64,000 bases of DNA from Cloeon dipterum (Eukaryota; Arthropoda; Insecta; Ephemeroptera; Baetidae). Where the stretch lies: positions 26,416,545-26,480,544 of the forward strand of contig NC_088790.1 in assembly GCF_949628265.1 (NCBI RefSeq), written 5' to 3'. Of the stretch, positions 1 to 64,000 are shown piece by piece. A model generated the notes under the pieces. It was not told the DNA's origin, made no database searches, and was given only the letters and a program-made list of their open reading frames with translations. The position numbers were made by a program, and so were the translations under genes. Every line of letters starts with the position of its first letter. Within the stretch, counting starts at the first letter, position 1.

Positions 1-545
1 AAGGAGATGCGTCACCGCTACAGTCTAAATATTCATGTTGGAAGGTAACAGCAATTAATTTTTACAGTATTGCATGATTTAGTTCAAATTTGACGGATTT
101 AATTATCAAATAATTTGTTTTTCAGGTTGTGTGGACAGATTGCTCAAATTCTACTTTGCAAATTTTGTATCGCACGCAATAATTTTATTTTGATGTGCAA
201 TGCTGGATTGTGTAGAAAAACTTGACATTGAATTTAAATAAATTAAAGTACGATAATATAACGTTAAACCGAATTATATTTTTCATTAAACCCAAACAAA
301 AATTAATATTTTGGTAAATACGGAAGGAAATATTGTGCTGCATCCGCTTTTGTTTTGTCAAATTGATTTAAATGACATTTAAAAATTAAATAGGCAAAAA
401 TGAAACTCCCTAAACTATACAACAATGCTCATCAAAATTTGCTCCAGTTGAATGTATTACATTATTTGCTGGCCCTAATTCATTTATCTAACGCAGTAAG
501 TCAGAAGAGGTCGCGCGGGTCACGGTTTTCAGACGTGGTTATTAT
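1..545. other. A+T-rich upstream sequence, no gene seen
   Basis: I see no open frame, splice-supported exon or terminal inverted repeat here. The last 60 bases include a short G+C-rich patch (about 508-540) just before the TATA box of the secreted-peptide gene and probably hold its proximal promoter. Confidence 0.5.
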
Positions 546-575
546 TATATAAGCCTTGCTATACATATTTTCAGT
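546..575 (+). promoter_or_regulatory. TATA box plus arthropod initiator
   Basis: TATATAAG lies at 546-553 and TCAGT at 571-575, so the initiator A is about 27 bases from the TATA start. This is the textbook arthropod core-promoter arrangement. It predicts a transcript start near 573 and a 5' UTR of about 55 bases before the ATG at 629. The spacing is seen directly; promoter activity is inferred. Confidence 0.7.
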
Positions 576-628
576 CCCTTCTTAAACGGTGTCTATTTCA
601 TTTTAAATCCGGATCAAGGGCTACCAAC

Positions 629-856
629 ATGCTCTCCAGAGGCATTTTCCTCATCCTGGCACTTTTATTTTTGATCCTTGGTGCTGTCACAACGTTGCCC
701 GTTGGAGATGATGCGATTTCGGACACCTCGGAATCGGACGAGGCCGCCAAACCAGATCAATACTGTATTTCTTGCGAACTAACCCGTCTGTCAAAATGTC
801 CTAGAGGCAAAAAAAGAGAAGGCAGGAAATGTGTCAATGCAGGAGCCAGGAATTAA
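629..856 (+). CDS. Small secreted cysteine-rich peptide (75 aa), unknown family
   Basis: I do not recognise the family. The 75-residue product starts with a hydrophobic signal peptide (about residues 1-22). An acidic, Ser/Thr-rich segment follows (about 26-43), then a cationic C-terminal part with four cysteines at 46, 49, 57 and 68 (C-x2-C-x7-C-x10-C) rich in Lys and Arg. An acidic pro-region ahead of a basic Cys-rich peptide is the usual layout of antimicrobial or peptide-hormone precursors, so a secreted defence peptide is possible but not shown. The ATG is the first one after the predicted transcript start. A splice donor (GTAAAC) begins at 858, just after the stop, with an acceptor ending at 946, so there may be a 3' UTR intron. 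AATAAA lies at 1103-1108. The complete promoter-to-poly(A) layout supports a real gene. Confidence 0.7.
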   Translation: MLSRGIFLILALLFLILGAVTTLPVGDDAISDTSESDEAAKPDQYCISCELTRLSKCPRGKKREGRKCVNAGARN

Positions 857-1102
857 GGTAAACAAAAACAAATTCAATATTACTTTATGGTTTTGAACAA
901 TTTGTTCATGTTTGGATAGTTTAAAAAATCATCTCTGTTCTTCCAGTTTGCTTAAAGATAGTTTGATGGATGAAATATTTCCGGAAAAAGGTAAACGAAG
1001 AGCAAGGCTTCCCACAAGACCTTTTATTAGTTTCTATCTATGTGATTTCATGGTATAACACAATATACGCTGCAAGAAAGTGATATATTTAATTGTTTAA
1101 TT

Positions 1103-1108
1103 AATAAA
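1103..1108 (+). terminator. AATAAA polyadenylation signal
   Basis: AATAAA in an A+T-rich stretch about 250 bases after the stop of the secreted-peptide gene. It is the first plausible poly(A) signal on this strand beyond the predicted 3' UTR intron. Confidence 0.45.
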
Positions 1109-1109
1109 A

Positions 1110-4100
1110 AAAATGTTTTAGCTTAAAATAGAAGAATCTTAAATTAAAAAGATAACTTTTATTTTAATCATTCATTGAGTGTCTTTTTTTATTTCAATCA
1201 CTTTGCGAGAATTACCACATTTCCTATCAGTGCTAGCTAATTTTGCAATGCGGGAAATTGCGCCATTCTCTTTTTGCGCAAGAAATAATCTAGTAATAAA
1301 CCTCATTTACTGTCATTTGCGTTTTTCCGAATGACACCGAAGAAAGTCAAATTTTGCACCAAATAAGAAAGAGTTTGTTCAATGTGGTAAAAAGCTCTTT
1401 TTAAATAAAACAAAACTAATTTTTTAAATCTTTAAATTGCGAAAAAACATAAAAATGCAATGCTTAAGGGTGTTTTGGATAAATGAAAGTTATCCTCTAC
1501 TGGTAAAATAGTCTAACACCATTTTACTCGCGTGATTCAAGGATGAGACAAAATTCAGAATCAAAAAATGGCTCATGAATAGCAAAAGGATGACATCAGC
1601 ATGCATCGCATTTAATGACCTTGATTTGTTTTGGCAAATAAGTCGGATATCACGGCAATCAAACAAATTAAAAAAAAAAGAAAAAAGTTTACCAAATAAA
1701 CTAATGTTTTGCAAGAATTCTCAGGCCTGCTTCTTAATTAAATCCTCTTTTCATAATTTACAGCCCAACATATTTTTAGAACTAATTGTTAATTTTGTAT
1801 CGACTTATTTTTTAATAAACTAAGACACAGTGGCTAGTTCAATATTCCCAAGATCAAATGAAAAAAACGCGGATATGAAAAATGACAGTAGTTGTTAAAG
1901 ATCTCTAATCCCTTTTTTATTGGCGCGTGTGGGAAAAATGCGAGCTTCATATATACGGACTTCTTGACTTTATTCAAGCGGTCTGGTCAATGACTATGAT
2001 GAGAAAGCACCTTTCCACGCCACGCTCAACTTCATTCAGACAAATTACCTTCCTCATCTGCACAAAAATGCTCTCGTGTGCAGGTAGAGAGTGAGAAGAG
2101 TGCAACAGCAGCAGCAGCTTGGGTGACAGACGAGAGCACTCTGCTTCTGACAAGCGCACCTTCCTGTTTAGGAGTGTGTTATAGTGTTGTTGTGATCATT
2201 TTTTTTCTTTGTAAGGCTGCAACAACGGCAATTACAGGGATTGAGAGAAATTGCGTTGTGAAACGCAGCTCTAATGGGTATTAATTGTCGGGGAAGATGG
2301 AAAGGAGAGTAGCTCTGGCAATATGATAATCCTAACGCGCAATCGTCATTGACACCGTCGTAAAAAAAAGGAGATAAATTTATTGATTCGTGTCAAGTTT
2401 TATCGATTGTTGCAGGTGATAAAATAAATAAATAAATCGCGCTTCCTTTCAAAAATTTTACGATAGCTATATATTTTCAATATTGCAATGTTAATCATCA
2501 CTGCTGTGACAATTTTATTTCTCAGCTTCCAATCGTTGCCGGACATCAATTGATTAAAGAGGAATGATACTGCAAAAGCTTGGAAAATGCTTGTAGCCAA
2601 TGCATAAACTCGTCCCTTAGGATTCAGTTAAAGCCTAAATTGACCTAAGGAGCGCTGTAATTTTTTGAGAAAATTGGCTGGAAAGTTAGCGTGCTTTTCA
2701 AATGGCAATGGCTGTCTCCTTACTTGAAATCCGATTTAATTTAAAAACCAAGAGTTTCCCCAATTAGTGGCATGCACAATTGGACAGATCTCGACGAGAG
2801 GAATCGAAATATGCCAAGAAAATATGTTCAAGCACTGTACATTTTGGAGAAAATTGGCAAAATTTGAATTTTTATTGTAGTAAGGTCCTTTTTACTATTG
2901 CAAATTGTTGAACAAATTGTTTATGGCATCCAACAATTCAAATAATTTTCAATAATTCCACTTTAAAATGGTTAAATTTTGTATTATTTGAATATGTATA
3001 TTTTTTCTACTTTTGTGTGTACAAATGTCCATCATGAACAAACAGCATTATTATTGCGAGCCGCATGCATGCATCATTTAATTTCGCAATCAGCAAGCGC
3101 CAACAATGGAGATTATCCAATCCTTTTCTCACTCACACGCATCACCGCTCGCTCAAAATGCAGAGACGCGGGGCTGGCGTGTAAATATACTGCTCGCGGG
3201 CCATTGTTGTCGCATTCGGCGATTATGGACAATTGAAATCCGTGGCGCGCGTGAAAGAGGCATCCAGTAAGTGAAAATGCTGACAAGCCGCCGCCGCGCG
3301 GCGAGGAAGTACACAGTGCATTAATGAGGTGGTTTTGCCGGCAAATAAATCACGCGATTTATTCTCAGGATTTCTCTCTTTCCGCCGCCGATCGTCGCGT
3401 GCGGTGAGAAATCGACGATTTGCCGCCGCTGCTTCTCTTTCCATCCGCGACGCTGAGTGAGCTAGGCACCGAAGGAGCATTGCATATCCAACGCCGTCGT
3501 GTCTTCCTACTTTACAATAAATTGGTTGCGCAAGAATCAGTTGTGCGGTAATGAGACAATTCAATTTCCTATATAAATTGAATTTTCGGACTAAATCAAA
3601 TCATCAATTTCTGAGATTGTTTGTGTATTTATTCATATATGAAATAATTGAGTCCCGCTCGGTCATTGCATTTGCTTGTCAAGAGCTTCATTTTATTTTC
3701 ATATATTATAGTAAAAAAGGATAAGAATTTAAAAGGTAAATGGGTATTTTTTCAGGATAAAAAAATTGATAAAATTACAATCATGGGTGCTACTGCTTTT
3801 TGTGTTTTATCTCAAAATCTCAGAGCTCAAAATTTTTTATTTATTTATTAGATGGAAGAAACAAGGAAATTTGAAGCCAAAAAAATATCTCGCACGTTCT
3901 CGTACTGGATAATAGCTGCTGGGACCTTTTGGTCTCGGATCAGCAGTGCTTAACCTGAGAAATAAAATCGTAACTGCCGATGGATTTGCCTCAAACTGGC
4001 TGCAAAATGATTGCGTGGTATTTTTCTCAAATTGAAATTTTCGGCAAAATGTTGACAATTTTTTGGGCCTGTTTATTCGGAGTAAAAATAAAAATTGAAT

Positions 4101-4780
4101 TTCTTTAACCATGCATAAATCTTTCAATGAAAAATACTGACTATATCTTTTATTTTTCAAAATATTTATAATTAATACAAACAGAGCAAAACAACTTCTT
4201 TGAACGACGCAATGGTAGGTGTCAGAATTTCGTGATAAATTTTTATTAATCTCTATAGAACCCCTTTTGTCTGCTCCAGTGTAATCTAGAGGGTTGGAGG
4301 GCACTTCTCATATATACATTTTGGTTTAGCTGTGTCGCAGAATTTCGCAACAGTTATTTATATTTAATATCGATATAATTACCATTTAATCTTAAGGAAC
4401 AAAATGGATTAAGATTGCATGCGTCCGAATGAGGCAATCGAGATTTTACATTAAGAGGAAAAGCTGACAGAGAGTTAAGTCGAATGGATTAAAATAAATT
4501 AAAGTAAAGCTCCAAAATTATCAATGACACCAATTTTGAGCACGGAAAATAATGTAGACCTAAAAACCAGCTCACATGAAAAACGGGTTACGGCTGAAAT
4601 CCCGTCTTAGAAAGATTTTCTCGTAAAAGACCAAAACTTCTTACTATATTTGAAATTTTAGAATATCTTTAAACCAAAAACAACAAAATTAATTTGAAAT
4701 GAAAAGATATGTGACCATCCCTGGTGTTTCTTGAGTGGAAACTTCATCTCACATAATATATAGAGCAAAAAATATTTAAT
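1110..4780. other. Intergenic region with one MITE and one CpG-rich island
   Basis: No supported coding exon. It contains a TTAA-flanked MITE (2554-2966, listed separately) and a G+C-rich, CpG-rich patch at about 3160-3500 that stands out from the A+T-rich surroundings and could be a promoter or non-coding first exon of an unseen gene. The open frames in that patch look like composition artefacts. Confidence 0.5.
2554..2966. mobile_element. TTAA-flanked MITE, copy 1 of 5
   Basis: TTAA at 2554-2557 and 2963-2966 flank an element whose left end reads AGAGGAATGATACTG and whose right end is an eroded version of its reverse complement. The interior matches the copies at 10525 and 24472 along its length. 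TTAA target duplication and short inverted ends are the marks of a non-autonomous piggyBac-type element. No transposase is present. Confidence 0.75.
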
Positions 4781-4781
4781 T

Positions 4782-4787
4782 TTTATT
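4782..4787 (-). terminator. AATAAA polyadenylation signal for Ctr1
   Basis: The minus strand reads AATAAA 17 bases beyond the Ctr1 stop codon. This is very close, giving a minimal 3' UTR; other A+T-rich signals farther on are possible. Confidence 0.4.
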
Positions 4788-4803
4788 TTTAGACTAATAT
4801 TTT

Positions 4804-5953
4804 TTAAAATTTCTCAACTTTGTTTTCCGAACACTTCTTCTCCGCGCAAGGTTTAGTGTTCGAACTCGCGGCCAGGACCAATTTTTGCCAGCCAAAGATG
4901 TAGTGGCCGATCGTGGCGCCCAGAACGACGGCAATGAAGAGCCAAACGTTGTAGTACATGACGATGAGCATCAAGAAGTAGCTGAGAATCACCTGAACGA
5001 CGTGCAGCCCAGTTTGGATCAAGTGGGCCTTGCCAAAGATCAGTTTCCTTTGTGAATAAAATATATTGTGAATCCAGAGAACTCATTAAATACACCAGTT
5101 TTATAAGCTCTTAGTGTTCGAAGCCGCCAACAGATGGCACCACCGTATACCCTCGAAATAAATTTTATTTTAATGCACTTCCGCTGCGATTTCAGACTCA
5201 ATTCTGCCACTGTGGGTTCTTTATTTAACGTGCTTTCTTTTGACGTGCTGAAAACCAAAATCGGTTAAGCCAATAGCCGTAGAATAAAAAAAACTAGATT
5301 TTTAAACAAAAAATATTTTCCGACGTTTCTACCGCGAATGGCTGGACTGATTTTTGTTTTCAGCACGACAAAAGAAAATATATTAAGTGAAGAATGTACA
5401 GTGGCAGAATTGAGTCTGAAATCGCAGTGGAAGTGCATTAAAATTAAATTTATTACAAAAATATACGGTGGCGCTTTTAACAATAAGCGCTTATGCAACT
5501 GGTGAATTAACTCTTCTTACATTGCAGGCAAATTTTCGGTTTTCTTCTTCTGCCCGTCTTTCCAGAACAGATGCTCTCTAAAAGAGGAGAATTATATATA
5601 TTTATTATATTTACATTTTTGAGTAAAACCTTAATGCTTTGAGTCCCTCGTAAAGAATGGCCATTCCAATTATTCCAAACATGGAGCCGATCAAAGTCTC
5701 AACACTCCTAACTTTCCACGAGTCAAAAAGGACGTTTTCACAGTAGCCAAGGTGGAAGGACATCTGGAAATTCGCGTTTTTTGAAAATTTATGTTCGAAA
5801 AATAGGAAATACAGCTCAACAACCTCTTATTTACTGATTTTCTTATCGAATCAAAAAAGAGGACACATATTTTGAAAGTAAACAAGAATAATGCCTTACT
5901 GCCATCATGGTGTGGCCCATGTCGAAGTGCATGCAAGGGTCTTCCGACTCCAT
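4804..5953 (-). CDS. Ctr1: High-affinity copper transporter Ctr1 (162 aa, 4 exons)
   Basis: Plasma-membrane Cu(I) importer working as a trimer. Exons, 5' to 3': 5953-5900, 5763-5630, 5577-5521, 5047-4804; all introns are GT-AG and phases close to 489 nt. The N-terminus is short and Met/His-bearing (two adjacent Met at residues 16-17). Transmembrane segment 1 ends in the family motif YEGLK. Segment 2 carries the pore motif M-x3-M at residues 108-112. Segment 3 carries the packing motif G-x3-G at 125-129. The C-terminus has two Cys but not the His-Cys-His end common in Ctr1. At 162 residues it is a little shorter than the usual 180-190, because the extracellular tail is short. The start is the first ATG after a TATA/initiator pair. 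Intron 3 holds a foldback MITE, and three MRE-like motifs lie upstream. Confidence 0.93.
5109..5476. mobile_element. Foldback MITE (GTGTTCGAAGCCGCCA ends), copy 1
   Basis: The left end reads TTAGTGTTCGAAGCCGCCA from about 5111. The outer 150 bases reappear inverted on the right side (about 5330-5476). The right tip has lost the last 25 or so bases compared with the copy at 40793. It sits inside Ctr1 intron 3. No coding capacity. Confidence 0.7.
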
Positions 5954-5987
5954 CTCTGTCGTGCGGCGGTCAACTGTCACGGAGTAA

Positions 5988-6025
5988 TCTGAGTGAGGTT
6001 GTCTCTTCTCCCTCAAATATATATA
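5988..6025 (-). promoter_or_regulatory. TATA box and initiator of Ctr1
   Basis: On the minus strand a TATATATATTTG box (6025-6014) is followed about 30 bases on by CTCAGATT (initiator-like TCAGA, 5992-5988). The Ctr1 ATG at 5953 follows some 36 bases later. Confidence 0.5.
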
Positions 6026-6417
6026 CAGGACGTCTGTCCGCGATAAGCTCCTTCATTGAATGAACGATTAACACTAAAATTTTTATCTACTCAAATAACC
6101 TTAAAATTTTGATTGTTAACCCGTTTTTTTGGATAAAATTTCCGGTACAAATCGATTGCATATAATGATAATTTATTATGTTTGTGTTGCACAATTTTGT
6201 GTAGAACATAATTATGCATAATTTTAAATTAAATGCTAGTCAATTTGCATCAAAATAGTTTTATTTGAATAAATTTGCATGTACTTTATTTAATTGATTT
6301 TACTCACACCAAAAATACAAACAAAAATATAATTTTCTTTATTTTATTGTGCGTATGTCTCTTTAACTATTGACTTTTGATCTGCAGGTGGTGGTATTAA
6401 TATATCTGATTTTAATT

Positions 6418-6488
6418 TGCGCACGGCACTAATGATTTTAATATAAAATTTTGCACACGACACCATTGATTATTTTTGCACACGGCTT
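6418..6488 (+). promoter_or_regulatory. Cluster of three MRE-like motifs upstream of Ctr1
   Basis: Three copies of the metal-response-element core TGCRCNC lie within 71 bases: TGCGCACGGCAC (6418-6429), TGCACACGACAC (6452-6463) and TGCACACGGCTT (6477-6488). The G/C-rich flank of the MTF-1 consensus is also partly kept. They lie 465-535 bases upstream of the Ctr1 start codon. MTF-1 control of Ctr1B through upstream MREs is known in Drosophila; here it is inferred from motif and position. Confidence 0.55.
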
Positions 6489-6489
6489 G

Positions 6490-8040
6490 TTTGTTAATTG
6501 TCTTTAATCTCATTTAGTGCCTTAGTGATCGCGAGAGGTAGACATAGATAAGTCTCGACGACTCTCGAGGACTTCGCGCTTCCACAGGCTTGAGAAAAAC
6601 TGCGCTTATCGGAGTAAATGATCTGCGATTTACACATCATGAAAAATTCCGTATCGGAAATCAGGAAGTATTCTAAGTAAATATTGAGCAGACAGATTCG
6701 CTTTTACTCCCACAAGTTCACTGGACTAAATATATACTTAGCTTTTAAATTTGCTGTTAAAAAATAAAATTATTATACATACATCTTTGTTGGTTCATTT
6801 CCGGATTTTGTACATTTAATAAATCTCCAGTTTTTCCGGCTTTGCATAAAAATTTTCGGGCCAATGCAATATTTTTTCGGGATTCCATTAAATTTTCGGG
6901 TCTCTTCATTTTTTTTCGGGTGATGCCAGGCGACCCAATAAGTTTTATTTAATTTTCGGGCTTGAAGGAAATGTATTCAGGATTTAAAATTAATATATCC
7001 ATGCTCGCAGTGTATAATTTTACTTTGTCTCCGTTTAATATAGGTTGCTAAGAGGAGCCTCCTCAATCAATAAAAAGACGAAAAAGACTATAACACCTCT
7101 CTCAATAGTGATAAGATTAAGCAAGCATTTCCCACACTACGTGCCGCGTCTCAGTGTTGCTATATTGGGGACAATAAAAGAGGCCTTCAAGGTAATTTAT
7201 TGGTATTGGTAAAACTTGAGTTTTTGACGTCCAATCAAAAAATTTAAATTTAGTTAACGGAAATATTGATTCTATTAGAATTATAGGAGGTTGAATTTCT
7301 ACTGCAGAACTTAGCAAAAATACCAAAGATTATGTTTAATGGTTTTTATTAATGCATTATTGTTGTAAATAGAAGTTCACAGAAAACCTCTGGTTCACGT
7401 GATTAGAGAGCATTTTTTATTAATTTATTTTTGAAGATTATGTAGGTGTGGCGAGAGAGATCGAGTTCATACTTTTGGTGTGTATGCGCTCAACATTAAT
7501 TTTCAACAATCAACACATTGTTAGATTTTAAATAAAAGGCGAAAGAAGATTCGGTGACAAGTATTCACCAACCAGAGGCTGACAAGATCTGAAGAAGACG
7601 AGCCAGGGCCGAGTCAGTGACACGCAGCCATCCAAATCCGCCAATAAACTACCTTTTTATATGGAAGGTCATTCTCATTTAGACATATTCATTGAAATTA
7701 TTGTTCCTGTAGCTTTTCTTCAACATCTTCTAGATTCCTGTTGCGTGTTAAGTATAATGTTTGCATTTATTAGGAATTAAAAAAAGTCTTTTGACTCTTT
7801 TGTCACAGTATTTATTGCATCTTTCCTGACTAGATACACATGCAGCTTTAATTACTTACAGAATAAATTATTGAGCAAGAATACGAAAAATTTCTAGGAG
7901 TGATTTTATGGCAGTGCACACTTATTACAGTTTTCATAAAGCGATTTTCATTTTAAATTTTGGATTAAAACTCGTATTTCAATACATTTACCCATGTGAA
8001 GAAGAACTTTTAAAAAATGAATGTCTGTGAAAATGTGATG
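6490..8040. other. Intergenic A+T-rich DNA
   Basis: No supported gene. Five copies of TTTTCGGG occur at 6853-6960 at irregular 20-40 base spacing. Nothing else recognisable. Confidence 0.5.
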
Positions 8041-8042
8041 CA

Positions 8043-8048
8043 TTTATT
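8043..8048 (-). terminator. AATAAA polyadenylation signal for the aquaglyceroporin
   Basis: The minus strand reads AATAAA about 57 bases after the aquaporin stop codon, a normal distance for a short 3' UTR. Confidence 0.5.
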
Positions 8049-8104
8049 TTAGAAGTTTTGAGTGTATGATTTTTTTTTGTACTCTTTAGAAAATAAAACA
8101 GATT

Positions 8105-10238
8105 TCACGACTTCGTGGTAATGCTCTCTGCTGTGGGCCAGTGCATCTCAACAAAGAACATATAGACGGCCGTGCCTAAAAGTGCTCCAACGTGGGGGCC
8201 GAGAACTGGTATCCAACTCCAATACTCGTACCTGAAAAATGAATTGAGTGTATCAGTTTTAAATTAGACTAGAATATTTAATTGTAAGTTTTAAATAAAG
8301 GTCTCAGCCAGCCGCGCCGCGCCAGCCGGTATATTTTGGGCCACGTGAGCAGCCGCCAGTAAAAAAGGGTCAAAAATATCAAACTTCACGTTTAAAATAT
8401 TTTCTGTTACGCTAGTCGCCAGCCGCCGCCTTAACTCTTGTGGCTGAGACTTTTAGTTTTAAATAATCAACAGATTTCCGTTGAGATTTGTATTATTCAG
8501 GTGGAAATTTTTAACTGTACTTACGAAAACACATCAAAACTCCAGCCAGCGATTGCAGTGAAAAACCTGGGCGCCAGGTCCCTGGCCGGATTGTTGGGGT
8601 AGCCGCAATTGTAACCCAACGACACGCCGATAGCCACAACCACCATTCCGACTAGAACTGAAACCATCCCCCGCGACACGACCTGGTTCCTCGGATCTGT
8701 TATAGCACAAATCATAGCCAGAAGAACTGCTGTTCCCAAAACCTGAGAGATTGGAAAATGTTATTAAAAGGTCCAAAAAAATGTTGTGGATAAAATACGA
8801 GACCTGATCCACGAATCCGACTCCCAGTGACAAATAATCTTGCGGATAGGTCGCAAAGATTCCTGCAGTGCCCTTCTCTCCAGCAATTTGTCGGATTCCC
8901 CCGTCAAAATTCTGAAGCGCGTCTGCAAATTAATATGAATTTAGTAAATGCGGAAAAATATACAATGAAATTATTTAAATCAAAATGGTGGGGATTCAAA
9001 TGATTCAGAATTTGGTATATTTTGGGTTTTGACCAGCGGGGTCCAGATGTGCGATAAAATTGGTTCGCACTGCGCAGATCCAAGATGGCGTCTGAATGTG
9101 GGAAATAAAAAGCTCTCTTTTTATTCCCGTACGAATGTCAAGAGTTTGTTTTTACGATCCAAAAGACACAATTAGTTAAGAGTAATGCACATTATGTCAC
9201 AATATTGACCGAAACTTGGTTCTTTTCGCGCATTTTCACGTGACCGTTTTTTCGCGCCATACTCCACTGTGCACTATATCTGCGCGTCGCACGAATCTGG
9301 CCCCCGCTGACAAAAATCGGACAATCACCAAGAATAAATCTTCTTGACCAATCATCCTTTCCACCTAAATGCTGGTCTAATTTCGCAACAAATCTTAAAA
9401 AAATGTCAATAGATAGTGCTTTAAAATTTCGAATCCCGGCCTCTCTCTCCGTTACAACAAGCTGGTATTTGTGAGATAAATATGTTCAAGTGTTTGTTAT
9501 CGATATCATTTTAAACAAAACAAGTGGTGGCGCTCAAACCTTTATACTGATTAATTATGCCTTCTTTTTTTAATGTTTTTTAATTTAGGATGAATTATCG
9601 GCTGCTGCTGCATCAGCAGCAATTTAACGAAAATAAAATGAGATATTTCTGAATATATTTAAGTATGAATGTGAAAGAAATGTATAGTTAAAAGGTTGCA
9701 TATTACCGATGTAAATCATGTAGGTGCAGGCGGCGGCGACGAAGGCGCCCAAGTACTGCGCCAGCATGTAGTACAGCACTTTTCTGAAGGGAAACTTTCC
9801 GACGGCGGCCAATGCGAAGGTGACCGCGGGGTTGAGGTGGCCGCCGGACGCGGCACCGGCCACCAGAACGCCGACCATCACTCCAATGCCATACGAGAAA
9901 TTGATCGAGAGGAACTGACCGTATTTCTCTTCGCTCAGCACCTTCTGTGCCACTGAATTGTTGCCGATGAACTAAAATTAAGTTTTTGATATTTTTGGTC
10001 ATAAACTTCTGAAATTGAAAACTTACGACGAGGAAAAACGTTCCTAAAAACTCGGCCAGGATCTCGCGCAGCCAGACGCGTTCTGTGCGGCAAACGGCCA
10101 TAATTTGCTTCATCGGTTCTGCAACAATAATAACTCTGATGTTAAACTTCCAAATTTTGTTTTCACAGCATTAACTTTAATATGTAACGAGCTAATTAAA
10201 TAGAAAACGAAGAAAGCTAGGGCACACTTACTTTCCAT
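8105..10238 (-). CDS. Aquaglyceroporin (MIP family, Glp type, 275 aa, 6 exons)
   Basis: Membrane channel for glycerol, other small solutes and water. Exons: 10238-10232, 10118-10027, 9971-9707, 8922-8804, 8742-8525, 8231-8105; 828 nt, phases close. The first pore box is NPA at residues 80-82. The second is NPARD at 212-216, and this Asp after NPAR is the diagnostic residue of aquaglyceroporins. The family stretch TAGIFATYP lies in loop C. Before the second box a small Gly and an aromatic Tyr (GYNCGY) replace the water-selective His/Cys pair. Length is normal. The first coding exon has only seven bases (Met, Glu and one base). A TCAGT initiator lies at 10293-10289 on this strand. The donor after 8804 is weak (GTCTCG). 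Introns hold a 160 bp and a 276 bp inverted-repeat element. Insect aquaglyceroporin is near certain; ligand preference is inferred. Confidence 0.93.
8296..8455. mobile_element. Short TA-flanked element with GTCTCAGCC ends
   Basis: TA|AAGGTCTCAGCC at the left and GGCTGAGACTTT|TA at the right make a 160 bp element with inverted ends and TA flanks. It is G+C-rich at both ends and lies in the last intron of the aquaglyceroporin. The 43932-45352 element has similar ends. Confidence 0.55.
9034..9309. mobile_element. MITE with CAGCGGGG ends, copy 1
   Basis: The left end CAGCGGGGTCCAGAT and right end CCCCCGCTG are inverted repeats. The 276 bp interior matches 32167-32442 in the opposite orientation, so this is a dispersed element. 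It lies in intron 3 of the aquaglyceroporin. Confidence 0.65.
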
Positions 10239-10524
10239 ATTCTAGTTGTTTGTGTTCGCCACAAAGGGCGGCTTTCGGGAGAGTAGCGACTGAACTAATA
10301 AACTCACGCCGCTGCTGATTATTTCCTTCACACTGTGGACGAACTAGAGTGGAAGATAAAAATGAACTGTTAACAAGAAAACCCCATCACGTTGATTGGA
10401 ACATATTTGACCGAAATTTATCAGCAGATAATTTAAAATACACAAATCCCCCAAAATAATAATATTTGCAAAACGTTAAATTACTAATTAAAAATCCTTG
10501 CAATATTTGATAAATAGTAAATAA

Positions 10525-10967
10525 TTAAAGAGAAATGATACTGGAAAAGCCTGGAAAATGCTTGTTGCCAATGCATAAACTCATCCTTTAGGATTCAGTT
10601 AAAGCTTAAATTGACCTAAGAAGCGCTGCAATTTTTTGAGAAAATTGGCTGGAAAGTTAGCGTGCTTTTCAAATGGTAATGGCTGTCTCCTTACTTGAAA
10701 TCCGATTTAATTTCAAAACCAAGAGTTTCCCCAGTAAGTGGCATACACAATTGGACATATCTCGACGAGAGGAATCGGAATATGCCAAGAAAATACATTC
10801 AAGCACTGCAAATTTTGGAGAAAATTGGCAAAATTTGAATTTTTATTGTAGGAAGGTCATTTTTTTATTATTGCAAATTGTTGAACAAATTGTTTATCGG
10901 TCAATTGTTTAAGGCATCCAACAATTTAAATAGTTTTCATTTGTTGCCCAGTATCATTCCACTTTAA
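10525..10967. mobile_element. TTAA-flanked MITE, copy 2 of 5
   Basis: TTAA (10525-10528), then AGAGAAATGATACTGG; right end CCAGTATCATTCCACT, then TTAA (10964-10967). This is one of the two best preserved copies, with 16-base inverted ends carrying two mismatches. Just upstream of the aquaglyceroporin. Confidence 0.8.
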
Positions 10968-10969
10968 GA

Positions 10970-12010
10970 GTTTTTTTTTTTCAAAGTTCCATATATAGAA
11001 ATAAAATTCATAAAAGCTAAAGAAATTATCACAAGTTTGATACTCTTATTTGTGTTAATAAAGGAATTAAATTTGTAACTTTGAGCTTTACCTCCAATTA
11101 GCACCTCGTCCCCTCAAGAATCTGAAATTGCAAGTGCTTGGTACTCCTGTCAATCAGTTTTATCTCCGACTGAAGGGCAACTGGAATGGTATATAATATT
11201 ATCATGTCGGCTTGTTCACAGTGAATAGCGCAGCGTTTATTTCTGATAATAATGAACAGATTTCTTTTTTATCTGTATAATTTGTGATAGTGAATATTCA
11301 TTCCCACTGCTCTATGCTATCAAACTGTCCGAGAAAAAAAATGTTTACTCTCAGATGCACTCAATTTTGATTTATTTATTCTTGGTGGGCGCTCTTCACA
11401 AAATGATAAGGATAAATTGTGAATTCTAATACATAATATTTTTAACTAACTGATGACAAAAATAAAAAATGAATGGTTTACATTTATGCTTGGCGTTTAT
11501 TCTTGAAAAATCTTATATAATTAATTTAAGAAAAATTAAATCGCGACGAGCGATACTGTTTATTTTTCGCCTCTTGAAATATGGTAGGCAACTGGCTTGC
11601 TTTCCAAGCCGAGCGGGTTTCATATCGAACAAATCTTGCAGTTCGATTGCGTTTTCAATAAGTTGGTTGGGATCTATAAACATTTAAGACGGATAAAAGT
11701 GTATTGAAATAAAAGAAATTATATTGTTATACGCACCATTTTACAGAGAAGGCATATTTTTTTAAACTCGCCATCTTTTCGCCGAGGTATTTTTTATTGC
11801 AAGCATTTGTCCCTAGAGCCGCTGGAAAGGTGCGAAAACCAGCCCGTTGAGATATTTGAGCATTTCGAGTCACTAAATTAACCACCTTTGGCCATCCCTG
11901 ACTTGCAGTGCAGTATTAGATTCTCGAACTGTCCAAAAAATATCTCCCATTATTTTGACACTCCTGAGAATGCCTTAACAATAATGCGAGCCAAATGGGC
12001 TGGTTTCCAT
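10970..12010. other. Intergenic A+T-rich DNA
   Basis: No supported gene. A stretch at about 11806-11850 resembles 55110-55155 near the yellow cluster, so a dispersed repeat fragment is present. Confidence 0.4.
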
Positions 12011-12012
12011 AA

Positions 12013-12184
12013 TAAAATTTTATGAATCGTCCTGGCCTCGGTAAAATTGCGCAACTTTCAACAACCAAACGCGAATTTCCTTGTTGCAAGAAAAGGTCAA
12101 CAATCAATTCGACAATGAAAATTTGGGTGTTTGTTGAACGTTGCGCAATTTTGCCGGGACCAGGACGAAATATTGAATTTTAGA
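12013..12184. repeat. Imperfect hairpin repeat
   Basis: The arms are about 12013-12060 and 12137-12184. Both contain CGTCCTGG, AAAATTGCGCAAC and TTCAACAA in mirrored order with scattered mismatches. It abuts the large palindrome but is a separate, older structure. Confidence 0.5.
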
Positions 12185-12201
12185 TCGTAAAGCGATTTAT
12201 C

Positions 12202-13888
12202 TAAGTGTGTGTTCAGGAGTCTTTTAAGGGTAATTGTCAATTTTACCGACTTTATTTCTCCATCCTGAATTTTACATATGTTGTTAGGGGTGTTTCATAG
12301 TGTGTAACCTGAAATTTTGAGCAAAAAATTCGGGGGCTTTTGTTGGGAAATCGCGATTTTCGAAAACGGAAAATTTCAGATAGTAAATCCGAAATATCGA
12401 GGTATCTTCGGTCCAGATTGGAATTTCGATATAGTTTTTTCACCTCCACACGTAACTTTTTCAGTAAAACAAATTTGCCATGGGTCAAAAATTTGTAGGT
12501 CAAAGGTCAAGGTCACAAATTCGCGTGCAAAATGTTGAATTAAAAATATCGCAAAATACGCCCCCTCGGATTTTTTTCATGAAAACGTAAAAAATGTAGC
12601 CCTGAGTTTGTAGAATCGAATGGTGAAGAGAAATCGATGGAGACTCTAATAGATCGCGAGATATTTTGAATTTAAGGATTCGTGTCGGGCGTCCGGCACG
12701 ACGACAATATCATCCGGTGATTTTACTTTCGTAATTTACGTCGGAATTTGATATGTAACCCCACATGTTATGCATATGATTACCTAGAAAAATAAACGAG
12801 CTTTCCAGTGGTGTGCTTACATTTTGTTTTGGTTTCAAACTTCTCAAGAAATAGCGGCGCGCGAAAATAAAATATAAATATTTCAAATTTTGATATTTTT
12901 GTAAATCTCAAATCTCGGGTTCTAACCATCAGAATTGCAAAAACTACCCACCGTTGGACTCGTCTCGACCTTCCCTGACCAGCTGAAAGGTTTAGGGGTG
13001 TTTACCCTCCACCCCTAACTGTAAGACGCTACATTTTTTTGTTTTTTTCTAGGGGGTTGAAGTTTAGCAATTTAGGGGTGGAGGGTAAACACCCCTAAAC
13101 CTTTCAGCTGGTCAGGGAAGGTCGAGACGAGTCCAACGGTGGGTAGTTTTTGCAATTCTGATGGTTAGAACCCGAGATTTGAGATTTACAAAAATATCAA
13201 AATTTGAAATATTTATATTTTATTTTCGCGCGCCGCTATTTCTTGAGAAGTTTGAAACCAAAACAAAATGTAAGCACACCACTGGAAAGCTCGTTTATTT
13301 TTCTAGGTAATCATATGCATAACATGTGGGGTTACATATCAAATTCCGACGTAAATTACGAAAGTAAAATCACCGGATGATATTGTCGTCGTGCCGGACG
13401 CCCGACACGAATCCTTAAATTCAAAATATCTCGCGATCTATTAGAGTCTCCATCGATTTCTCTTCACCATTCGATTCTACAAACTCAGGGCTACATTTTT
13501 TACGTTTTCATGAAAAAAATCCGAGGGGGCGTATTTTGCGATATTTTTAATTCAACATTTTGCACGCGAATTTGTGACCTTGACCTTTGACCTACAAATT
13601 TTTGACCCATGGCAAATTTGTTTTACTGAAAAAGTTACGTGTGGAGGTGAAAAAACTATATCGAAATTCCAATCTGGACCGAAGATACCTCGATATTTCG
13701 GATTTACTATCTGAAATTTTCCGTTTTCGAAAATCGCGATTTCCCAACAAAAGCCCCCGAATTTTTTGCTCAAAATTTCAGGTTACACACTATGAAACAC
13801 CCCTAACAACATATGTAAAATTCAGGATGGAGAAATGAAGTCGGTAAAATTGACAATTACCCTTAAAAGACTCCTGAACACACACCTA
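12202..13888. mobile_element. Near-perfect 1.7 kb palindrome (foldback element)
   Basis: The left arm 12204-13018 and right arm 13072-13886 are each 815 bases. They are reverse complements without any indel; I found only two mismatches (the outermost base and one T/C near 12250). A 53-base spacer separates them. TA flanks both ends (12202-12203 and 13887-13888), and the tips read AGTGTGTGTTCAGG / GGTGTGTGTTCAGG, suggesting a TA-targeting foldback DNA transposon. The mirrored 73- and 83-residue open frames in the two arms are by-products of the palindrome. A diverged relative of the inner arm lies near 20395-20490. Confidence 0.85.
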
Positions 13889-14380
13889 AATGAAACACGA
13901 ATATGTATGCTAAAAACTTAACTTTTTAATACAATATTTTATGCACAATTATATCGTAATTCAAATTCAATAAATACCTTAACCATCCCACCACGACCGT
14001 TCAGAAGCTAACAGTGAAATGATGAGCAAAATAGTAAGAATTGTTACTTCTCCAAAATACAAATCATGGTCCATGGATCACACGCTGCTATTTATTTTCA
14101 TGCTTAAATCTCAAATCTTGCCTTCTCACTAGTTTTTGAGTTAAAATGTTGACACATTATGGATTGCTCCATATATTACAATTAAAACGGACTTCTTCAT
14201 CATCATCATCATTGCTTTAACTTCCTGCACATTTCATATTTCATTATTCCGACAAGTTTGTACTTGAAGGGAATTTTTCCGGAATTCAAATTATCATATT
14301 TGACTCGTCAGAAAAACATAAATATATGGCAACATTATTTGAGCATTTGTCTTATTCACATTTTGCGAACGTATTAATAA
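13889..14380. other. Intergenic sequence between palindrome and protease gene
   Basis: About 490 bases of A+T-rich sequence, probably including the 3' UTR of the protease gene on the minus strand. I see no exon or repeat. Confidence 0.4.
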
Positions 14381-17300
14381 TCAAGGCGAATAATCAAAAC
14401 TGATTTCACTTCCAGCTTTCTCCAAAATCCACTCCCTGAATCCTGCAACATCTGTGAAAACGGCAGGAAATTCAGGGTCGCAAAACTTGGCTCCGTAGAC
14501 GTTTCTCGCGATTGTTTCGCTGACTATGCCCCTCACGAAAAAGACATTTTCCTCCTGCAGCACTAATGCAGATCCGCTATCTCCGTTGCAAGGATTTGTG
14601 TTTTCTGAAATTAATTTTATTCTTAGTTAGCTGCACACATTGATTTTGATAAAAAAATCATTACTAAATAAATATCCAGCGCAGAACGAGGGTGACTGCT
14701 GCAATTTTCTGGCATAGTAAGACTCCTTTCCATGGATCGAACTGCATTCATCTATGGAGAAAATTGGCAATTCCAACTTTTGGAGAATATTTCCTGTATC
14801 ATAGTCCGCAACAAGGCCCCAACCTGCAATCTTTTGTTGTAAATATATTAGATTGGAACAGAGCGTTTTGATAAACTCCTCAAAACTCATTATTTGTCAG
14901 GAGTGTAATTTTTAATTGGTGAGAAAGTAACATCTTGAAGCAAAAATACTATAAAAACAAATCAAAATTTATCATCAAATTTATTCTACATTAAATGCTG
15001 AAACGTGAAACAAAAAGGCAGATGAAGGGTGATAAGCCCCGTTAAGTAAGCCCTGCACGGGCCCATTGCATGACTTTGCTTTGACAAGCACCACGCGACC
15101 ACCAAGCTGCAGATCCAGGTTTGACCCCTTCCACTCCATAGCCTAGCGATGTCACGGGTCGATGACCTTGAGCCATGAGACTCTCTGACCTTGATCCGGG
15201 GACTTTCCTCCAAAGAAACCTTGGATAGCAATGCGCCCCCATCTACCCGAGACTACACATGGCAATAGGCTGTACAGGTCATTGCTAGATGGGAGCTAGT
15301 CCTCTTTAATAGCAAATTTTATTTTAACTCTACTTAATTCATATGTCTACTAAAGTTTTGATCTTTGCATTAAACTTATAAATGGAGGTTTTCTACATAT
15401 TATAAAATCAAGACGCTGAATGGGACGCTGATAAATGAATTATTCTAGAACACTTTAAGGGAAACATGAGCACGGTTGGGGTATGTATGCAACCGGCCTC
15501 GCTGCTACGTCATCATGACGTATACCATAATTTCAAGGGGTTTATTTATTTCAAGGTTTATTTTATCCTCTCTAGCTTTTTAAGGCAAAGAGTTTCACTG
15601 GATCATTGGTTTCTACTATTAAACCCTTTTACCAAACTGTGCTAGAGAATCAACAAATTTTTTAGGCAACAAAATTATTTTCTAAGGAATTCTTCACTTG
15701 AGGAATGCATTATGAATGATGAAAAATGGGGCTTGTTTATCATTATAATTCTCAACAGAGAGTGATAAAATTAATATAACTTTAAAACAAACCGTGAAGG
15801 TTAATTTAAATTAAATATTGACAGACTTGATCGCTATATAAACAAACAAATTCGCGTAAGAATGTTAAATCAGTTAAAAAAAATTTATAGCTTCGTTAGT
15901 GTGTCACTATTTTTAATTTTAAACTAAAAAAGAGTAATTAATTAAATTTGAATTGTAATTTTAAACTTAAGTGATTATTTGAAAAGTTAAAATATACATT
16001 AAACTCACTATTGAAACAAATTGAAAAATTAATATTTTGCTACATAAACTTAACTTAATTTTTATAGTGTCAAATTTAACTCACAGTTCCATTTCTTCCC
16101 TGGATAATATCTACGTTCTTCGTTTTGAACCAAAGGCAAACAGGCGAGATGATGACCGAAAACTCGACATCGCGGTTCAGTTCGAGAAGGGCAATGTCGT
16201 TGCGGTGGTCGTCAAGATTGTACTCTTCGTGCGCAACTATTTTCCTCAGCTGCAATGACGTCAGAAATAAAACCCTTGAGGGAATGATTCATATTCATAT
16301 ACCGAGTGCAGCTGAACGCCAGAGTCGCTTGTCCAGCCGTCATTGAGCTGCTCCTTTCCCAGAGCCACAATTAGAGCTTGCGGAGGCAACAAGGCTCGTG
16401 CCTCGTAAACGCAGTGAGCAGCTTTAGAATTTTTTTTTTAATTAAATTGTGTTGTTTGCCAACGTTCAAGATTTTAAAAATACCAGTAAGAATGAATTTC
16501 TTTGATATTAAAGATCCGGTGCACGTGTATTCAGGCGGAGAGGCGGTGCTCGTTCTGAATAAAGCTGCGGACCAGGGGAAATCCCGCAGCTTCGCGTCCG
16601 TGCCCCGAAAAGCGAGCTGAATGCCGGGATCGCTGTGCACAACGCCACAGTTTGGATAGCTGCGGTGATCTGTGAAGGAATTAGTATGATGCGATTTTTA
16701 TATTTTAAAATAATTTACTTTGTGGTATTGAGGGTTTCGGTGTGATTTTGATATTCTCGGCGAAAAATTTGATGTGCCGTGCGACATCAGTAAAGCCGAG
16801 AACTCTGAAAACGCTGCACTCGACTTCTTTGTGCGTTGAAAGGTAATCGTTGTTGACGCCTCGCAGGTACCAGCGGTCGCCGATTTTAAACTGCATTGGT
16901 GCGCCCCAGCCTCTGAGACAAACTGAGCTAACTCCCTCTGTAAGTTATATTAAATTAAAAATATACCGAGGGAATTTTTTCATTTTTAAATATTTATCAG
17001 CAACAATAAAGATGCTTAATTTTTTGGCCAAATTCTATATTTTTAACCTTGATAAATAAGGCATAAATCAGGATCCTTGAAGTTCTTTCTAGCTTGTGGA
17101 TTTACTTCTGCTTTGCAATCGGCCGTCGAGGAGACTTTGAATTTGCCAACAACTTTTTTACCCGAATTTCCATCTTCTCCTGCAACCTTTAAAAATTATT
17201 CTTTTTTGTTAAATATATTTATAGTCAAAGGCCATCTTTGACGAAATTTTCGTGTACATGATCAACCAATCAATTCCTGAGGTTCGAATTAGGTTTGGGA

Positions 17301-19509
17301 ATCAACTTTTCCGGCCGGCAGTTCAGCGTGTCGTGTGTAACTATGTGTTTTTGGCGCCCAATCAGTACAAACATATGTACCTCGCTCTGATTGGTCGAGT
17401 CCGGCGCATGCGTCAAATCCGAGCTACTTAAATTCGACGCATGCGACAGGCTCGACCAATCAGAGCGAAGTACGCAGGTACGTACTATTTGGGCGCCTAA
17501 AACATTATCGTGTTTTCACAAGTCACGGGGAACTTCCGGTCGGAAAAGTTGGTCGCCTAACCAAATTCTAACCTCGCGCGGGAATCGATTTGTGGACACG
17601 AATTAAATCTCGGCAAAGACGCCCTTTAAATCCTGAAAGGAAAAATTAACAAGCAAAATTTAACAAATGTTTGAATTCTCACGCTTGCAATTCCTTGATT
17701 ATCAGTGATAAGAGATCCATTTGCCTCAATCGGCTTATTCCACAGGCAAATAGGCAAAACGCCACCTTCCAAAAGGTTTCTGTCAAATTTCAAGATGGCT
17801 AAGTTGGCTTGAAGCCTCTCTGAATCATATTCTGGGTGCACGACGATCTCGGATGGCTGAAAATTTTTAATTTAATGCTGATAATTTTAGAATAATAATA
17901 GCAAATAACTTACTCTTAAACTTTCCTGAATTTGAAAGCGGTTTTTCGCAAAGGTGACTATTACATCAGATGGATCTTTTCCATTCACGCAATACGCAGC
18001 TTCAGAGGAGTAAAATATTTTCACGTTTAATTTATTTATAGAATATCAAAGAAACAATTATTACCAGTGACGACATGGTATTTTGAAATGACTGATCCGT
18101 AACAAACGAAGTAATCAACAGACACCTTCACTTGCCAAGCGCGGTCGTTATTATTTTGCACTCGACCGCAATCTTCGTGGTTCAAATTGCTTGGGAAATA
18201 GAAGTCTTGAAAAAATAGAAAATTAGATTAATATATTACAGAGTTTTATTAATTTTTACCTGTTGCTAATTCCCTCAACTTAATATCGGTGTTTTCAGTA
18301 ATGAATTTAATCTTCCGAGCAACATCCGTGAATTTGTAAATCCTGAAAAACCTGCATTCGGCAGATTTGTCTTCGGTGTTGAAAAAGTTGGTGTTGACGC
18401 CTCTGAGAAACCAGCGGGCGCCGATTTTGAACTGCATCGGCGCGCCCCAGCCTTTGAGGCACACTCTGCTCAAACCCTCTGCAAAAAAACATTAGATGTA
18501 AATTAGAATTGAGGATTTGTGAAAATGTATTTACCCTGATACATGAGACATAGATCGTTTGATTTGAAATAAAACGATCCATGATTTATTGCTTTCCCAC
18601 AATCTTCATTGGAAACGACCTTGAACTTGCCCGCAGTTACCTTTCTGCTTGCTGAAACTTCTTCACCGACAATCTGTGAAAATAAATGATTTAATCCAGG
18701 AAATAGTTTCACTAAAATTAAACGGATCCCTTTTTCAGGAATTTTTTTAAGTAAATTTTATTTCCATAAATAAAAAAAATAGGATTTTACTGTAGCAATT
18801 ATTCCTCCATTTTCATGAACTGGCGATCCGTTGCCTGCAATCGGTTTGTTCCAAACACAAATAGGCACAACTCCATCCTTCAAAAGGTCACTCTCAAATT
18901 CAAGGATAGCCAACGGGTTTTGCGGCTCGACAATCAATCGTGAAGGCTTTACGACTGACAAAAAAAAATTATAAGTATTCAACACGAAGAGCTATATTTT
19001 TCTGCCAAACCGCTCCGAAATCCAGATTTTGCGAACGACACTGACACTTGGGACGCGATTGCTTCTCCTTCAACGCAACCAGCATCAGACGCTTCCAGGA
19101 ACGCGGTTAAAATAATAATTTAAATCAAAATTGGTATCTATTACCTGTGATAATGTATCGGTTTGAGATGACGGAGCCGTAGCATCGTGTCACTGTATTC
19201 TCGGTCTCGTCGAAAATTTCGATTTTCGCAAGCCAGGCACGTGCATCGCTGTTTCGCTCCAAGCCGCAATCCCTGTGGCTCAAATTGCCAGGAAACTCAA
19301 ACTCTAAAGGCAATTTTATTTCAATTAATTAGAAACCTTTGTTTCTGTTAAAAATCAATTTTTAAAAAAAGAATATTGAGGAAAATAAAGGAAGACTTAC
19401 GCAGTGAGCGTTTCGAGTGTTGCAATGATTGTGCATTGCAGAAATAAAGTGAAGATGCGGCGAGCAAGAAGATGATTGAAACGCAGCAACTCTCCGGAGC
19501 AACCTTCAT
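14381..19509 (-). CDS. Secreted triple serine-protease-domain protein (two pseudo-domains plus one active, 829 aa)
   Basis: Exons: 19509-19401, 19303-19145, 19091-19011, 18954-18791, 18673-18535, 18478-18260, 18205-18065, 17999-17914, 17856-17683, 17186-17048, 16937-16719, 16669-16484, 16421-16303, 16249-16085, 14830-14665, 14604-14381. All are GT-AG; 2490 nt, phases close. A signal peptide (about residues 1-27) precedes three chymotrypsin-fold units. Unit 1 (about 37-290) has Gly94, Pro130 and Trp228 where His, Asp and Ser should be. Unit 2 (about 291-543) has Tyr340, Asn384 and Trp481. Unit 3 (about 544-829) keeps the triad His608 (AAHC), Asp663 (DIALL) and Ser765 (GDSGS), ends in an FTDV...W helix, and has an RGIVS stretch as in modSP/gd-type immune and patterning proteases. 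Units 1 and 2 share exon phases and two equal exon lengths (139 and 219 nt), so they arose by internal duplication. A secreted immune or developmental protease with built-in regulatory pseudo-domains is the inference. Confidence 0.85.
15040..15300. other. G+C-richer block inside the largest protease intron
   Basis: This stretch of the 14831-16084 intron is clearly richer in G+C than its flanks, with no stop-free conserved frame I can identify. It may be a fragment of a retroelement or SINE. I could not recognise tRNA-like promoter boxes in it. Confidence 0.35.
17222..17629. mobile_element. Foldback MITE related to the 35262 element
   Basis: The left arm starts near 17222 (CATCTTTGACGAAA) and is mirrored by the right arm ending CGCCCTTTAA at 17629, with an inner hairpin around the GCATGCG boxes at about 17405-17445. 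It shares the TTTGACGAA, CCAATC and TTTTCCG blocks with 35262-35642. It lies inside the protease intron between exons 17856-17683 and 17186-17048. Confidence 0.6.
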
Positions 19510-19532
19510 CTCACCTGGCACGCTGGATTGCC

Positions 19533-19560
19533 ACTGAAGCTGCCTCCAACTTCTCTTAAA
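19533..19560 (-). promoter_or_regulatory. TATA-like box and TCAGT initiator of the triple-domain protease
   Basis: On the minus strand TTTAAG (from 19560) is followed about 25 bases on by TTCAGTGG (TCAGT, 19537-19533). A start there gives a 5' UTR of about 26 bases to the ATG at 19509, which opens directly into a signal peptide. Confidence 0.5.
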
Positions 19561-19561
19561 G

Positions 19562-21633
19562 TGCTTTGAACCAATCGGCAGCGTTGCCAAAGTGGAAAAA
19601 ATAAGTGCATGTTAATTAAGTTAAATCTTCCTTTCAATATTTACTTATTACAAAAGTACATCTTTTAAAAATGTTCTCTTTATCTTAGCTGGAAATAACT
19701 TTCATGCAACAAAGGGACGCACTAATTAATCAAACGAAAGAATACCAATTAAAATGTAATGAAAACTGCTCTTCATTTATTATGTCACACAGAGCTGCTT
19801 TTTATTGATTTATCTGCGGCCTCATCTCTTTTCAGCCGGGTGATTCTTTGTTATTTCTGCGGAACAATATCACCGTTCGAGCGAATAATATTGGCGTAAC
19901 AGGCTGTAATAAAGGAATCCTGGAAGTCCATTGAAAAACTGTCGTTGCCAGGAAACCGACCCTTTTGTCCAACAGCGATGCTCATAAAATGAACCAAAAT
20001 TATAAATGACTAATTTTTCAGATGGTAGAAATTAATGGAGAACCCAGAACATGACAGATGAACGTCAATCTTGTAAAAATAATATAAACTGGATAAATTG
20101 GAAATTCAGAAAAATATCCGTTGATAGATTTTTTGTTTTGTGGAAACGATACAAATCTAGCCAATTCAGGAGCTGGTCTTCACTTAGCTGCTAATCGCGT
20201 GTATGTATTTGTATTAATAGCTAAATTTTTGAGAAATTTTATAGCATTATTTTTGTTTATGTCTATGTAAAAGTTGTGATTATCAACAGGGCGAGCAATT
20301 CGTCCACATTGGCTGAACTGAAAATATTTTTAAACAAAAACTTCATTGAATTAAATATTTTAAAACTGAAAATTTTACTGTTGGAGAACCGAATGGGGGT
20401 TGGACCTCTCCGAAAACCTTTCAGTTCGTCAGGGGAGGTCGAAACGAGTCGAATGGCGTGCACATTTTGCAATTTTGACTGTTAGAACCCGAGATTTGGA
20501 AGTGGCAATATTTGAAAAATAAAAAATACATTTGACACCTCGCGATTTGTCCCCATTACCCTTTTCAGGCCTCAAATTTAACAATGTTACATCAAAAATT
20601 GATATTAACTTAATTAAATTAAATAGACCGCCATTTTCAAAATACAATTTGCTTCCTTTTTCTCCATTTACTGTATGTGTACGAGTCGTGCAAATTTATC
20701 AAAAAGTATCCTGGAGATCGATTCTTAAAATAAAACAACAGACGTTCACGTTCATAACACGCCGGGGAAAGCCAGAAGAGTTGTTCATTCCGGTCCAGAC
20801 ATCGCTAGTTTCGAAGCAAAACCCGCTTGCTTGTGCGGCAGATTTGTATAATAATGTTCTGCGGCTCGAACCCCGATTCAAAGAATTTGCTAAGTACCAT
20901 GAAAGAATATATAAGCGAAATTTTATCATGCAGACGAGTATTTCTCCTGTGCTAAAAATTTATGATGTAATATAATATGTGTATTCATTTTTGTATTTCT
21001 TTTACCTTTTTGTGTTTGTGTTTTGCAATGGGATAGAATTCATGTGAGAAGATCTGTGTGTGTACTACCATACTAAAAGTCAGAATAAATTAAAATTTGA
21101 TAAAAAAATTGTTGTTGATTCCCATCTAAAATTGAGTTGGGGCGCGAGGATATCATCCAAAATCTAAAACTCTTTTGGCACGAAATGCGACCTTTTCAGG
21201 GTTGGTTTTATTTGGAAAATCCCAAAACTGGTGTTTTTTGCGCTTAAAACCAGTTGTGCATTTTTTCGAATTGAAAAATTTGGCAAAAAAAATCACTATG
21301 TCTCTGAAAATCAATTACGTTTTTCTCTTTTTGGTTGCGTAATTTTCAAAAACATTATCTTCAATGGCCGCCAAGGATAATAGGATAATTTATCATTGCA
21401 TTAACTAGAAAGGTGTCTGATAACAACTATTTTATGGAGATGTATTCGCTGACAAAGCTCTTTTTTTATATCCCTGATCGCCAAGGATAATTTATCGTTG
21501 CACATAATAATTATTGAGTTTAGTTTACTATTGGTTTTCCGTCGATTTATTATAATCAACTTAATTACCTATCCATTCCATTATTAGAAAATTTATCTTA
21601 CACCTGCTACAAGAGCATCAGGGATTAATTCAG
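19562..21633. other. Intergenic DNA with relics of repeats
   Basis: No supported gene. At about 20395-20490 the sequence is a diverged copy of the inner arm of the 12202-13888 palindrome (shared blocks AAACCTTTCAG and TTAGAACCCGAGATTTG). A 147-codon open frame at 20532-20975 adjoins it but matches no family I know and has no clear splice or promoter context. Confidence 0.45.
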
Positions 21634-22804
21634 AGGGCTGTGAATTTTAGACGAATGCCAAATTAGAATACTATTTTTAGATTGTTTCTAAGTAAGAGCA
21701 AATTAGACGGATTTATTTTTCATTGTCTCCTTCGCGTTTTTTTTTTATTTCATACAAATTCATGTTAAACTTATACATTTGTATTTTTAGAGCTAAATTA
21801 CAGATAAATTTAGATTGACGATTAATTGAAAAGGATAATCACTATGGTAGTTTTTAGTTAAATCGAGCGGTTTTGTTAGAAAATAATAGTCGGTTTGGAC
21901 GGTATTTTATGACATTGAAAATTTGCAGTGATTTTATTTGATAAATTTTATTGAAGTACTCGTTAAAAAATGGAGAAATTCCAGATTTTGAGGCCCGGGA
22001 AAGGGTGCGTTCCATGATTTTTCATAATTCCAAAGAAAATAGAAAAATTAAATTGTAAGAATCAAAGTTGGACTGCAACCTTTGACTGCGTTGAGATATC
22101 ATCCTGAATCTTTCACAACCCAACCTAGTTTTTCACCCTGAATAACTCTTTCTACCCTGAAAAGGTTGTAGGTCAAAAGTCGTCAAGATCACATTTTGCG
22201 ACTTTTCCGAGAAATCGATTTTCCCGTTTTATTTTTTTGAAATAAAAATGAAATTTTGCACACTTAAATAAATTTTCAGAATGGCAGTTTCGTGGCAGTC
22301 AAAGTTTGAAGCTTTGAAACGGACTCGAATCCACTCTCCCGAGCATGACCTTTAATTATAAAATGTGCCCGTCAATTAAAAATCGAATTCTCCGTCTCCT
22401 ATTTACTTCAACGCACTGTGGTGATCGAAATTGAACCACCAAAGATTAATTCCGACCCTCAGGTTCTTACCCTGACATGGCCCTGAGGGTCAGATTGCGA
22501 AAAAATGCCAAAATTGTCAAGTTTGGTGTCGTTTCACTGGGTTTTGACCCATCACAGTTCGAATTTTCATACAAAAATTATGTTTTGCATGCCAAACTTA
22601 ACTCTTCAGATGGTTTTAGACAATTTTAGACAGGTTTAGACGGGTTTTAGACTGTTTTGACTTTCTTAAACAGTTAAAGACGATTTTAGACGGGTTTAAG
22701 TGTAGTTTATTTAGCTTAAAATTGCATGATTCGTGCTTATTTGACAGTCCCGCAATGATCTGAAGCTTAGAAAAAAAAATCAACCGTCTAAAATTCACAG
22801 CCCT
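21634..22804. mobile_element. Element with AGGGCTGTGAATTTTAGACG inverted ends
   Basis: The 20-base sequence at 21634-21653 occurs as its exact reverse complement at 22785-22804. The interior of about 1.1 kb is A+T-rich with several TTTAGACGG-like boxes near the right end. A matching right end occurs near 42020-42035. No transposase frame. Confidence 0.6.
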
Positions 22805-22869
22805 TTAGGGATTACACCCTCCTTACGCACTGCACGCGTTCAATCAGTTTCCAAAAGCAGCTTTTTTTG

Positions 22870-23395
22870 TACCCGTACCTGTGCAGTGAGAGTTTCGGAG
22901 TTTGCGAGCACTCGGCACGCGTGGCGCTGCGATCGGCGCACGCACGAGCGAGCCAGCCGGCGGTGGCTGGTGGTGTTGGTCGGCGTTCCGTTCGTTCGCA
23001 GCTTCGCGTTCGCAGGATCAGTGACGACCGGTCGGGCGTCGAGTGCCATGTGCGGGCGTTGATCTCGCAGCCGAGTCGCCGATCAGCATGGCATCTCCGC
23101 ACCCTTCGCGTCCTTCGCGGCCCCGCATCACCCTGCCGCCCCCGATGGTCCCGATGACACCGGGGGCCCAGGGGGTCGGCGTGTCACCCCTTTACCGCAT
23201 GTCGTCGGCCTCGACGCTGGGCATCGCCACGGCCGTGCCGTCGACGGCGCTGGCGGAAGGCCCCTGGGCCCAGGGCCCCTTCCGCACGGGCTTCGTCATC
23301 AAGCAGATCCGCGGCGTCAAGGACTTCACCGTCAACGTCGGCAAGTCGGGCCTCAGCGTCGGCGAGAAGACGGCCTTTTGGCTCTACAATAAGGT
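22870..23395 (+). promoter_or_regulatory. CpG-rich promoter/first-exon island of K2P isoform A
   Basis: A sharp G+C- and CpG-rich island in A+T-rich DNA. It includes the 5' UTR and the first coding exon (ATG 23088, Kozak-like A at -3 and G at +4). An initiator-like TCAGT occurs near 22847. Confidence 0.55.
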
Positions 23396-26300
23396 GCGTT
23401 TTTACTTGATAGGAATTTTGGCGCCTGTTGGTGCACGTTTTGGGGTGGAAATTCATGCACAAAATTGGTGGAAATTATTTTTAATTATTTAAAAAATTTA
23501 GAAAGATCGAGCTGTGAAACATGCCTTTAGTTTTGAAATTGCGAAAAAATCGGCCCTGAAATTTTCACGCCACTAATTAATTCTGTGAGCTTAGTTTCCC
23601 TATGGAATTTTTAATTTATTTCGTCTGAAGATACATTTTAAGTCATAATTTGCGAGAAGAGAGAGCGAAAAAATTATTTACAAAATAACCGTTTAATTTT
23701 TTCAAGAAATTTGGCACATAATCTGAAATTTATTTACTTTTGCTTGGTCCTGATTTGATTATTGCCCATTGAAAAGATGAATTTTTGACAAATTAAAAAA
23801 ATATAAATCATAGGACCACTTGTCAGAGCTAAAAATGAAAATTTTTATCTTTTTTTTACTGTACAGAAAATTACAATCCGATTTTTTTAGTCTGCTCCCC
23901 CATAACAAGATACATTTCAGTTGAAAGCGAGTATACTGGATTCCTGTAGCCTAACCTCGGCCGAGACCTTTCATCTTGCCAATTTTGAGCAATTTAAATA
24001 TTAAATTCAACAAAAAATGAATTATTTTTATTTTTTAAAATGATAGACTCGATTAAACATGATTTTGGATGATTTTCAATTAAAAAATGCTGTTAAATTA
24101 CTTGTCAATCCACTCGGAATTTTTGGAACAATTATCAGAAGCCAAAAACGAGCTATGTTAGCGATTTTGTAGGCAAAAATCTGGCAAAAGTCATCGATTA
24201 AACCGTCTCGTCAGATAAAATAGTCATTAAAGCCAATAAAAAATGATCATGATTTAATGACACGTTAATTTTAGAATTATTAATGATTTTAGTTACATGA
24301 ATAAGTAAAATAATCCCAATGAAATCGTGTTTTTGTGTACACGAAATAATTTTTGGACTGGGAAACTGATCAATGAATGCTATGGTTGTAAATTCTTCCT
24401 GAAATTTATAAATATTCTAAATGTTTTGGACAAATTGTAAATTTTCTCATACATTTAGTCTTTTAACGGGGTTAAAGAGGAATGATACTGGAAAAGCCTG
24501 GAAAATGCTTGTTGCCAATGCATAAACTCATCCCTTAGGATTAAGTTAAAACCTAAATTGACCTAAGAAGCACTGTATTTTTTTTAGAAAATTGGCTGGA
24601 AAGTTAGCGTGCTTTTCAAATGGCAATGGCTGTCTCCTTACTTGAAATCCGATTTAATTTCAAAACCAAGAGTTTCCCCAATAACACCGTTGGACAGATC
24701 TCGACGAGAGGATTCGGAATATGCCAAGAAAATATGTTCAAGCACTCTAAATTTTGGAGAAAATTGGCAAAATTTGAATTTTTATTGTAGGAAGGTCCTC
24801 TTTTTACTATTGCAAATTGTTGAACAAATTGTTTATCGGTCAATTGTTTAAGGCATCCAACAATTTAAATAATTTTCATTTGTTGCCCAGTATCATTCCA
24901 CTTTAAGAATATTTTCAGACACTTTTGTGGCAGTTTTATTTGGTTTTAGACGGTTATAGTTTAAATTTACAGTCCGCATCATAGTTTATTGGTCCGATAT
25001 TAAATGTGGCTTTAAAACTAAGAATTTCCGAAGGGAATTTATTATTTTGGCCCTCAAAAACTTGCGTTAAAAATGTTTCCATCGTGGTCCAACCCATATT
25101 CATGAAAATGACTCGAATTTTTATAAAGTTAGAATGTTCCTTGTTGGCAATGGTGATTTTGGAGAAAAAAAATCACGGAGAAATAAAATTGATGACATAT
25201 AAAAATGAAAAAGTTCGTTTTGAGCAGATGATTCAATATTAAAGAATAATATCTCTGCAGTTGAGAAATCGCTTTGTAAAAATTCGAAGAAAAATTTGAT
25301 TTTCTGTGATTTCTGATCGAGCGTTTCTGTTACACCTGTTGATTTAACTCTCCCTCCCCCTGCGTCAGGAATTATTGTTATTTATTTTGGTTAGCAACAG
25401 GGGAGGCATTTTTTACACTTACAAAACACGCGATGGCTGCAGCAGATTATACGGTTCTTGAAGGCCGCAGCTGCGAGTCCAAGACGATTGCCTGCCTTAT
25501 CGTTTGCAGCAACTTTTTATTACTCTATGCCGCAACCAAGATATTGAATTTTCATCAAAACATTATTTTATTGAGGCTTTCGAACTATTTTCTTATTTGC
25601 CAAAGGCAGAGGCTTGATTAATGGCAAATACACTCAGGGAAAGAGAAAATTTGCGTCGTAGCGAATTCGACGCAAAAGGACGAGGCAGGAAGTGGCTGAA
25701 ACTGAAGAAGAAGATAAACACGGCGGCTGAAGCAAAAAGACACACAGCCACCAACTAATTTGAAAACTTATAATGAGTCCATTTCCGTTGACTTCAAAGT
25801 AAAATCGCTCTCATTGCATTGCGCTTTTTGCGCAACTCGTGCTTGTTTTTCAATGCTGTGTCCGCCGCTGGAATACTAATGGGCGAACTTCTTTGTTTCG
25901 TGTTGCAGGTGAGCCACTGGTCCCAAAAGTGGTTCACGCATTTCTTCCTTTTCCTCGTCGTGCTCGGCTACAGCTTGTTGGGCGCCTCGGTTTTCGTCGC
26001 CGTCGAGCGGCCGCACGAGGAGAAGGTCAAATTGGACTTCTTCAGAGCTAAGGTGAGATTGCAATTTGAAAATTCTTATTTTTATCATTGGTTTGGCATG
26101 GAAACAACCAATTAATACTGTTAAAGAGGAATGATACTGTAAGGACTGTCTTCCTTACTTGAAATATAATTTTATTTCACAAAAAATAAAGGTTTTATAC
26201 GAGAGGAATCGAAATCTGCCAAGAAAATGTGGTCAAGCGCTGGAAATTTTGGAGGAAATTGGGAAAATTTGATTTTATACTGCAGCAAGATCCTTTTTGA

Positions 26301-29300
26301 TTAGAACAATTTGTTATATCATCCGAAAATTCAAATGATTTTCACTTGATGGTCGCCCTGTGCCCTGTGTATCGATCCACTTTAAACAATTAAAACTCTA
26401 ACACTTAACAATGGCGAAATTTTCGTGTCGTTGTGCCAGGTTGTTTGTGTGTTTACGCCTTTGTCCCGCAGCAACCGTGAATTATTTTGCAAACTACTTG
26501 TCCACGGGGGCTGCAAGGTGTCGAATTCTTGGCAGCCGAGCCGAAATCCTTTCTATTTTCCTCTTCAAATCATTTCCTCTGCTTCGTTTCGCTACACCCT
26601 AAACGCAAAAACAGAATTTTCTAGACGCAATGAAAAAAAATGCTAACTGGGCCAATTGATATTTAAATTTGCTTTATTTTGAAAAGCTATTTACACCCGT
26701 GAAATTTTTATAGATTATTTTATCTTAAAATTTCAATGATTAATAAAAAATAACTGTCAAAATCAAGCAGATTTATTTAAAAACGTGTTGCTTTTGATAC
26801 AAAAAATAATTTATTTTTCAAATCAATTGTAACATACTGATGCTTGCCAATTGAAAATGAAATTAAGATTAAAAACTGCAAATTTATTAAGCTTTTATTG
26901 CTAGACACGTTTTTTTTGCAAGGTGACTGACCTATTGACCTCCTGCCGTCCGAACATTTTGTTGTTTGTCGCTGCCGCAAATGAGTCAGTTTTTTTTCTG
27001 CGGGTTGTTGCTGGAAAAGATCCAACGTCGGGGCGGCATTAATTCTTAAAAGGGGCTGAGTCACGCCGTGCGAACCGAAGCGTCGGAGACTCACGGGCGC
27101 CGCCGGGATCTCTGCTCGCGAGTGTGCCGCAGCCGACGAGCCGACGTCTGTCCAAGCAGAGCGAAATCAATACTGTGTTCACTCTAATTTTCTGCCATAG
27201 GTAGTCCGGCGTGAAATATTAAATTTGGTGACTATAAATAAATTTAATTTCCAGATTTTGATAATAATTTTTTTTCTGAAGCCTCCATCCATTTAAAGGG
27301 AAAGTTTGAAAAATTGTCCCGAGATGCAAACGGTCACTGGTAAAATAAATATTTTTCAACTGACAGCGCAATAGAAATGATTTTTTCGCTTGAATCTGAT
27401 GGAAACGGTGATTCAAATGCTTTACGTTTTACTACCCTTGGGTTGGTATTAATGAGGCTCTCTTTTTTTATATAATTGCCTGTTGTAAAACGAACGTTCA
27501 ATGCGCCAACTTTGTTTCACTGGGCACGCGAGCTCGGCTTCAATTGCTCTTTACGGCCTTCTTTGTTCCCTCTGATTTACTGCGTAGATATTCGCATTAT
27601 TGCTGGCGTCTCTTGTGCTCCGCTCCGCTCTGTTGTGGTACTTCGAGTGTTTGTTTGCATAGAGTGAAGGATGTGGCGACGAAATTGTGACGGCCCGTTA
27701 CTGACAAGAAAACTCTACGCGCAGTTAATAGACGCTAGAACATTACAAAATTATGACACAAAATAAAAAGGAAATATATTTTGGCTCTTACGTTTCCTGT
27801 TTTTTTGGCACCCAATTTTTAACAAGAATTTCCTCTTCAGATATTCCTTTTGAATGAGATGCGAAACCTGCAAAAAATCCTGCGGCATCACAAGTTTAGT
27901 GCATTATTTCTTGAACTTTGAACATTCTGAAAAACAATTACGGTTTTAACTGGAACAAATTATACTTCTAAATTTGGCGGGGCAATTTTACTAATAGTGT
28001 TTGCTGTTTAATTGGCCGGATGTGGAGGTTGCGTGAGAGAGAGAGAGCCGCCTAGATTCAACCCGTGCAGGAGTTGCGTGCAGATGTTTTTTGCATGCCA
28101 ATATTTTGAAAAATAAAAAAGTTCCGTCATCACCAAAGAGGCACGACGAGAGATATTAAATTTGCAAATTGCAGCCTCCAATTGAATGCTCAAAATATTT
28201 TTACGCTCCCTAAATTTCACGTTCAGATAATCATATAGAAAGGGAAGATAATTGTTCCAACTGGCATGTGAACAAATTTTTAACTTTTTTTCTGGTTGTG
28301 GCCGAGCCAAACGATTTCGTAATGGAGCAAATAGAGAGAAAAAAAGGGGCGTCGATGTTTTTCGACCCGGCATCATCTTCGTAGCTACTCAGCCGCTGGC
28401 GGACGTTCAAACTATTGTACTCGGTCTGGAAAGCTTTAATGCGAGGTCGATTTCGGCCAATGAACTTTCATCTCGCGTCACTATAATACACGCACACTGT
28501 TAGAGAAATGTGCGAATTTTACTGCCCCTCGAGCAATAAAAACATAAAATTATCCGCAATCTTCGCGAAACTGTACAGAAAATCTAGACACGCTAGATTA
28601 GACTTTGTAAGTGGAGAAAAAATATTAAGTTCCTCAAAGATTGGCATGCTAAAAGTGATTTCAGCAAAATCTCCAGGGTTCCGCTGCGATTGCTCGGTAT
28701 CTCGAACGGAAATGAGCAGGGAAAACAGTCGCAAAATAATGTTCTTTTATCTTAAAGGCACGCAATTTCCTAAAATTGTTAAAACCCTTCTCGCTGTTAC
28801 TGACGTTTTAATTCAAATTTCAATTATTATTTGACTCTTGTTCTCAGGAGTCCGTTCTGCAAGACTTGCGTTGGTTGTCCAACAACATCAGCAAAGCAGA
28901 AGAGGACCGGTGGCAGCTGGAAGCGACAAAACGACTAATACGCTATCAGGACTTTTTGTACCAGAAGTTCAAAGACAAAGGTCTGGAGGACGATCCGAGA
29001 GAGGTTTGGAACTTCTGGAACGCCGTCTTTTACTGCGGGACAATCTACACAACTATAGGTCAGTTCAGAAACTCATTTTTTTCCACGCTGAGAGAGAGAG
29101 AACCAACAGAGGGGAAATTATCAAGTTGTGTAATGCAGTCGAAACATTTATTTGTTGCTTTCTTATTTCTTCATTTCTTATTCAGAGAGTATAGCTTTTA
29201 AGCACTTGTTCGCCTTTTTGGTCCAGCGAATTATGGCGACAAGTGCAAATAAACGCTTTTGGCAGATTATTGCCCTCGACGCCGGTCTTGCTGATCAAAA

Positions 29301-32300
29301 AAGGCACGCGGTGTTTGCTGAGCGCGTCTGTTTATTTAAAAACTCTGCAAGCAGCAAAAGCAACCGACACTCGTGAATTTTCATGAACTCTGTCTGCGCT
29401 GCTGCGCCCGGCACGTTTATCCGTCTGGAAATTCAATAATGCTCGCTGCTCTCGTTTCAACCTTGGAAAACGGGGTTGCGACGAATTTAAATCGTGTCGT
29501 GAAAAATGGTTGGAAAAAAGGAAATTTAAATTGGAAAATCCCTCGAGAAACCAACAATTTCTGTTAAAAAAATGTTTATTTAAGATAAAGTAAAGGTTTT
29601 TACAGAATATTTATGAACAATGATTTGTGCCGTTATAGTTGAAATACTATCAAAAATTAGGAAAAAGTAAAAAATCTCCCAGGTTGGAGATTGGTTCAAA
29701 AGTTTTTTATTCGAATGAAGCGGTGATTGTTAATTGTCTCCTTATTGGAAATCATGATTTATTTCATCAGAGGGGGAATCTACCTCATAATTCGCACACC
29801 GTTGGAGAGGAATCGAAATCAAGCGAATATAATTGACAATAACGGTTTATTTTTTCGAGAAATTAAGTTAAATCTTAATATTTATTGTTCCTCTGTCCAG
29901 ATTTTATTTTTGCACACTGTAGAGATAAATTTTTACAATTATGGGATAAAATGATGCCTGAGGTGTGTGTAAAATGCCTCAGGACGAAGAAACCTTTGCT
30001 TTTTGAAATACAGAAGGTCGAAAAGGTTGAAAACCGGGTGTTTTTGAGTGAAAAAAAATCAAAATTGCAATATTGGTTGATTTTTATACCCTTGAAACAT
30101 ACTTGTAGTCTTTCCTGAGGTCAGACAACCGGTAAAAATTTAATCCTGACGTCAGGGTAGCCCTCGAGCGATCGATACTATTATTAAATCCAATGTGTAA
30201 ATCAATTTAACGATGCCTGACGGGCTCTGTATATTTATTTGGTCTGCACGCCGGTGGAATGGCCAAGTTGAGAGCTTTCAGAATATGTACAATTTACCTT
30301 TTGTAAGCCATCAGGGTGCTCACAATCAGGAAACACCCTGCTGTGCCTAAAACGCCGTAATATTTTCCTGGAATTGGTATTTTGATTCTGAAATTAAGAT
30401 CGAAGACGATGCAACACATTCCAAAATTACCCACGTGTCGAGTTATCCTGCGCAGAAAACTTGATGCTGAGCAGAATTTTAACGCGGAGTGTTAACCAAC
30501 CAACCAACTGCAAAAATAAGCTTTCTCTAGAGAAAACATATCCGAAAAGTGCGAAAACGGACTGACCACACCGCAGGCTAAATGATAAATCATGTTTGAA
30601 ATTACGCTTTCAAAGAACGTCTCGTCAAAGCCGTGTTTGAGCCGCGGCCAAAACGACAATGCGCGGTCGAAAAACTAATTATGTTTTGATCCACTCGCGC
30701 GCGGCAGACAAAGTGGAATGAGTATTTCATCGCGTGCAGACAAAAGTGACGATTTTTCGGAAACCCAATTAATTTGCGTGCCAGATTTTTTTTTTTAAAT
30801 GGCTGAAATGCGAGCAGCCGAGGCTGACGGGGGAGAGTGACCCGCCCGGATTGATTTGAAACAAACAAAGGGCGTCAGACGTTTCAGGCGGCCGTTAAAA
30901 GAAGCTAGTGATTTATTTTCATTTAATTTAATCCTTTTGAGATTTAAATTTAGCCGCTGACGCTGACGTACGACGGTGCCTCCAGAAAACAAGGGGTCTT
31001 TTGTCTCACATGTCTCGCGTCTGGTTCACCGATTGTGTGACGGAACCAACTTTGTTTGTTATCCATTTGGTTTCGAGGAAGATCCTCAAACTTCATATTT
31101 TCCTCGTAAATTCACTCATCTAAAATTAAAATCAAGGTGTAAGGTTTAAATTGAAGTGATTCTGGGGAAGGAAAATTTAACTATGTTGTTTTTGAGTCAG
31201 AAGATCAACCATAATGGTTTTCACTAGCGCTTGTAATCCTCCTTCTGACTCACGTTCGGCCGTCACAGCTTGGATAGTTCGTTTTTTGGCCCTCTTTCCC
31301 CGGTGCGAATTCAATGAGTAATGGAGGATTAAAATACCGCGGCTTTAGCAGTTGATTGTGTTATTTTTCGGTCGACTAGTCAACGCACAAGCATCAGCCA
31401 ACGGCAGAAATAAAACAATCCCTAACCGCAGATTTCAAGGTTGGTGCGCGCTACACAGCTTCAAAATCTATCCCCAGTGAATAATTCTAGTTTCTACTTT
31501 TACTAAATTGCAGGAGCTTTGCCGTTGAAAATAGACGTAATACTCTCAGCGAGGAACAGCTGGAAAAATGTCAGTTTTGGGGTTCTCGCATATTTCCAAA
31601 TTTTACCCTGAAAAGGTCACATTTCGCGCCTAAAGAGTCAGAAATTTTGGAAAATTACGATCGAGTGTTAAAATTTTCGGTCTTTTGGTGAAACCAGTGG
31701 CTTTTTTTACTGATTCGGCTGATTTGTGAAAATCCCTCTTTTCGGTCATCCATAATGGGAATTTTTTATCTTTAATAAAAATGCGGTTTTTGCGAACCTA
31801 TGCGTGACTTTGATTTTAAAGTTGCTGATATTTACGGCAAATAACAAATCTAAATTTTCTTTTATTCAATTTCTAGTTTTTTGTCTGAATTAAAAAATAA
31901 AACTCATTTTGCTTCAATTGCTTTCTGGCTCGAAGATATTACATATTACATATTTTCCATTTTTTCCTGCCACTATTTTTACTTCTTTCACATCAAAATT
32001 AGAGGCAAAAACAAAAAACCTAGTTGAATTCAACAAAATTCTCTGCAAGATTTGTCGTTTTTCACATTTTTCTGCTCACTAATGTTTTTAAATAAGCGTT
32101 AAGGAGAGAAAAAAATTTAAAATATAACCTATGTGGTCGTTAAAAGGTTAAAAAAACAACTTCACTCAAGCGGGGACCAGATTCGTGCGACGCGCAGATA
32201 TGGCGTCTGGTGGAGTATGGCGTGAAATAACGGTCACGTGAAAATGCGCAAAAAGAAGCAAGCTTTCGTCAAAATTGTAACATAATTTGCATTACTTGTA

Positions 32301-35300
32301 TTACTTGTGTCTTTTGGATCGTAAAAACAAACTCTTGACACTCGTACGGCAATCCAAAGAGAGCTTTTTGTTTCCCACGTTCAGACGCCATCTTAGATCT
32401 GCGCAGTGCAAACCCATTTTATCGCACATCTGCCTCCCGCTGCTTCGCTCATAAATGCAATTTCAGATTGTTAAATTATTTTTTTCCAGAGTAAATTTTT
32501 AAAAAATAGACCAATTTAACTTAAAAAATGACCGTCAAGATGCATTTTTCTGAGTTGATCTTGCTGCAAAAACACTGCGTTATAGAAAAAATAAATTTAA
32601 AGACCTACTCAAACAAAAGAACGGGTAATTTTTTGGCGAGCCAAAAGAAAAAAGGAAGGAGACTATTCTAAATAAATAATAATTAATAATTTATATTTTA
32701 AATGTGTGTCCCAAAATGTTTGGGATTGGGACACATTTAATCGTGGCGACGAAGCGTTACTCTTTCTGACAGCCAAGCTTAATCCGGGACAAATCAGATA
32801 TGCGGCGCCAGAGTTAATTAGAATCGCGATATTGAGTGGTGGGTGCCGCTTAAAAAGCCGTTGGCCTGTTGAAACGAGCAGCTACTCCTAGAACGGCGGT
32901 AATAAAATCATAATGGTGCAGCGAAAGCGGCCCGACGAAAAGAAGCAGCTCATCTGCGCGAGCGAGCGACTGAGAGTGAGTGCGTGTTATAAAAAGATGG
33001 CCCGGCGAAGACGTAATTTTAGTTTTGGCCCGCACTCGCGGTGCGGGGGCGGCCGCTGCAGCAAACCCCCGCCCGCCCGCCCGCCAATCGGCCCCCGAGG
33101 GTGAGTAACTGACCCGCGCCAAATGCTGCACCGTGAAATCGTAAAGTCGGCGTTTTGTCGCCCAAATGTTTACGCCAGCGTGTCACCCAAGGGAATTAAA
33201 TAAGCCGCAAGGCCGTCGCACTCGAAATTATTGGCTTGGTAATTTTGCAACGCCTCGTGTTTGATGTTATTTTGAGAATTTGCGCGTGATTTTTTTGTAT
33301 CGAGCAGCGGCTTTAGTAATTTTCCATGCATGTTCCAAGGTCTTTGAAATTTTCCCATTTTTAATACTTCTGAAAGGTTGATGACCGAAAAGTAAATAGA
33401 AGTCCAGCGGCTGCATCTGAAAACCTGGATTTCAGGATTGATTATCATCTTTTATTTGTCATTACTTTTCTTACTAACAATAAATACAACAAATTATTGA
33501 CCGACAATTAAGAAAAACGCACAAAATATTGAATTACTCTTTTTTTTTGGAACGCTTTTCTTTTTCCACTGATCTTATCTTGTCCTTGGATTCGTTCAAT
33601 ACATGCAACCTTAATTTTGATTTGTAATTAAATACCATTTAAATATAAAACCAATATTTAAACGTTCAAAATTCCAAAAATAAAATTGCGATGCCAAAAT
33701 GTGTTATTTTTAAAGATTTCCCTCTCCATAATATAAAAATTGCTCTCTACTAATTTAAAATCACTATATAGTCTTTCTTTCCCATGCATAAGTTAAATTT
33801 TTAATGATCTTATCTGCAAGGATTGAGCTAAATTTAATTCTTAAAAATTGCTAAAACCAAAAGCGCATGCGCACTTAAAAAAAAGAATTCTCCCTTAAAA
33901 TTTATTTCATCTGAAGCCCTATTACGCATAGTTTCCACAGATTTTAGCATAAAAAATTGTTCTCATTGGAGCAAGAGACAAACATTTTCGTGTCTGGAAT
34001 TTAATTTTTTCATTTCTGAGCTTTTTAGAGACCAATTAAAATCTTAAAAAATCAAGTTAATAAAAAAATCCTGGGAAATTTATTGCCCTTTTTGAAAATT
34101 CATCCTGTTGAAATGATTCAGAACAAAATTTGAAAAAGTAGTAAATTATGAGCGTGGAAATAAAAATAGTTTGTAGAATAATTATCTTCTAAATTTATGC
34201 AACATAACTTATAATTTAAAATATTTCCAAATTTTTTTTACCAGAACAAATATCGCAGTCGATTTTTTTAATGACTTACATGATAGAATTTCTTTGAGCA
34301 TCTCATGTTGACGAAAAGATATTGAATTTCGAGCGACAACGATACAGTTTTCGTATTTTGCTGTCAAGGACACATTCCCTTTATTTATTTCCGTTTTTTC
34401 CAAACGCAGTTTCCATATTTCTAGTTTTCAAAAGATGGCATTATTATGGGCTCGAGTTATTACAACTATAACTCAACTCTGCAGCCACGCGGGCCTCATA
34501 TGTTATCCGCTCTGTGGTACTATTGGGACCCAGTGAGTTTATAATAACCCACGGGATGTTCTGAGCAGAAGTTAAAAAAGCAGTATTATTATAAAAGGGA
34601 AATATCCAGAAAATTCTATTCGAAAAACCCATCAAGCATTCTTAAGGACAATTGCCTGACCTTTAACAAAACCCTGTTTTTTTTAAAGAATTATTTCATT
34701 TTTGAATTTGTGCATTGATCGCAGTGCTTCTTTTATAACATCTAACGGCAACCCACATCTCTCATTACTCCCATTTATTTCTCCCCGTCTTCAACGCGTG
34801 ATCCACTTTATTAGCTGATTCAGCGATGATTCAAAGGAAAATACGGCTCGCAAAGTCAAATTTCCTCCGAATGTGCCCGCATGCTGCGCGAGCTTTGAAA
34901 AGGGTGCGGGAATGGATTCCATGTGCAGCGCGGATCTAAGAATAGCAGCGATTGAGGGAAAAAGTCGAGCGTAATTGGTGTGGCGACGAGACGCCGTTTT
35001 TGATGACATTCGACGTTGCTCATCACAAAAAACGACTCCGAATTTACGATCGGATGTGGTGGCTTCTGTCTCGTTGGATATTATAAAAATCCAGGCAGTT
35101 TTAAATAACAAACTGTCCAGAATACACATATTTTTTCCCACTGACCGCCGCGCTTCGTTCTGTAAACACACTTGAGCTCGTCTGTTTTGATTTTTTTTTT
35201 GCCATCAAATTTTCCAGAACTTCTTGCGTGTTAAAATTGTGCTTGATTTTCTTAAAAAGGTTTAAAGACTGTCTTTGACGAAGTTTCTGAGCGCACCAAT

Positions 35301-38300
35301 CGATTCTTGAGGGTTGAATTAGGAAAATTGGATGTTTTTTCCGACCTAAAAGTGCAGCGCGACCAAGAACTTTTTTCCCGCCAAAACAATATGGACGTAT
35401 TACGAGCAGTGCGCATGCGTCAGAGCTGGCTGGATCTGACAAAGAAGTCATTCGTACTTTGCAAATGCTCAAACCAGCTCTGACGCATGCGCAGTTCTCA
35501 CAAATAGGTTCATATTGTTTTGGCGGGAAAAAATTTCGCACGTCGCGCTGCACTTTTAGGTCGGAAAAACATCCACTTTACCTAATTCGACCCTCAGGAA
35601 TCGATTGGTATGCACAGAAACTTCGTCAAACACGGTCTTTAAAAGAAAATCGTAAGAAAGGATGGAGAGGAAAAGGAAAAAGGGATATGGAGGGAAAGAT
35701 GTGCAACAAAATTAGAAAAAAATGGCGGAGGGCAGGAATAAAAACCTACTTCTCCTTTTTACTAAACAAGTTTTCCTTTTCCTCCCTCCTGTCCTTCAAA
35801 TTTCCTTTGATTTTTTTACTTTCAGGGAAATCAGCCACGTAAAACATCTTTAAAATAACAAATTTCATAGTAAAAATCTTCTTAAAATCTTTTCACGCAA
35901 ACCACATTTTATTATTTTGCATTTTTTTTAATTTTCTAAACGTAAATATCTATTTGGCATGACTATTTAGAAACCGTCTAGACAAAAGGCTCTGTTCGGA
36001 AAGCACAGTTGCGCCAAAATGCAAAACAAAGCGTGTTGGAACAAATTAAAATTAGTCTTCTTCTATGTGTCTCTTGTGTGCGCGAGCGAGGTGCGATTGC
36101 GAAACCTTGGGGTGGCGGATTGGCGCCACACACGCGTGTCGGACGTGCGAAGAGAAGAGTGAGCGAGGAGCGAGTTTGAGACACGGGTTCACCTGGCGGT
36201 GCTGCCGGCGAATAGCCGCATTGCGAAGAAAAGACTTTTGGCACGCCCGCCGACGGACTCGGCGATCGTCCAGGACCGCATCAAACGCGCGGGCCGACAT
36301 TACCTCCGCACAGCTGTCGCGAATGTCGCGCACTTTACAACCACTGAAAACTGACCCTTAACTCACTTTGAAATTGGGGATGTTGCAAACATAAAATGGC
36401 GTTGCTGCTTTTTGCTTTAAATTCGAGAACTCTCCGCACGGGAAATTAAATCTGCTAAATCATTTGAAATTTAATTCCAACAGCTGACAAAAAATGGATA
36501 AAGTACCGGCTTAACTTTCAATCGCTTTAAAATAAATCCCAACACAGTGATACTTGATAATTTTTGTCGTTATCCCCGCTAACAACCTTTTAATCCGAAT
36601 TTGTCAGCAATTTTTAAGTTTGTTTTTCAGCTGACAGTGAGAAAAAATGCGATGCTAATTATTTTTAGGCAGCTTACACAGGCAATTTTTGCAACATATA
36701 TTTTACTAGAATTTGCTTCCAGAACAAAATACGCAAAATACCTGACAGCTTTGAGAAGAAAATTTTAAGATTTAAATTAAAAATTAACTTAGATTTTAGT
36801 TCGCATTTTGGTTGGTTTTTGTGTCAATTTAATAGAACCTGCCTGGCAAAAAGATTAGTTTAAAATCGATTTAAAAACTCGTGAAATTTTACTCTTTTTG
36901 CTGGGGAATTATTCCTTTTTGCCACCCTGGTTTAAAAAAATGCAGTCCAGTCGTAAAAGCGTTTTTTTTTGTAATTTTAACCAGTTTGTTTCAGTTTGCA
37001 CCTCAGTTTTCAATAATTTTCTAATTATTAGCTCATGACCACGACTTGAAAAATTGTCAGAGAACAATTGAGGCAGCAAACGGAAGTTTAAAAGAAAAAT
37101 TCTGCACAGTAGAGGAATTTTTGACCACTCCGACCACAAATTTTGGATTTTCAAAAGGGAAAATATGGAATATGATTGGATTTCTTGCAAAAGAAATTGG
37201 TAAAAACTATAGTGGGGAGAAAAACCGGGTAGTGAAACAAAAGCGCAACCCTGTTACCACCCAAGGTTGACTTTTTCTTTGCCTATATCCCGCTCAAAAA
37301 TATCTTTGAATCTAGTTTCTGCGGAGAAACAAGATTAAAAGAGCCTTTGATCTATTCTAAGAACATGCAACGTCAATTTTAATGAAATTGTAACGTCAAA
37401 AGATAAAGAACCACAAGGAAATATTTTTAATGTAATTTGTACTTTTATTGCGTGTTAGGGTAGTTTTTTTTTGCTAGTTTGGGCAGCTTATATTCGTACC
37501 TTTTTTCTACGAAAATTAAAGAGTAAAATATATTAATTTTTTTTTAATTTTTTGCAAGTTCACAAACTGATTTAAATATATTTTTGTTTTATTTAAAAAG
37601 AAAATAAAAATTAACAATTTTTGGTGCGTTGGCGGGCCACAATTTTGGAAATTGAATTCTTCCTCCTCATTTCGCCATCTGCGTAAAATTGATTAAAAAT
37701 TTAGTCTATAGATAAAACTTGCAGTAAAATATTAATTATTAGCAGAATGTAAAATTTCAAAATAATTCTTCTTAATTTTGGTTTAAGACACAAAGCTAGA
37801 TAGAAAAATCAAGCGTTTAATTTTCTGCTGCTTTTTAAATATTTTTATTAAACCGAGCATTTAAATTGGTTAAAAGAGCGCCGGCCTGCGTGAGAGTGGG
37901 CCCCGTTTCTTGTGTCTGGCGGAGCGAGGGGAACTGCCTTCACGAATTTAGCCGGGCAGGGGCGGCCGGCCGGTCGGTCTGTCGGTCGCGGCACCGCCGC
38001 TGAAGTCTGTGCGGTGCTCTCCAGTTAGGCTGCTGCCGCAACGCGACGCAACATGGCCGACCAGGGGCCGCCGCCGGTGGGCTCGTTGCGCGGCCTCAAG
38101 GCCGAGTTGTCGCCGGACGAGCCGCAGGGCAAGGCGCCGCTCGCCACCTTCGAGGGCGAGCTGAACGTGCGGCTGCGCGAGCCGGACGAGGTGCTCGTCC
38201 GACCCGCCGTCCGCCGCCGGACGTCCAACTCGCGGGACAGGGCCGCCAGCAAGGAGGCCCGCAGGTGCGCTCAGGGTCGAGGGATTGAGACTGCCCCCGT

Positions 38301-41300
38301 CGATTCCCCCCCGACCACCCCCTCCCTCGAGTTATTCACCCGTATTTTCGGCTTTTAATTGAGTGTACTCGCTCGACCCGGGTTATTTTTGGACGCGCGA
38401 GTTATTTAACTGACGGTGAATCAACACGCCGAACGTGTGCGTCAGGGGGTCCCGCTCCCTCTGTTAATTGGCCCGTGCATAATAGACATCCAATTTGTCG
38501 CGCGAGGAACGTGATCGGATTTGTTTTCTCATTGTCAGCAGAGAATAATATTCCTGGAAAGAAAGGGAAGAAGCGATCGAGTTTGCTGCCTTTTGTAGCA
38601 ATTATCCCCCATCGGTCGAAAACAAAACAGAGGGGGAATGGTGTATAGACTGCTTTGTCATGCAACGTGGATTTGACTTGACTGGATATTATTTTTTTAT
38701 TAATTTTTCATTGGATTTAATACTCTTACTGATTATCATAGACCCTCGCCTTCATTTTTGCCCATTTTGCTCCAATTCACCATCTTCCCCAGTTGAAGTC
38801 ACACGAGTAGGGTGTAGAATTTTAGATTTTACAGACGGAAAATCCCTTCCGAAAGAGTTTTGGGCTTAACTTAAAACGGTTTTAATTTTAAACTGTTTTC
38901 TTCCAAGCAGTTTTTTATTTTGTATTTTTTTGTGATTTTACCTTCTTAATAGGTCTAAAATTTCCCTTTAAACCATTTTCACGCAGTGAAATTAAATTCA
39001 AATCAATTTAATCATGGAAAGTTTATTGTTCCACCTAAGTTTAACATCTATTTCCGATTAAAAACGTTAAAATAAAAAAATGTTAAATTAGAAACTGCCA
39101 AAATCGATTTTTCCCTTTTTTAAAAATCAATAAACAGACTTCTCACAAAGCAACTTTTTAATCCTGCCTGAAAAAATATATATTGCTGTTTAAAATATAA
39201 AATACTGCGACAAAGTATAGTCTTCGGGATTTTTTAAGGTTTCAGAAGCGATTTAGACCGATTTGGGCAATAAATATGATTTTAAGCGAAGCTCTAAAAG
39301 TCTTAAAATTGCGCGATTCTTGCTCATTTAGTGAGATGCTCAGTAAAATGTTCTTGAATTTCAAACTTTTATAAATCTGAAAAATACAGCATTGGAAATC
39401 AAATCTTTCACGTTCCTTAAATGATATTTAAATTATTTTTCATCACATTGAAGCAAATTTTCGCTCCTTATATCCCAATCTCAAAAGGCAGTCTCACTAC
39501 TTTCCTCCGTATTTCCTCTACAATGCTCGTCTCATACGTTTGTCAGGAGAAATCGCCTAGCAGCAATCCAGAAATTAGAGCAGGAGGACGAGGAAGCTGC
39601 TGCTGCCGCTGCAGCAGCTGATCGAAGGCATTCGGCGACTTGTTCAGATGACTTTATCAGAGAGGAAGAGGAAAAGGAGGATGAGGGTACCGAAAAAAAG
39701 GACGAAGAAAAAGCCGAAGAGGACGAGGAAGATAAACCGGGCTTCTTTGACAGCTACTTTGAGCTCCTTTTCGAGGTCAAAAACGCTTGGCCGCAATTTA
39801 AGGAAGAACACGATGAGGATTGGAAACTGATCAGAATCGAGGCTAACAGGTCCGTTTTTTTCGTGCCTCAAAAGTTGAATGAAGACTTAAAAGGCAGAAT
39901 CGAGAATCATCTTCGATTTTTCAGAAGGGAAGAATATGCGGACAATCCTCGTCTTTGTTTTGCCCTATTTTACGGAATTTTCTGAATAAAAATAACAATA
40001 AAGAATAAAATTATATTAAAATAATTGAATCTCATCATACGAGATCGAAGCCCAAAGGTGAGATGAAAGTTGGCAGTCTCATTTTGAGACCCGATATTTG
40101 GATCTCTCATGGTGAGCAATAATTTTTACAGTGTACAAAAATGTAATAAATTTATAAAGTCCCTTTCCACAGATTGATATGATTTTTTTTTACAATTTTT
40201 AAATGTTCGAAACAGCAAAATTCATTGCAATCCGTGTAAAATTAACTCTGTTTTTTATATATAATTTACGTGCCATCCGAAACACGAAGGCAAAATAAAG
40301 ATGATCATGTGTACGACGAGGATTGTCTGGGTTATTTTCCTTCTTCTGGTAACAAATTCTCTAGTGTCTCCTTCAGCCACACTCTTATCCTTATTACACC
40401 GACTCAAAAACCGACTCTTGGACCTTGCCAATTAGATGCTTCTGCTCATTCGTGATCCTATTCCTGTTCTGCGGCTTCGGTGGCTTCATCTTCCGCTTCA
40501 CCGAGAGCACCTTCGAGCAGTTCTACAAGTGCGGTGTCAAGCGGGTCAAACGCGACTTCATCGAGGGGCTGTGGGTCAAGAGTCAGCAGATGCGCGAGGA
40601 GGAGTGGAAGTCGATGGCGCGTAGGAAGCTCTGGGAGTTCGAGGACCAGCTGCAGGCCGCCTTCGACGCCGGCATTAACTCTTACTCGGGCCAGAAGTCG
40701 TGGAGCTTCCTCAACGCGGTCGTTTACTGCATTACCATCGTCACCACCATCGGTACAACAACAAAAACTTGATAATTTTAGTAGTTGCATAATCCCTTAG
40801 TGTCCGAAGCCGCCAACAGATGGCACCACCGTATACTTTCGTAATAAATTTATTTTTAAGGCACTTCCGCTGTGATTTCAGACTCAATCCTGTCACTGTA
40901 CATTCTTCACTTAATATGCGTTCTTTTGACGTGCTGAAAACCAAAATCAGTTCAGAAATTCGCCGTAGAAACGTTGAAAAATATTTTATATTTAAAAAAA
41001 ATAGTTTTTCATGATTCTATGGCGATATATGCTGAAGCAATTTTGGTTTTCAGCACGTCAAAAGAAACAAAGATTAAGTGAAGAATGCACAGTGGCAGGA
41101 TTAAATCTGAAATCACAGCGGAAGTGCCTTAAAATTAAATTTATTACTAAAGTATACGGTGGCGCCATCTGCTGGCGGCTTCGAACACTATAAGGGCTTC
41201 TAAACCTGGCGTGTTAAGATGGTTTTTAGGGTTTTAGCGCATTGTTTTTATTGCAATTCATACGTACTTGAGAGGCTCAATGGAATTTCGATGATTTTTT

Positions 41301-44300
41301 TTCATAAATCTAGGTTTAAAAACATTTACAGAAAAAAGCTTAAAGAATCAATCTCTTAAATTATCAGATGTAATTATACAATTTAAATGTATTTACGCTG
41401 CACTAATCCTATTTATTTAAAATGATTTCTTAATGATGTCTTAAATCAAAAATTCGGTTCAACCAATCGGAGTAAAAATTTAAAAAATTGAAAATAATAA
41501 AAACAATATTTGATGATGTTTCTACGATGATTGGCTGGACTGATTTTTGGTTCCAGCTCATGAAAATGAATAATTTTAAGTGCAGAATGTAGTGGCTAGA
41601 TTGAGTTTGAAATCGAGTGCCGAGTTTTAAATCGGAAATAACTGCTATCCATAGCGCCATTTATTGGCGGCTTCAAAACTTGGTTGACTGTGTTGAATTT
41701 GTACAAAAAAATCTAAAGAACTTCCCAATTGGTTAAATTACCTTTTATAACCCCTCTATAGGATTAGCAAAAGATTAAAATATTTAAATAATTGAAACCT
41801 GATAATTTCAAAAAAAAATTATTTATAATTGACGTATGAATTTTTAACTTAAAAGAACTTAATAAATTAAAAACTAATTTTAAAAAAGGCTTGTTCTCTC
41901 GTAAGCTTGGATTTTAGCCGATTTAGACTTTCAATAATTATTTAAACTTGCATGATTTGTGCTCATTTGATGGTCCCGTGCCTTCCGTGACGGTTGGACG
42001 TTTAAAAAAATATCGACCGTCTAAAATTCACAGCATTCTAGCTGAAATATTCAAGTGCGGCGTAATATTTTGCTTGAAATACTTCTACTTTTTACAATCC
42101 GATTATCTTGGGTGCTTTTTCCCAGTCCCATTTGTTGAATCGACTAGCTTTTATTACCAGCGTCGCGTTTGAACGCTCAACCAACCGCGCGCTGCCTTGA
42201 TAAAATAAAACTTTGCAACACCCAGACGACTGACAATGCCTGTGCACAACTTTTATCATTTTATTCTATTTGATTAGCGTTTTCCCGCACTGCAGATAAA
42301 ACGCTTCGCTCGTCGCTGGCGTCGCGCGAACACACACACACCCGAGACACGAGACACTTTTTTCCCCAGACACGCTGGTGTGAAACAAATAACACGTGTG
42401 GAGCTGCGACGGTTTAATCACGTTTCATTCACGTCTAAACCTGACCAAAATACGAATTTAAAAAATAAACTCTTAATTTCTGTTGGTTTTCTCTCGTTTG
42501 CCTGAAATTGACTCCGCGTTTGTTCAAGTTTAAATTAATTGCTTTTGGTGTGATTTTTTTCAGGCTATGGTCACATCACTCCTTCAACAAACACCGGAAA
42601 GGCGGTTACGATTATTTACGCCATCTTCGGCATCCCACTGTTTTTGATCCTGTTGGCCGACTTTGGCAAGATGTTCACCAGGGCCATGAAATTTTTATGG
42701 GCCTTTGTGCGCAGGCTGTACTACACCGGCAGCTGCAGGAAGGTCAGACACACCGCGCCTGTTCAGGTAAAAACTTTGATTTAAATTTATCCTCTTTTTT
42801 AAACTGTCATCGGAATTTAAATATGTTGAAACGGAAAATAATATACGGTTAATTTCATTCATTTGGACGGTTTGGTAAAAATGGTGGGTGAGTACAGATT
42901 CATAAGATTTCGTAGATTTTGAGAGTGGTGGTTGGTGGTACTTTCCGTACTTTCACTTCAGCAACTCATCAAACTTTTGCTCCGTTTATTCAAGCATATT
43001 TTTCTATAAAATTAAAAATGTTTAAAGAGAATTGATACTGATTGGAAAATCCTTGTTGCTAATGTATGATTTTTTGAAGCCAAATTTAGCGCTGTAAATT
43101 TTTGAGTAAAGTGGCTGCAAAATTAGCATATGCTTTTCAAATAGTAAGGACTTGAAATCCTATTTTTTTCACAACAAAGAGTTTCCCTAAAAGGTTTCAT
43201 ATGCTGTTAATTAGACAGATCTCGACGAAAGGAATCGAAAAATGTGGTCAAGCGCTGGAAATTTTGGAGAAAATTTAAAAAATGTGATTTTTTAGTCGTT
43301 TTTATTTGTTTATTGATCAACCTGCTTATTGCATCCAACAATTAAAATGATTTTCAATTGTCACCCTGTATCAATCCACTTTAAAACAAAATAATTTTGG
43401 AAAAAATGGAACTTTCGCCGTCAGAGCACGAAATGCAACCAAATCGCTTATTTTTCGTCACATCTTCTGCCGCTTTATCACGCCAGATTTGCCACTTTTG
43501 GATTTGGACTACTAAGCTGAAATCACAACTAAACCCCTTTGCTTCCCTTTTCAGGAGGTGATGAAGGGTGTCCAGATGGTCTACGACATAGCTCGATTCC
43601 AGAAGAAACCTGGCGAGACGAACGGCCACGGTGCTGCCGCCGACCCTGAAGTGGCCGGCGCCCAGTTGCAGGAGTTGCTGACGGTGCCGGGGGTGGGACC
43701 TGAGCCGCCCACGCCCGCCCCCAGCAACTTTGACATAGATGACGAGTTCAACCTGCCCATCTCGGTTGCGTTCGTCATCCTGGTCATCTACATCCTGGTC
43801 GGGGCCACGCTCTACTGCATGTGGGAGGATTGGACCTTCTTTGAAGCCTTCTACTTTGTATTTATTTCCATGTCAACCATTGGCTTCGGAGACTACGTGC
43901 CCAAAGTGAGTAATTCTTAATTAGATTTAGTTAGAGGTCTCATTGTCAGGCGGCGGCTGCCGGGACCGGCTTAGCTGAATTTTTTAAATTGGGGCCGGCT
44001 GACAATATTTAAATAGTGCGGAGGTAGACATCTGAGTGAGTCACCCACATTTTGATCGGCGGCTGGCTTTCCGGCTCCGAGCCGTCAAAACAGAGACGTC
44101 AGCGGCAGCTGGAAAAATTTCATCGGCTCGGTTTTGCAGTCAGCTAAAGTGATTTTTAAGACTGTGTTACTCAAACGTCACAACTGCATTATTTGCTTAT
44201 ACCACCCAGTTTATCACCACTCAACTTTAAACTTATTTTTTGCGCTAGAAATGAATTTATTCCATTTTCCCATGTGAAAATCTAAAATTTGCGGTCAAAA

Positions 44301-45734
44301 TTTCCTCTACCGTGCAGATTTTTTCTTTTAAATTGCTATTTCCTGCATAAATTTCTCCAAAAATTTATCTCTGACAATTTTTTAAGTCGAGCTAATAATT
44401 AGAAAACTATTTTGAAAACTGAGGTGCAAACATTGCTGCAAGAAACTTGGTTAAAATTGAAAAAACCATGCACTGCATTTTTTAAATAAAAAATTGGGTA
44501 TTTTGCAACCCTGGTAACACGCTGTTAAACCGTATTTTTCAGGAAAAACACTGCGTTGAAAAAATGTTTATTTTGCAAAATTGCGCGTTTTTCTGAAACA
44601 CCTGCATTTTTTGTGAAGGTAAAAAATACTCATGATGGATGACCAAAAATAGGAATCAGTAAAAAAGACACTTGATTTCACCAAAAGACCGAAATTTTTA
44701 ACTCTCGATCATCGTAATTTTCCATAATTTCTGACTTTTTAACGCAATATGTGATCTGTTCGGGATTTTTTGGAAAAATATGGTTAACTGGTGGTTTTTC
44801 CGGCTGGTTTTTACGCATTGCAAAATTGGACAGCTGTATTAAGTTGTGTAAGAAATGATGGACGACACATTAGTTGTTTCAATTGCGTCTGTTTTTCCTT
44901 TGAAAAATTGCCAAAATTTTAGTTCACATTTTAGAACTTTGGGAAATTGAAATTTTCGGATAAAAGAAGGGAATTAAGTGTAAACCAGTTTTCATATTTA
45001 AAAAAAAAAACGTTGCGAGTTACCAATAAATTTGCAACTAACACGAAAACGCCGTTTTTTTCTAAGACATTCGACTTATTGAGTGTGAACTACTTCAGAA
45101 AATTATTCATGAAACAGAGACCGCGGCGCGAAAACTTTACACTTAACTTGTGTCACGTGAAATAAAACACGATTACGATACAAATAATGGGTGGCTGGCT
45201 GGCTGGCGCGGCGCAGCTGGCTAACAATGAGCCAATAAAAAATGTCGGCGCCTGGCGGCTTAAGAAAAGGACTCAGATGTCTAAGCAGAAGACATTTTTT
45301 CTCATAAACTTTTTAATTTCGACCCTTTATCACCGGCTGGCTGAGACCTCTAGAATTAATTACTAATTGGAAAAATCTCAAATTTAATTTTCTGTTTTAG
45401 CATCCAATGTTTATGATGGGCTCGATCGTTTACCTGGTGTTTGGACTGGCTTTGACTTCGATGTGCATCAACGTAGTACAGGTAAACATCAATTCAATTT
45501 AAATGGTAATAATTAATTAAAATAATGTTGTGATTCCAGTTGAAGTTGTCGGACTCGTTCAGACAGGCCAGTTCGAAAATCGGAGCCTCGTTTGGGCTGA
45601 GGCTGGCCGCCGCGGCCGCCGAGGAGGAGGCGCGGACCACGCCAGGCCAGGTGGAGCTTGCCGAGGTGCATCACGCGACGGCCAAGAAGGCCAGCGAGGA
45701 GAATTTGGATGGTCTCAGCATGGAGACGCAGTGA
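23088..45734 (+). CDS. Two-pore-domain K+ channel, isoform A (496 aa, 7 exons)
   Basis: Background (leak) potassium channel of the plasma membrane, working as a dimer. Exons: 23088-23393, 25909-26052, 28848-29058, then shared 42564-42766, 43555-43905, 45401-45481, 45540-45734; 1491 nt, phases close. Residues 1-102 are a Pro/Ser-rich cytoplasmic N-terminus. M1 is about 110-134, a helical cap follows, and filter 1 is TIGYG (219-223, split by the 29058/42564 junction). M2 and M3 follow, filter 2 is TIGFGD (396-401), then M4 and an Ala/Glu-rich C-tail. Exons 25909-29058 end in phase 1 immediately before the filter Gly, exactly as isoform B does. I found no private second-half exon between 29058 and 38053, so sharing the 3' exons by alternative promoters is the simplest reading. 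Separate truncated gene is the alternative. Confidence 0.8.
24472..24906. mobile_element. TTAA-flanked MITE, copy 3 of 5
   Basis: TTAA (24472-24475), AGAGGAATGATACTGG at the left; CCAGTATCATTCCACT, TTAA (24903-24906) at the right. The inverted ends match in 15 of 16 bases. Inside the first K2P isoform A intron. Confidence 0.85.
26121..26385. mobile_element. TTAA-flanked MITE, copy 4 of 5 (internally deleted)
   Basis: TTAA (26121-26124), AGAGGAATGATACTG; right end GTATCGATCCACT, TTAA (26382-26385). At 265 bp it lacks the left-interior part of the longer copies. It begins 68 bases after the splice donor of K2P exon 25909-26052. Confidence 0.7.
27050..27160. promoter_or_regulatory. CpG-rich patch in K2P intron
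   Basis: A short G+C- and CpG-rich patch between isoform A exons 2 and 3. It could be an enhancer or another alternative promoter; I see no supported exon in it. Confidence 0.3.
29060..32160. other. K2P intronic DNA without recognised exons
   Basis: A+T-rich with no coding signal. A decayed relative of the TTAA MITE interior seems present around 29740-29860, and 31590-31760 resembles, in inverse orientation, 44620-44780 inside the TA-flanked element. No exon beginning with the missing GYG half-filter was found here. Confidence 0.4.
32167..32442. mobile_element. MITE with CAGCGGGG ends, copy 2
   Basis: Inverted copy of 9034-9309: the shared blocks GATCGTAAAAACAAACTC and TCACGTGAAAATGCGC occur in mirrored order. 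The ends are AAGCGGGGACCAGATT and its inverse TCCCGCTG. Within K2P intronic DNA. Confidence 0.65.
32890..33110 (+). promoter_or_regulatory. CpG-rich island with TATA box and strong splice donor
   Basis: TATAAAA at 32987-32993 lies in a G+C-rich island that ends at a consensus donor (GTGAGT, from 33101). A frame from ATG 32913 reaches this donor in phase 2, which is the phase accepted by K2P exon 39547-39849. It could be a third alternative first exon or a non-coding one; only position and phase support this. Confidence 0.4.
34490..34610 (-). repeat. Dispersed repeat shared with yellow upstream regions
   Basis: Read on the minus strand, this stretch (ACTTCTGCTCAG, ACATCCCGTGG, GGGTCCCAATA, GAGCGGATAA) matches the blocks at about 51745-51850, 54960-55040 and 61090-61180 upstream of yellow copies A, B and D. 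It is therefore a dispersed repeat, not a yellow-specific control region. Confidence 0.5.
35262..35642. mobile_element. TTAA-flanked foldback MITE
   Basis: TTAA (35262-35265) then AGACTGTCTTTGACGAAG; the right end is GTCAAACACGGTCT followed by TTAA (35639-35642). The arms pair across nearly the whole 381 bp, including inner GACGCATGCGC boxes. The 150-residue minus-strand and 127-residue plus-strand frames here are mirror artefacts. Confidence 0.75.
36060..36335. promoter_or_regulatory. CpG-rich island in K2P intron
   Basis: An island of high CpG density upstream of the isoform B promoter. Open frames on both strands look like composition artefacts. Possible promoter or enhancer of a K2P transcript; no TATA box or clear donor is tied to a conserved frame. 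Confidence 0.35.
37870..38275 (+). promoter_or_regulatory. CpG-rich promoter/first-exon island of K2P isoform B
   Basis: G+C-rich island containing the 5' UTR and first coding exon (ATG 38053, AACATGG context). It ends at the donor after 38264. Its presence argues for independent promoters for isoforms A and B. Confidence 0.55.
38053..45734 (+). CDS. Two-pore-domain K+ channel, isoform B (553 aa, 7 exons)
   Basis: Exons: 38053-38264, 39547-39849, 40436-40752, then 42564-42766, 43555-43905, 45401-45481, 45540-45734; 1662 nt, phases close. The cytoplasmic N-terminus has an Arg-rich patch, a poly-Ala run (encoded near 39595-39620) and a long Glu/Asp/Lys-rich stretch. M1 starts at about residue 173. 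The cap region has a Cys (YKCG). Filter 1 is TIGYG (276-280) and filter 2 TIGFGD. The extracellular cap and pore helix differ almost entirely from isoform A, while everything from the filter Gly on is identical. The motif set matches the insect TWIK-like K2P group. This N-terminal half lies nearer the shared exons and is likely the ancestral one. AATAAA follows at 46004-46009. Confidence 0.9.
40793..41197. mobile_element. Foldback MITE (GTGTTCGAAGCCGCCA ends), copy 2
   Basis: The left arm (CCCTTAGTGTCCGAAGCCGCC) and right arm (its inverse, ending CGAACACTATAAGGG) pair over about 190 bases each. It starts only about 40 bases after the donor of the isoform B pore exon. Best preserved copy of this family. 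Confidence 0.75.
41515..41690. mobile_element. Diverged half-copy of the GTGTTCGAAGCCGCCA foldback MITE
   Basis: Resembles the right half of 5109-5476 and 40793-41197 (GGCTGGACTGATTTTTGGTT, then a GCGCCATTTATTGGCGG-like end), but is much more diverged and lacks the left arm. Confidence 0.5.
43022..43384. mobile_element. TTAA-flanked MITE, copy 5 of 5
   Basis: TTAA (43022-43025), AGAGAATTGATACTG; right end CCCTGTATCAATCCACT, TTAA (43381-43384). Diverged and partly deleted. Lies between K2P exons 42564-42766 and 43555-43905. Confidence 0.7.
43932..45352. mobile_element. 1.4 kb TA-flanked element with GAGGTCTCA ends
   Basis: TA|GAGGTCTCA at the left and TGAGACCTC|TA at the right are exact inverses. 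G+C-rich subterminal blocks flank an A+T-rich core. Parts of the core occur elsewhere in inverse orientation (44380-44520 with 36900-37070; 44620-44780 with 31590-31760), so it is composite. It fills most of the K2P intron 43906-45400. No transposase frame. Confidence 0.6.
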
Positions 45735-46003
45735 TAAATCACTTTGAAACAGACTGAGTGTGTCAGTGAGTGTGTTTCTGATCAAAAAAAGAAGCTTATT
45801 GCGAATCTCATCTGTTCCGCTGAAGCACATAATTGTTTTGGAACTATACATATATTTAAAGAGATTATATAATTGAAATCGTCAAGCTGGTAAGTGCCTA
45901 TTTTGCCGAGTGTGATCGCTCTCTTGAGGGGAATATAGTATTATTTTTACCATCTCACAAAGTGCTGATTTAAAAAATTGTATGGTGCGCTTTCTTCAAA
46001 GCA

Positions 46004-46009
46004 AATAAA
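46004..46009 (+). terminator. AATAAA polyadenylation signal for the K2P channel
   Basis: AATAAA about 270 bases after the K2P stop. On the opposite strand TMX3 has its own AATAAA at 46090-46085, so the two 3' ends meet tail-to-tail. Confidence 0.6.
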
Positions 46010-46084
46010 GAGAAATAATGATTTTTAAACTTTCAACCGTTTATATTCGTTATACAAAATGGCAAACAGTGAAACGCTGACATA

Positions 46085-46090
46085 TTTATT
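46085..46090 (-). terminator. AATAAA polyadenylation signal for TMX3
   Basis: The minus strand reads AATAAA some 212 bases after the TMX3 stop. With the K2P signal at 46004-46009, the predicted transcript ends are within about 100 bases and may overlap. Confidence 0.5.
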
Positions 46091-46301
46091 TACACTTTTG
46101 ACTAGACGTTTGGCATTCATTAATTATTGTTATATGATTATTAAGTACACAACATGTCCTAACACAGATAATAAATTTGTCCCTTAGTAAAAGAAAATCG
46201 TTGATCACATGTGAAACAGAATGTAAGACAAAATTGAAACTGGAATAAAGCCAACTCGAGAATGCACGATTGCTGAGATTGAGAGTAGAAAGAGATTCGT
46301 C

Positions 46302-48938
46302 TCACTCCTTCTTCTCGTGGTCTGAAAATAGAAAGCAGATTGGAACCACTCACCAGAGATAGGCGACAACAAAGAATTACCTTGCTCTTCCTCCTCCTCT
46401 TCCGCGTCCATTATGTCGGCACAGCAGATGGAGTAGCAAATCAGGCTGAGGAAGCCAAGCGGTAGGCCGAAGAGCACTGAGGTCAGAACAGGGTTGCCCA
46501 TCCACATGTCGGCCAGGGCGGTTTTCCCTTCGAAGTAGGCGCGGTAGAAGCGGACAAAAAACGAATTGCCCCCGTACACCTGAAGAACAAAAGGACAGCA
46601 TTTTTTTAAATCTTTGAGCAGATATCCTGAATGCAATGCAGAAGCAAAAAGAATGAAAATTAAAACGAAATGTTATTTTTTCGGTCGAAAATAAGTAAAA
46701 ACCACTAGGACAGCTCGTAAATAAAAAAAAATATATTAAAAGAGCAGTTCTCTGCTAATTTAAAGGTCGAATGGACTGGTTTTTTGGCATTTAAATTTTA
46801 GGTGACGAGACTCTGAGATATAAAATTTTGTAAATGTCCCATTCCATCAAAATTGGTGTCTATTCTTAGGTTTATGACACAGTTAAGCTCAAATAAAATG
46901 CTATAACTGCTGAATGACAATCCCGAAACCGGTCCATGACATAATTGTGGTATCTATTAATCCTGACATGATTTAAAATTTGGTTAAAAATATGTAAACC
47001 TTCAATTGATGAAAAGATCCATCTATAAAAATATTAATTTTGATTTTTGTTGGACTCTTAAGAGTCTAGTTTTGAATACATTAAGTACAGATAAATAAAT
47101 ATAAACATTTTTAATAAAAAAACAATAACAAATAAAATAAAAATGGCTTTTATTTGAGCTCGAAATTCGCAGAGAATTGCTTACCGGTGCAGACTCGTCC
47201 AGAATGGTGTCCAGAAAGTGGATAATCGTTTCAGGCTCCAATCCTACAGCGCCAAGCAAGTGTTCAGCGGGCAGGTGGTGGTGATTAGTGGTCGAGTTGA
47301 TTACGATCAGGCTGGGCAGCGGCAAAACCGACATGGCTACCGAGTTGGCCAGCTCAGGACTGCCAGTCCAGCCAAACTGGAAATGCCTTCAGGGGAAAAA
47401 TAGTAAAACAAACACAATTTCGGACTTAAATATAATTACCTGTGGTACTTGTCCTTGTTCTCTCTGATCACAGACTCAATCATGTCACGGAAACTGTTGA
47501 AAAATATTGAATTTAATCTTTAAAGAAAATTACTTTTATTGGAAATTACTCAATCATGTGAGCAGGAATGTCCTCGAGTTTGTTCTCCTCAACAACGGCC
47601 AAGACGAGGTTCTTATTGCTAGCCAAGGTCTGGTGGATGTTGCCCCTGGTCACCTTGAGGAATGTGTGGAACCGCTCGGCGTTGATCCAGTGCGTCAGAC
47701 TTTCGTTTACTGCTTGCAGTCGCTCTTCAGGCGACTCATCCTTCGCAGGGGGTTCTGGCAAAGAGATTCTTAGTTAATTTCAAATATGTTATTACACTTT
47801 CTAATCCACCTTGAAAGAAAAAATGCATATTGTCCTTGTACACAAGCACGGCAGGAACTCTATTGAAGTCGATGTGCTGCAATTTCAGTAAATTAATTAT
47901 AAATAAAAACGTCTGGTTCCAAATCCTTTACATCTCTGGCCGTTTCCGCAGCTACTCCGTAAAAGTATGCATTTGGTTGGAAGGCTTCAGCAATTGATAA
48001 ATACGCCTCCTAAAAGAATAAATTTAATTTGATTTATATCTATTGCAGTAGAGACTCAGGAAGTACCCAAAGAATGCCTTCGTATGGTCCGATGTAGACG
48101 AAAAACAGAGATATCGCTTTTCTCAGGTTTGAAATGCTTTCTGGCCTTGTAATTCGCTGCACTGGAGGTCCCGACACTCTCAGGGCAAAATCAACAATGT
48201 CCTGCTTCGTACGGTCTCCTCTGAAGGTGAACAGTTCACTGCCCTTCATGCTGTAATTTAATTCAGTCAACCGGAAATTATTTTTATTTTTTAATTCAAT
48301 GCTTACAACATGATCGTGGGAAATCCTGACACTTTGAACTCCGTGGCCATCGCAGTAAACCTGGTACAGTCGACTTTGCCAACCCTGATATTGGTGTTGT
48401 GCAGAGATTGCGCGACGTGGTTCCAAATCGGCTCGAGGCGTTTGCAGTGGGCACACCAAGGAGCGTAAAACTGATTTAAAATTATTTAATTATTTTCTTA
48501 AATTATGACTAACTATAATTTTACCTTCACAAGCCACTGGCCATCTTTGCGAATGTCTAAAAATCTGAAAATAGAACAACCAACAGTCATGAATAAGGAA
48601 CTATAAATTGTTTCATATTGGATGAAACGCACTTTAGGGGTTTCAATTAGTAAAGCAGGTATTGCGTCTATTTTTAAGCTGCGTATTTCTTTGAGAGGAG
48701 AGAAAATCATACACGTCTTTAATATTAAAATAATGCATCATAAAAGAATTAAATAATCTTAACCTGTCGCTGAGCTCCAAGACCCTGGATGCCCCACCCT
48801 GCGGCATACAGCCTGAAATTATGAATGACAAATTTAATTTCAACATTCATTCAAGCCAACTACATAAATTTCTCATTTTAGAGTTTACTGACCTGCTAGA
48901 ATCAAAACGGCGAGGAGAGAGAATTGCGTCGGACTCAT
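46302..48938 (-). CDS. TMX3: Thioredoxin-related transmembrane protein 3 (435 aa, 12 exons)
   Basis: ER-membrane disulfide isomerase. Exons: 48938-48893, 48812-48764, 48564-48525, 48470-48307, 48250-48067, 48009-47932, 47876-47810, 47754-47550, 47493-47440, 47386-47185, 46579-46381, 46321-46302; 1308 nt, phases close. A signal peptide is followed by a thioredoxin domain with active site C51-A-H-C54 in the TMX3 context FYAPWCxHCKxLEPIW, and a cis-Pro at 96 (GFPTI). Two redox-silent thioredoxin-like domains follow, then a transmembrane segment at about 394-417, and a short acidic cytosolic tail ending in KKE. Vertebrate TMX3 has CGHC and a KKKD end; here both differ slightly, so the tail is not a canonical KKxx signal. 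Length is close to the usual 450. Convergent with the K2P gene. Confidence 0.92.
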
Positions 48939-49600
48939 GATCTTCCTTTTGTCAAACGATAAAGCAGGCCGATGGGAATTTCTGCGAGTGTTTGTTTTAG
49001 GCCGAGTTGTGAAGCCGAATGGAGCAAAAAGAAGCCAAACGAAGGTACTAAAAAGCGACGCATGAAACGTAGAAAATCATTGCACGTGCGCGGCAATTGA
49101 ACCCATGAGAGCGGATGTCGAAATTTAGCTTGCAAAGCAATTAGCCAAGACGAAAGTCAAAATTGAGATCTGACAGATTTGTTTTGATGACAACCTGCAA
49201 CCCGCCAGCTGTAAAAGCTGCCAACCTGACAAGAAGAGGGAGGTGGCCAAAGTGAAGAAATGTGAAGTTAGCCACTCGCTCTAGCCAGTAGAATATTATA
49301 TTTTATCCTTTTGGTCTCCAGCCACTAAAGAGAGCAAATAATAAAATATATCGGAATATCAAATAATGATGTTACCAATGAATGAATATTACACAAATAA
49401 AGAGGTGGCAAAATTGTGAATTTAAAGCATTTCAAAAGAAAATTAAATGAGAAAAAGCGGTCATTAAATGAATTGATTAAAAATTACTTTTCTACCGCAC
49501 AATCTCACGTCGAAGGGGAAAACTATTTTTTTTTTTACAGAGAAAAGCCCGTGCTGGAGTTAATCACCACGCAAAAATGGTTTTATTTAAAATTTTAAAA
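48939..49600. other. TMX3 upstream region and intergenic DNA
   Basis: About 49000-49270 is mixed-composition DNA that should hold the TMX3 promoter; the rest is A+T-rich. No exon seen. A minus-strand AATAAA near 49631-49626 may serve yellow copy A. Confidence 0.4.
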
Positions 49601-49812
49601 TTAAATACCGTTATTTTATTAAATGTTTATTAATCATAAATTGATGTATATATATGATTGACGAGTTTTTATTCAACAAAGTCCGACTACAAGCAAAAAC
49701 GATTCCCAAATTAAATACGATCTCAGAATTTCATTACAAAATTTTATTATATTTCCCTCGCAATGGAAAGTTCATTTTGGATTTAATTTATACCTGTGGA
49801 TGGCCTGAGTAA

Positions 49813-51339
49813 CTATGATCTTGCGCCGACTGCAGCCTTGAGTAGTTTATGCCTAGCCTCACCCCCAATTACGTTTCTCTCCATTACCCATAAAGTGTCG
49901 TTCTCGTCCAAGGCAAAAGTAAATGGCAAACTACCATCCAGACTTCCGACCTAAAAGAGAGCAGTGATTTGATATCGTAAGCTTCACGGAGCATAAATAG
50001 TATTTTATAAGAACAGGACGTATATATTTAATTTGGTAATTTATTTTGTATCACATTAAAGACGATCATGTTGGATTCTATACTCTTAAATTTCCTCGAA
50101 ATTACAACAAAACAGGGTTCTCCAACTGTTGCAATAATGCACGGGAAAGGCAGCCATGTTGAATATCAGCATCAAAATTTTCTGTTTTAAGGACTCCAAA
50201 TAAAACATTTTTTAATTTTGTTGATCGGGCAGAGCTAAAATTTCAATTTTACAGGGAAATATTACCTCATGTAAACGCTGCTCACGGAAGGGCTCCGAAG
50301 TATTCCATTTGGAGAAGTAATTCTGGAAGTAAAATGCGGCATACAAGACATTGGCACTGTCGATCAACATTCTGTAAGGTTTTTCAGTAAAATTGCCAAT
50401 GAATTTAACAGCAGCGCTTCCGCCTTCATTCTTCAGCTCAGACACAGACACTGAATTCAGTACTTTTGAGCCTAATATTCCAATAAGGTACAACGACTGT
50501 CTCGCTTCCCTGTTAGGAGAGATTGCCAAGGAAAGCCAACGATCCCCTGTTGTTTTAACTGACCAAGATTTGTCGGTTTTTCGGCTGTAAACTACGATGC
50601 GCTCAGAAAAAAGGTCCGCAATATACGCAAGGTAATCGTCTGGCGTTTTGTCGAGCACTAAATCATGCAGCTTCCTTTTATTATATGAATGAGAGACAAC
50701 TGTGTCCGGAAACTGGTGAACGCGCTCGGTTCTGTCGTTGTTGAGAAGGTCGAATATCCAAAGTTTGCTCGGACAATTGCTGCTACCTAGGTCAAGCGCC
50801 CACAACCGACCATCAGTGTCCGTTTCCATACCTTTGGCCCATTGAATAGTGTCGCAGTTGTCTTCTTTCTGGAAAGAGAAATGAAACAGTTACTATTTAA
50901 ACAAATATCAAATCGATCTTTTTGTCCGACACTTTCTGTTAAATGAGTTGGTTTCACGTCAAATTTCCCCAGTATATTCTAACAGAGGCTGAGGACAGTT
51001 TTTTTTATTTCAGAAATAACTTACATGTAAATCCAAGGATGGGAACAGAGCAAGCTTTGGAGGCGCGGTCGACGTGCCGCTCGTTGGCAACCACATCAGT
51101 GTGGTGGGAATTCCAGCATGCGGAATAAGGCTTAGAAAAAGTCTTTTCTCAAAAACAGCCAGGTTAAGAAAATGAACATTCTTTGGAATAAAATTTCGTT
51201 GAATCTGTCCATTTGAACTTTTCGCTCTTGACGGCCAGGCGAAATCAAATTTGTCCCACTCGTAGACGGTTGTGAAGTTGATGGCGTTGGCTAGGCACAG
51301 CAGGCCATGCAAAAAGATGGCAAAAAAGAACGGAGACAT
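49813..51339 (-). CDS. Yellow/MRJP-family protein, copy A (351 aa)
   Basis: Secreted six-bladed propeller protein. Exons: 51339-51025, 50868-50266, 49950-49813; 1056 nt, phases close. A signal peptide of about 19 residues ends at ANA. The mature protein opens with the family hallmark FTTVYEW...F.WPS. Conserved blocks follow: TDTDGRLWALD, CPSKLWIFDL, VHQFPDTVV, a propeller strand with IVVYSRK, SPNREAR, and VLYAAFYFQNYFSKWN. The third exon contributes DTLWVMERN. Length is on the short side for the family (often 400 or more). A non-coding 5' exon ends at 51548, with a UTR intron 51547-51350. The start is the first ATG after that acceptor. The yellow subfamily cannot be fixed by eye. Neighbouring copies B-D share the structure. 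Confidence 0.92.
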
Positions 51340-51651
51340 TGGGTTCGAGCTGAAAAAAAAGAAATTAAATTAAAAGACGTTTATTAATACCGATATTTAT
51401 GCGTGATGGTTAATAGAAAAAATATTTAAATCTAAAATCCATCAGTTCATTCTGCCATAGTATCAGTTCATACTATGCCATATCAGTTCATTTAGAGGAA
51501 CTAAAACTATTAAAATTTCTCAAAAATAAAAAATAAATTGCACTGACCTCTTTAGAAATGTCCAGAGCAAACGAGGAGCGAATTGCTGAATGGCTCTGCC
51601 TGGTTTAACTTGTGCCTTTTTATTCAACCAACGCGGTAAATTTTTCACGCT

Positions 51652-51715
51652 TTATCTCGCTTTGATAAAGTTGACATCATGCATTATCCCTGCGAGAAAA
51701 ATCACGTGTTTATCA
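51652..51715 (-). promoter_or_regulatory. Paired GATA sites and E-box upstream of yellow copy A
   Basis: The plus strand reads TTATCTCGCTTTGATAA (51652-51668), two GATA sites in inverted orientation, and CACGTG at 51703-51708 with another TTATC at 51710. The same block is kept upstream of copies B, C and D, about 310-320 bases above each ATG. Confidence 0.55.
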
Positions 51716-51744
51716 CATGAAAACTTGTCTTTTTTCAATAAGAT

Positions 51745-52440
51745 TTTTTGAACCTCTGCTCAGCACATCCCGTGGACTATGAACTCACGACCTGATCCCA
51801 ATAAAACTGCGGAGCAGATAAATTAGGACCCAAGTGGCCGCTGATCAGAGGAACTTGGGCCCAATGTGGCCCAGAAGGGCCCAAGCCCGCGCACTGACTT
51901 CGGAAAAAATTTGTGTATTTCGTGTCGTGAAAGAGTGGAATGATATATATTTGTATTATGCAACTCGCTCTGAAGGACTGCTCTGCGGCACAGTTTCCTT
52001 CCATCTGCAAGGCGTAAAAGTGATTTTAATGTGCGATTATTTCGTGATGTTAGATTTTCACTAGTCTGGGCTCACTTATTGTTAGGCTTTGTTCGCCTGG
52101 GTAGGGCGGTCCCTTTTAGTCACCTGTCTTCCTGAATATGATTTCCATTTTTAATTGACTGCGATACAGTATTTATTATTCTTGTTTATTCTTGCTCTAG
52201 TCAACCGCAATAAAATACAATGGCAGTTTAGTGTAGACACAAGGAAGAACTTGAAGGAGTCCAGGACTTTCTACGAGTAAGACGACACAGCTTAGCGACG
52301 GGGCCCGGCCGAGACAGCAGAAATACGAGCCCATGCATCGACAGCAAAGCGAGAGGCTGACTCAAGCCGAGGCCACACCTTACAAGAATCATCACGCGTG
52401 GCCGCAAGCCGCGAATAATAAGGATTATCACTTGAAGTGC
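51745..52440. other. Intergenic DNA between yellow A and B with repeat fragments
   Basis: 51745-51890 belongs to the dispersed repeat also at 34490-34610, 54960-55080 and 61090-61200. The stretch at 51890-52440 is richer in G+C and resembles the degraded tail of a retroelement (frame with RVVKEWN near 51920), but I cannot place it with confidence. Confidence 0.35.
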
Positions 52441-52573
52441 CGAGTATTTTACTCAACAAAGTTTAAATTAAAACAAGAGAGATTCCCAAATTAATGAAAT
52501 TATTTAATTTTGTTCTTATTTCCCTCGTAATGGGGAGTACAGGATAGTTTAATTTACTTTCGGATGGGCTGAA

Positions 52574-54533
52574 TTAATATGACGTTGCGCCGACTGCAGC
52601 CTTGAGTAATTTATGCCTAGCCTCAGTCACATTTCGCTCTGTCATCCATAAAGTGTCGTTCGCGTCTAAGGCAAGAGTAAATGGCCAACTAGCATACAGT
52701 CTTCCGACCTAAAAGAGAGCAGTGATTGGATATTATTAACTTGACAAAGCGTAAATAGATGGTAATATAAGGAGAGGAAAAATATTAAAGTCGGCATTTC
52801 ATTTTGTAGCAATTAAATTAAAGACGATTCTTCTACTTAATAATTTCCACGAAAATTCGCACATATGAAATAGGTCTGTCTTATTGGGTTGCAACAAAGC
52901 AGAGTTTCCCAATTGATGCAATTTACAATGCACGGAATAGGAAACCATGTACAAAATCAAAATAAATTGCTTCGCATTTCAAGAGAAACAACTATTCCGT
53001 ATTTTGCAAAATTTTAGCGTTTGTTGATCGGCAGAAAATTTCGAACTTTACAGGAAAATGTTACCTCGTGAAAACGCTGCTCTCGAAAGGGCTCCGAAGT
53101 ATTCCATTTGGAGAGGTAATTCTGGCCGTAAAAGGCGGCATACAAGACATTGCCACTGTCGATCAACATTCTGTAAGGAGATTCAGTCCATTCGCCGATG
53201 AATTCAACAGCAGCGCTTCCGCCTTCATTCTTCAGCTCAGACACAGACACTGAATTCAGTACTTTTGAGCCTAATATTCCAATAAGGTACAACGACTGTC
53301 TCGCTTCCCTGTTAGGAGAGAGGGCCAAAGAAAGCCAACGATCCCTTGTGGTTTTAACTGACCAGGATTTGTCCAATTTTCGGCTGTAAACCACAATTTG
53401 CCCAAAACTAGTAGCCGCGATATACGCAAGGAAATCGTCTGGCGTTTTGTCGAGCGCTACTTCATACAGCTTCCTTTTTTTATATGAATGAGGGACGACT
53501 GTGTCCGGAAACTGGTGAACTCGGTCGGTTCTGTCGTTGTTGGTCAGGTCGAATATCCAAAGTTTGCTCGGACAGACGCTGCCACCTTCATCCAGCACCC
53601 ACAACCGACCGTCAGTGTCCGTTTCCACACCTTTGGCCGCCTGAATAGTGCTACAAATGTCTTTTTTCTGGAAAGAGAAATAAAAACAGTTAACTATTTA
53701 AAAATGTACTGTTTTATTTTATATCCAAAATCGATCTTTAAACCAGTCGAAAATTTGATATCAATTCTAAAAGAATAGATTTTTTAAACCAAGATTAAGT
53801 TTAGTTCTGTAAAATGAATAAATCTTTAGCTTTTGGCTCCGTTCAGTATGTGACACGAAAAGTAATAGCAAAATAATAAGCTTATTTTTTAGCTTTTCAA
53901 ATTTAATTTTGCTTATTGTTAGAACATTACTAAAAAAATGAAAATTGAGGGGGGGGAATCCTTTTTTGCTGTTTTCAAGTATAATGTCATGCTCCATTTC
54001 TAATAAATCACTCTGTGAATGAATGTGTTTTCCTCAAAAATATATATGTTGCGTCATCATGTAGTCTATAAATCAACGCGAAATAAAAAAGCAGTAAATT
54101 GAGAATTTGTCCGACATTTTATACGTCTCCATTCAAATACTTTATACAAAATGATTTGATATCACACTCACACCAAATTTCCCGTTTTTTTTTCAAAACC
54201 GTTTTCTATTCTGAAACTTACGTGTAAATCCCAGGACGGGAAAGGAGTGAGCTTTGGAGGTGCAGTCGACGTGCTTCTCGTTGGCAACCACACCAAAGTG
54301 GCGGGAATTCCGGTCTTCAAATCAAGGCTTAGAAACAGCCTTTCCTCAAAAACAGCCATGTATCGAAAATAAATATCCATTGAATTAAAATTTTGATCAA
54401 TCTGTCCATTTGAACTGTTTGCTTCTGATGGCCAGACGAAATCCAATTCATCCCACTCGTAGACGGTTGTGAAGTTGATGGCGTTGGCCAGGCACAGGCC
54501 GTGCAAAAAGATGGCAAAAAAGAACGAAGACAT
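52574..54533 (-). CDS. Yellow/MRJP-family protein, copy B (349 aa)
   Basis: Exons: 54533-54222, 53667-53065, 52708-52574; 1050 nt, phases close. Signal peptide, then INFTTVYEWDELDF, TDTDGRLWVLDEG, CPSKLWIFDL, IVVYSRK, SPNREAR and FYGQNYLSKWN as in copy A. The last exon is one codon shorter than in A and C and ends TSY. A tract of roughly 115 bases in exon 2 (about 53205-53320) is nearly identical to copy A, far more so than its flanks. The non-coding 5' exon ends at 54754. Confidence 0.92.
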
Positions 54534-54855
54534 TGGGTTCGAGCTGAAAGCAAATAAATTAAATTTAAAAAAAACGTATATGTTAACTCTTTTTTATTGG
54601 ATATTTTTGCATGATGGTTAATATAAAATATTGCTTAAAATTCTTTATTCATTTTAGCATAAACTCAGGGTATTTAAAATGAAATAGGTACCAGACTCAA
54701 AATGAGTGGAATAATTTTGTTTAGAACTGCAAGATATAAAAATTAAGACAGACCTTTTTAGGAAAATCCGGAGCGAACGAGAGCAAAGTCAAGGAGTGGC
54801 TTTGAATGATTTGAATCGGTCTTTTTAACCAACCAAGGCGGAACTTTTTCGCTCT

Positions 54856-54914
54856 TTATCTCGCCTTTGATAAATCGCACATCGCATCATTAACCTTGTA
54901 AGAAAAATCACGTG
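54856..54914 (-). promoter_or_regulatory. Paired GATA sites and E-box upstream of yellow copy B
   Basis: TTATCTCGCCTTTGATAA at 54856-54873 and CACGTG at 54909-54914, in the same order and spacing as upstream of copies A and C. Confidence 0.55.
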
Positions 54915-55416
54915 CCTAACACGCAAAAAATTTGAATTTTTTACACCGCGAGTATATTTATCAACTTCTACTTAGCACATCCCGCCTGGCTATGAGCTCA
55001 CCAGTTCCCAATAACACCGCCGAGCAGACAAATTAGGCCTGAGTGGCCGCAGAGGAGAATGGGCCGAACGTGGCCGCGGCACTGACAGTGAGGACTTTTA
55101 TTGAAACGCCAGACATTTGTCTCCCTAACGCCGCTGAAAAGGTGCGAAAACCAGCAAGTGGCAAATTTAAAATAAAAAAATTAATTTTGATTCCTGAGAT
55201 TTTATCAAGGACTCTTATCATTTAGAATTCTAATCCACAGAGTTTAAAATGTGTTAAGCTTTATTTTGTTTTTTTTTCACTTTGCTATTTATTAATATGA
55301 AACACAGAATATTATATAATTATAGTCTCGCTTTTACGCATCTGTTTGTTGAGAGATTTTTGTGCTCAATGAGAAATTAAATAATATTATAAGTTGACCA
55401 CTGTAAAGCGTGCTTA

Positions 55417-55603
55417 TCATGACACTCCCGTCTCTATCCATTGTGAGGAGAAGGGTAGACGAGTGCTGAGTAGAAATTGTGGTAAAAATCTGCCAAGTTG
55501 GGTCTTCTGCAGAAAATTTTCATTGTTTGGTCTTTTAGAAACAGGAATCTGAGAGAAGACGTGGTCATTGATGTTGTTCCTTATGCTTAGGGCGAAGTCA
55601 AGG
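55417..55603 (-). other. Exon-like block downstream of yellow copy C
   Basis: A TTTTGCAG acceptor (before 55603) opens a 61-codon frame starting LDFALSIRNNINDHVF and ending at TGA (55419-55417). A paralogous block at about 58480-58690, downstream of copy D, is shifted out of frame. I found no such block behind copies A and B. It could be a 3' UTR exon, a remnant of another gene, or a conserved control region. It does not join the copy C exon 3 frame, which stops first. Confidence 0.3.
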
Positions 55604-55907
55604 CTGCAAAAGGATAATGAACAGGAGAGAGATTAGACTCTGTAAGTGGTGTTGGCGCGTCTTCCAAAGGAATAGGACTGGGAATTCTATAGACGGATTT
55701 TCGGGCAAAACTGTAAGCGATGGTAAATTTATATTGAAAATCTAAAATCGGTATGATTGGCTAGTTTTTTTATCCCAAAACAAAAGTCCGTCTATAAGCA
55801 AGAAAGATTCCCAGTTAAATTATGATCTTTACTTTAAATTTTTCCTATATTTCCCTCGCAGTGGAAAGTGCACTTGAATTAAATTTACCAGTGGATGAGG
55901 TGAGTAA

Positions 55908-57585
55908 CTATGATCTTGCGCCGACTGCAGCCTTGAGTAGTTTATGCCTAGCCTCACCCCCAGTTCTGTTTCGCTCCATCACCCATAAAGTTTCGTCCGC
56001 GTCCAAGGAAAAGGTAAATGGCCAACTAGTATCCAGACTTCCGACCTAAAAGAGAGACCTATAAATGTTAGCTTGACAAAGCATAAATTTGCGGGAATAT
56101 AAGGAAAGGACGAATATTTATTTTAGCATATTATTTTGTAGCCAAAAATTGTAGATCAATATTTTTAATATATATCCACGAAAATTTCGCCGTGTATAAA
56201 TAGATCATTTTGAGTTGCACCAAACACGGTTCGCAAATTGTTGCAATATGTGGAAATGACAACCGCGTTAAAAATCCCGATAAAATGTAATTTGTGTTTT
56301 AAGGTAAACCTATTTCATTAAAAAAACTTTTTTTTTTTTAAATTTTCCATCTTACAAATTTTCATAATTTGTCAGGCTAGCTAAAATATCGATTTTTAAA
56401 GGAAAATATTACCTCATGAAATTTCTGCTCATGGAAGGGCTCCGAAGTATTCCATTTGGACAGGTAATTCTGGCCGAAAAAAGCTGCATACAAGACATTG
56501 GCACTGTCCATCAACATTCTGTAAGGTGGTTCATTAAATTCGCCGATGAATTGAACAGACGCGCGTCCGCCTTCATTCTTCAGCTCAGACACGAACACTG
56601 AATAGAGGTCTTTGGAACCATATCTTCTCAGGTACAACGACTGTCTCGCTTCCCTGTTAGGAGAGATTGCCAAGGAAAACCATTCTCTCCCTGGCGTTTT
56701 AACTAACCAGGATTTGTCCAATTTTCGGCTGTAAACTACGATGTGTTCAGAGTAAAAGTCCGCAATATACGCAAGGTAATCGTCTGGCGTTTTGTCCAGC
56801 ACTATACCACGCAAGGACATTTTATTATTTGAATGAGAGACAACAACTGTGTCCGGAAACTGGTGAACGCGGTCGGTTGTGTCGTTGTTGAGAAGGTTGA
56901 ATATCCAAAGTTTGCTCGGACACTTTCTGCAACCTAGATCCAGCGCCCACAACCGACCATCAGTGTCCGTTTCCACACCTTTGACCGCCTGAATAGCGTC
57001 GCAGTTGTCTTTTTTCTGGCAAAAGAAATAAAAACAATTAGACTAACAAAGCAATGTTTTATATTATATCAAATTGTTTTTTTAACGAATCGTACTTTTG
57101 CAAAAAAGGTCCAGTAATTTTAAATCAAGAAAATTTATCAATTATCCTATTAATAGTTGCAAATAAAAAAGATATTCTGATTTTGGCTCGTTCAGTACAC
57201 GTGATAGGAAAAAGAACAATATAAGAGCTTTATATTTTTTAAGATTTCGAACTGAATTTTGCATAAAACGTACATGTAAATGCCAGGATGGGAAAGGAGC
57301 AAGCTTTGGAGGGGCAGTTGACGTGCCGATCGTTGGCAGCCACATCAGTGTTGCGGGAATTCCGAAATTGATATCAAGGCTTAGAAACAGCCTTTCCTCA
57401 AAGACTGCCATGTATCGGAAATAAACATTATTTGATTTAAAAACATTTCCAATCTGTCCATTTGAGCTGTTCGCTCCTGATGGCCAGGCGAAATCAAATT
57501 CATTCCACTCGTAGACGGTTGTGAAGTTGATGGCGTTGGCCAAGCACAGGCAATGAAAAAAGATGGCAGCATAGAACAGACACAT
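55908..57585 (-). CDS. Yellow/MRJP-family protein, copy C (350 aa)
   Basis: Exons: 57585-57274, 57015-56413, 56045-55908; 1053 nt, phases close. The chosen start (MCLFYAAIFF, after the conserved UTR acceptor) aligns with the other copies; an in-frame ATG farther upstream would lie in the UTR intron. Conserved blocks as in copies A and B. The acceptor, donor and exon 2 length (603 nt) are identical to A and B. The non-coding 5' exon ends at 57787. Confidence 0.92.
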
Positions 57586-57903
57586 TTTGTTCGAGCTGAA
57601 AGCAAAAAAAAAATTAAACAAGTTTTTTTAACTCGTTTTATTACTCATCGTAAAAAATTTTGGCTTAAGTCCAATATTCATTCTACCAAAGTTTCAGTGC
57701 ATTAAAAAATGAACTAATTAAATGACTGACAAATGATCGGCAGAAAAAATAGTAAAATCCACCAAAATAATTAATTTTGCACTGACCTCTTTAGGGACAA
57801 CCAGAGCGAACGAGAGCAAATGAATGGAGCGAAATATTGAATGGCTTTGAATGGTTTAACTCGAGCGCCTTTTAGACTAACCAACGGGAACCTTTATCAC
57901 GCT

Positions 57904-57958
57904 TTATCTCGCCTTTGATAAAGTTGACATGCACCACCCCTGCGAGAAAAATCACGTG
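57904..57958 (-). promoter_or_regulatory. Paired GATA sites and E-box upstream of yellow copy C
   Basis: TTATCTCGCCTTTGATAA at 57904-57921 and CACGTG at 57953-57958, matching copies A and B. Confidence 0.55.
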
Positions 57959-57989
57959 TTTAATTCGTGAAATAATAACCATCTTGTTT

Positions 57990-58974
57990 CTACGAGTTTT
58001 TTTAACCTAGTTGCTTATACTGCTTATCAGCATCCCCTTTCAACCTCATTGCTATAATTTTAAAACACAAATTTTAACTTGCTTCCTCGTCAGGGCTTAA
58101 AAATATTTTAGTGCATCTAAAACTCCTTCCAAATTAACAGCCTGTATTTTCTTTCAAAACTTATACATAATTTTATTTCAAAAAATCTGTGATTTAATAG
58201 TCCATCCAAATTTCTTAACATGAATCTCTTTTAAATCGTGTATTAACTTCAATTGCTGAGATTTGTAAAAGTACTTTTATAATCTATAGAATTTTTAAAA
58301 TCCATAAAGTGTTCGTTCAGCTTTATTTAATTTTTTTTATTTACTATTTATTCATATGTAACACACAGATTACTGATTATTGTATATTAGGCTCAGTAGA
58401 CAACTTTGTGCAGAGATGAGATTATTATGATAAATGGAAAGACAAAATAAGTTGTAGATTGCGTTTCATGACTTCCGTCTCTTGATCCATTTATATAACT
58501 TGAATAGACAAGGTTGTGAGGAGAAGGGCAGACGAGTGTTGAGTAGATATTGTAGTAAAAATCTGCCGAGTTGGGTCTTAATTTTGTAGGTTAATCTCGT
58601 GTCGCGTGGTCTTAGAAACAGGAATTCGGGAAGACGTGGTCATACTGATGTTGTTCCTTATGCTTAAGGCGAAGTCAAGGCTGCAAAAGGATGAGGGAAA
58701 AGAGAAAGATTAGACTCTGTATGGTGTTGGGTCTTCAACAAAATAAAAAGAATATTAATTGGATTGGCCATTTTTGATGTTTGTTTTTAACTTAACTATA
58801 AACACTGGTATTTTTATTGGAAATCTAAAATTTATATGATTGGCGAGTTTTTTATCCAACATAGTCCGACTTGAAGCAAAAAATAATTATAAATATAAAA
58901 TATGATCTCAGACTTTCAGTACAAAATTGTGCCGTAATTCATCCCTCGCAATGGATAGTGCACTTGGATTTAAT
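57990..58974. other. Intergenic DNA between yellow C and D
   Basis: Contains the paralogue (about 58480-58690) of the exon-like block behind copy C, with the shared sequence GACGTGGTCAT and TTGTTCCTTATGCTTA but a disrupted frame. Otherwise A+T-rich, no gene. Confidence 0.4.
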
Positions 58975-60673
58975 TTATACCTGTGAATAGGCTGAATCTT
59001 TTGCGCCTACTGCAGCCTTCAGAAGTTTGTGCTTAGTCTCGTTCCCAGATTGGTTTCGCTCCATCATCCATAAAGTGTCGCTCGCGTCCAAGGCAAAAGT
59101 AAATGGCCATCCGGCTCCCAGCTCTCCGGCGGCCTAAAAGAGTGCAGTGTTTGATAATTTTTTTAACTTGAAAAAGCATAAATAGTCGGGAAGAAGGAGG
59201 GAACGAGCATTTAGTTTGATATTTTCTAACAAATTAAAGACGATGTTAACTTCTAAAATTTCCTGTGTGTGACACTGATAATTATCCGCCAATTGTTGCA
59301 ATGTTAAAAATCGATCATGATAAAAATTTTCGTGTTTTAAGGCATGCCTATTTTCCTAATAAAAACCATTCCTCTTTAATTTTTCTAAAATTTCGATTTT
59401 TAAAGGGAAATATTACCTCATGAACACGCTGCTCATGAAAGGGCTCCGAAATATTCCATTTCGATAGGTAATTCTGGTTGTAAAAGGCGGCATACAAGAC
59501 ATTGGCGCTGTCCATCAACATTCTGTAAGGTGTTTCAGTAAAATTGCCGATGAATTTAACAGCAGCGCTTCCGGCTTCATTCTCCAGCTCAGACACGGAC
59601 ACTGAATACAGTTCATTATTGGACCAAGATCTTCTATTAAGGTAGAGCAGCTGTCTCGCTTCCTGGTTAGGAGAGAGCGCCAAGCATTGCCAAACAAATT
59701 CTGGTGTTTTAACTGGCCAAGATAGGTCGGTTTTTAGATAATAAACAACGATGTGCTCGGAGCTATAGTCCGCGATGTATGCAAGGTAATCGTCGTCTGC
59801 CGTTTTGTCGATCACTATATCAGACAGCCACCTTTTAGAATGGGAATGAGAGACGACTGTGTCCGGGAATTGGTGTACACGCTCGATTGTGTCGTTGGCC
59901 AGGTCGAATATCCAAAGTTTGCTCGGACATTCGCTGCTACCTAGATCCAGCACCCACAAACGACCATCCGTGTCCGCTTTCATGCCTCTGGCCTCCTGAA
60001 TAGTGTCGCAGTTGTTGTCTTTTTTCTGCGGCAAGAGAATTAATAAATCGGTTTATAAAGAAATATATCCGAACGATCTTTTAACGAGTCGAAATTTTGC
60101 AATAAAAATTATAAAATCAGTTGTTTTGAATCAAGACAATTTATTAACTGAATAACAATTTTTTAGTTTTAGGTTTGTTTAGCACGTGACAGGAAAATTA
60201 AGAACAATAAAAAGCTTTTCTTCTAAGATATTTCCAAGTAAATTAAATTAGAATTTTTCCAACATTTAATACTTTCGTTTAACTGAGTTGATTTCACGTC
60301 AAATTTCCCCAGTTATTTCTAATATAGTGGCTGAAAAACAGTATTTTCATTCAAGACTTACACTTAAATCCCAAGAAGGGAAAGGATTAAGCTTTGGAGG
60401 TTCAGTCGGCATTCCGCTTGTTGGCAGCCACACCAAAGTGGCGGGAATTCCGGGAGATGGATCAAGGTTTAGAAAGAGCCTTTCCTCAACAACAGCCATG
60501 AATCGAAAATAAACTTCACTTGAATTTAAATTTTGTTCAATCTGTTCATCTGAACTGTTCGCTCCCGATGGCCAGGCGAAATCAAATTTGTCCCACTCGT
60601 AGATGGTTGTGAAGTTTATGGCGTTGGCCAAGCACAGGCCGTGCAAAAAGATTGCAGCATAGAACGGTGACAT
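58975..60673 (-). CDS. Yellow/MRJP-family protein, copy D (359 aa)
   Basis: Exons: 60673-60362, 60025-59417, 59133-58975; 1080 nt, phases close. The most diverged copy: exon 2 is two codons longer (extra Asn after the acceptor; DDD for DD), SPNREAR has become SPNQEAR, and the C-terminus runs about seven residues farther because the stop used in A and C is missing. Signal peptide and INFTTIYEW opening are intact, so it is probably functional. The non-coding 5' exon ends at 60896. Confidence 0.9.
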
Positions 60674-60998
60674 GTTGTTCGAGCTAAGAGCAAAAAATAA
60701 AATCTAATTAAAAAATGTTTATTAACTCGTTTTAATACCAATATTTATGCGTGACTCTTAATAGAGAAATATGTATCGTTAAAAATATTGACTTTAATTC
60801 TTATTCACTCTAGCATTAAAAATGAAATATTTAAAACAAAGCGATCGGAAATAAAAATATAAAAATACTGCTAAACATGAAAATCAAACACTGACCTCAT
60901 AGAGGAACACCCGGAGCGAACGAGTTCAAACGAATGGAGCGAATTGCCGAATAATGGCTTTGCCTTTACTTTACTCGAGCCTTTTCAATCAATCACGC

Positions 60999-61017
60999 TA
61001 TATCTCGCCTTTGATAA
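60999..61017 (-). promoter_or_regulatory. Paired GATA sites upstream of yellow copy D (no E-box)
   Basis: TATCTCGCCTTTGATAA at 61001-61017 keeps both GATA cores, but where copies A-C have CACGTG this copy reads ATCACGCAG (about 61050-61060), so the E-box is lost. Confidence 0.5.
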
Positions 61018-61204
61018 ATATCGCACAACAAACCATCACTGCGAGAAAACCATCACGCAGAAAAACTCATTCTTTTTTTAAACGATTATTCTTTAACCTC
61101 TGCTCACATCAGCAAATCCCGTGGACTATGAGTTCACGGGGTCCCAATACAACCGCCGAGCAGATAAAATGGGGGCCGAAAGGCCGTAAAGGAGATTGAG
61201 CCCA

Positions 61205-63826
61205 CCCAGGTAGCACGAAATGTCACCCAGACATCACTGTGATGTCATACCGAACATCACTATGATGTCTGTATGACATCAGAATATGTCACAGTGATAT
61301 CATTTTTAGGTACAAATGTCCACTTTTCTCATGTCACTCTGATATCATTTTCTAACATCTATTTGACATCACCCTGATGTCAGGGTGATGTCTTCCTGAA
61401 ATCACCCATATATCATATAGACAAATGGCCGCCCTGCCCGTGGCCGCTCTGCCCGTGGCCGCCCTGCCCGTGGCCGCCTCCACCGTGGCCGCTGGTGGTG
61501 GCCGCCTCTACCGTGGCCGCTGGTGGTGGCCGCCTCCACCGTGGCCGCCCTCCCTGCGGCCGCCTCCATCATGGCCGCCGGTGGTGGCCACCCTGCCTGC
61601 GGCCGCCGGTGGTGGCCGCCTTCATCGTGGCCGCCGGTGGTGGCCACCCTGCCTGCGGCCGCCGGTGGTGGCCGCCTTTTACGTGGCCGCCCTGCCTGCG
61701 GCCGCCTGTGGTGGCCACCTCCACCGTTGCCGCCCTGTTTGTAGTCGCCTTTCCCGCGGCCGCCGCTGGTGGCCGCCTTGCTCACCGCCGTCTATGGTGA
61801 TCGCCTTGCTCACGGCTGCCTGTGGTGGCCACTTTGCCATTGGCCGCCTTTCCCGCGGCCGCCGCTAGTGGCCGCTTTGCCCATGACCGCTGGTGGTGAC
61901 CGCCTTGCCCACTGCCGTCTGTGGTGGCCACCTTGCCATTGGCCGCCTATCCCGCGGCCACCGCTGGTGGCCATTTTGCCCACGGCCATCGGGGGTGGCC
62001 GCCTCTTTCATGGCCACCCTGCCTGCAGCCGCTGGTAGTGGTCGTGGCCGCCTTGCCCACAGCTGCGGGTAGTGGCCACCTTACTCGCGGCTGCCAGAAA
62101 TCACTTCGCCCGATTACATCTCAAACGATGCTTTTGAGGGTGATACGTGAGTAGTTCGGGATCGAATAAAATGTTCAATTTTTTTATTTTCATAAATAGT
62201 AACTTTAATTTTAAATTATCAGGAATATTGAAATTTCAATCAAAAACAAATTTTTTTAGATAAAGGAAACTAAGCTTCCCAACATTTTAATAAAAAGTTT
62301 AAAAAATGTTAAATTTGCTCTGCAAAATAAAGAAAAAAATATTTTCTAAATATTCTTATTATTTGAAAACATCTGTTGGCGTGCTCTGATTTAAATAATT
62401 TGATTACCCTACCCATAAGTTAGAATCAATCTCAAAAATCCCGGACATTCAAGCTTCTCGAGTGATGAGTGGTTGACAAGGGAGGCGGACAGCGTCAATT
62501 TCGATGACGGGCGGCTCATCACGTTGTCAGTCTTAGCCTTAAAATAAAAAAACACAATTTTTTTCCTTCCTTTGAACATTGACAAAAGTTATACATTTTT
62601 TCTGCATTAAACTTCTTATTTATTGAAAAAAGTATGAAATAATCGAAATATTTCACTCACGGCTGCGTTGAAAATGTGTAATCAGGCAAGCGGAGGTGTC
62701 CATGCTGAGTTACAGGACACAGACAGGCTCCCTGGTCCTCGATCGTCCTTCTGAAGGTTGAAAAGGGTCCGGGAAGTGTGATTGACGTGTTGGTTGACGA
62801 GAAGTTGACACCATCAGTTTAGATCTCGGGCCGCTCATGACGATGCTAGTCTCAAAATTAACCTAAAATTAAATGCACGCACTATAAAAATTCCTCAACG
62901 TGAAGTTATTCTAAGAAAGCCCGATCAAAACTTGAAGTTTGACACCAAAAAGCGTGTTCAACTTTGCAAAAAATAATCGCTTGAGCCGCCTAACGCCTAA
63001 CTCACCTTTTGTGACGGCTTGGTGCAAAATCCAGGTGCTAAACGGCAAGGATGTCCTGTAGTCTGTTAGCTGCTGCAATTTCGGAACGCCACACGACCTA
63101 ACCGTCACTTTTTAAAGCGCTAAAAATGTTCTATCCGTTGAAAACAAAACGTTCGCACAATCAAACATGGCCGCGCAACTTCTGGCTCTGGCTCGCTCAG
63201 CTCGCTGTATCGTCGGTGCTGCCGATGCTGCCGCCTGGTGGCCGAGCGCTTGAATGTGGGAAACCGCGCGCGTCAAATTTTTCTAAGTCCACATCGTAAA
63301 GTACTTAGCTTGCGAGTGGGCCAGAAAATTAAAATTTTCGAAAAATTGTTTCAGATGAGCGCGAATTATTCATTTTTAGAACTTTTGAGGCCAGTTTTAA
63401 TTTTGGACTGTCTGACACCATAGTGATGTCAGACAAACATCACAGTGATGTCAGTCAGAAGTCAGAAAATGAGGTGGGCCAAAAAAATAAAAATTTTCAA
63501 AAAATTGTCTCGGATGTGCGCGAATTATACATTTTCTGAACTTTTAAGGCCATTTTCAATTTTCAAGTGTCTGACATCATAGTGATGTCAAACCAACATC
63601 ACAGTGATGTCAGTCAGATGTCAGAAATTGATTTTCCAAAATTATTGATTTTTTTGAAAAATTCTGACTGGACGTTCTTTTTAGAGCACAAAAGAGTCTC
63701 AAAACCTATTTGGAAATTATTTCTCACTTCTAATTTGGTTTTTATTGTAAATGTCATTTTCTGATATCACGAAAGTCAAATTATGACATCATAGTGATGT
63801 CTGAGTGACTTTGTGTGCTACCTGGG
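61205..63826. mobile_element. 2.6 kb inverted-repeat element (CCCAGGTAGC ends)
   Basis: The left end CCCAGGTAGCAC (61205) and right end GTGCTACCTGGG (to 63826) are inverse. Both subterminal regions are packed with TGATGTCA/TGACATCA motifs (61228-61400; 63410-63805), a likely transposase-binding array. The interior has a G+C-rich minisatellite and exon-like pieces but no transposase frame, so it is non-autonomous. Paralogous sequence at 51855-51880 (GGGCCCAATGTGGCC) gives the probable empty site GAGCCCAATGTGGCC, implying a 2-base (CA) duplication. Confidence 0.75.
61424..62090. repeat. G+C-rich GTGGCCGCC minisatellite
   Basis: About 670 bases of degenerate tandem units built on GTGGCCGCC, CTGCCTGCGGCC and TGGTGGCC. 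It gives overlapping open frames of Pro, Ala, Gly and Arg on both strands; these are composition artefacts. It is confined to the interior of the 61205-63826 element. Confidence 0.8.
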
Positions 63827-64000
63827 CAATGTGGCCATCCTTTCCCGCGATGAGTTGATTTTCGTGAACAAAAGGTCCTGCAAAAAATGCAAATATATGA
63901 AATATTTGTAAAAAGTAAAACCTATTATAAATATCGATGATTCCTGAGATGTTCATTTATTTCAAATCAATCTTTAAAATTGAATATATGCCCCTTTAAT
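63827..64000. other. Flank of the inverted-repeat element
   Basis: Continuation of the yellow-upstream repeat interrupted by the element (CAATGTGGCC...), then A+T-rich DNA to the window end. No gene. Confidence 0.4.

Follow-up and report, generated by a model that had tools for sequence, protein, structure and literature searches.

Within the window, i.e. the whole 64,000-nucleotide stretch of Cloeon dipterum DNA that was analysed, we are inclined to read one gene as encoding a secreted serine-protease zymogen in which an N-terminal arm of two tandem pseudo-protease units, apparently serving binding or regulation, precedes a single protease unit (SPH-SPH-SP). In-silico splicing of 16 minus-strand exons between 19509 and 14381 gives consistent phases and 2490 nt, i.e. 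829 amino acids and a stop codon, and all 15 introns begin with GT and end with AG, bearing out the 16 exons and the 829-residue chain proposed in the initial annotation. The Pfam Trypsin model (PF00089), which that annotation had named as a check for three domains, matches the protein in three stretches (whole-protein E 2.4e-63), and domains 1 and 2 each score above the curated cut-off in isolation (E 2.5e-6 and 1.3e-13, respectively). With three trypsin-like units in one spliced reading frame, the predicted product would belong with the polyserases and polypeptidases, which have at least two such units in one chain. At E up to 1, the Pfam matches on the protein are Trypsin, Trypsin_2, DUF316 and a sub-threshold DUF1986, each of them located on the protease units, and LDLa, Sushi, clip and GD_N were all searched for at this level and not found; the sole NCBIfam match is far under its cut-off.

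The first unit is directly preceded by a signal peptide and a short propeptide: exon 1 (19401..19509; all exons are on the minus strand) encodes the start Met, a signal peptide recognized by eye from its hydrophobicity, and a propeptide with the dibasic site SKR/S (HSKRSLQ, residues 31-37). Domain 1 is encoded by exon 2 (19145..19303; NLSHRDCG ... CYGSVISNRYIIT), exon 3 (19011..19091) with Gly94 in the His57 column, exon 4 (18791..18954) with Pro130 in the Asp102 column, exon 5 (18535..18673) and exon 6 (18260..18478; CLKGWGAPMQFKIG...RWFLRG) with Trp228 in the Ser195 column. Domain 2 starts at residue 291 in exon 7 (18065..18205) and continues through exon 8 (17914..17999; Tyr340 in the His57 column), exon 9 (17683..17856; Asn384 in the Asp102 column), exon 10 (17048..17186) and exon 11 (16719..16937), which encodes CLRGWGAPMQFKIGDRWYLRG and has Trp481 in the Ser195 column. 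Domain 3 starts at residue 544 in exon 12 (16484..16669), which contains Cys551 and an activation site predicted from the alignment between Leu562 and Ala563, and is completed by exon 13 (16303..16421; catalytic His608), exon 14 (16085..16249; catalytic Asp663), exon 15 (14665..14830; IAGWG...FCAGYLF) and exon 16 (14381..14604), which encodes catalytic Ser765 in NGDSGSA and the stop codon. The weakest junction of the gene joins exons 3 and 4 in domain 1, where the donor GCG/GTTTGG scores 2.5 on a scale set by 44 donors from this gene and three related genes (range 1.9 to 9.2). This donor has the top score of the three that are in phase with the acceptor used; an alternative phase-0 donor at 19047 (score 2.9), combined with an acceptor before CCT, would keep the frame at the cost of about 15 residues, some of which are also present in domain 2. 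By eye, a comparison of domains 1 and 2 suggests that the ancestral exon-3 donor was lost in domain 1 and that a weak donor is used.

The three units are joined across a 54-nt intron (18259..18206) between domains 1 and 2 and a 49-nt intron (16718..16670) between domains 2 and 3, both in phase 1. The same genome contains a paralogue (C4:29163935-29160446) of 585 amino acids in which one pseudo-unit, rather than two, precedes one catalytic unit in a single chain. Its intron phases are those of the window gene, including the join between units; it likewise has a dibasic propeptide (RAKR/S), a Leu/Ala activation site and an NGDSG[SA]A motif, and the two catalytic units are 55% identical. Gaps of 54 and 49 nt leave no room for a gene end, a promoter and a fresh signal peptide, and the paralogue joins its two units in like manner. 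On gap size and the matching layout of the paralogue we reject the reading that two or three adjacent genes have been misread as one, which appears highly improbable from the gene structure, and retain the single gene that had been proposed.

In the alignment, the columns of His57, Asp102 and Ser195 hold Gly, Pro and Trp in domain 1 and Tyr, Asn and Trp in domain 2, and domain 3 retains His608, Asp663 and Ser765, as had been claimed from the sequence at the outset. A trypsin fold with at least one triad residue replaced counts as an SPH; domains 1 and 2 have each lost 3/3. The S1A contexts TAAHC, D[IV]AL and GDSG are represented in domain 3 by TAAHC, NDIAL and GDSGSA but are lacking in domains 1 and 2. 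Moreover, the spacing from CG to Trp is 9 residues in domains 1 and 2 and in the paralogue pseudo-unit versus 23 in the two catalytic units, which indicates that the activation segment is absent from the pseudo-units; in domain 3, cleavage is predicted after Leu (GIQL/AFRG). The 24 cysteines of the chain outside the signal peptide amount to eight per unit at canonical positions, and the eight that would form the four canonical disulphides are kept in each of the five units of the window gene (three) and the paralogue (two). The lack of an activation segment together with the full set of cysteines suggests that domains 1 and 2 are folded pseudo-proteases that cannot be activated.

One pseudo-unit ahead of a protease-like unit is a common layout in this genome. 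A protease exon lies just downstream of 47 of the 52 places with a pseudo-exon, and among the loci resolved unit by unit, 18 (the paralogue and 17 others) have one pseudo-unit and only the window gene has two. The family, which is large and clustered, is characterized by an N-terminal unit that starts with NLSxxxCG or a near variant, lacks the activation segment and is followed by a C-terminal protease unit, and the window gene conforms to this description; the activation segment is also absent in both family genes on C2 whose complete splicing was modelled. In the 17 other members, the Ser loop reads GDSGG in 10, GDSGS in four and GDSGA in one, and the Ser is lost in two. In a tree of catalytic units, the C4/C5 pair formed by the paralogue and the window gene does not nest with the larger SPH-SP group. 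At C2:29.77 Mb a pseudo-unit was looked for and none was seen. GD_N is matched three times in this genome, away from the window gene, at C2:14.81 Mb and at C3:34.16-34.17 Mb. A second SPH-SPH-SP candidate with two N-terminal matches, at C2:35663766-35667191, was rejected on a reading by eye: the gene lying downstream starts independently with a signal peptide of its own, and the piece lying upstream carries another signal peptide and runs into a stop.

Conservation in the pseudo-units peaks in the former active-site stretch. Among domain 1, domain 2 and the paralogue pseudo-unit, 84/240 columns are invariant overall versus 17/23 in SSCLRGWGAPMQFKIGDRWYLRG, a value matched or exceeded in 38/5000 column shuffles; pairwise identity is 78-83% within this stretch versus 41-49% elsewhere, and the catalytic pair shows 62% in the corresponding stretch versus 54% elsewhere. 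Given that the stretch overlaps the expected core strand of the trypsin fold, its conservation may be partly structural. In the two fully spliced C2 family genes the 191-195 loop is lost and the strand is kept, so that the loop is not conserved outside the subfamily of the window gene and the paralogue. For the pseudo-unit pairs pN is 0.30-0.36 and pS about 0.75, and for the catalytic pair 0.30 and 0.74; the comparable pN values point to similar replacement constraint, and the saturation of pS makes a selection ratio from these pairs unreliable.

In an SPH-SP ancestor, a phase-1/phase-1 block of exons was probably duplicated in tandem to give the second pseudo-unit; alternatively, the paralogue may have lost one pseudo-unit. 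The best tree groups domain 2 with the paralogue (support 51/11), and a short two-exon tree favors the same pair weakly (92/46); domain 1 with domain 2 and domain 1 with the paralogue each have an AU p of 0.36, and all three pairings are acceptable. The initial annotation had taken the shared Trp in the Ser195 column as fixed before the duplication, which does not follow from these trees or from the paralogue pseudo-unit, which has Phe in this column and Ile in that of His57.

By combining these data, we suggest that the pseudo-units most likely form a built-in binding or regulatory arm, as judged from the predicted protein. In this model, the signal peptide and the short dibasic propeptide would be removed from the zymogen first, and cleavage at the predicted site between Leu562 and Ala563 would follow. 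A predicted 1-122 disulphide (Cys551-Cys683) would hold the arm on the activated protease, and the arm would bind a surface, a partner or a substrate via its conserved former active-site face. It could then serve permanently as an exosite or a recognition module, taking the place that LDLa, Sushi or clip modules have in other cascade proteases of arthropods.

Alternatively, the pseudo-units could be intramolecular inhibitors or decoys that restrain the protease or compete for its substrate. We regard this as unlikely: no inhibitor family was matched in the Pfam scan of the protein, and the dead units are N-terminal, opposite to the order in polyserase-2, even though they remain on the chain, where the predicted disulphide would hold them after activation, and the proposal that SPH units act as binding proteins with a dominant negative effect, relayed for secreted polyserases, has been applied to Tenebrio polypeptidases (PMC11172050). 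Sequence alone does not distinguish the inhibitor reading from the exosite reading. Still less probable is that the pseudo-units are decaying, functionless relics or spacers left by a duplicated protease. The complete loss of the triad and of the activation segment, and in domain 1 the weak splice donor and a 2-residue insertion in the His57 loop, are what such decay might leave. Against it, the ten pseudo-unit exons are still open and in phase, replacement constraint is near that of the catalytic unit (with synonymous sites saturated), eight cysteines are intact in each unit and the former active-site stretch is the best conserved; constraint and retained cysteines lead us to disfavor it.

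A reading that is compatible with a binding or regulatory arm, such that the two probabilities need not sum to one, is that the same architecture does a non-immune job in the gut, the reproductive tract, the cuticle or embryonic patterning, for which we see an appreciable but less than even chance. Digestive and reproductive protease families are often large and clustered, as is the family described here. However, digestive trypsins do not usually have a Leu activation site or a regulatory arm at the N-terminus. As to patterning, serine-protease pathways of insects are also at work in embryos; the abstract of a honey-bee survey proposes one for the dorsoventral axis (PMC1761132).

Comparison with known systems places limits on how far the protein can be assigned to a described class. 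modSP is tabulated with LDLa and CCP/Wonton modules and gd with a Gd domain (PMC10036332); in the Pfam scan at E up to 1, the window protein has neither the LDLa and CCP/Wonton modules that precede the protease in modSP/HP14, nor the N-terminal GD_N (PF16030) of gd, nor the six-cysteine clip of clip-domain SPs and SPHs. In a table of the honey-bee survey, a cut after Leu is predicted for gd- and HP14-related proteases, and the gd-like SP46 has GDSGSG (PMC1761132). Domain 3 shares with these the predicted cleavage after Leu and GDSGS, which, being present also in 4/17 other family members, is a weak marker. Thus, of the earlier proposal of helper modules in a modSP/gd-like protease, the pseudo-units probably stand as non-catalytic helpers, and the label, in the absence of LDLa, Sushi, clip and GD_N matches, can at most refer to a resemblance in the catalytic domain. 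Clip-domain SPHs (PPAF/SPH cofactors), as they have been outlined, are triad-less trypsin folds that aid an active protease, like domains 1 and 2; they are, however, free-standing proteins that carry a clip domain and have to be cleaved, whereas domains 1 and 2 are covalently fused to the protease and have neither a clip match nor a cleavage segment.

Human polyserase-2, the product of what we take to be PRSS36, resembles the window protein, in the description consulted, in its three units in a secreted chain, its single active unit and its dead units without activation motif; by the same description the vertebrate protein has its active unit first, whereas that of the window gene is last. The initial annotation had mentioned polyserases with several domains but cited no insect modSP/gd-like protease with two tandem pseudo-domains in front. 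The layout is not an isolated one, in view of the frequency of SPH-SP genes in this genome and of three-unit proteases with two dead units that, by their published accounts, are already in print: human polyserase-2, one secreted chain of three trypsin-like units of which one is active and the dead ones lack the activation motif (PMC1435904), and, among the Tenebrio molitor polypeptidases with two or three SP/SPH units, the beetle protein pSerP614 with one SP and two SPH (PMC11172050). According to the description of the beetle proteins, they have upstream regulatory regions, mostly Sushi, for which the window protein has no match, the six secreted ones have a predicted L#I activation site ahead of every unit, and four two-unit proteins have the active unit N-terminally, in contrast to its C-terminal place here (PMC11172050).

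New points include that both pseudo-units lack the activation segment yet retain all cysteines, and that an SPH-SP paralogue and a large diverged family occur in the same genome. More speculatively, these genes may belong to a class of two-component proteases that has expanded in this genome and in which sensing or docking falls to a cryptic pseudo-protease arm at the N-terminus rather than to LDLa, Sushi or clip; in the window gene the sensor would be doubled, and its former active-site face would now be a conserved ligand site. Such a class was not found in the literature searched. At one family locus (L019g) Pfam detects a single Trypsin stretch, the pseudo-unit being too diverged; in the wider family the N-terminal unit can therefore escape a standard domain scan, and similar layouts may be overlooked elsewhere. 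In arthropods, pseudo-proteases are familiar mainly as cofactors distinct from the active proteases that they assist; in this genome, one pseudo-unit in one sister gene and two in the other are fused to the enzyme, so that the contribution of a dead protease could be compared in a natural setting.

In-silico splicing of the window yields a single chain of 829 aa from 16 exons on the minus strand (19509..14381), with GT at the start and AG at the end of 15/15 introns. As the initial annotation had anticipated, three stretches of this protein match PF00089-type Trypsin in Pfam, giving domain 1 (aa 38-290), domain 2 (aa 291-543) and domain 3 (aa 544-829), and the alignment columns agree with its claim that the triad residues are replaced in domains 1 (Gly/Pro/Trp) and 2 (Tyr/Asn/Trp) and intact in domain 3 (His/Asp/Ser). 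The layout is thus that of two serine protease homologue units (SPH, here pseudo-units) ahead of one serine protease unit (SP). Phase 1 is found at every unit border, and the inter-domain introns of 54 nt and 49 nt in the exon table leave no room for a gene end, a promoter or a signal peptide, which argues against separate genes. The paralogue on contig C4 of the same genome (one pseudo-unit, one catalytic unit), spliced independently, has an identical phase order and a like join between its two units. The weakest junction of the window gene is the exon 3 donor, which scores 2.5. The 44 reference donors, taken from this gene and three related genes after a GC donor and an exon-1 donor were set aside, range from 1.9 to 9.2; the acceptor used has three donors in phase with it, of which this one scores best. 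A phase-0 alternative lies at 19047 (score 2.9). Joining it to an acceptor, placed by eye, before CCT would cost about 15 residues that are partly common to domains 1 and 2.

A palindrome-like element, perhaps a foldback transposon, lies in intron 9 of this gene (17279-17575); its inverted repeats, 73 nt (82%) and 62 nt (79%) long, are nested. Elsewhere in the window lie four tandem yellow/major-royal-jelly-like ORFs (50212-60052, minus strand; Pfam MRJP in 4/4, E 4.5e-16 to 5.5e-22), an aquaporin-type MIP exon (9624-9971, minus strand; Pfam), low-complexity repeats whose two strands both carry long open frames (61378-62038) and three plus-strand Ion_trans_2 exons (28812-29201, 40365-40772 and 43516-43920; two of the three just below the Pfam cut-off), which are perhaps from two-pore potassium channels.

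The activation segment is gone from all three pseudo-units, i.e. domains 1 and 2 and that of the C4 paralogue: 9 residues separate the leading CG from the first Trp, compared with 23 in both catalytic units. All eight canonical cysteines are kept at their aligned positions, those of the pairs 1-122, 42-58, 168-182 and 191-220. The window protein has 24 cysteines outside the signal peptide, eight per unit and all at canonical positions, so that none is left for inter-unit bridges. Identity is 52% between domains 1 and 2, 48% and 45% between these and the C4 pseudo-unit, 55% for the catalytic pair and 22-25% between pseudo- and catalytic units, and a tree splits the two kinds of unit with support 100/100.

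Sequence comparison shows the pseudo-units to be under constraint. The three pseudo-unit pairs have pN values of 0.30, 0.36 and 0.34, against 0.30 in the catalytic pair, and pS is 0.74-0.75, i.e. synonymous sites are saturated and pN/pS therefore gives no reliable ratio. Their most conserved 23-column stretch, SSCLRGWGAPMQFKIGDRWYLRG, has 17/23 invariant columns versus 84/240 overall, a count reached in 38/5000 column shuffles; at this stretch the catalytic pair is mildly raised, with 15/24 alike versus 142/261. Because part of this conservation probably reflects a core strand, a ligand site can only be inferred here.

The genome (190.1 Mb, 10 contigs) gave 103 matches to domain 3, 11 to domain 1, none of them outside the window gene and the C4 locus, and 16 to domain 2, comprising these two loci and five weak matches elsewhere. 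Neighbouring sequence revealed a diverged N-terminal unit starting NLSxxxCG beside other catalytic matches. Two such SPH-SP genes were spliced in full: one at C2:0.53 Mb (562 aa, two Trypsin stretches in Pfam) and one at C2:24.63 Mb (583 aa, one stretch), whose second unit reads TAAKC and for this reason is probably also dead. Searching with the pseudo-unit of either gene returned 126 matches (E up to 1), and from the two lists 52 C-terminal pseudo-exon places were hand-picked (50 from one query and two from the other, query genes included), alongside 73 catalytic places hand-picked among the 103 domain 3 matches. For 47/52 a catalytic place follows at most 3.5 kb further downstream in the same orientation (median gap 954 nt), these pairs being counted as exon-match places. 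Among the five unpaired places, C2:29773558 was rejected as a pseudo-exon because it overlaps a catalytic exon; C2:24352284, also unpaired in the count, has a downstream catalytic exon by exon-level profiles that is absent from the domain 3 matches. The paired places mark an expanded SPH-SP family whose N-terminal pseudo-protease unit is cryptic; they spread over C2:0.5-36.0 Mb and C4:1.2-32.6 Mb, with a few on C1 and C5, and many are clustered. The C4 paralogue also has a tandem copy (C4:29154599-29155737), which is truncated: it lacks middle parts and retains two pseudo-unit exons, the first partial, and three catalytic exons.

Two pseudo-exons occur at 0/47 paired places, a weak test of doubling given that the queries miss the window and C4 genes. 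An exon-level profile scan of 27 genome stretches and the window, admitting weak matches at E up to 0.1, found 18 loci, the C4 paralogue included, that carry the complete series pseudo-N, pseudo-C, catalytic-N, catalytic-C, one with a 7.4 kb gap and several resting on weak matches; the remaining scanned loci are incomplete, show no match to a pseudo-unit or run off the end of a stretch. In this set the pseudo-N/pseudo-C pair stands twice ahead of a catalytic unit in the window only. C2:35.66 Mb, with two pseudo-N matches, was rejected as a doubled gene, because a fragment there adjoins a gene that has a signal peptide of its own. The window gene is the sole doubled one among the 19 resolved loci, as distinct from the whole family.

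The window gene groups with the C4 gene at 98/96 in the catalytic tree built on two exons, outside the larger SPH-SP group; the two PDB proteases fall on the same side as this pair (94/84). In the pseudo-unit tree the units of the two genes make up a single clade (100/99), set off by a long branch. All three pairings of domain 1, domain 2 and the C4 unit are acceptable in the trees, and the Trp that domains 1 and 2 share at the Ser195 column may have been fixed before their duplication, as the initial annotation proposed; the C4 unit has Phe there. The NLSxxxCG start, the absent activation segment and similar phases suggest that the fusion arose once for this pair and the larger group, but the two-exon catalytic tree lends this no support.

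At 17 resolved loci, the C4 paralogue left out, the Ser loop reads GDSGG (10/17), GDSGS (4/17), GDSGA (1/17), GDNGG (1/17, C2:35.64 Mb) or GDAGG (1/17, C2:35.66 Mb), and in many of them the conserved strand of the pseudo-unit approximates LVNFxxGRYFLRG. The altered GDNGG, GDAGG and TAAKC imply that the SPH-SP family is not uniformly catalytic, and at least three loci (C2:35.64, C2:35.66 and C2:24.63 Mb) may be dead in both units. In domain 3 the S1 columns, read by eye, are Asn189/Thr216/Ala226, compared with Asp189 in trypsins.

Secreted proteases of three units, two of them dead, are already known: human polyserase-2 (PMC1435904) and Tenebrio pSerP614 (PMC11172050) are of this kind. The window gene resembles both, and its order without Sushi modules is a variant of this design; neither the SPH-SPH-SP order without Sushi modules nor the SPH-SP family was found in the open-licence literature, judged mostly from listings.

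The window protein combines a signal-like N-terminus, two dead units and one intact unit, and both paralogues have a dibasic propeptide site (SKR/S in the window, RAKR/S in C4, the slash marking the cut). We suggest that activation cleavage would occur between Leu562 and Ala563 (L/AFGG in C4), that Cys551-Cys683 would retain the pseudo-unit arm after cleavage and that this arm may have a binding or regulatory role, for which the nearest functional analogies are SPH cofactors and the dead units of polyserases.
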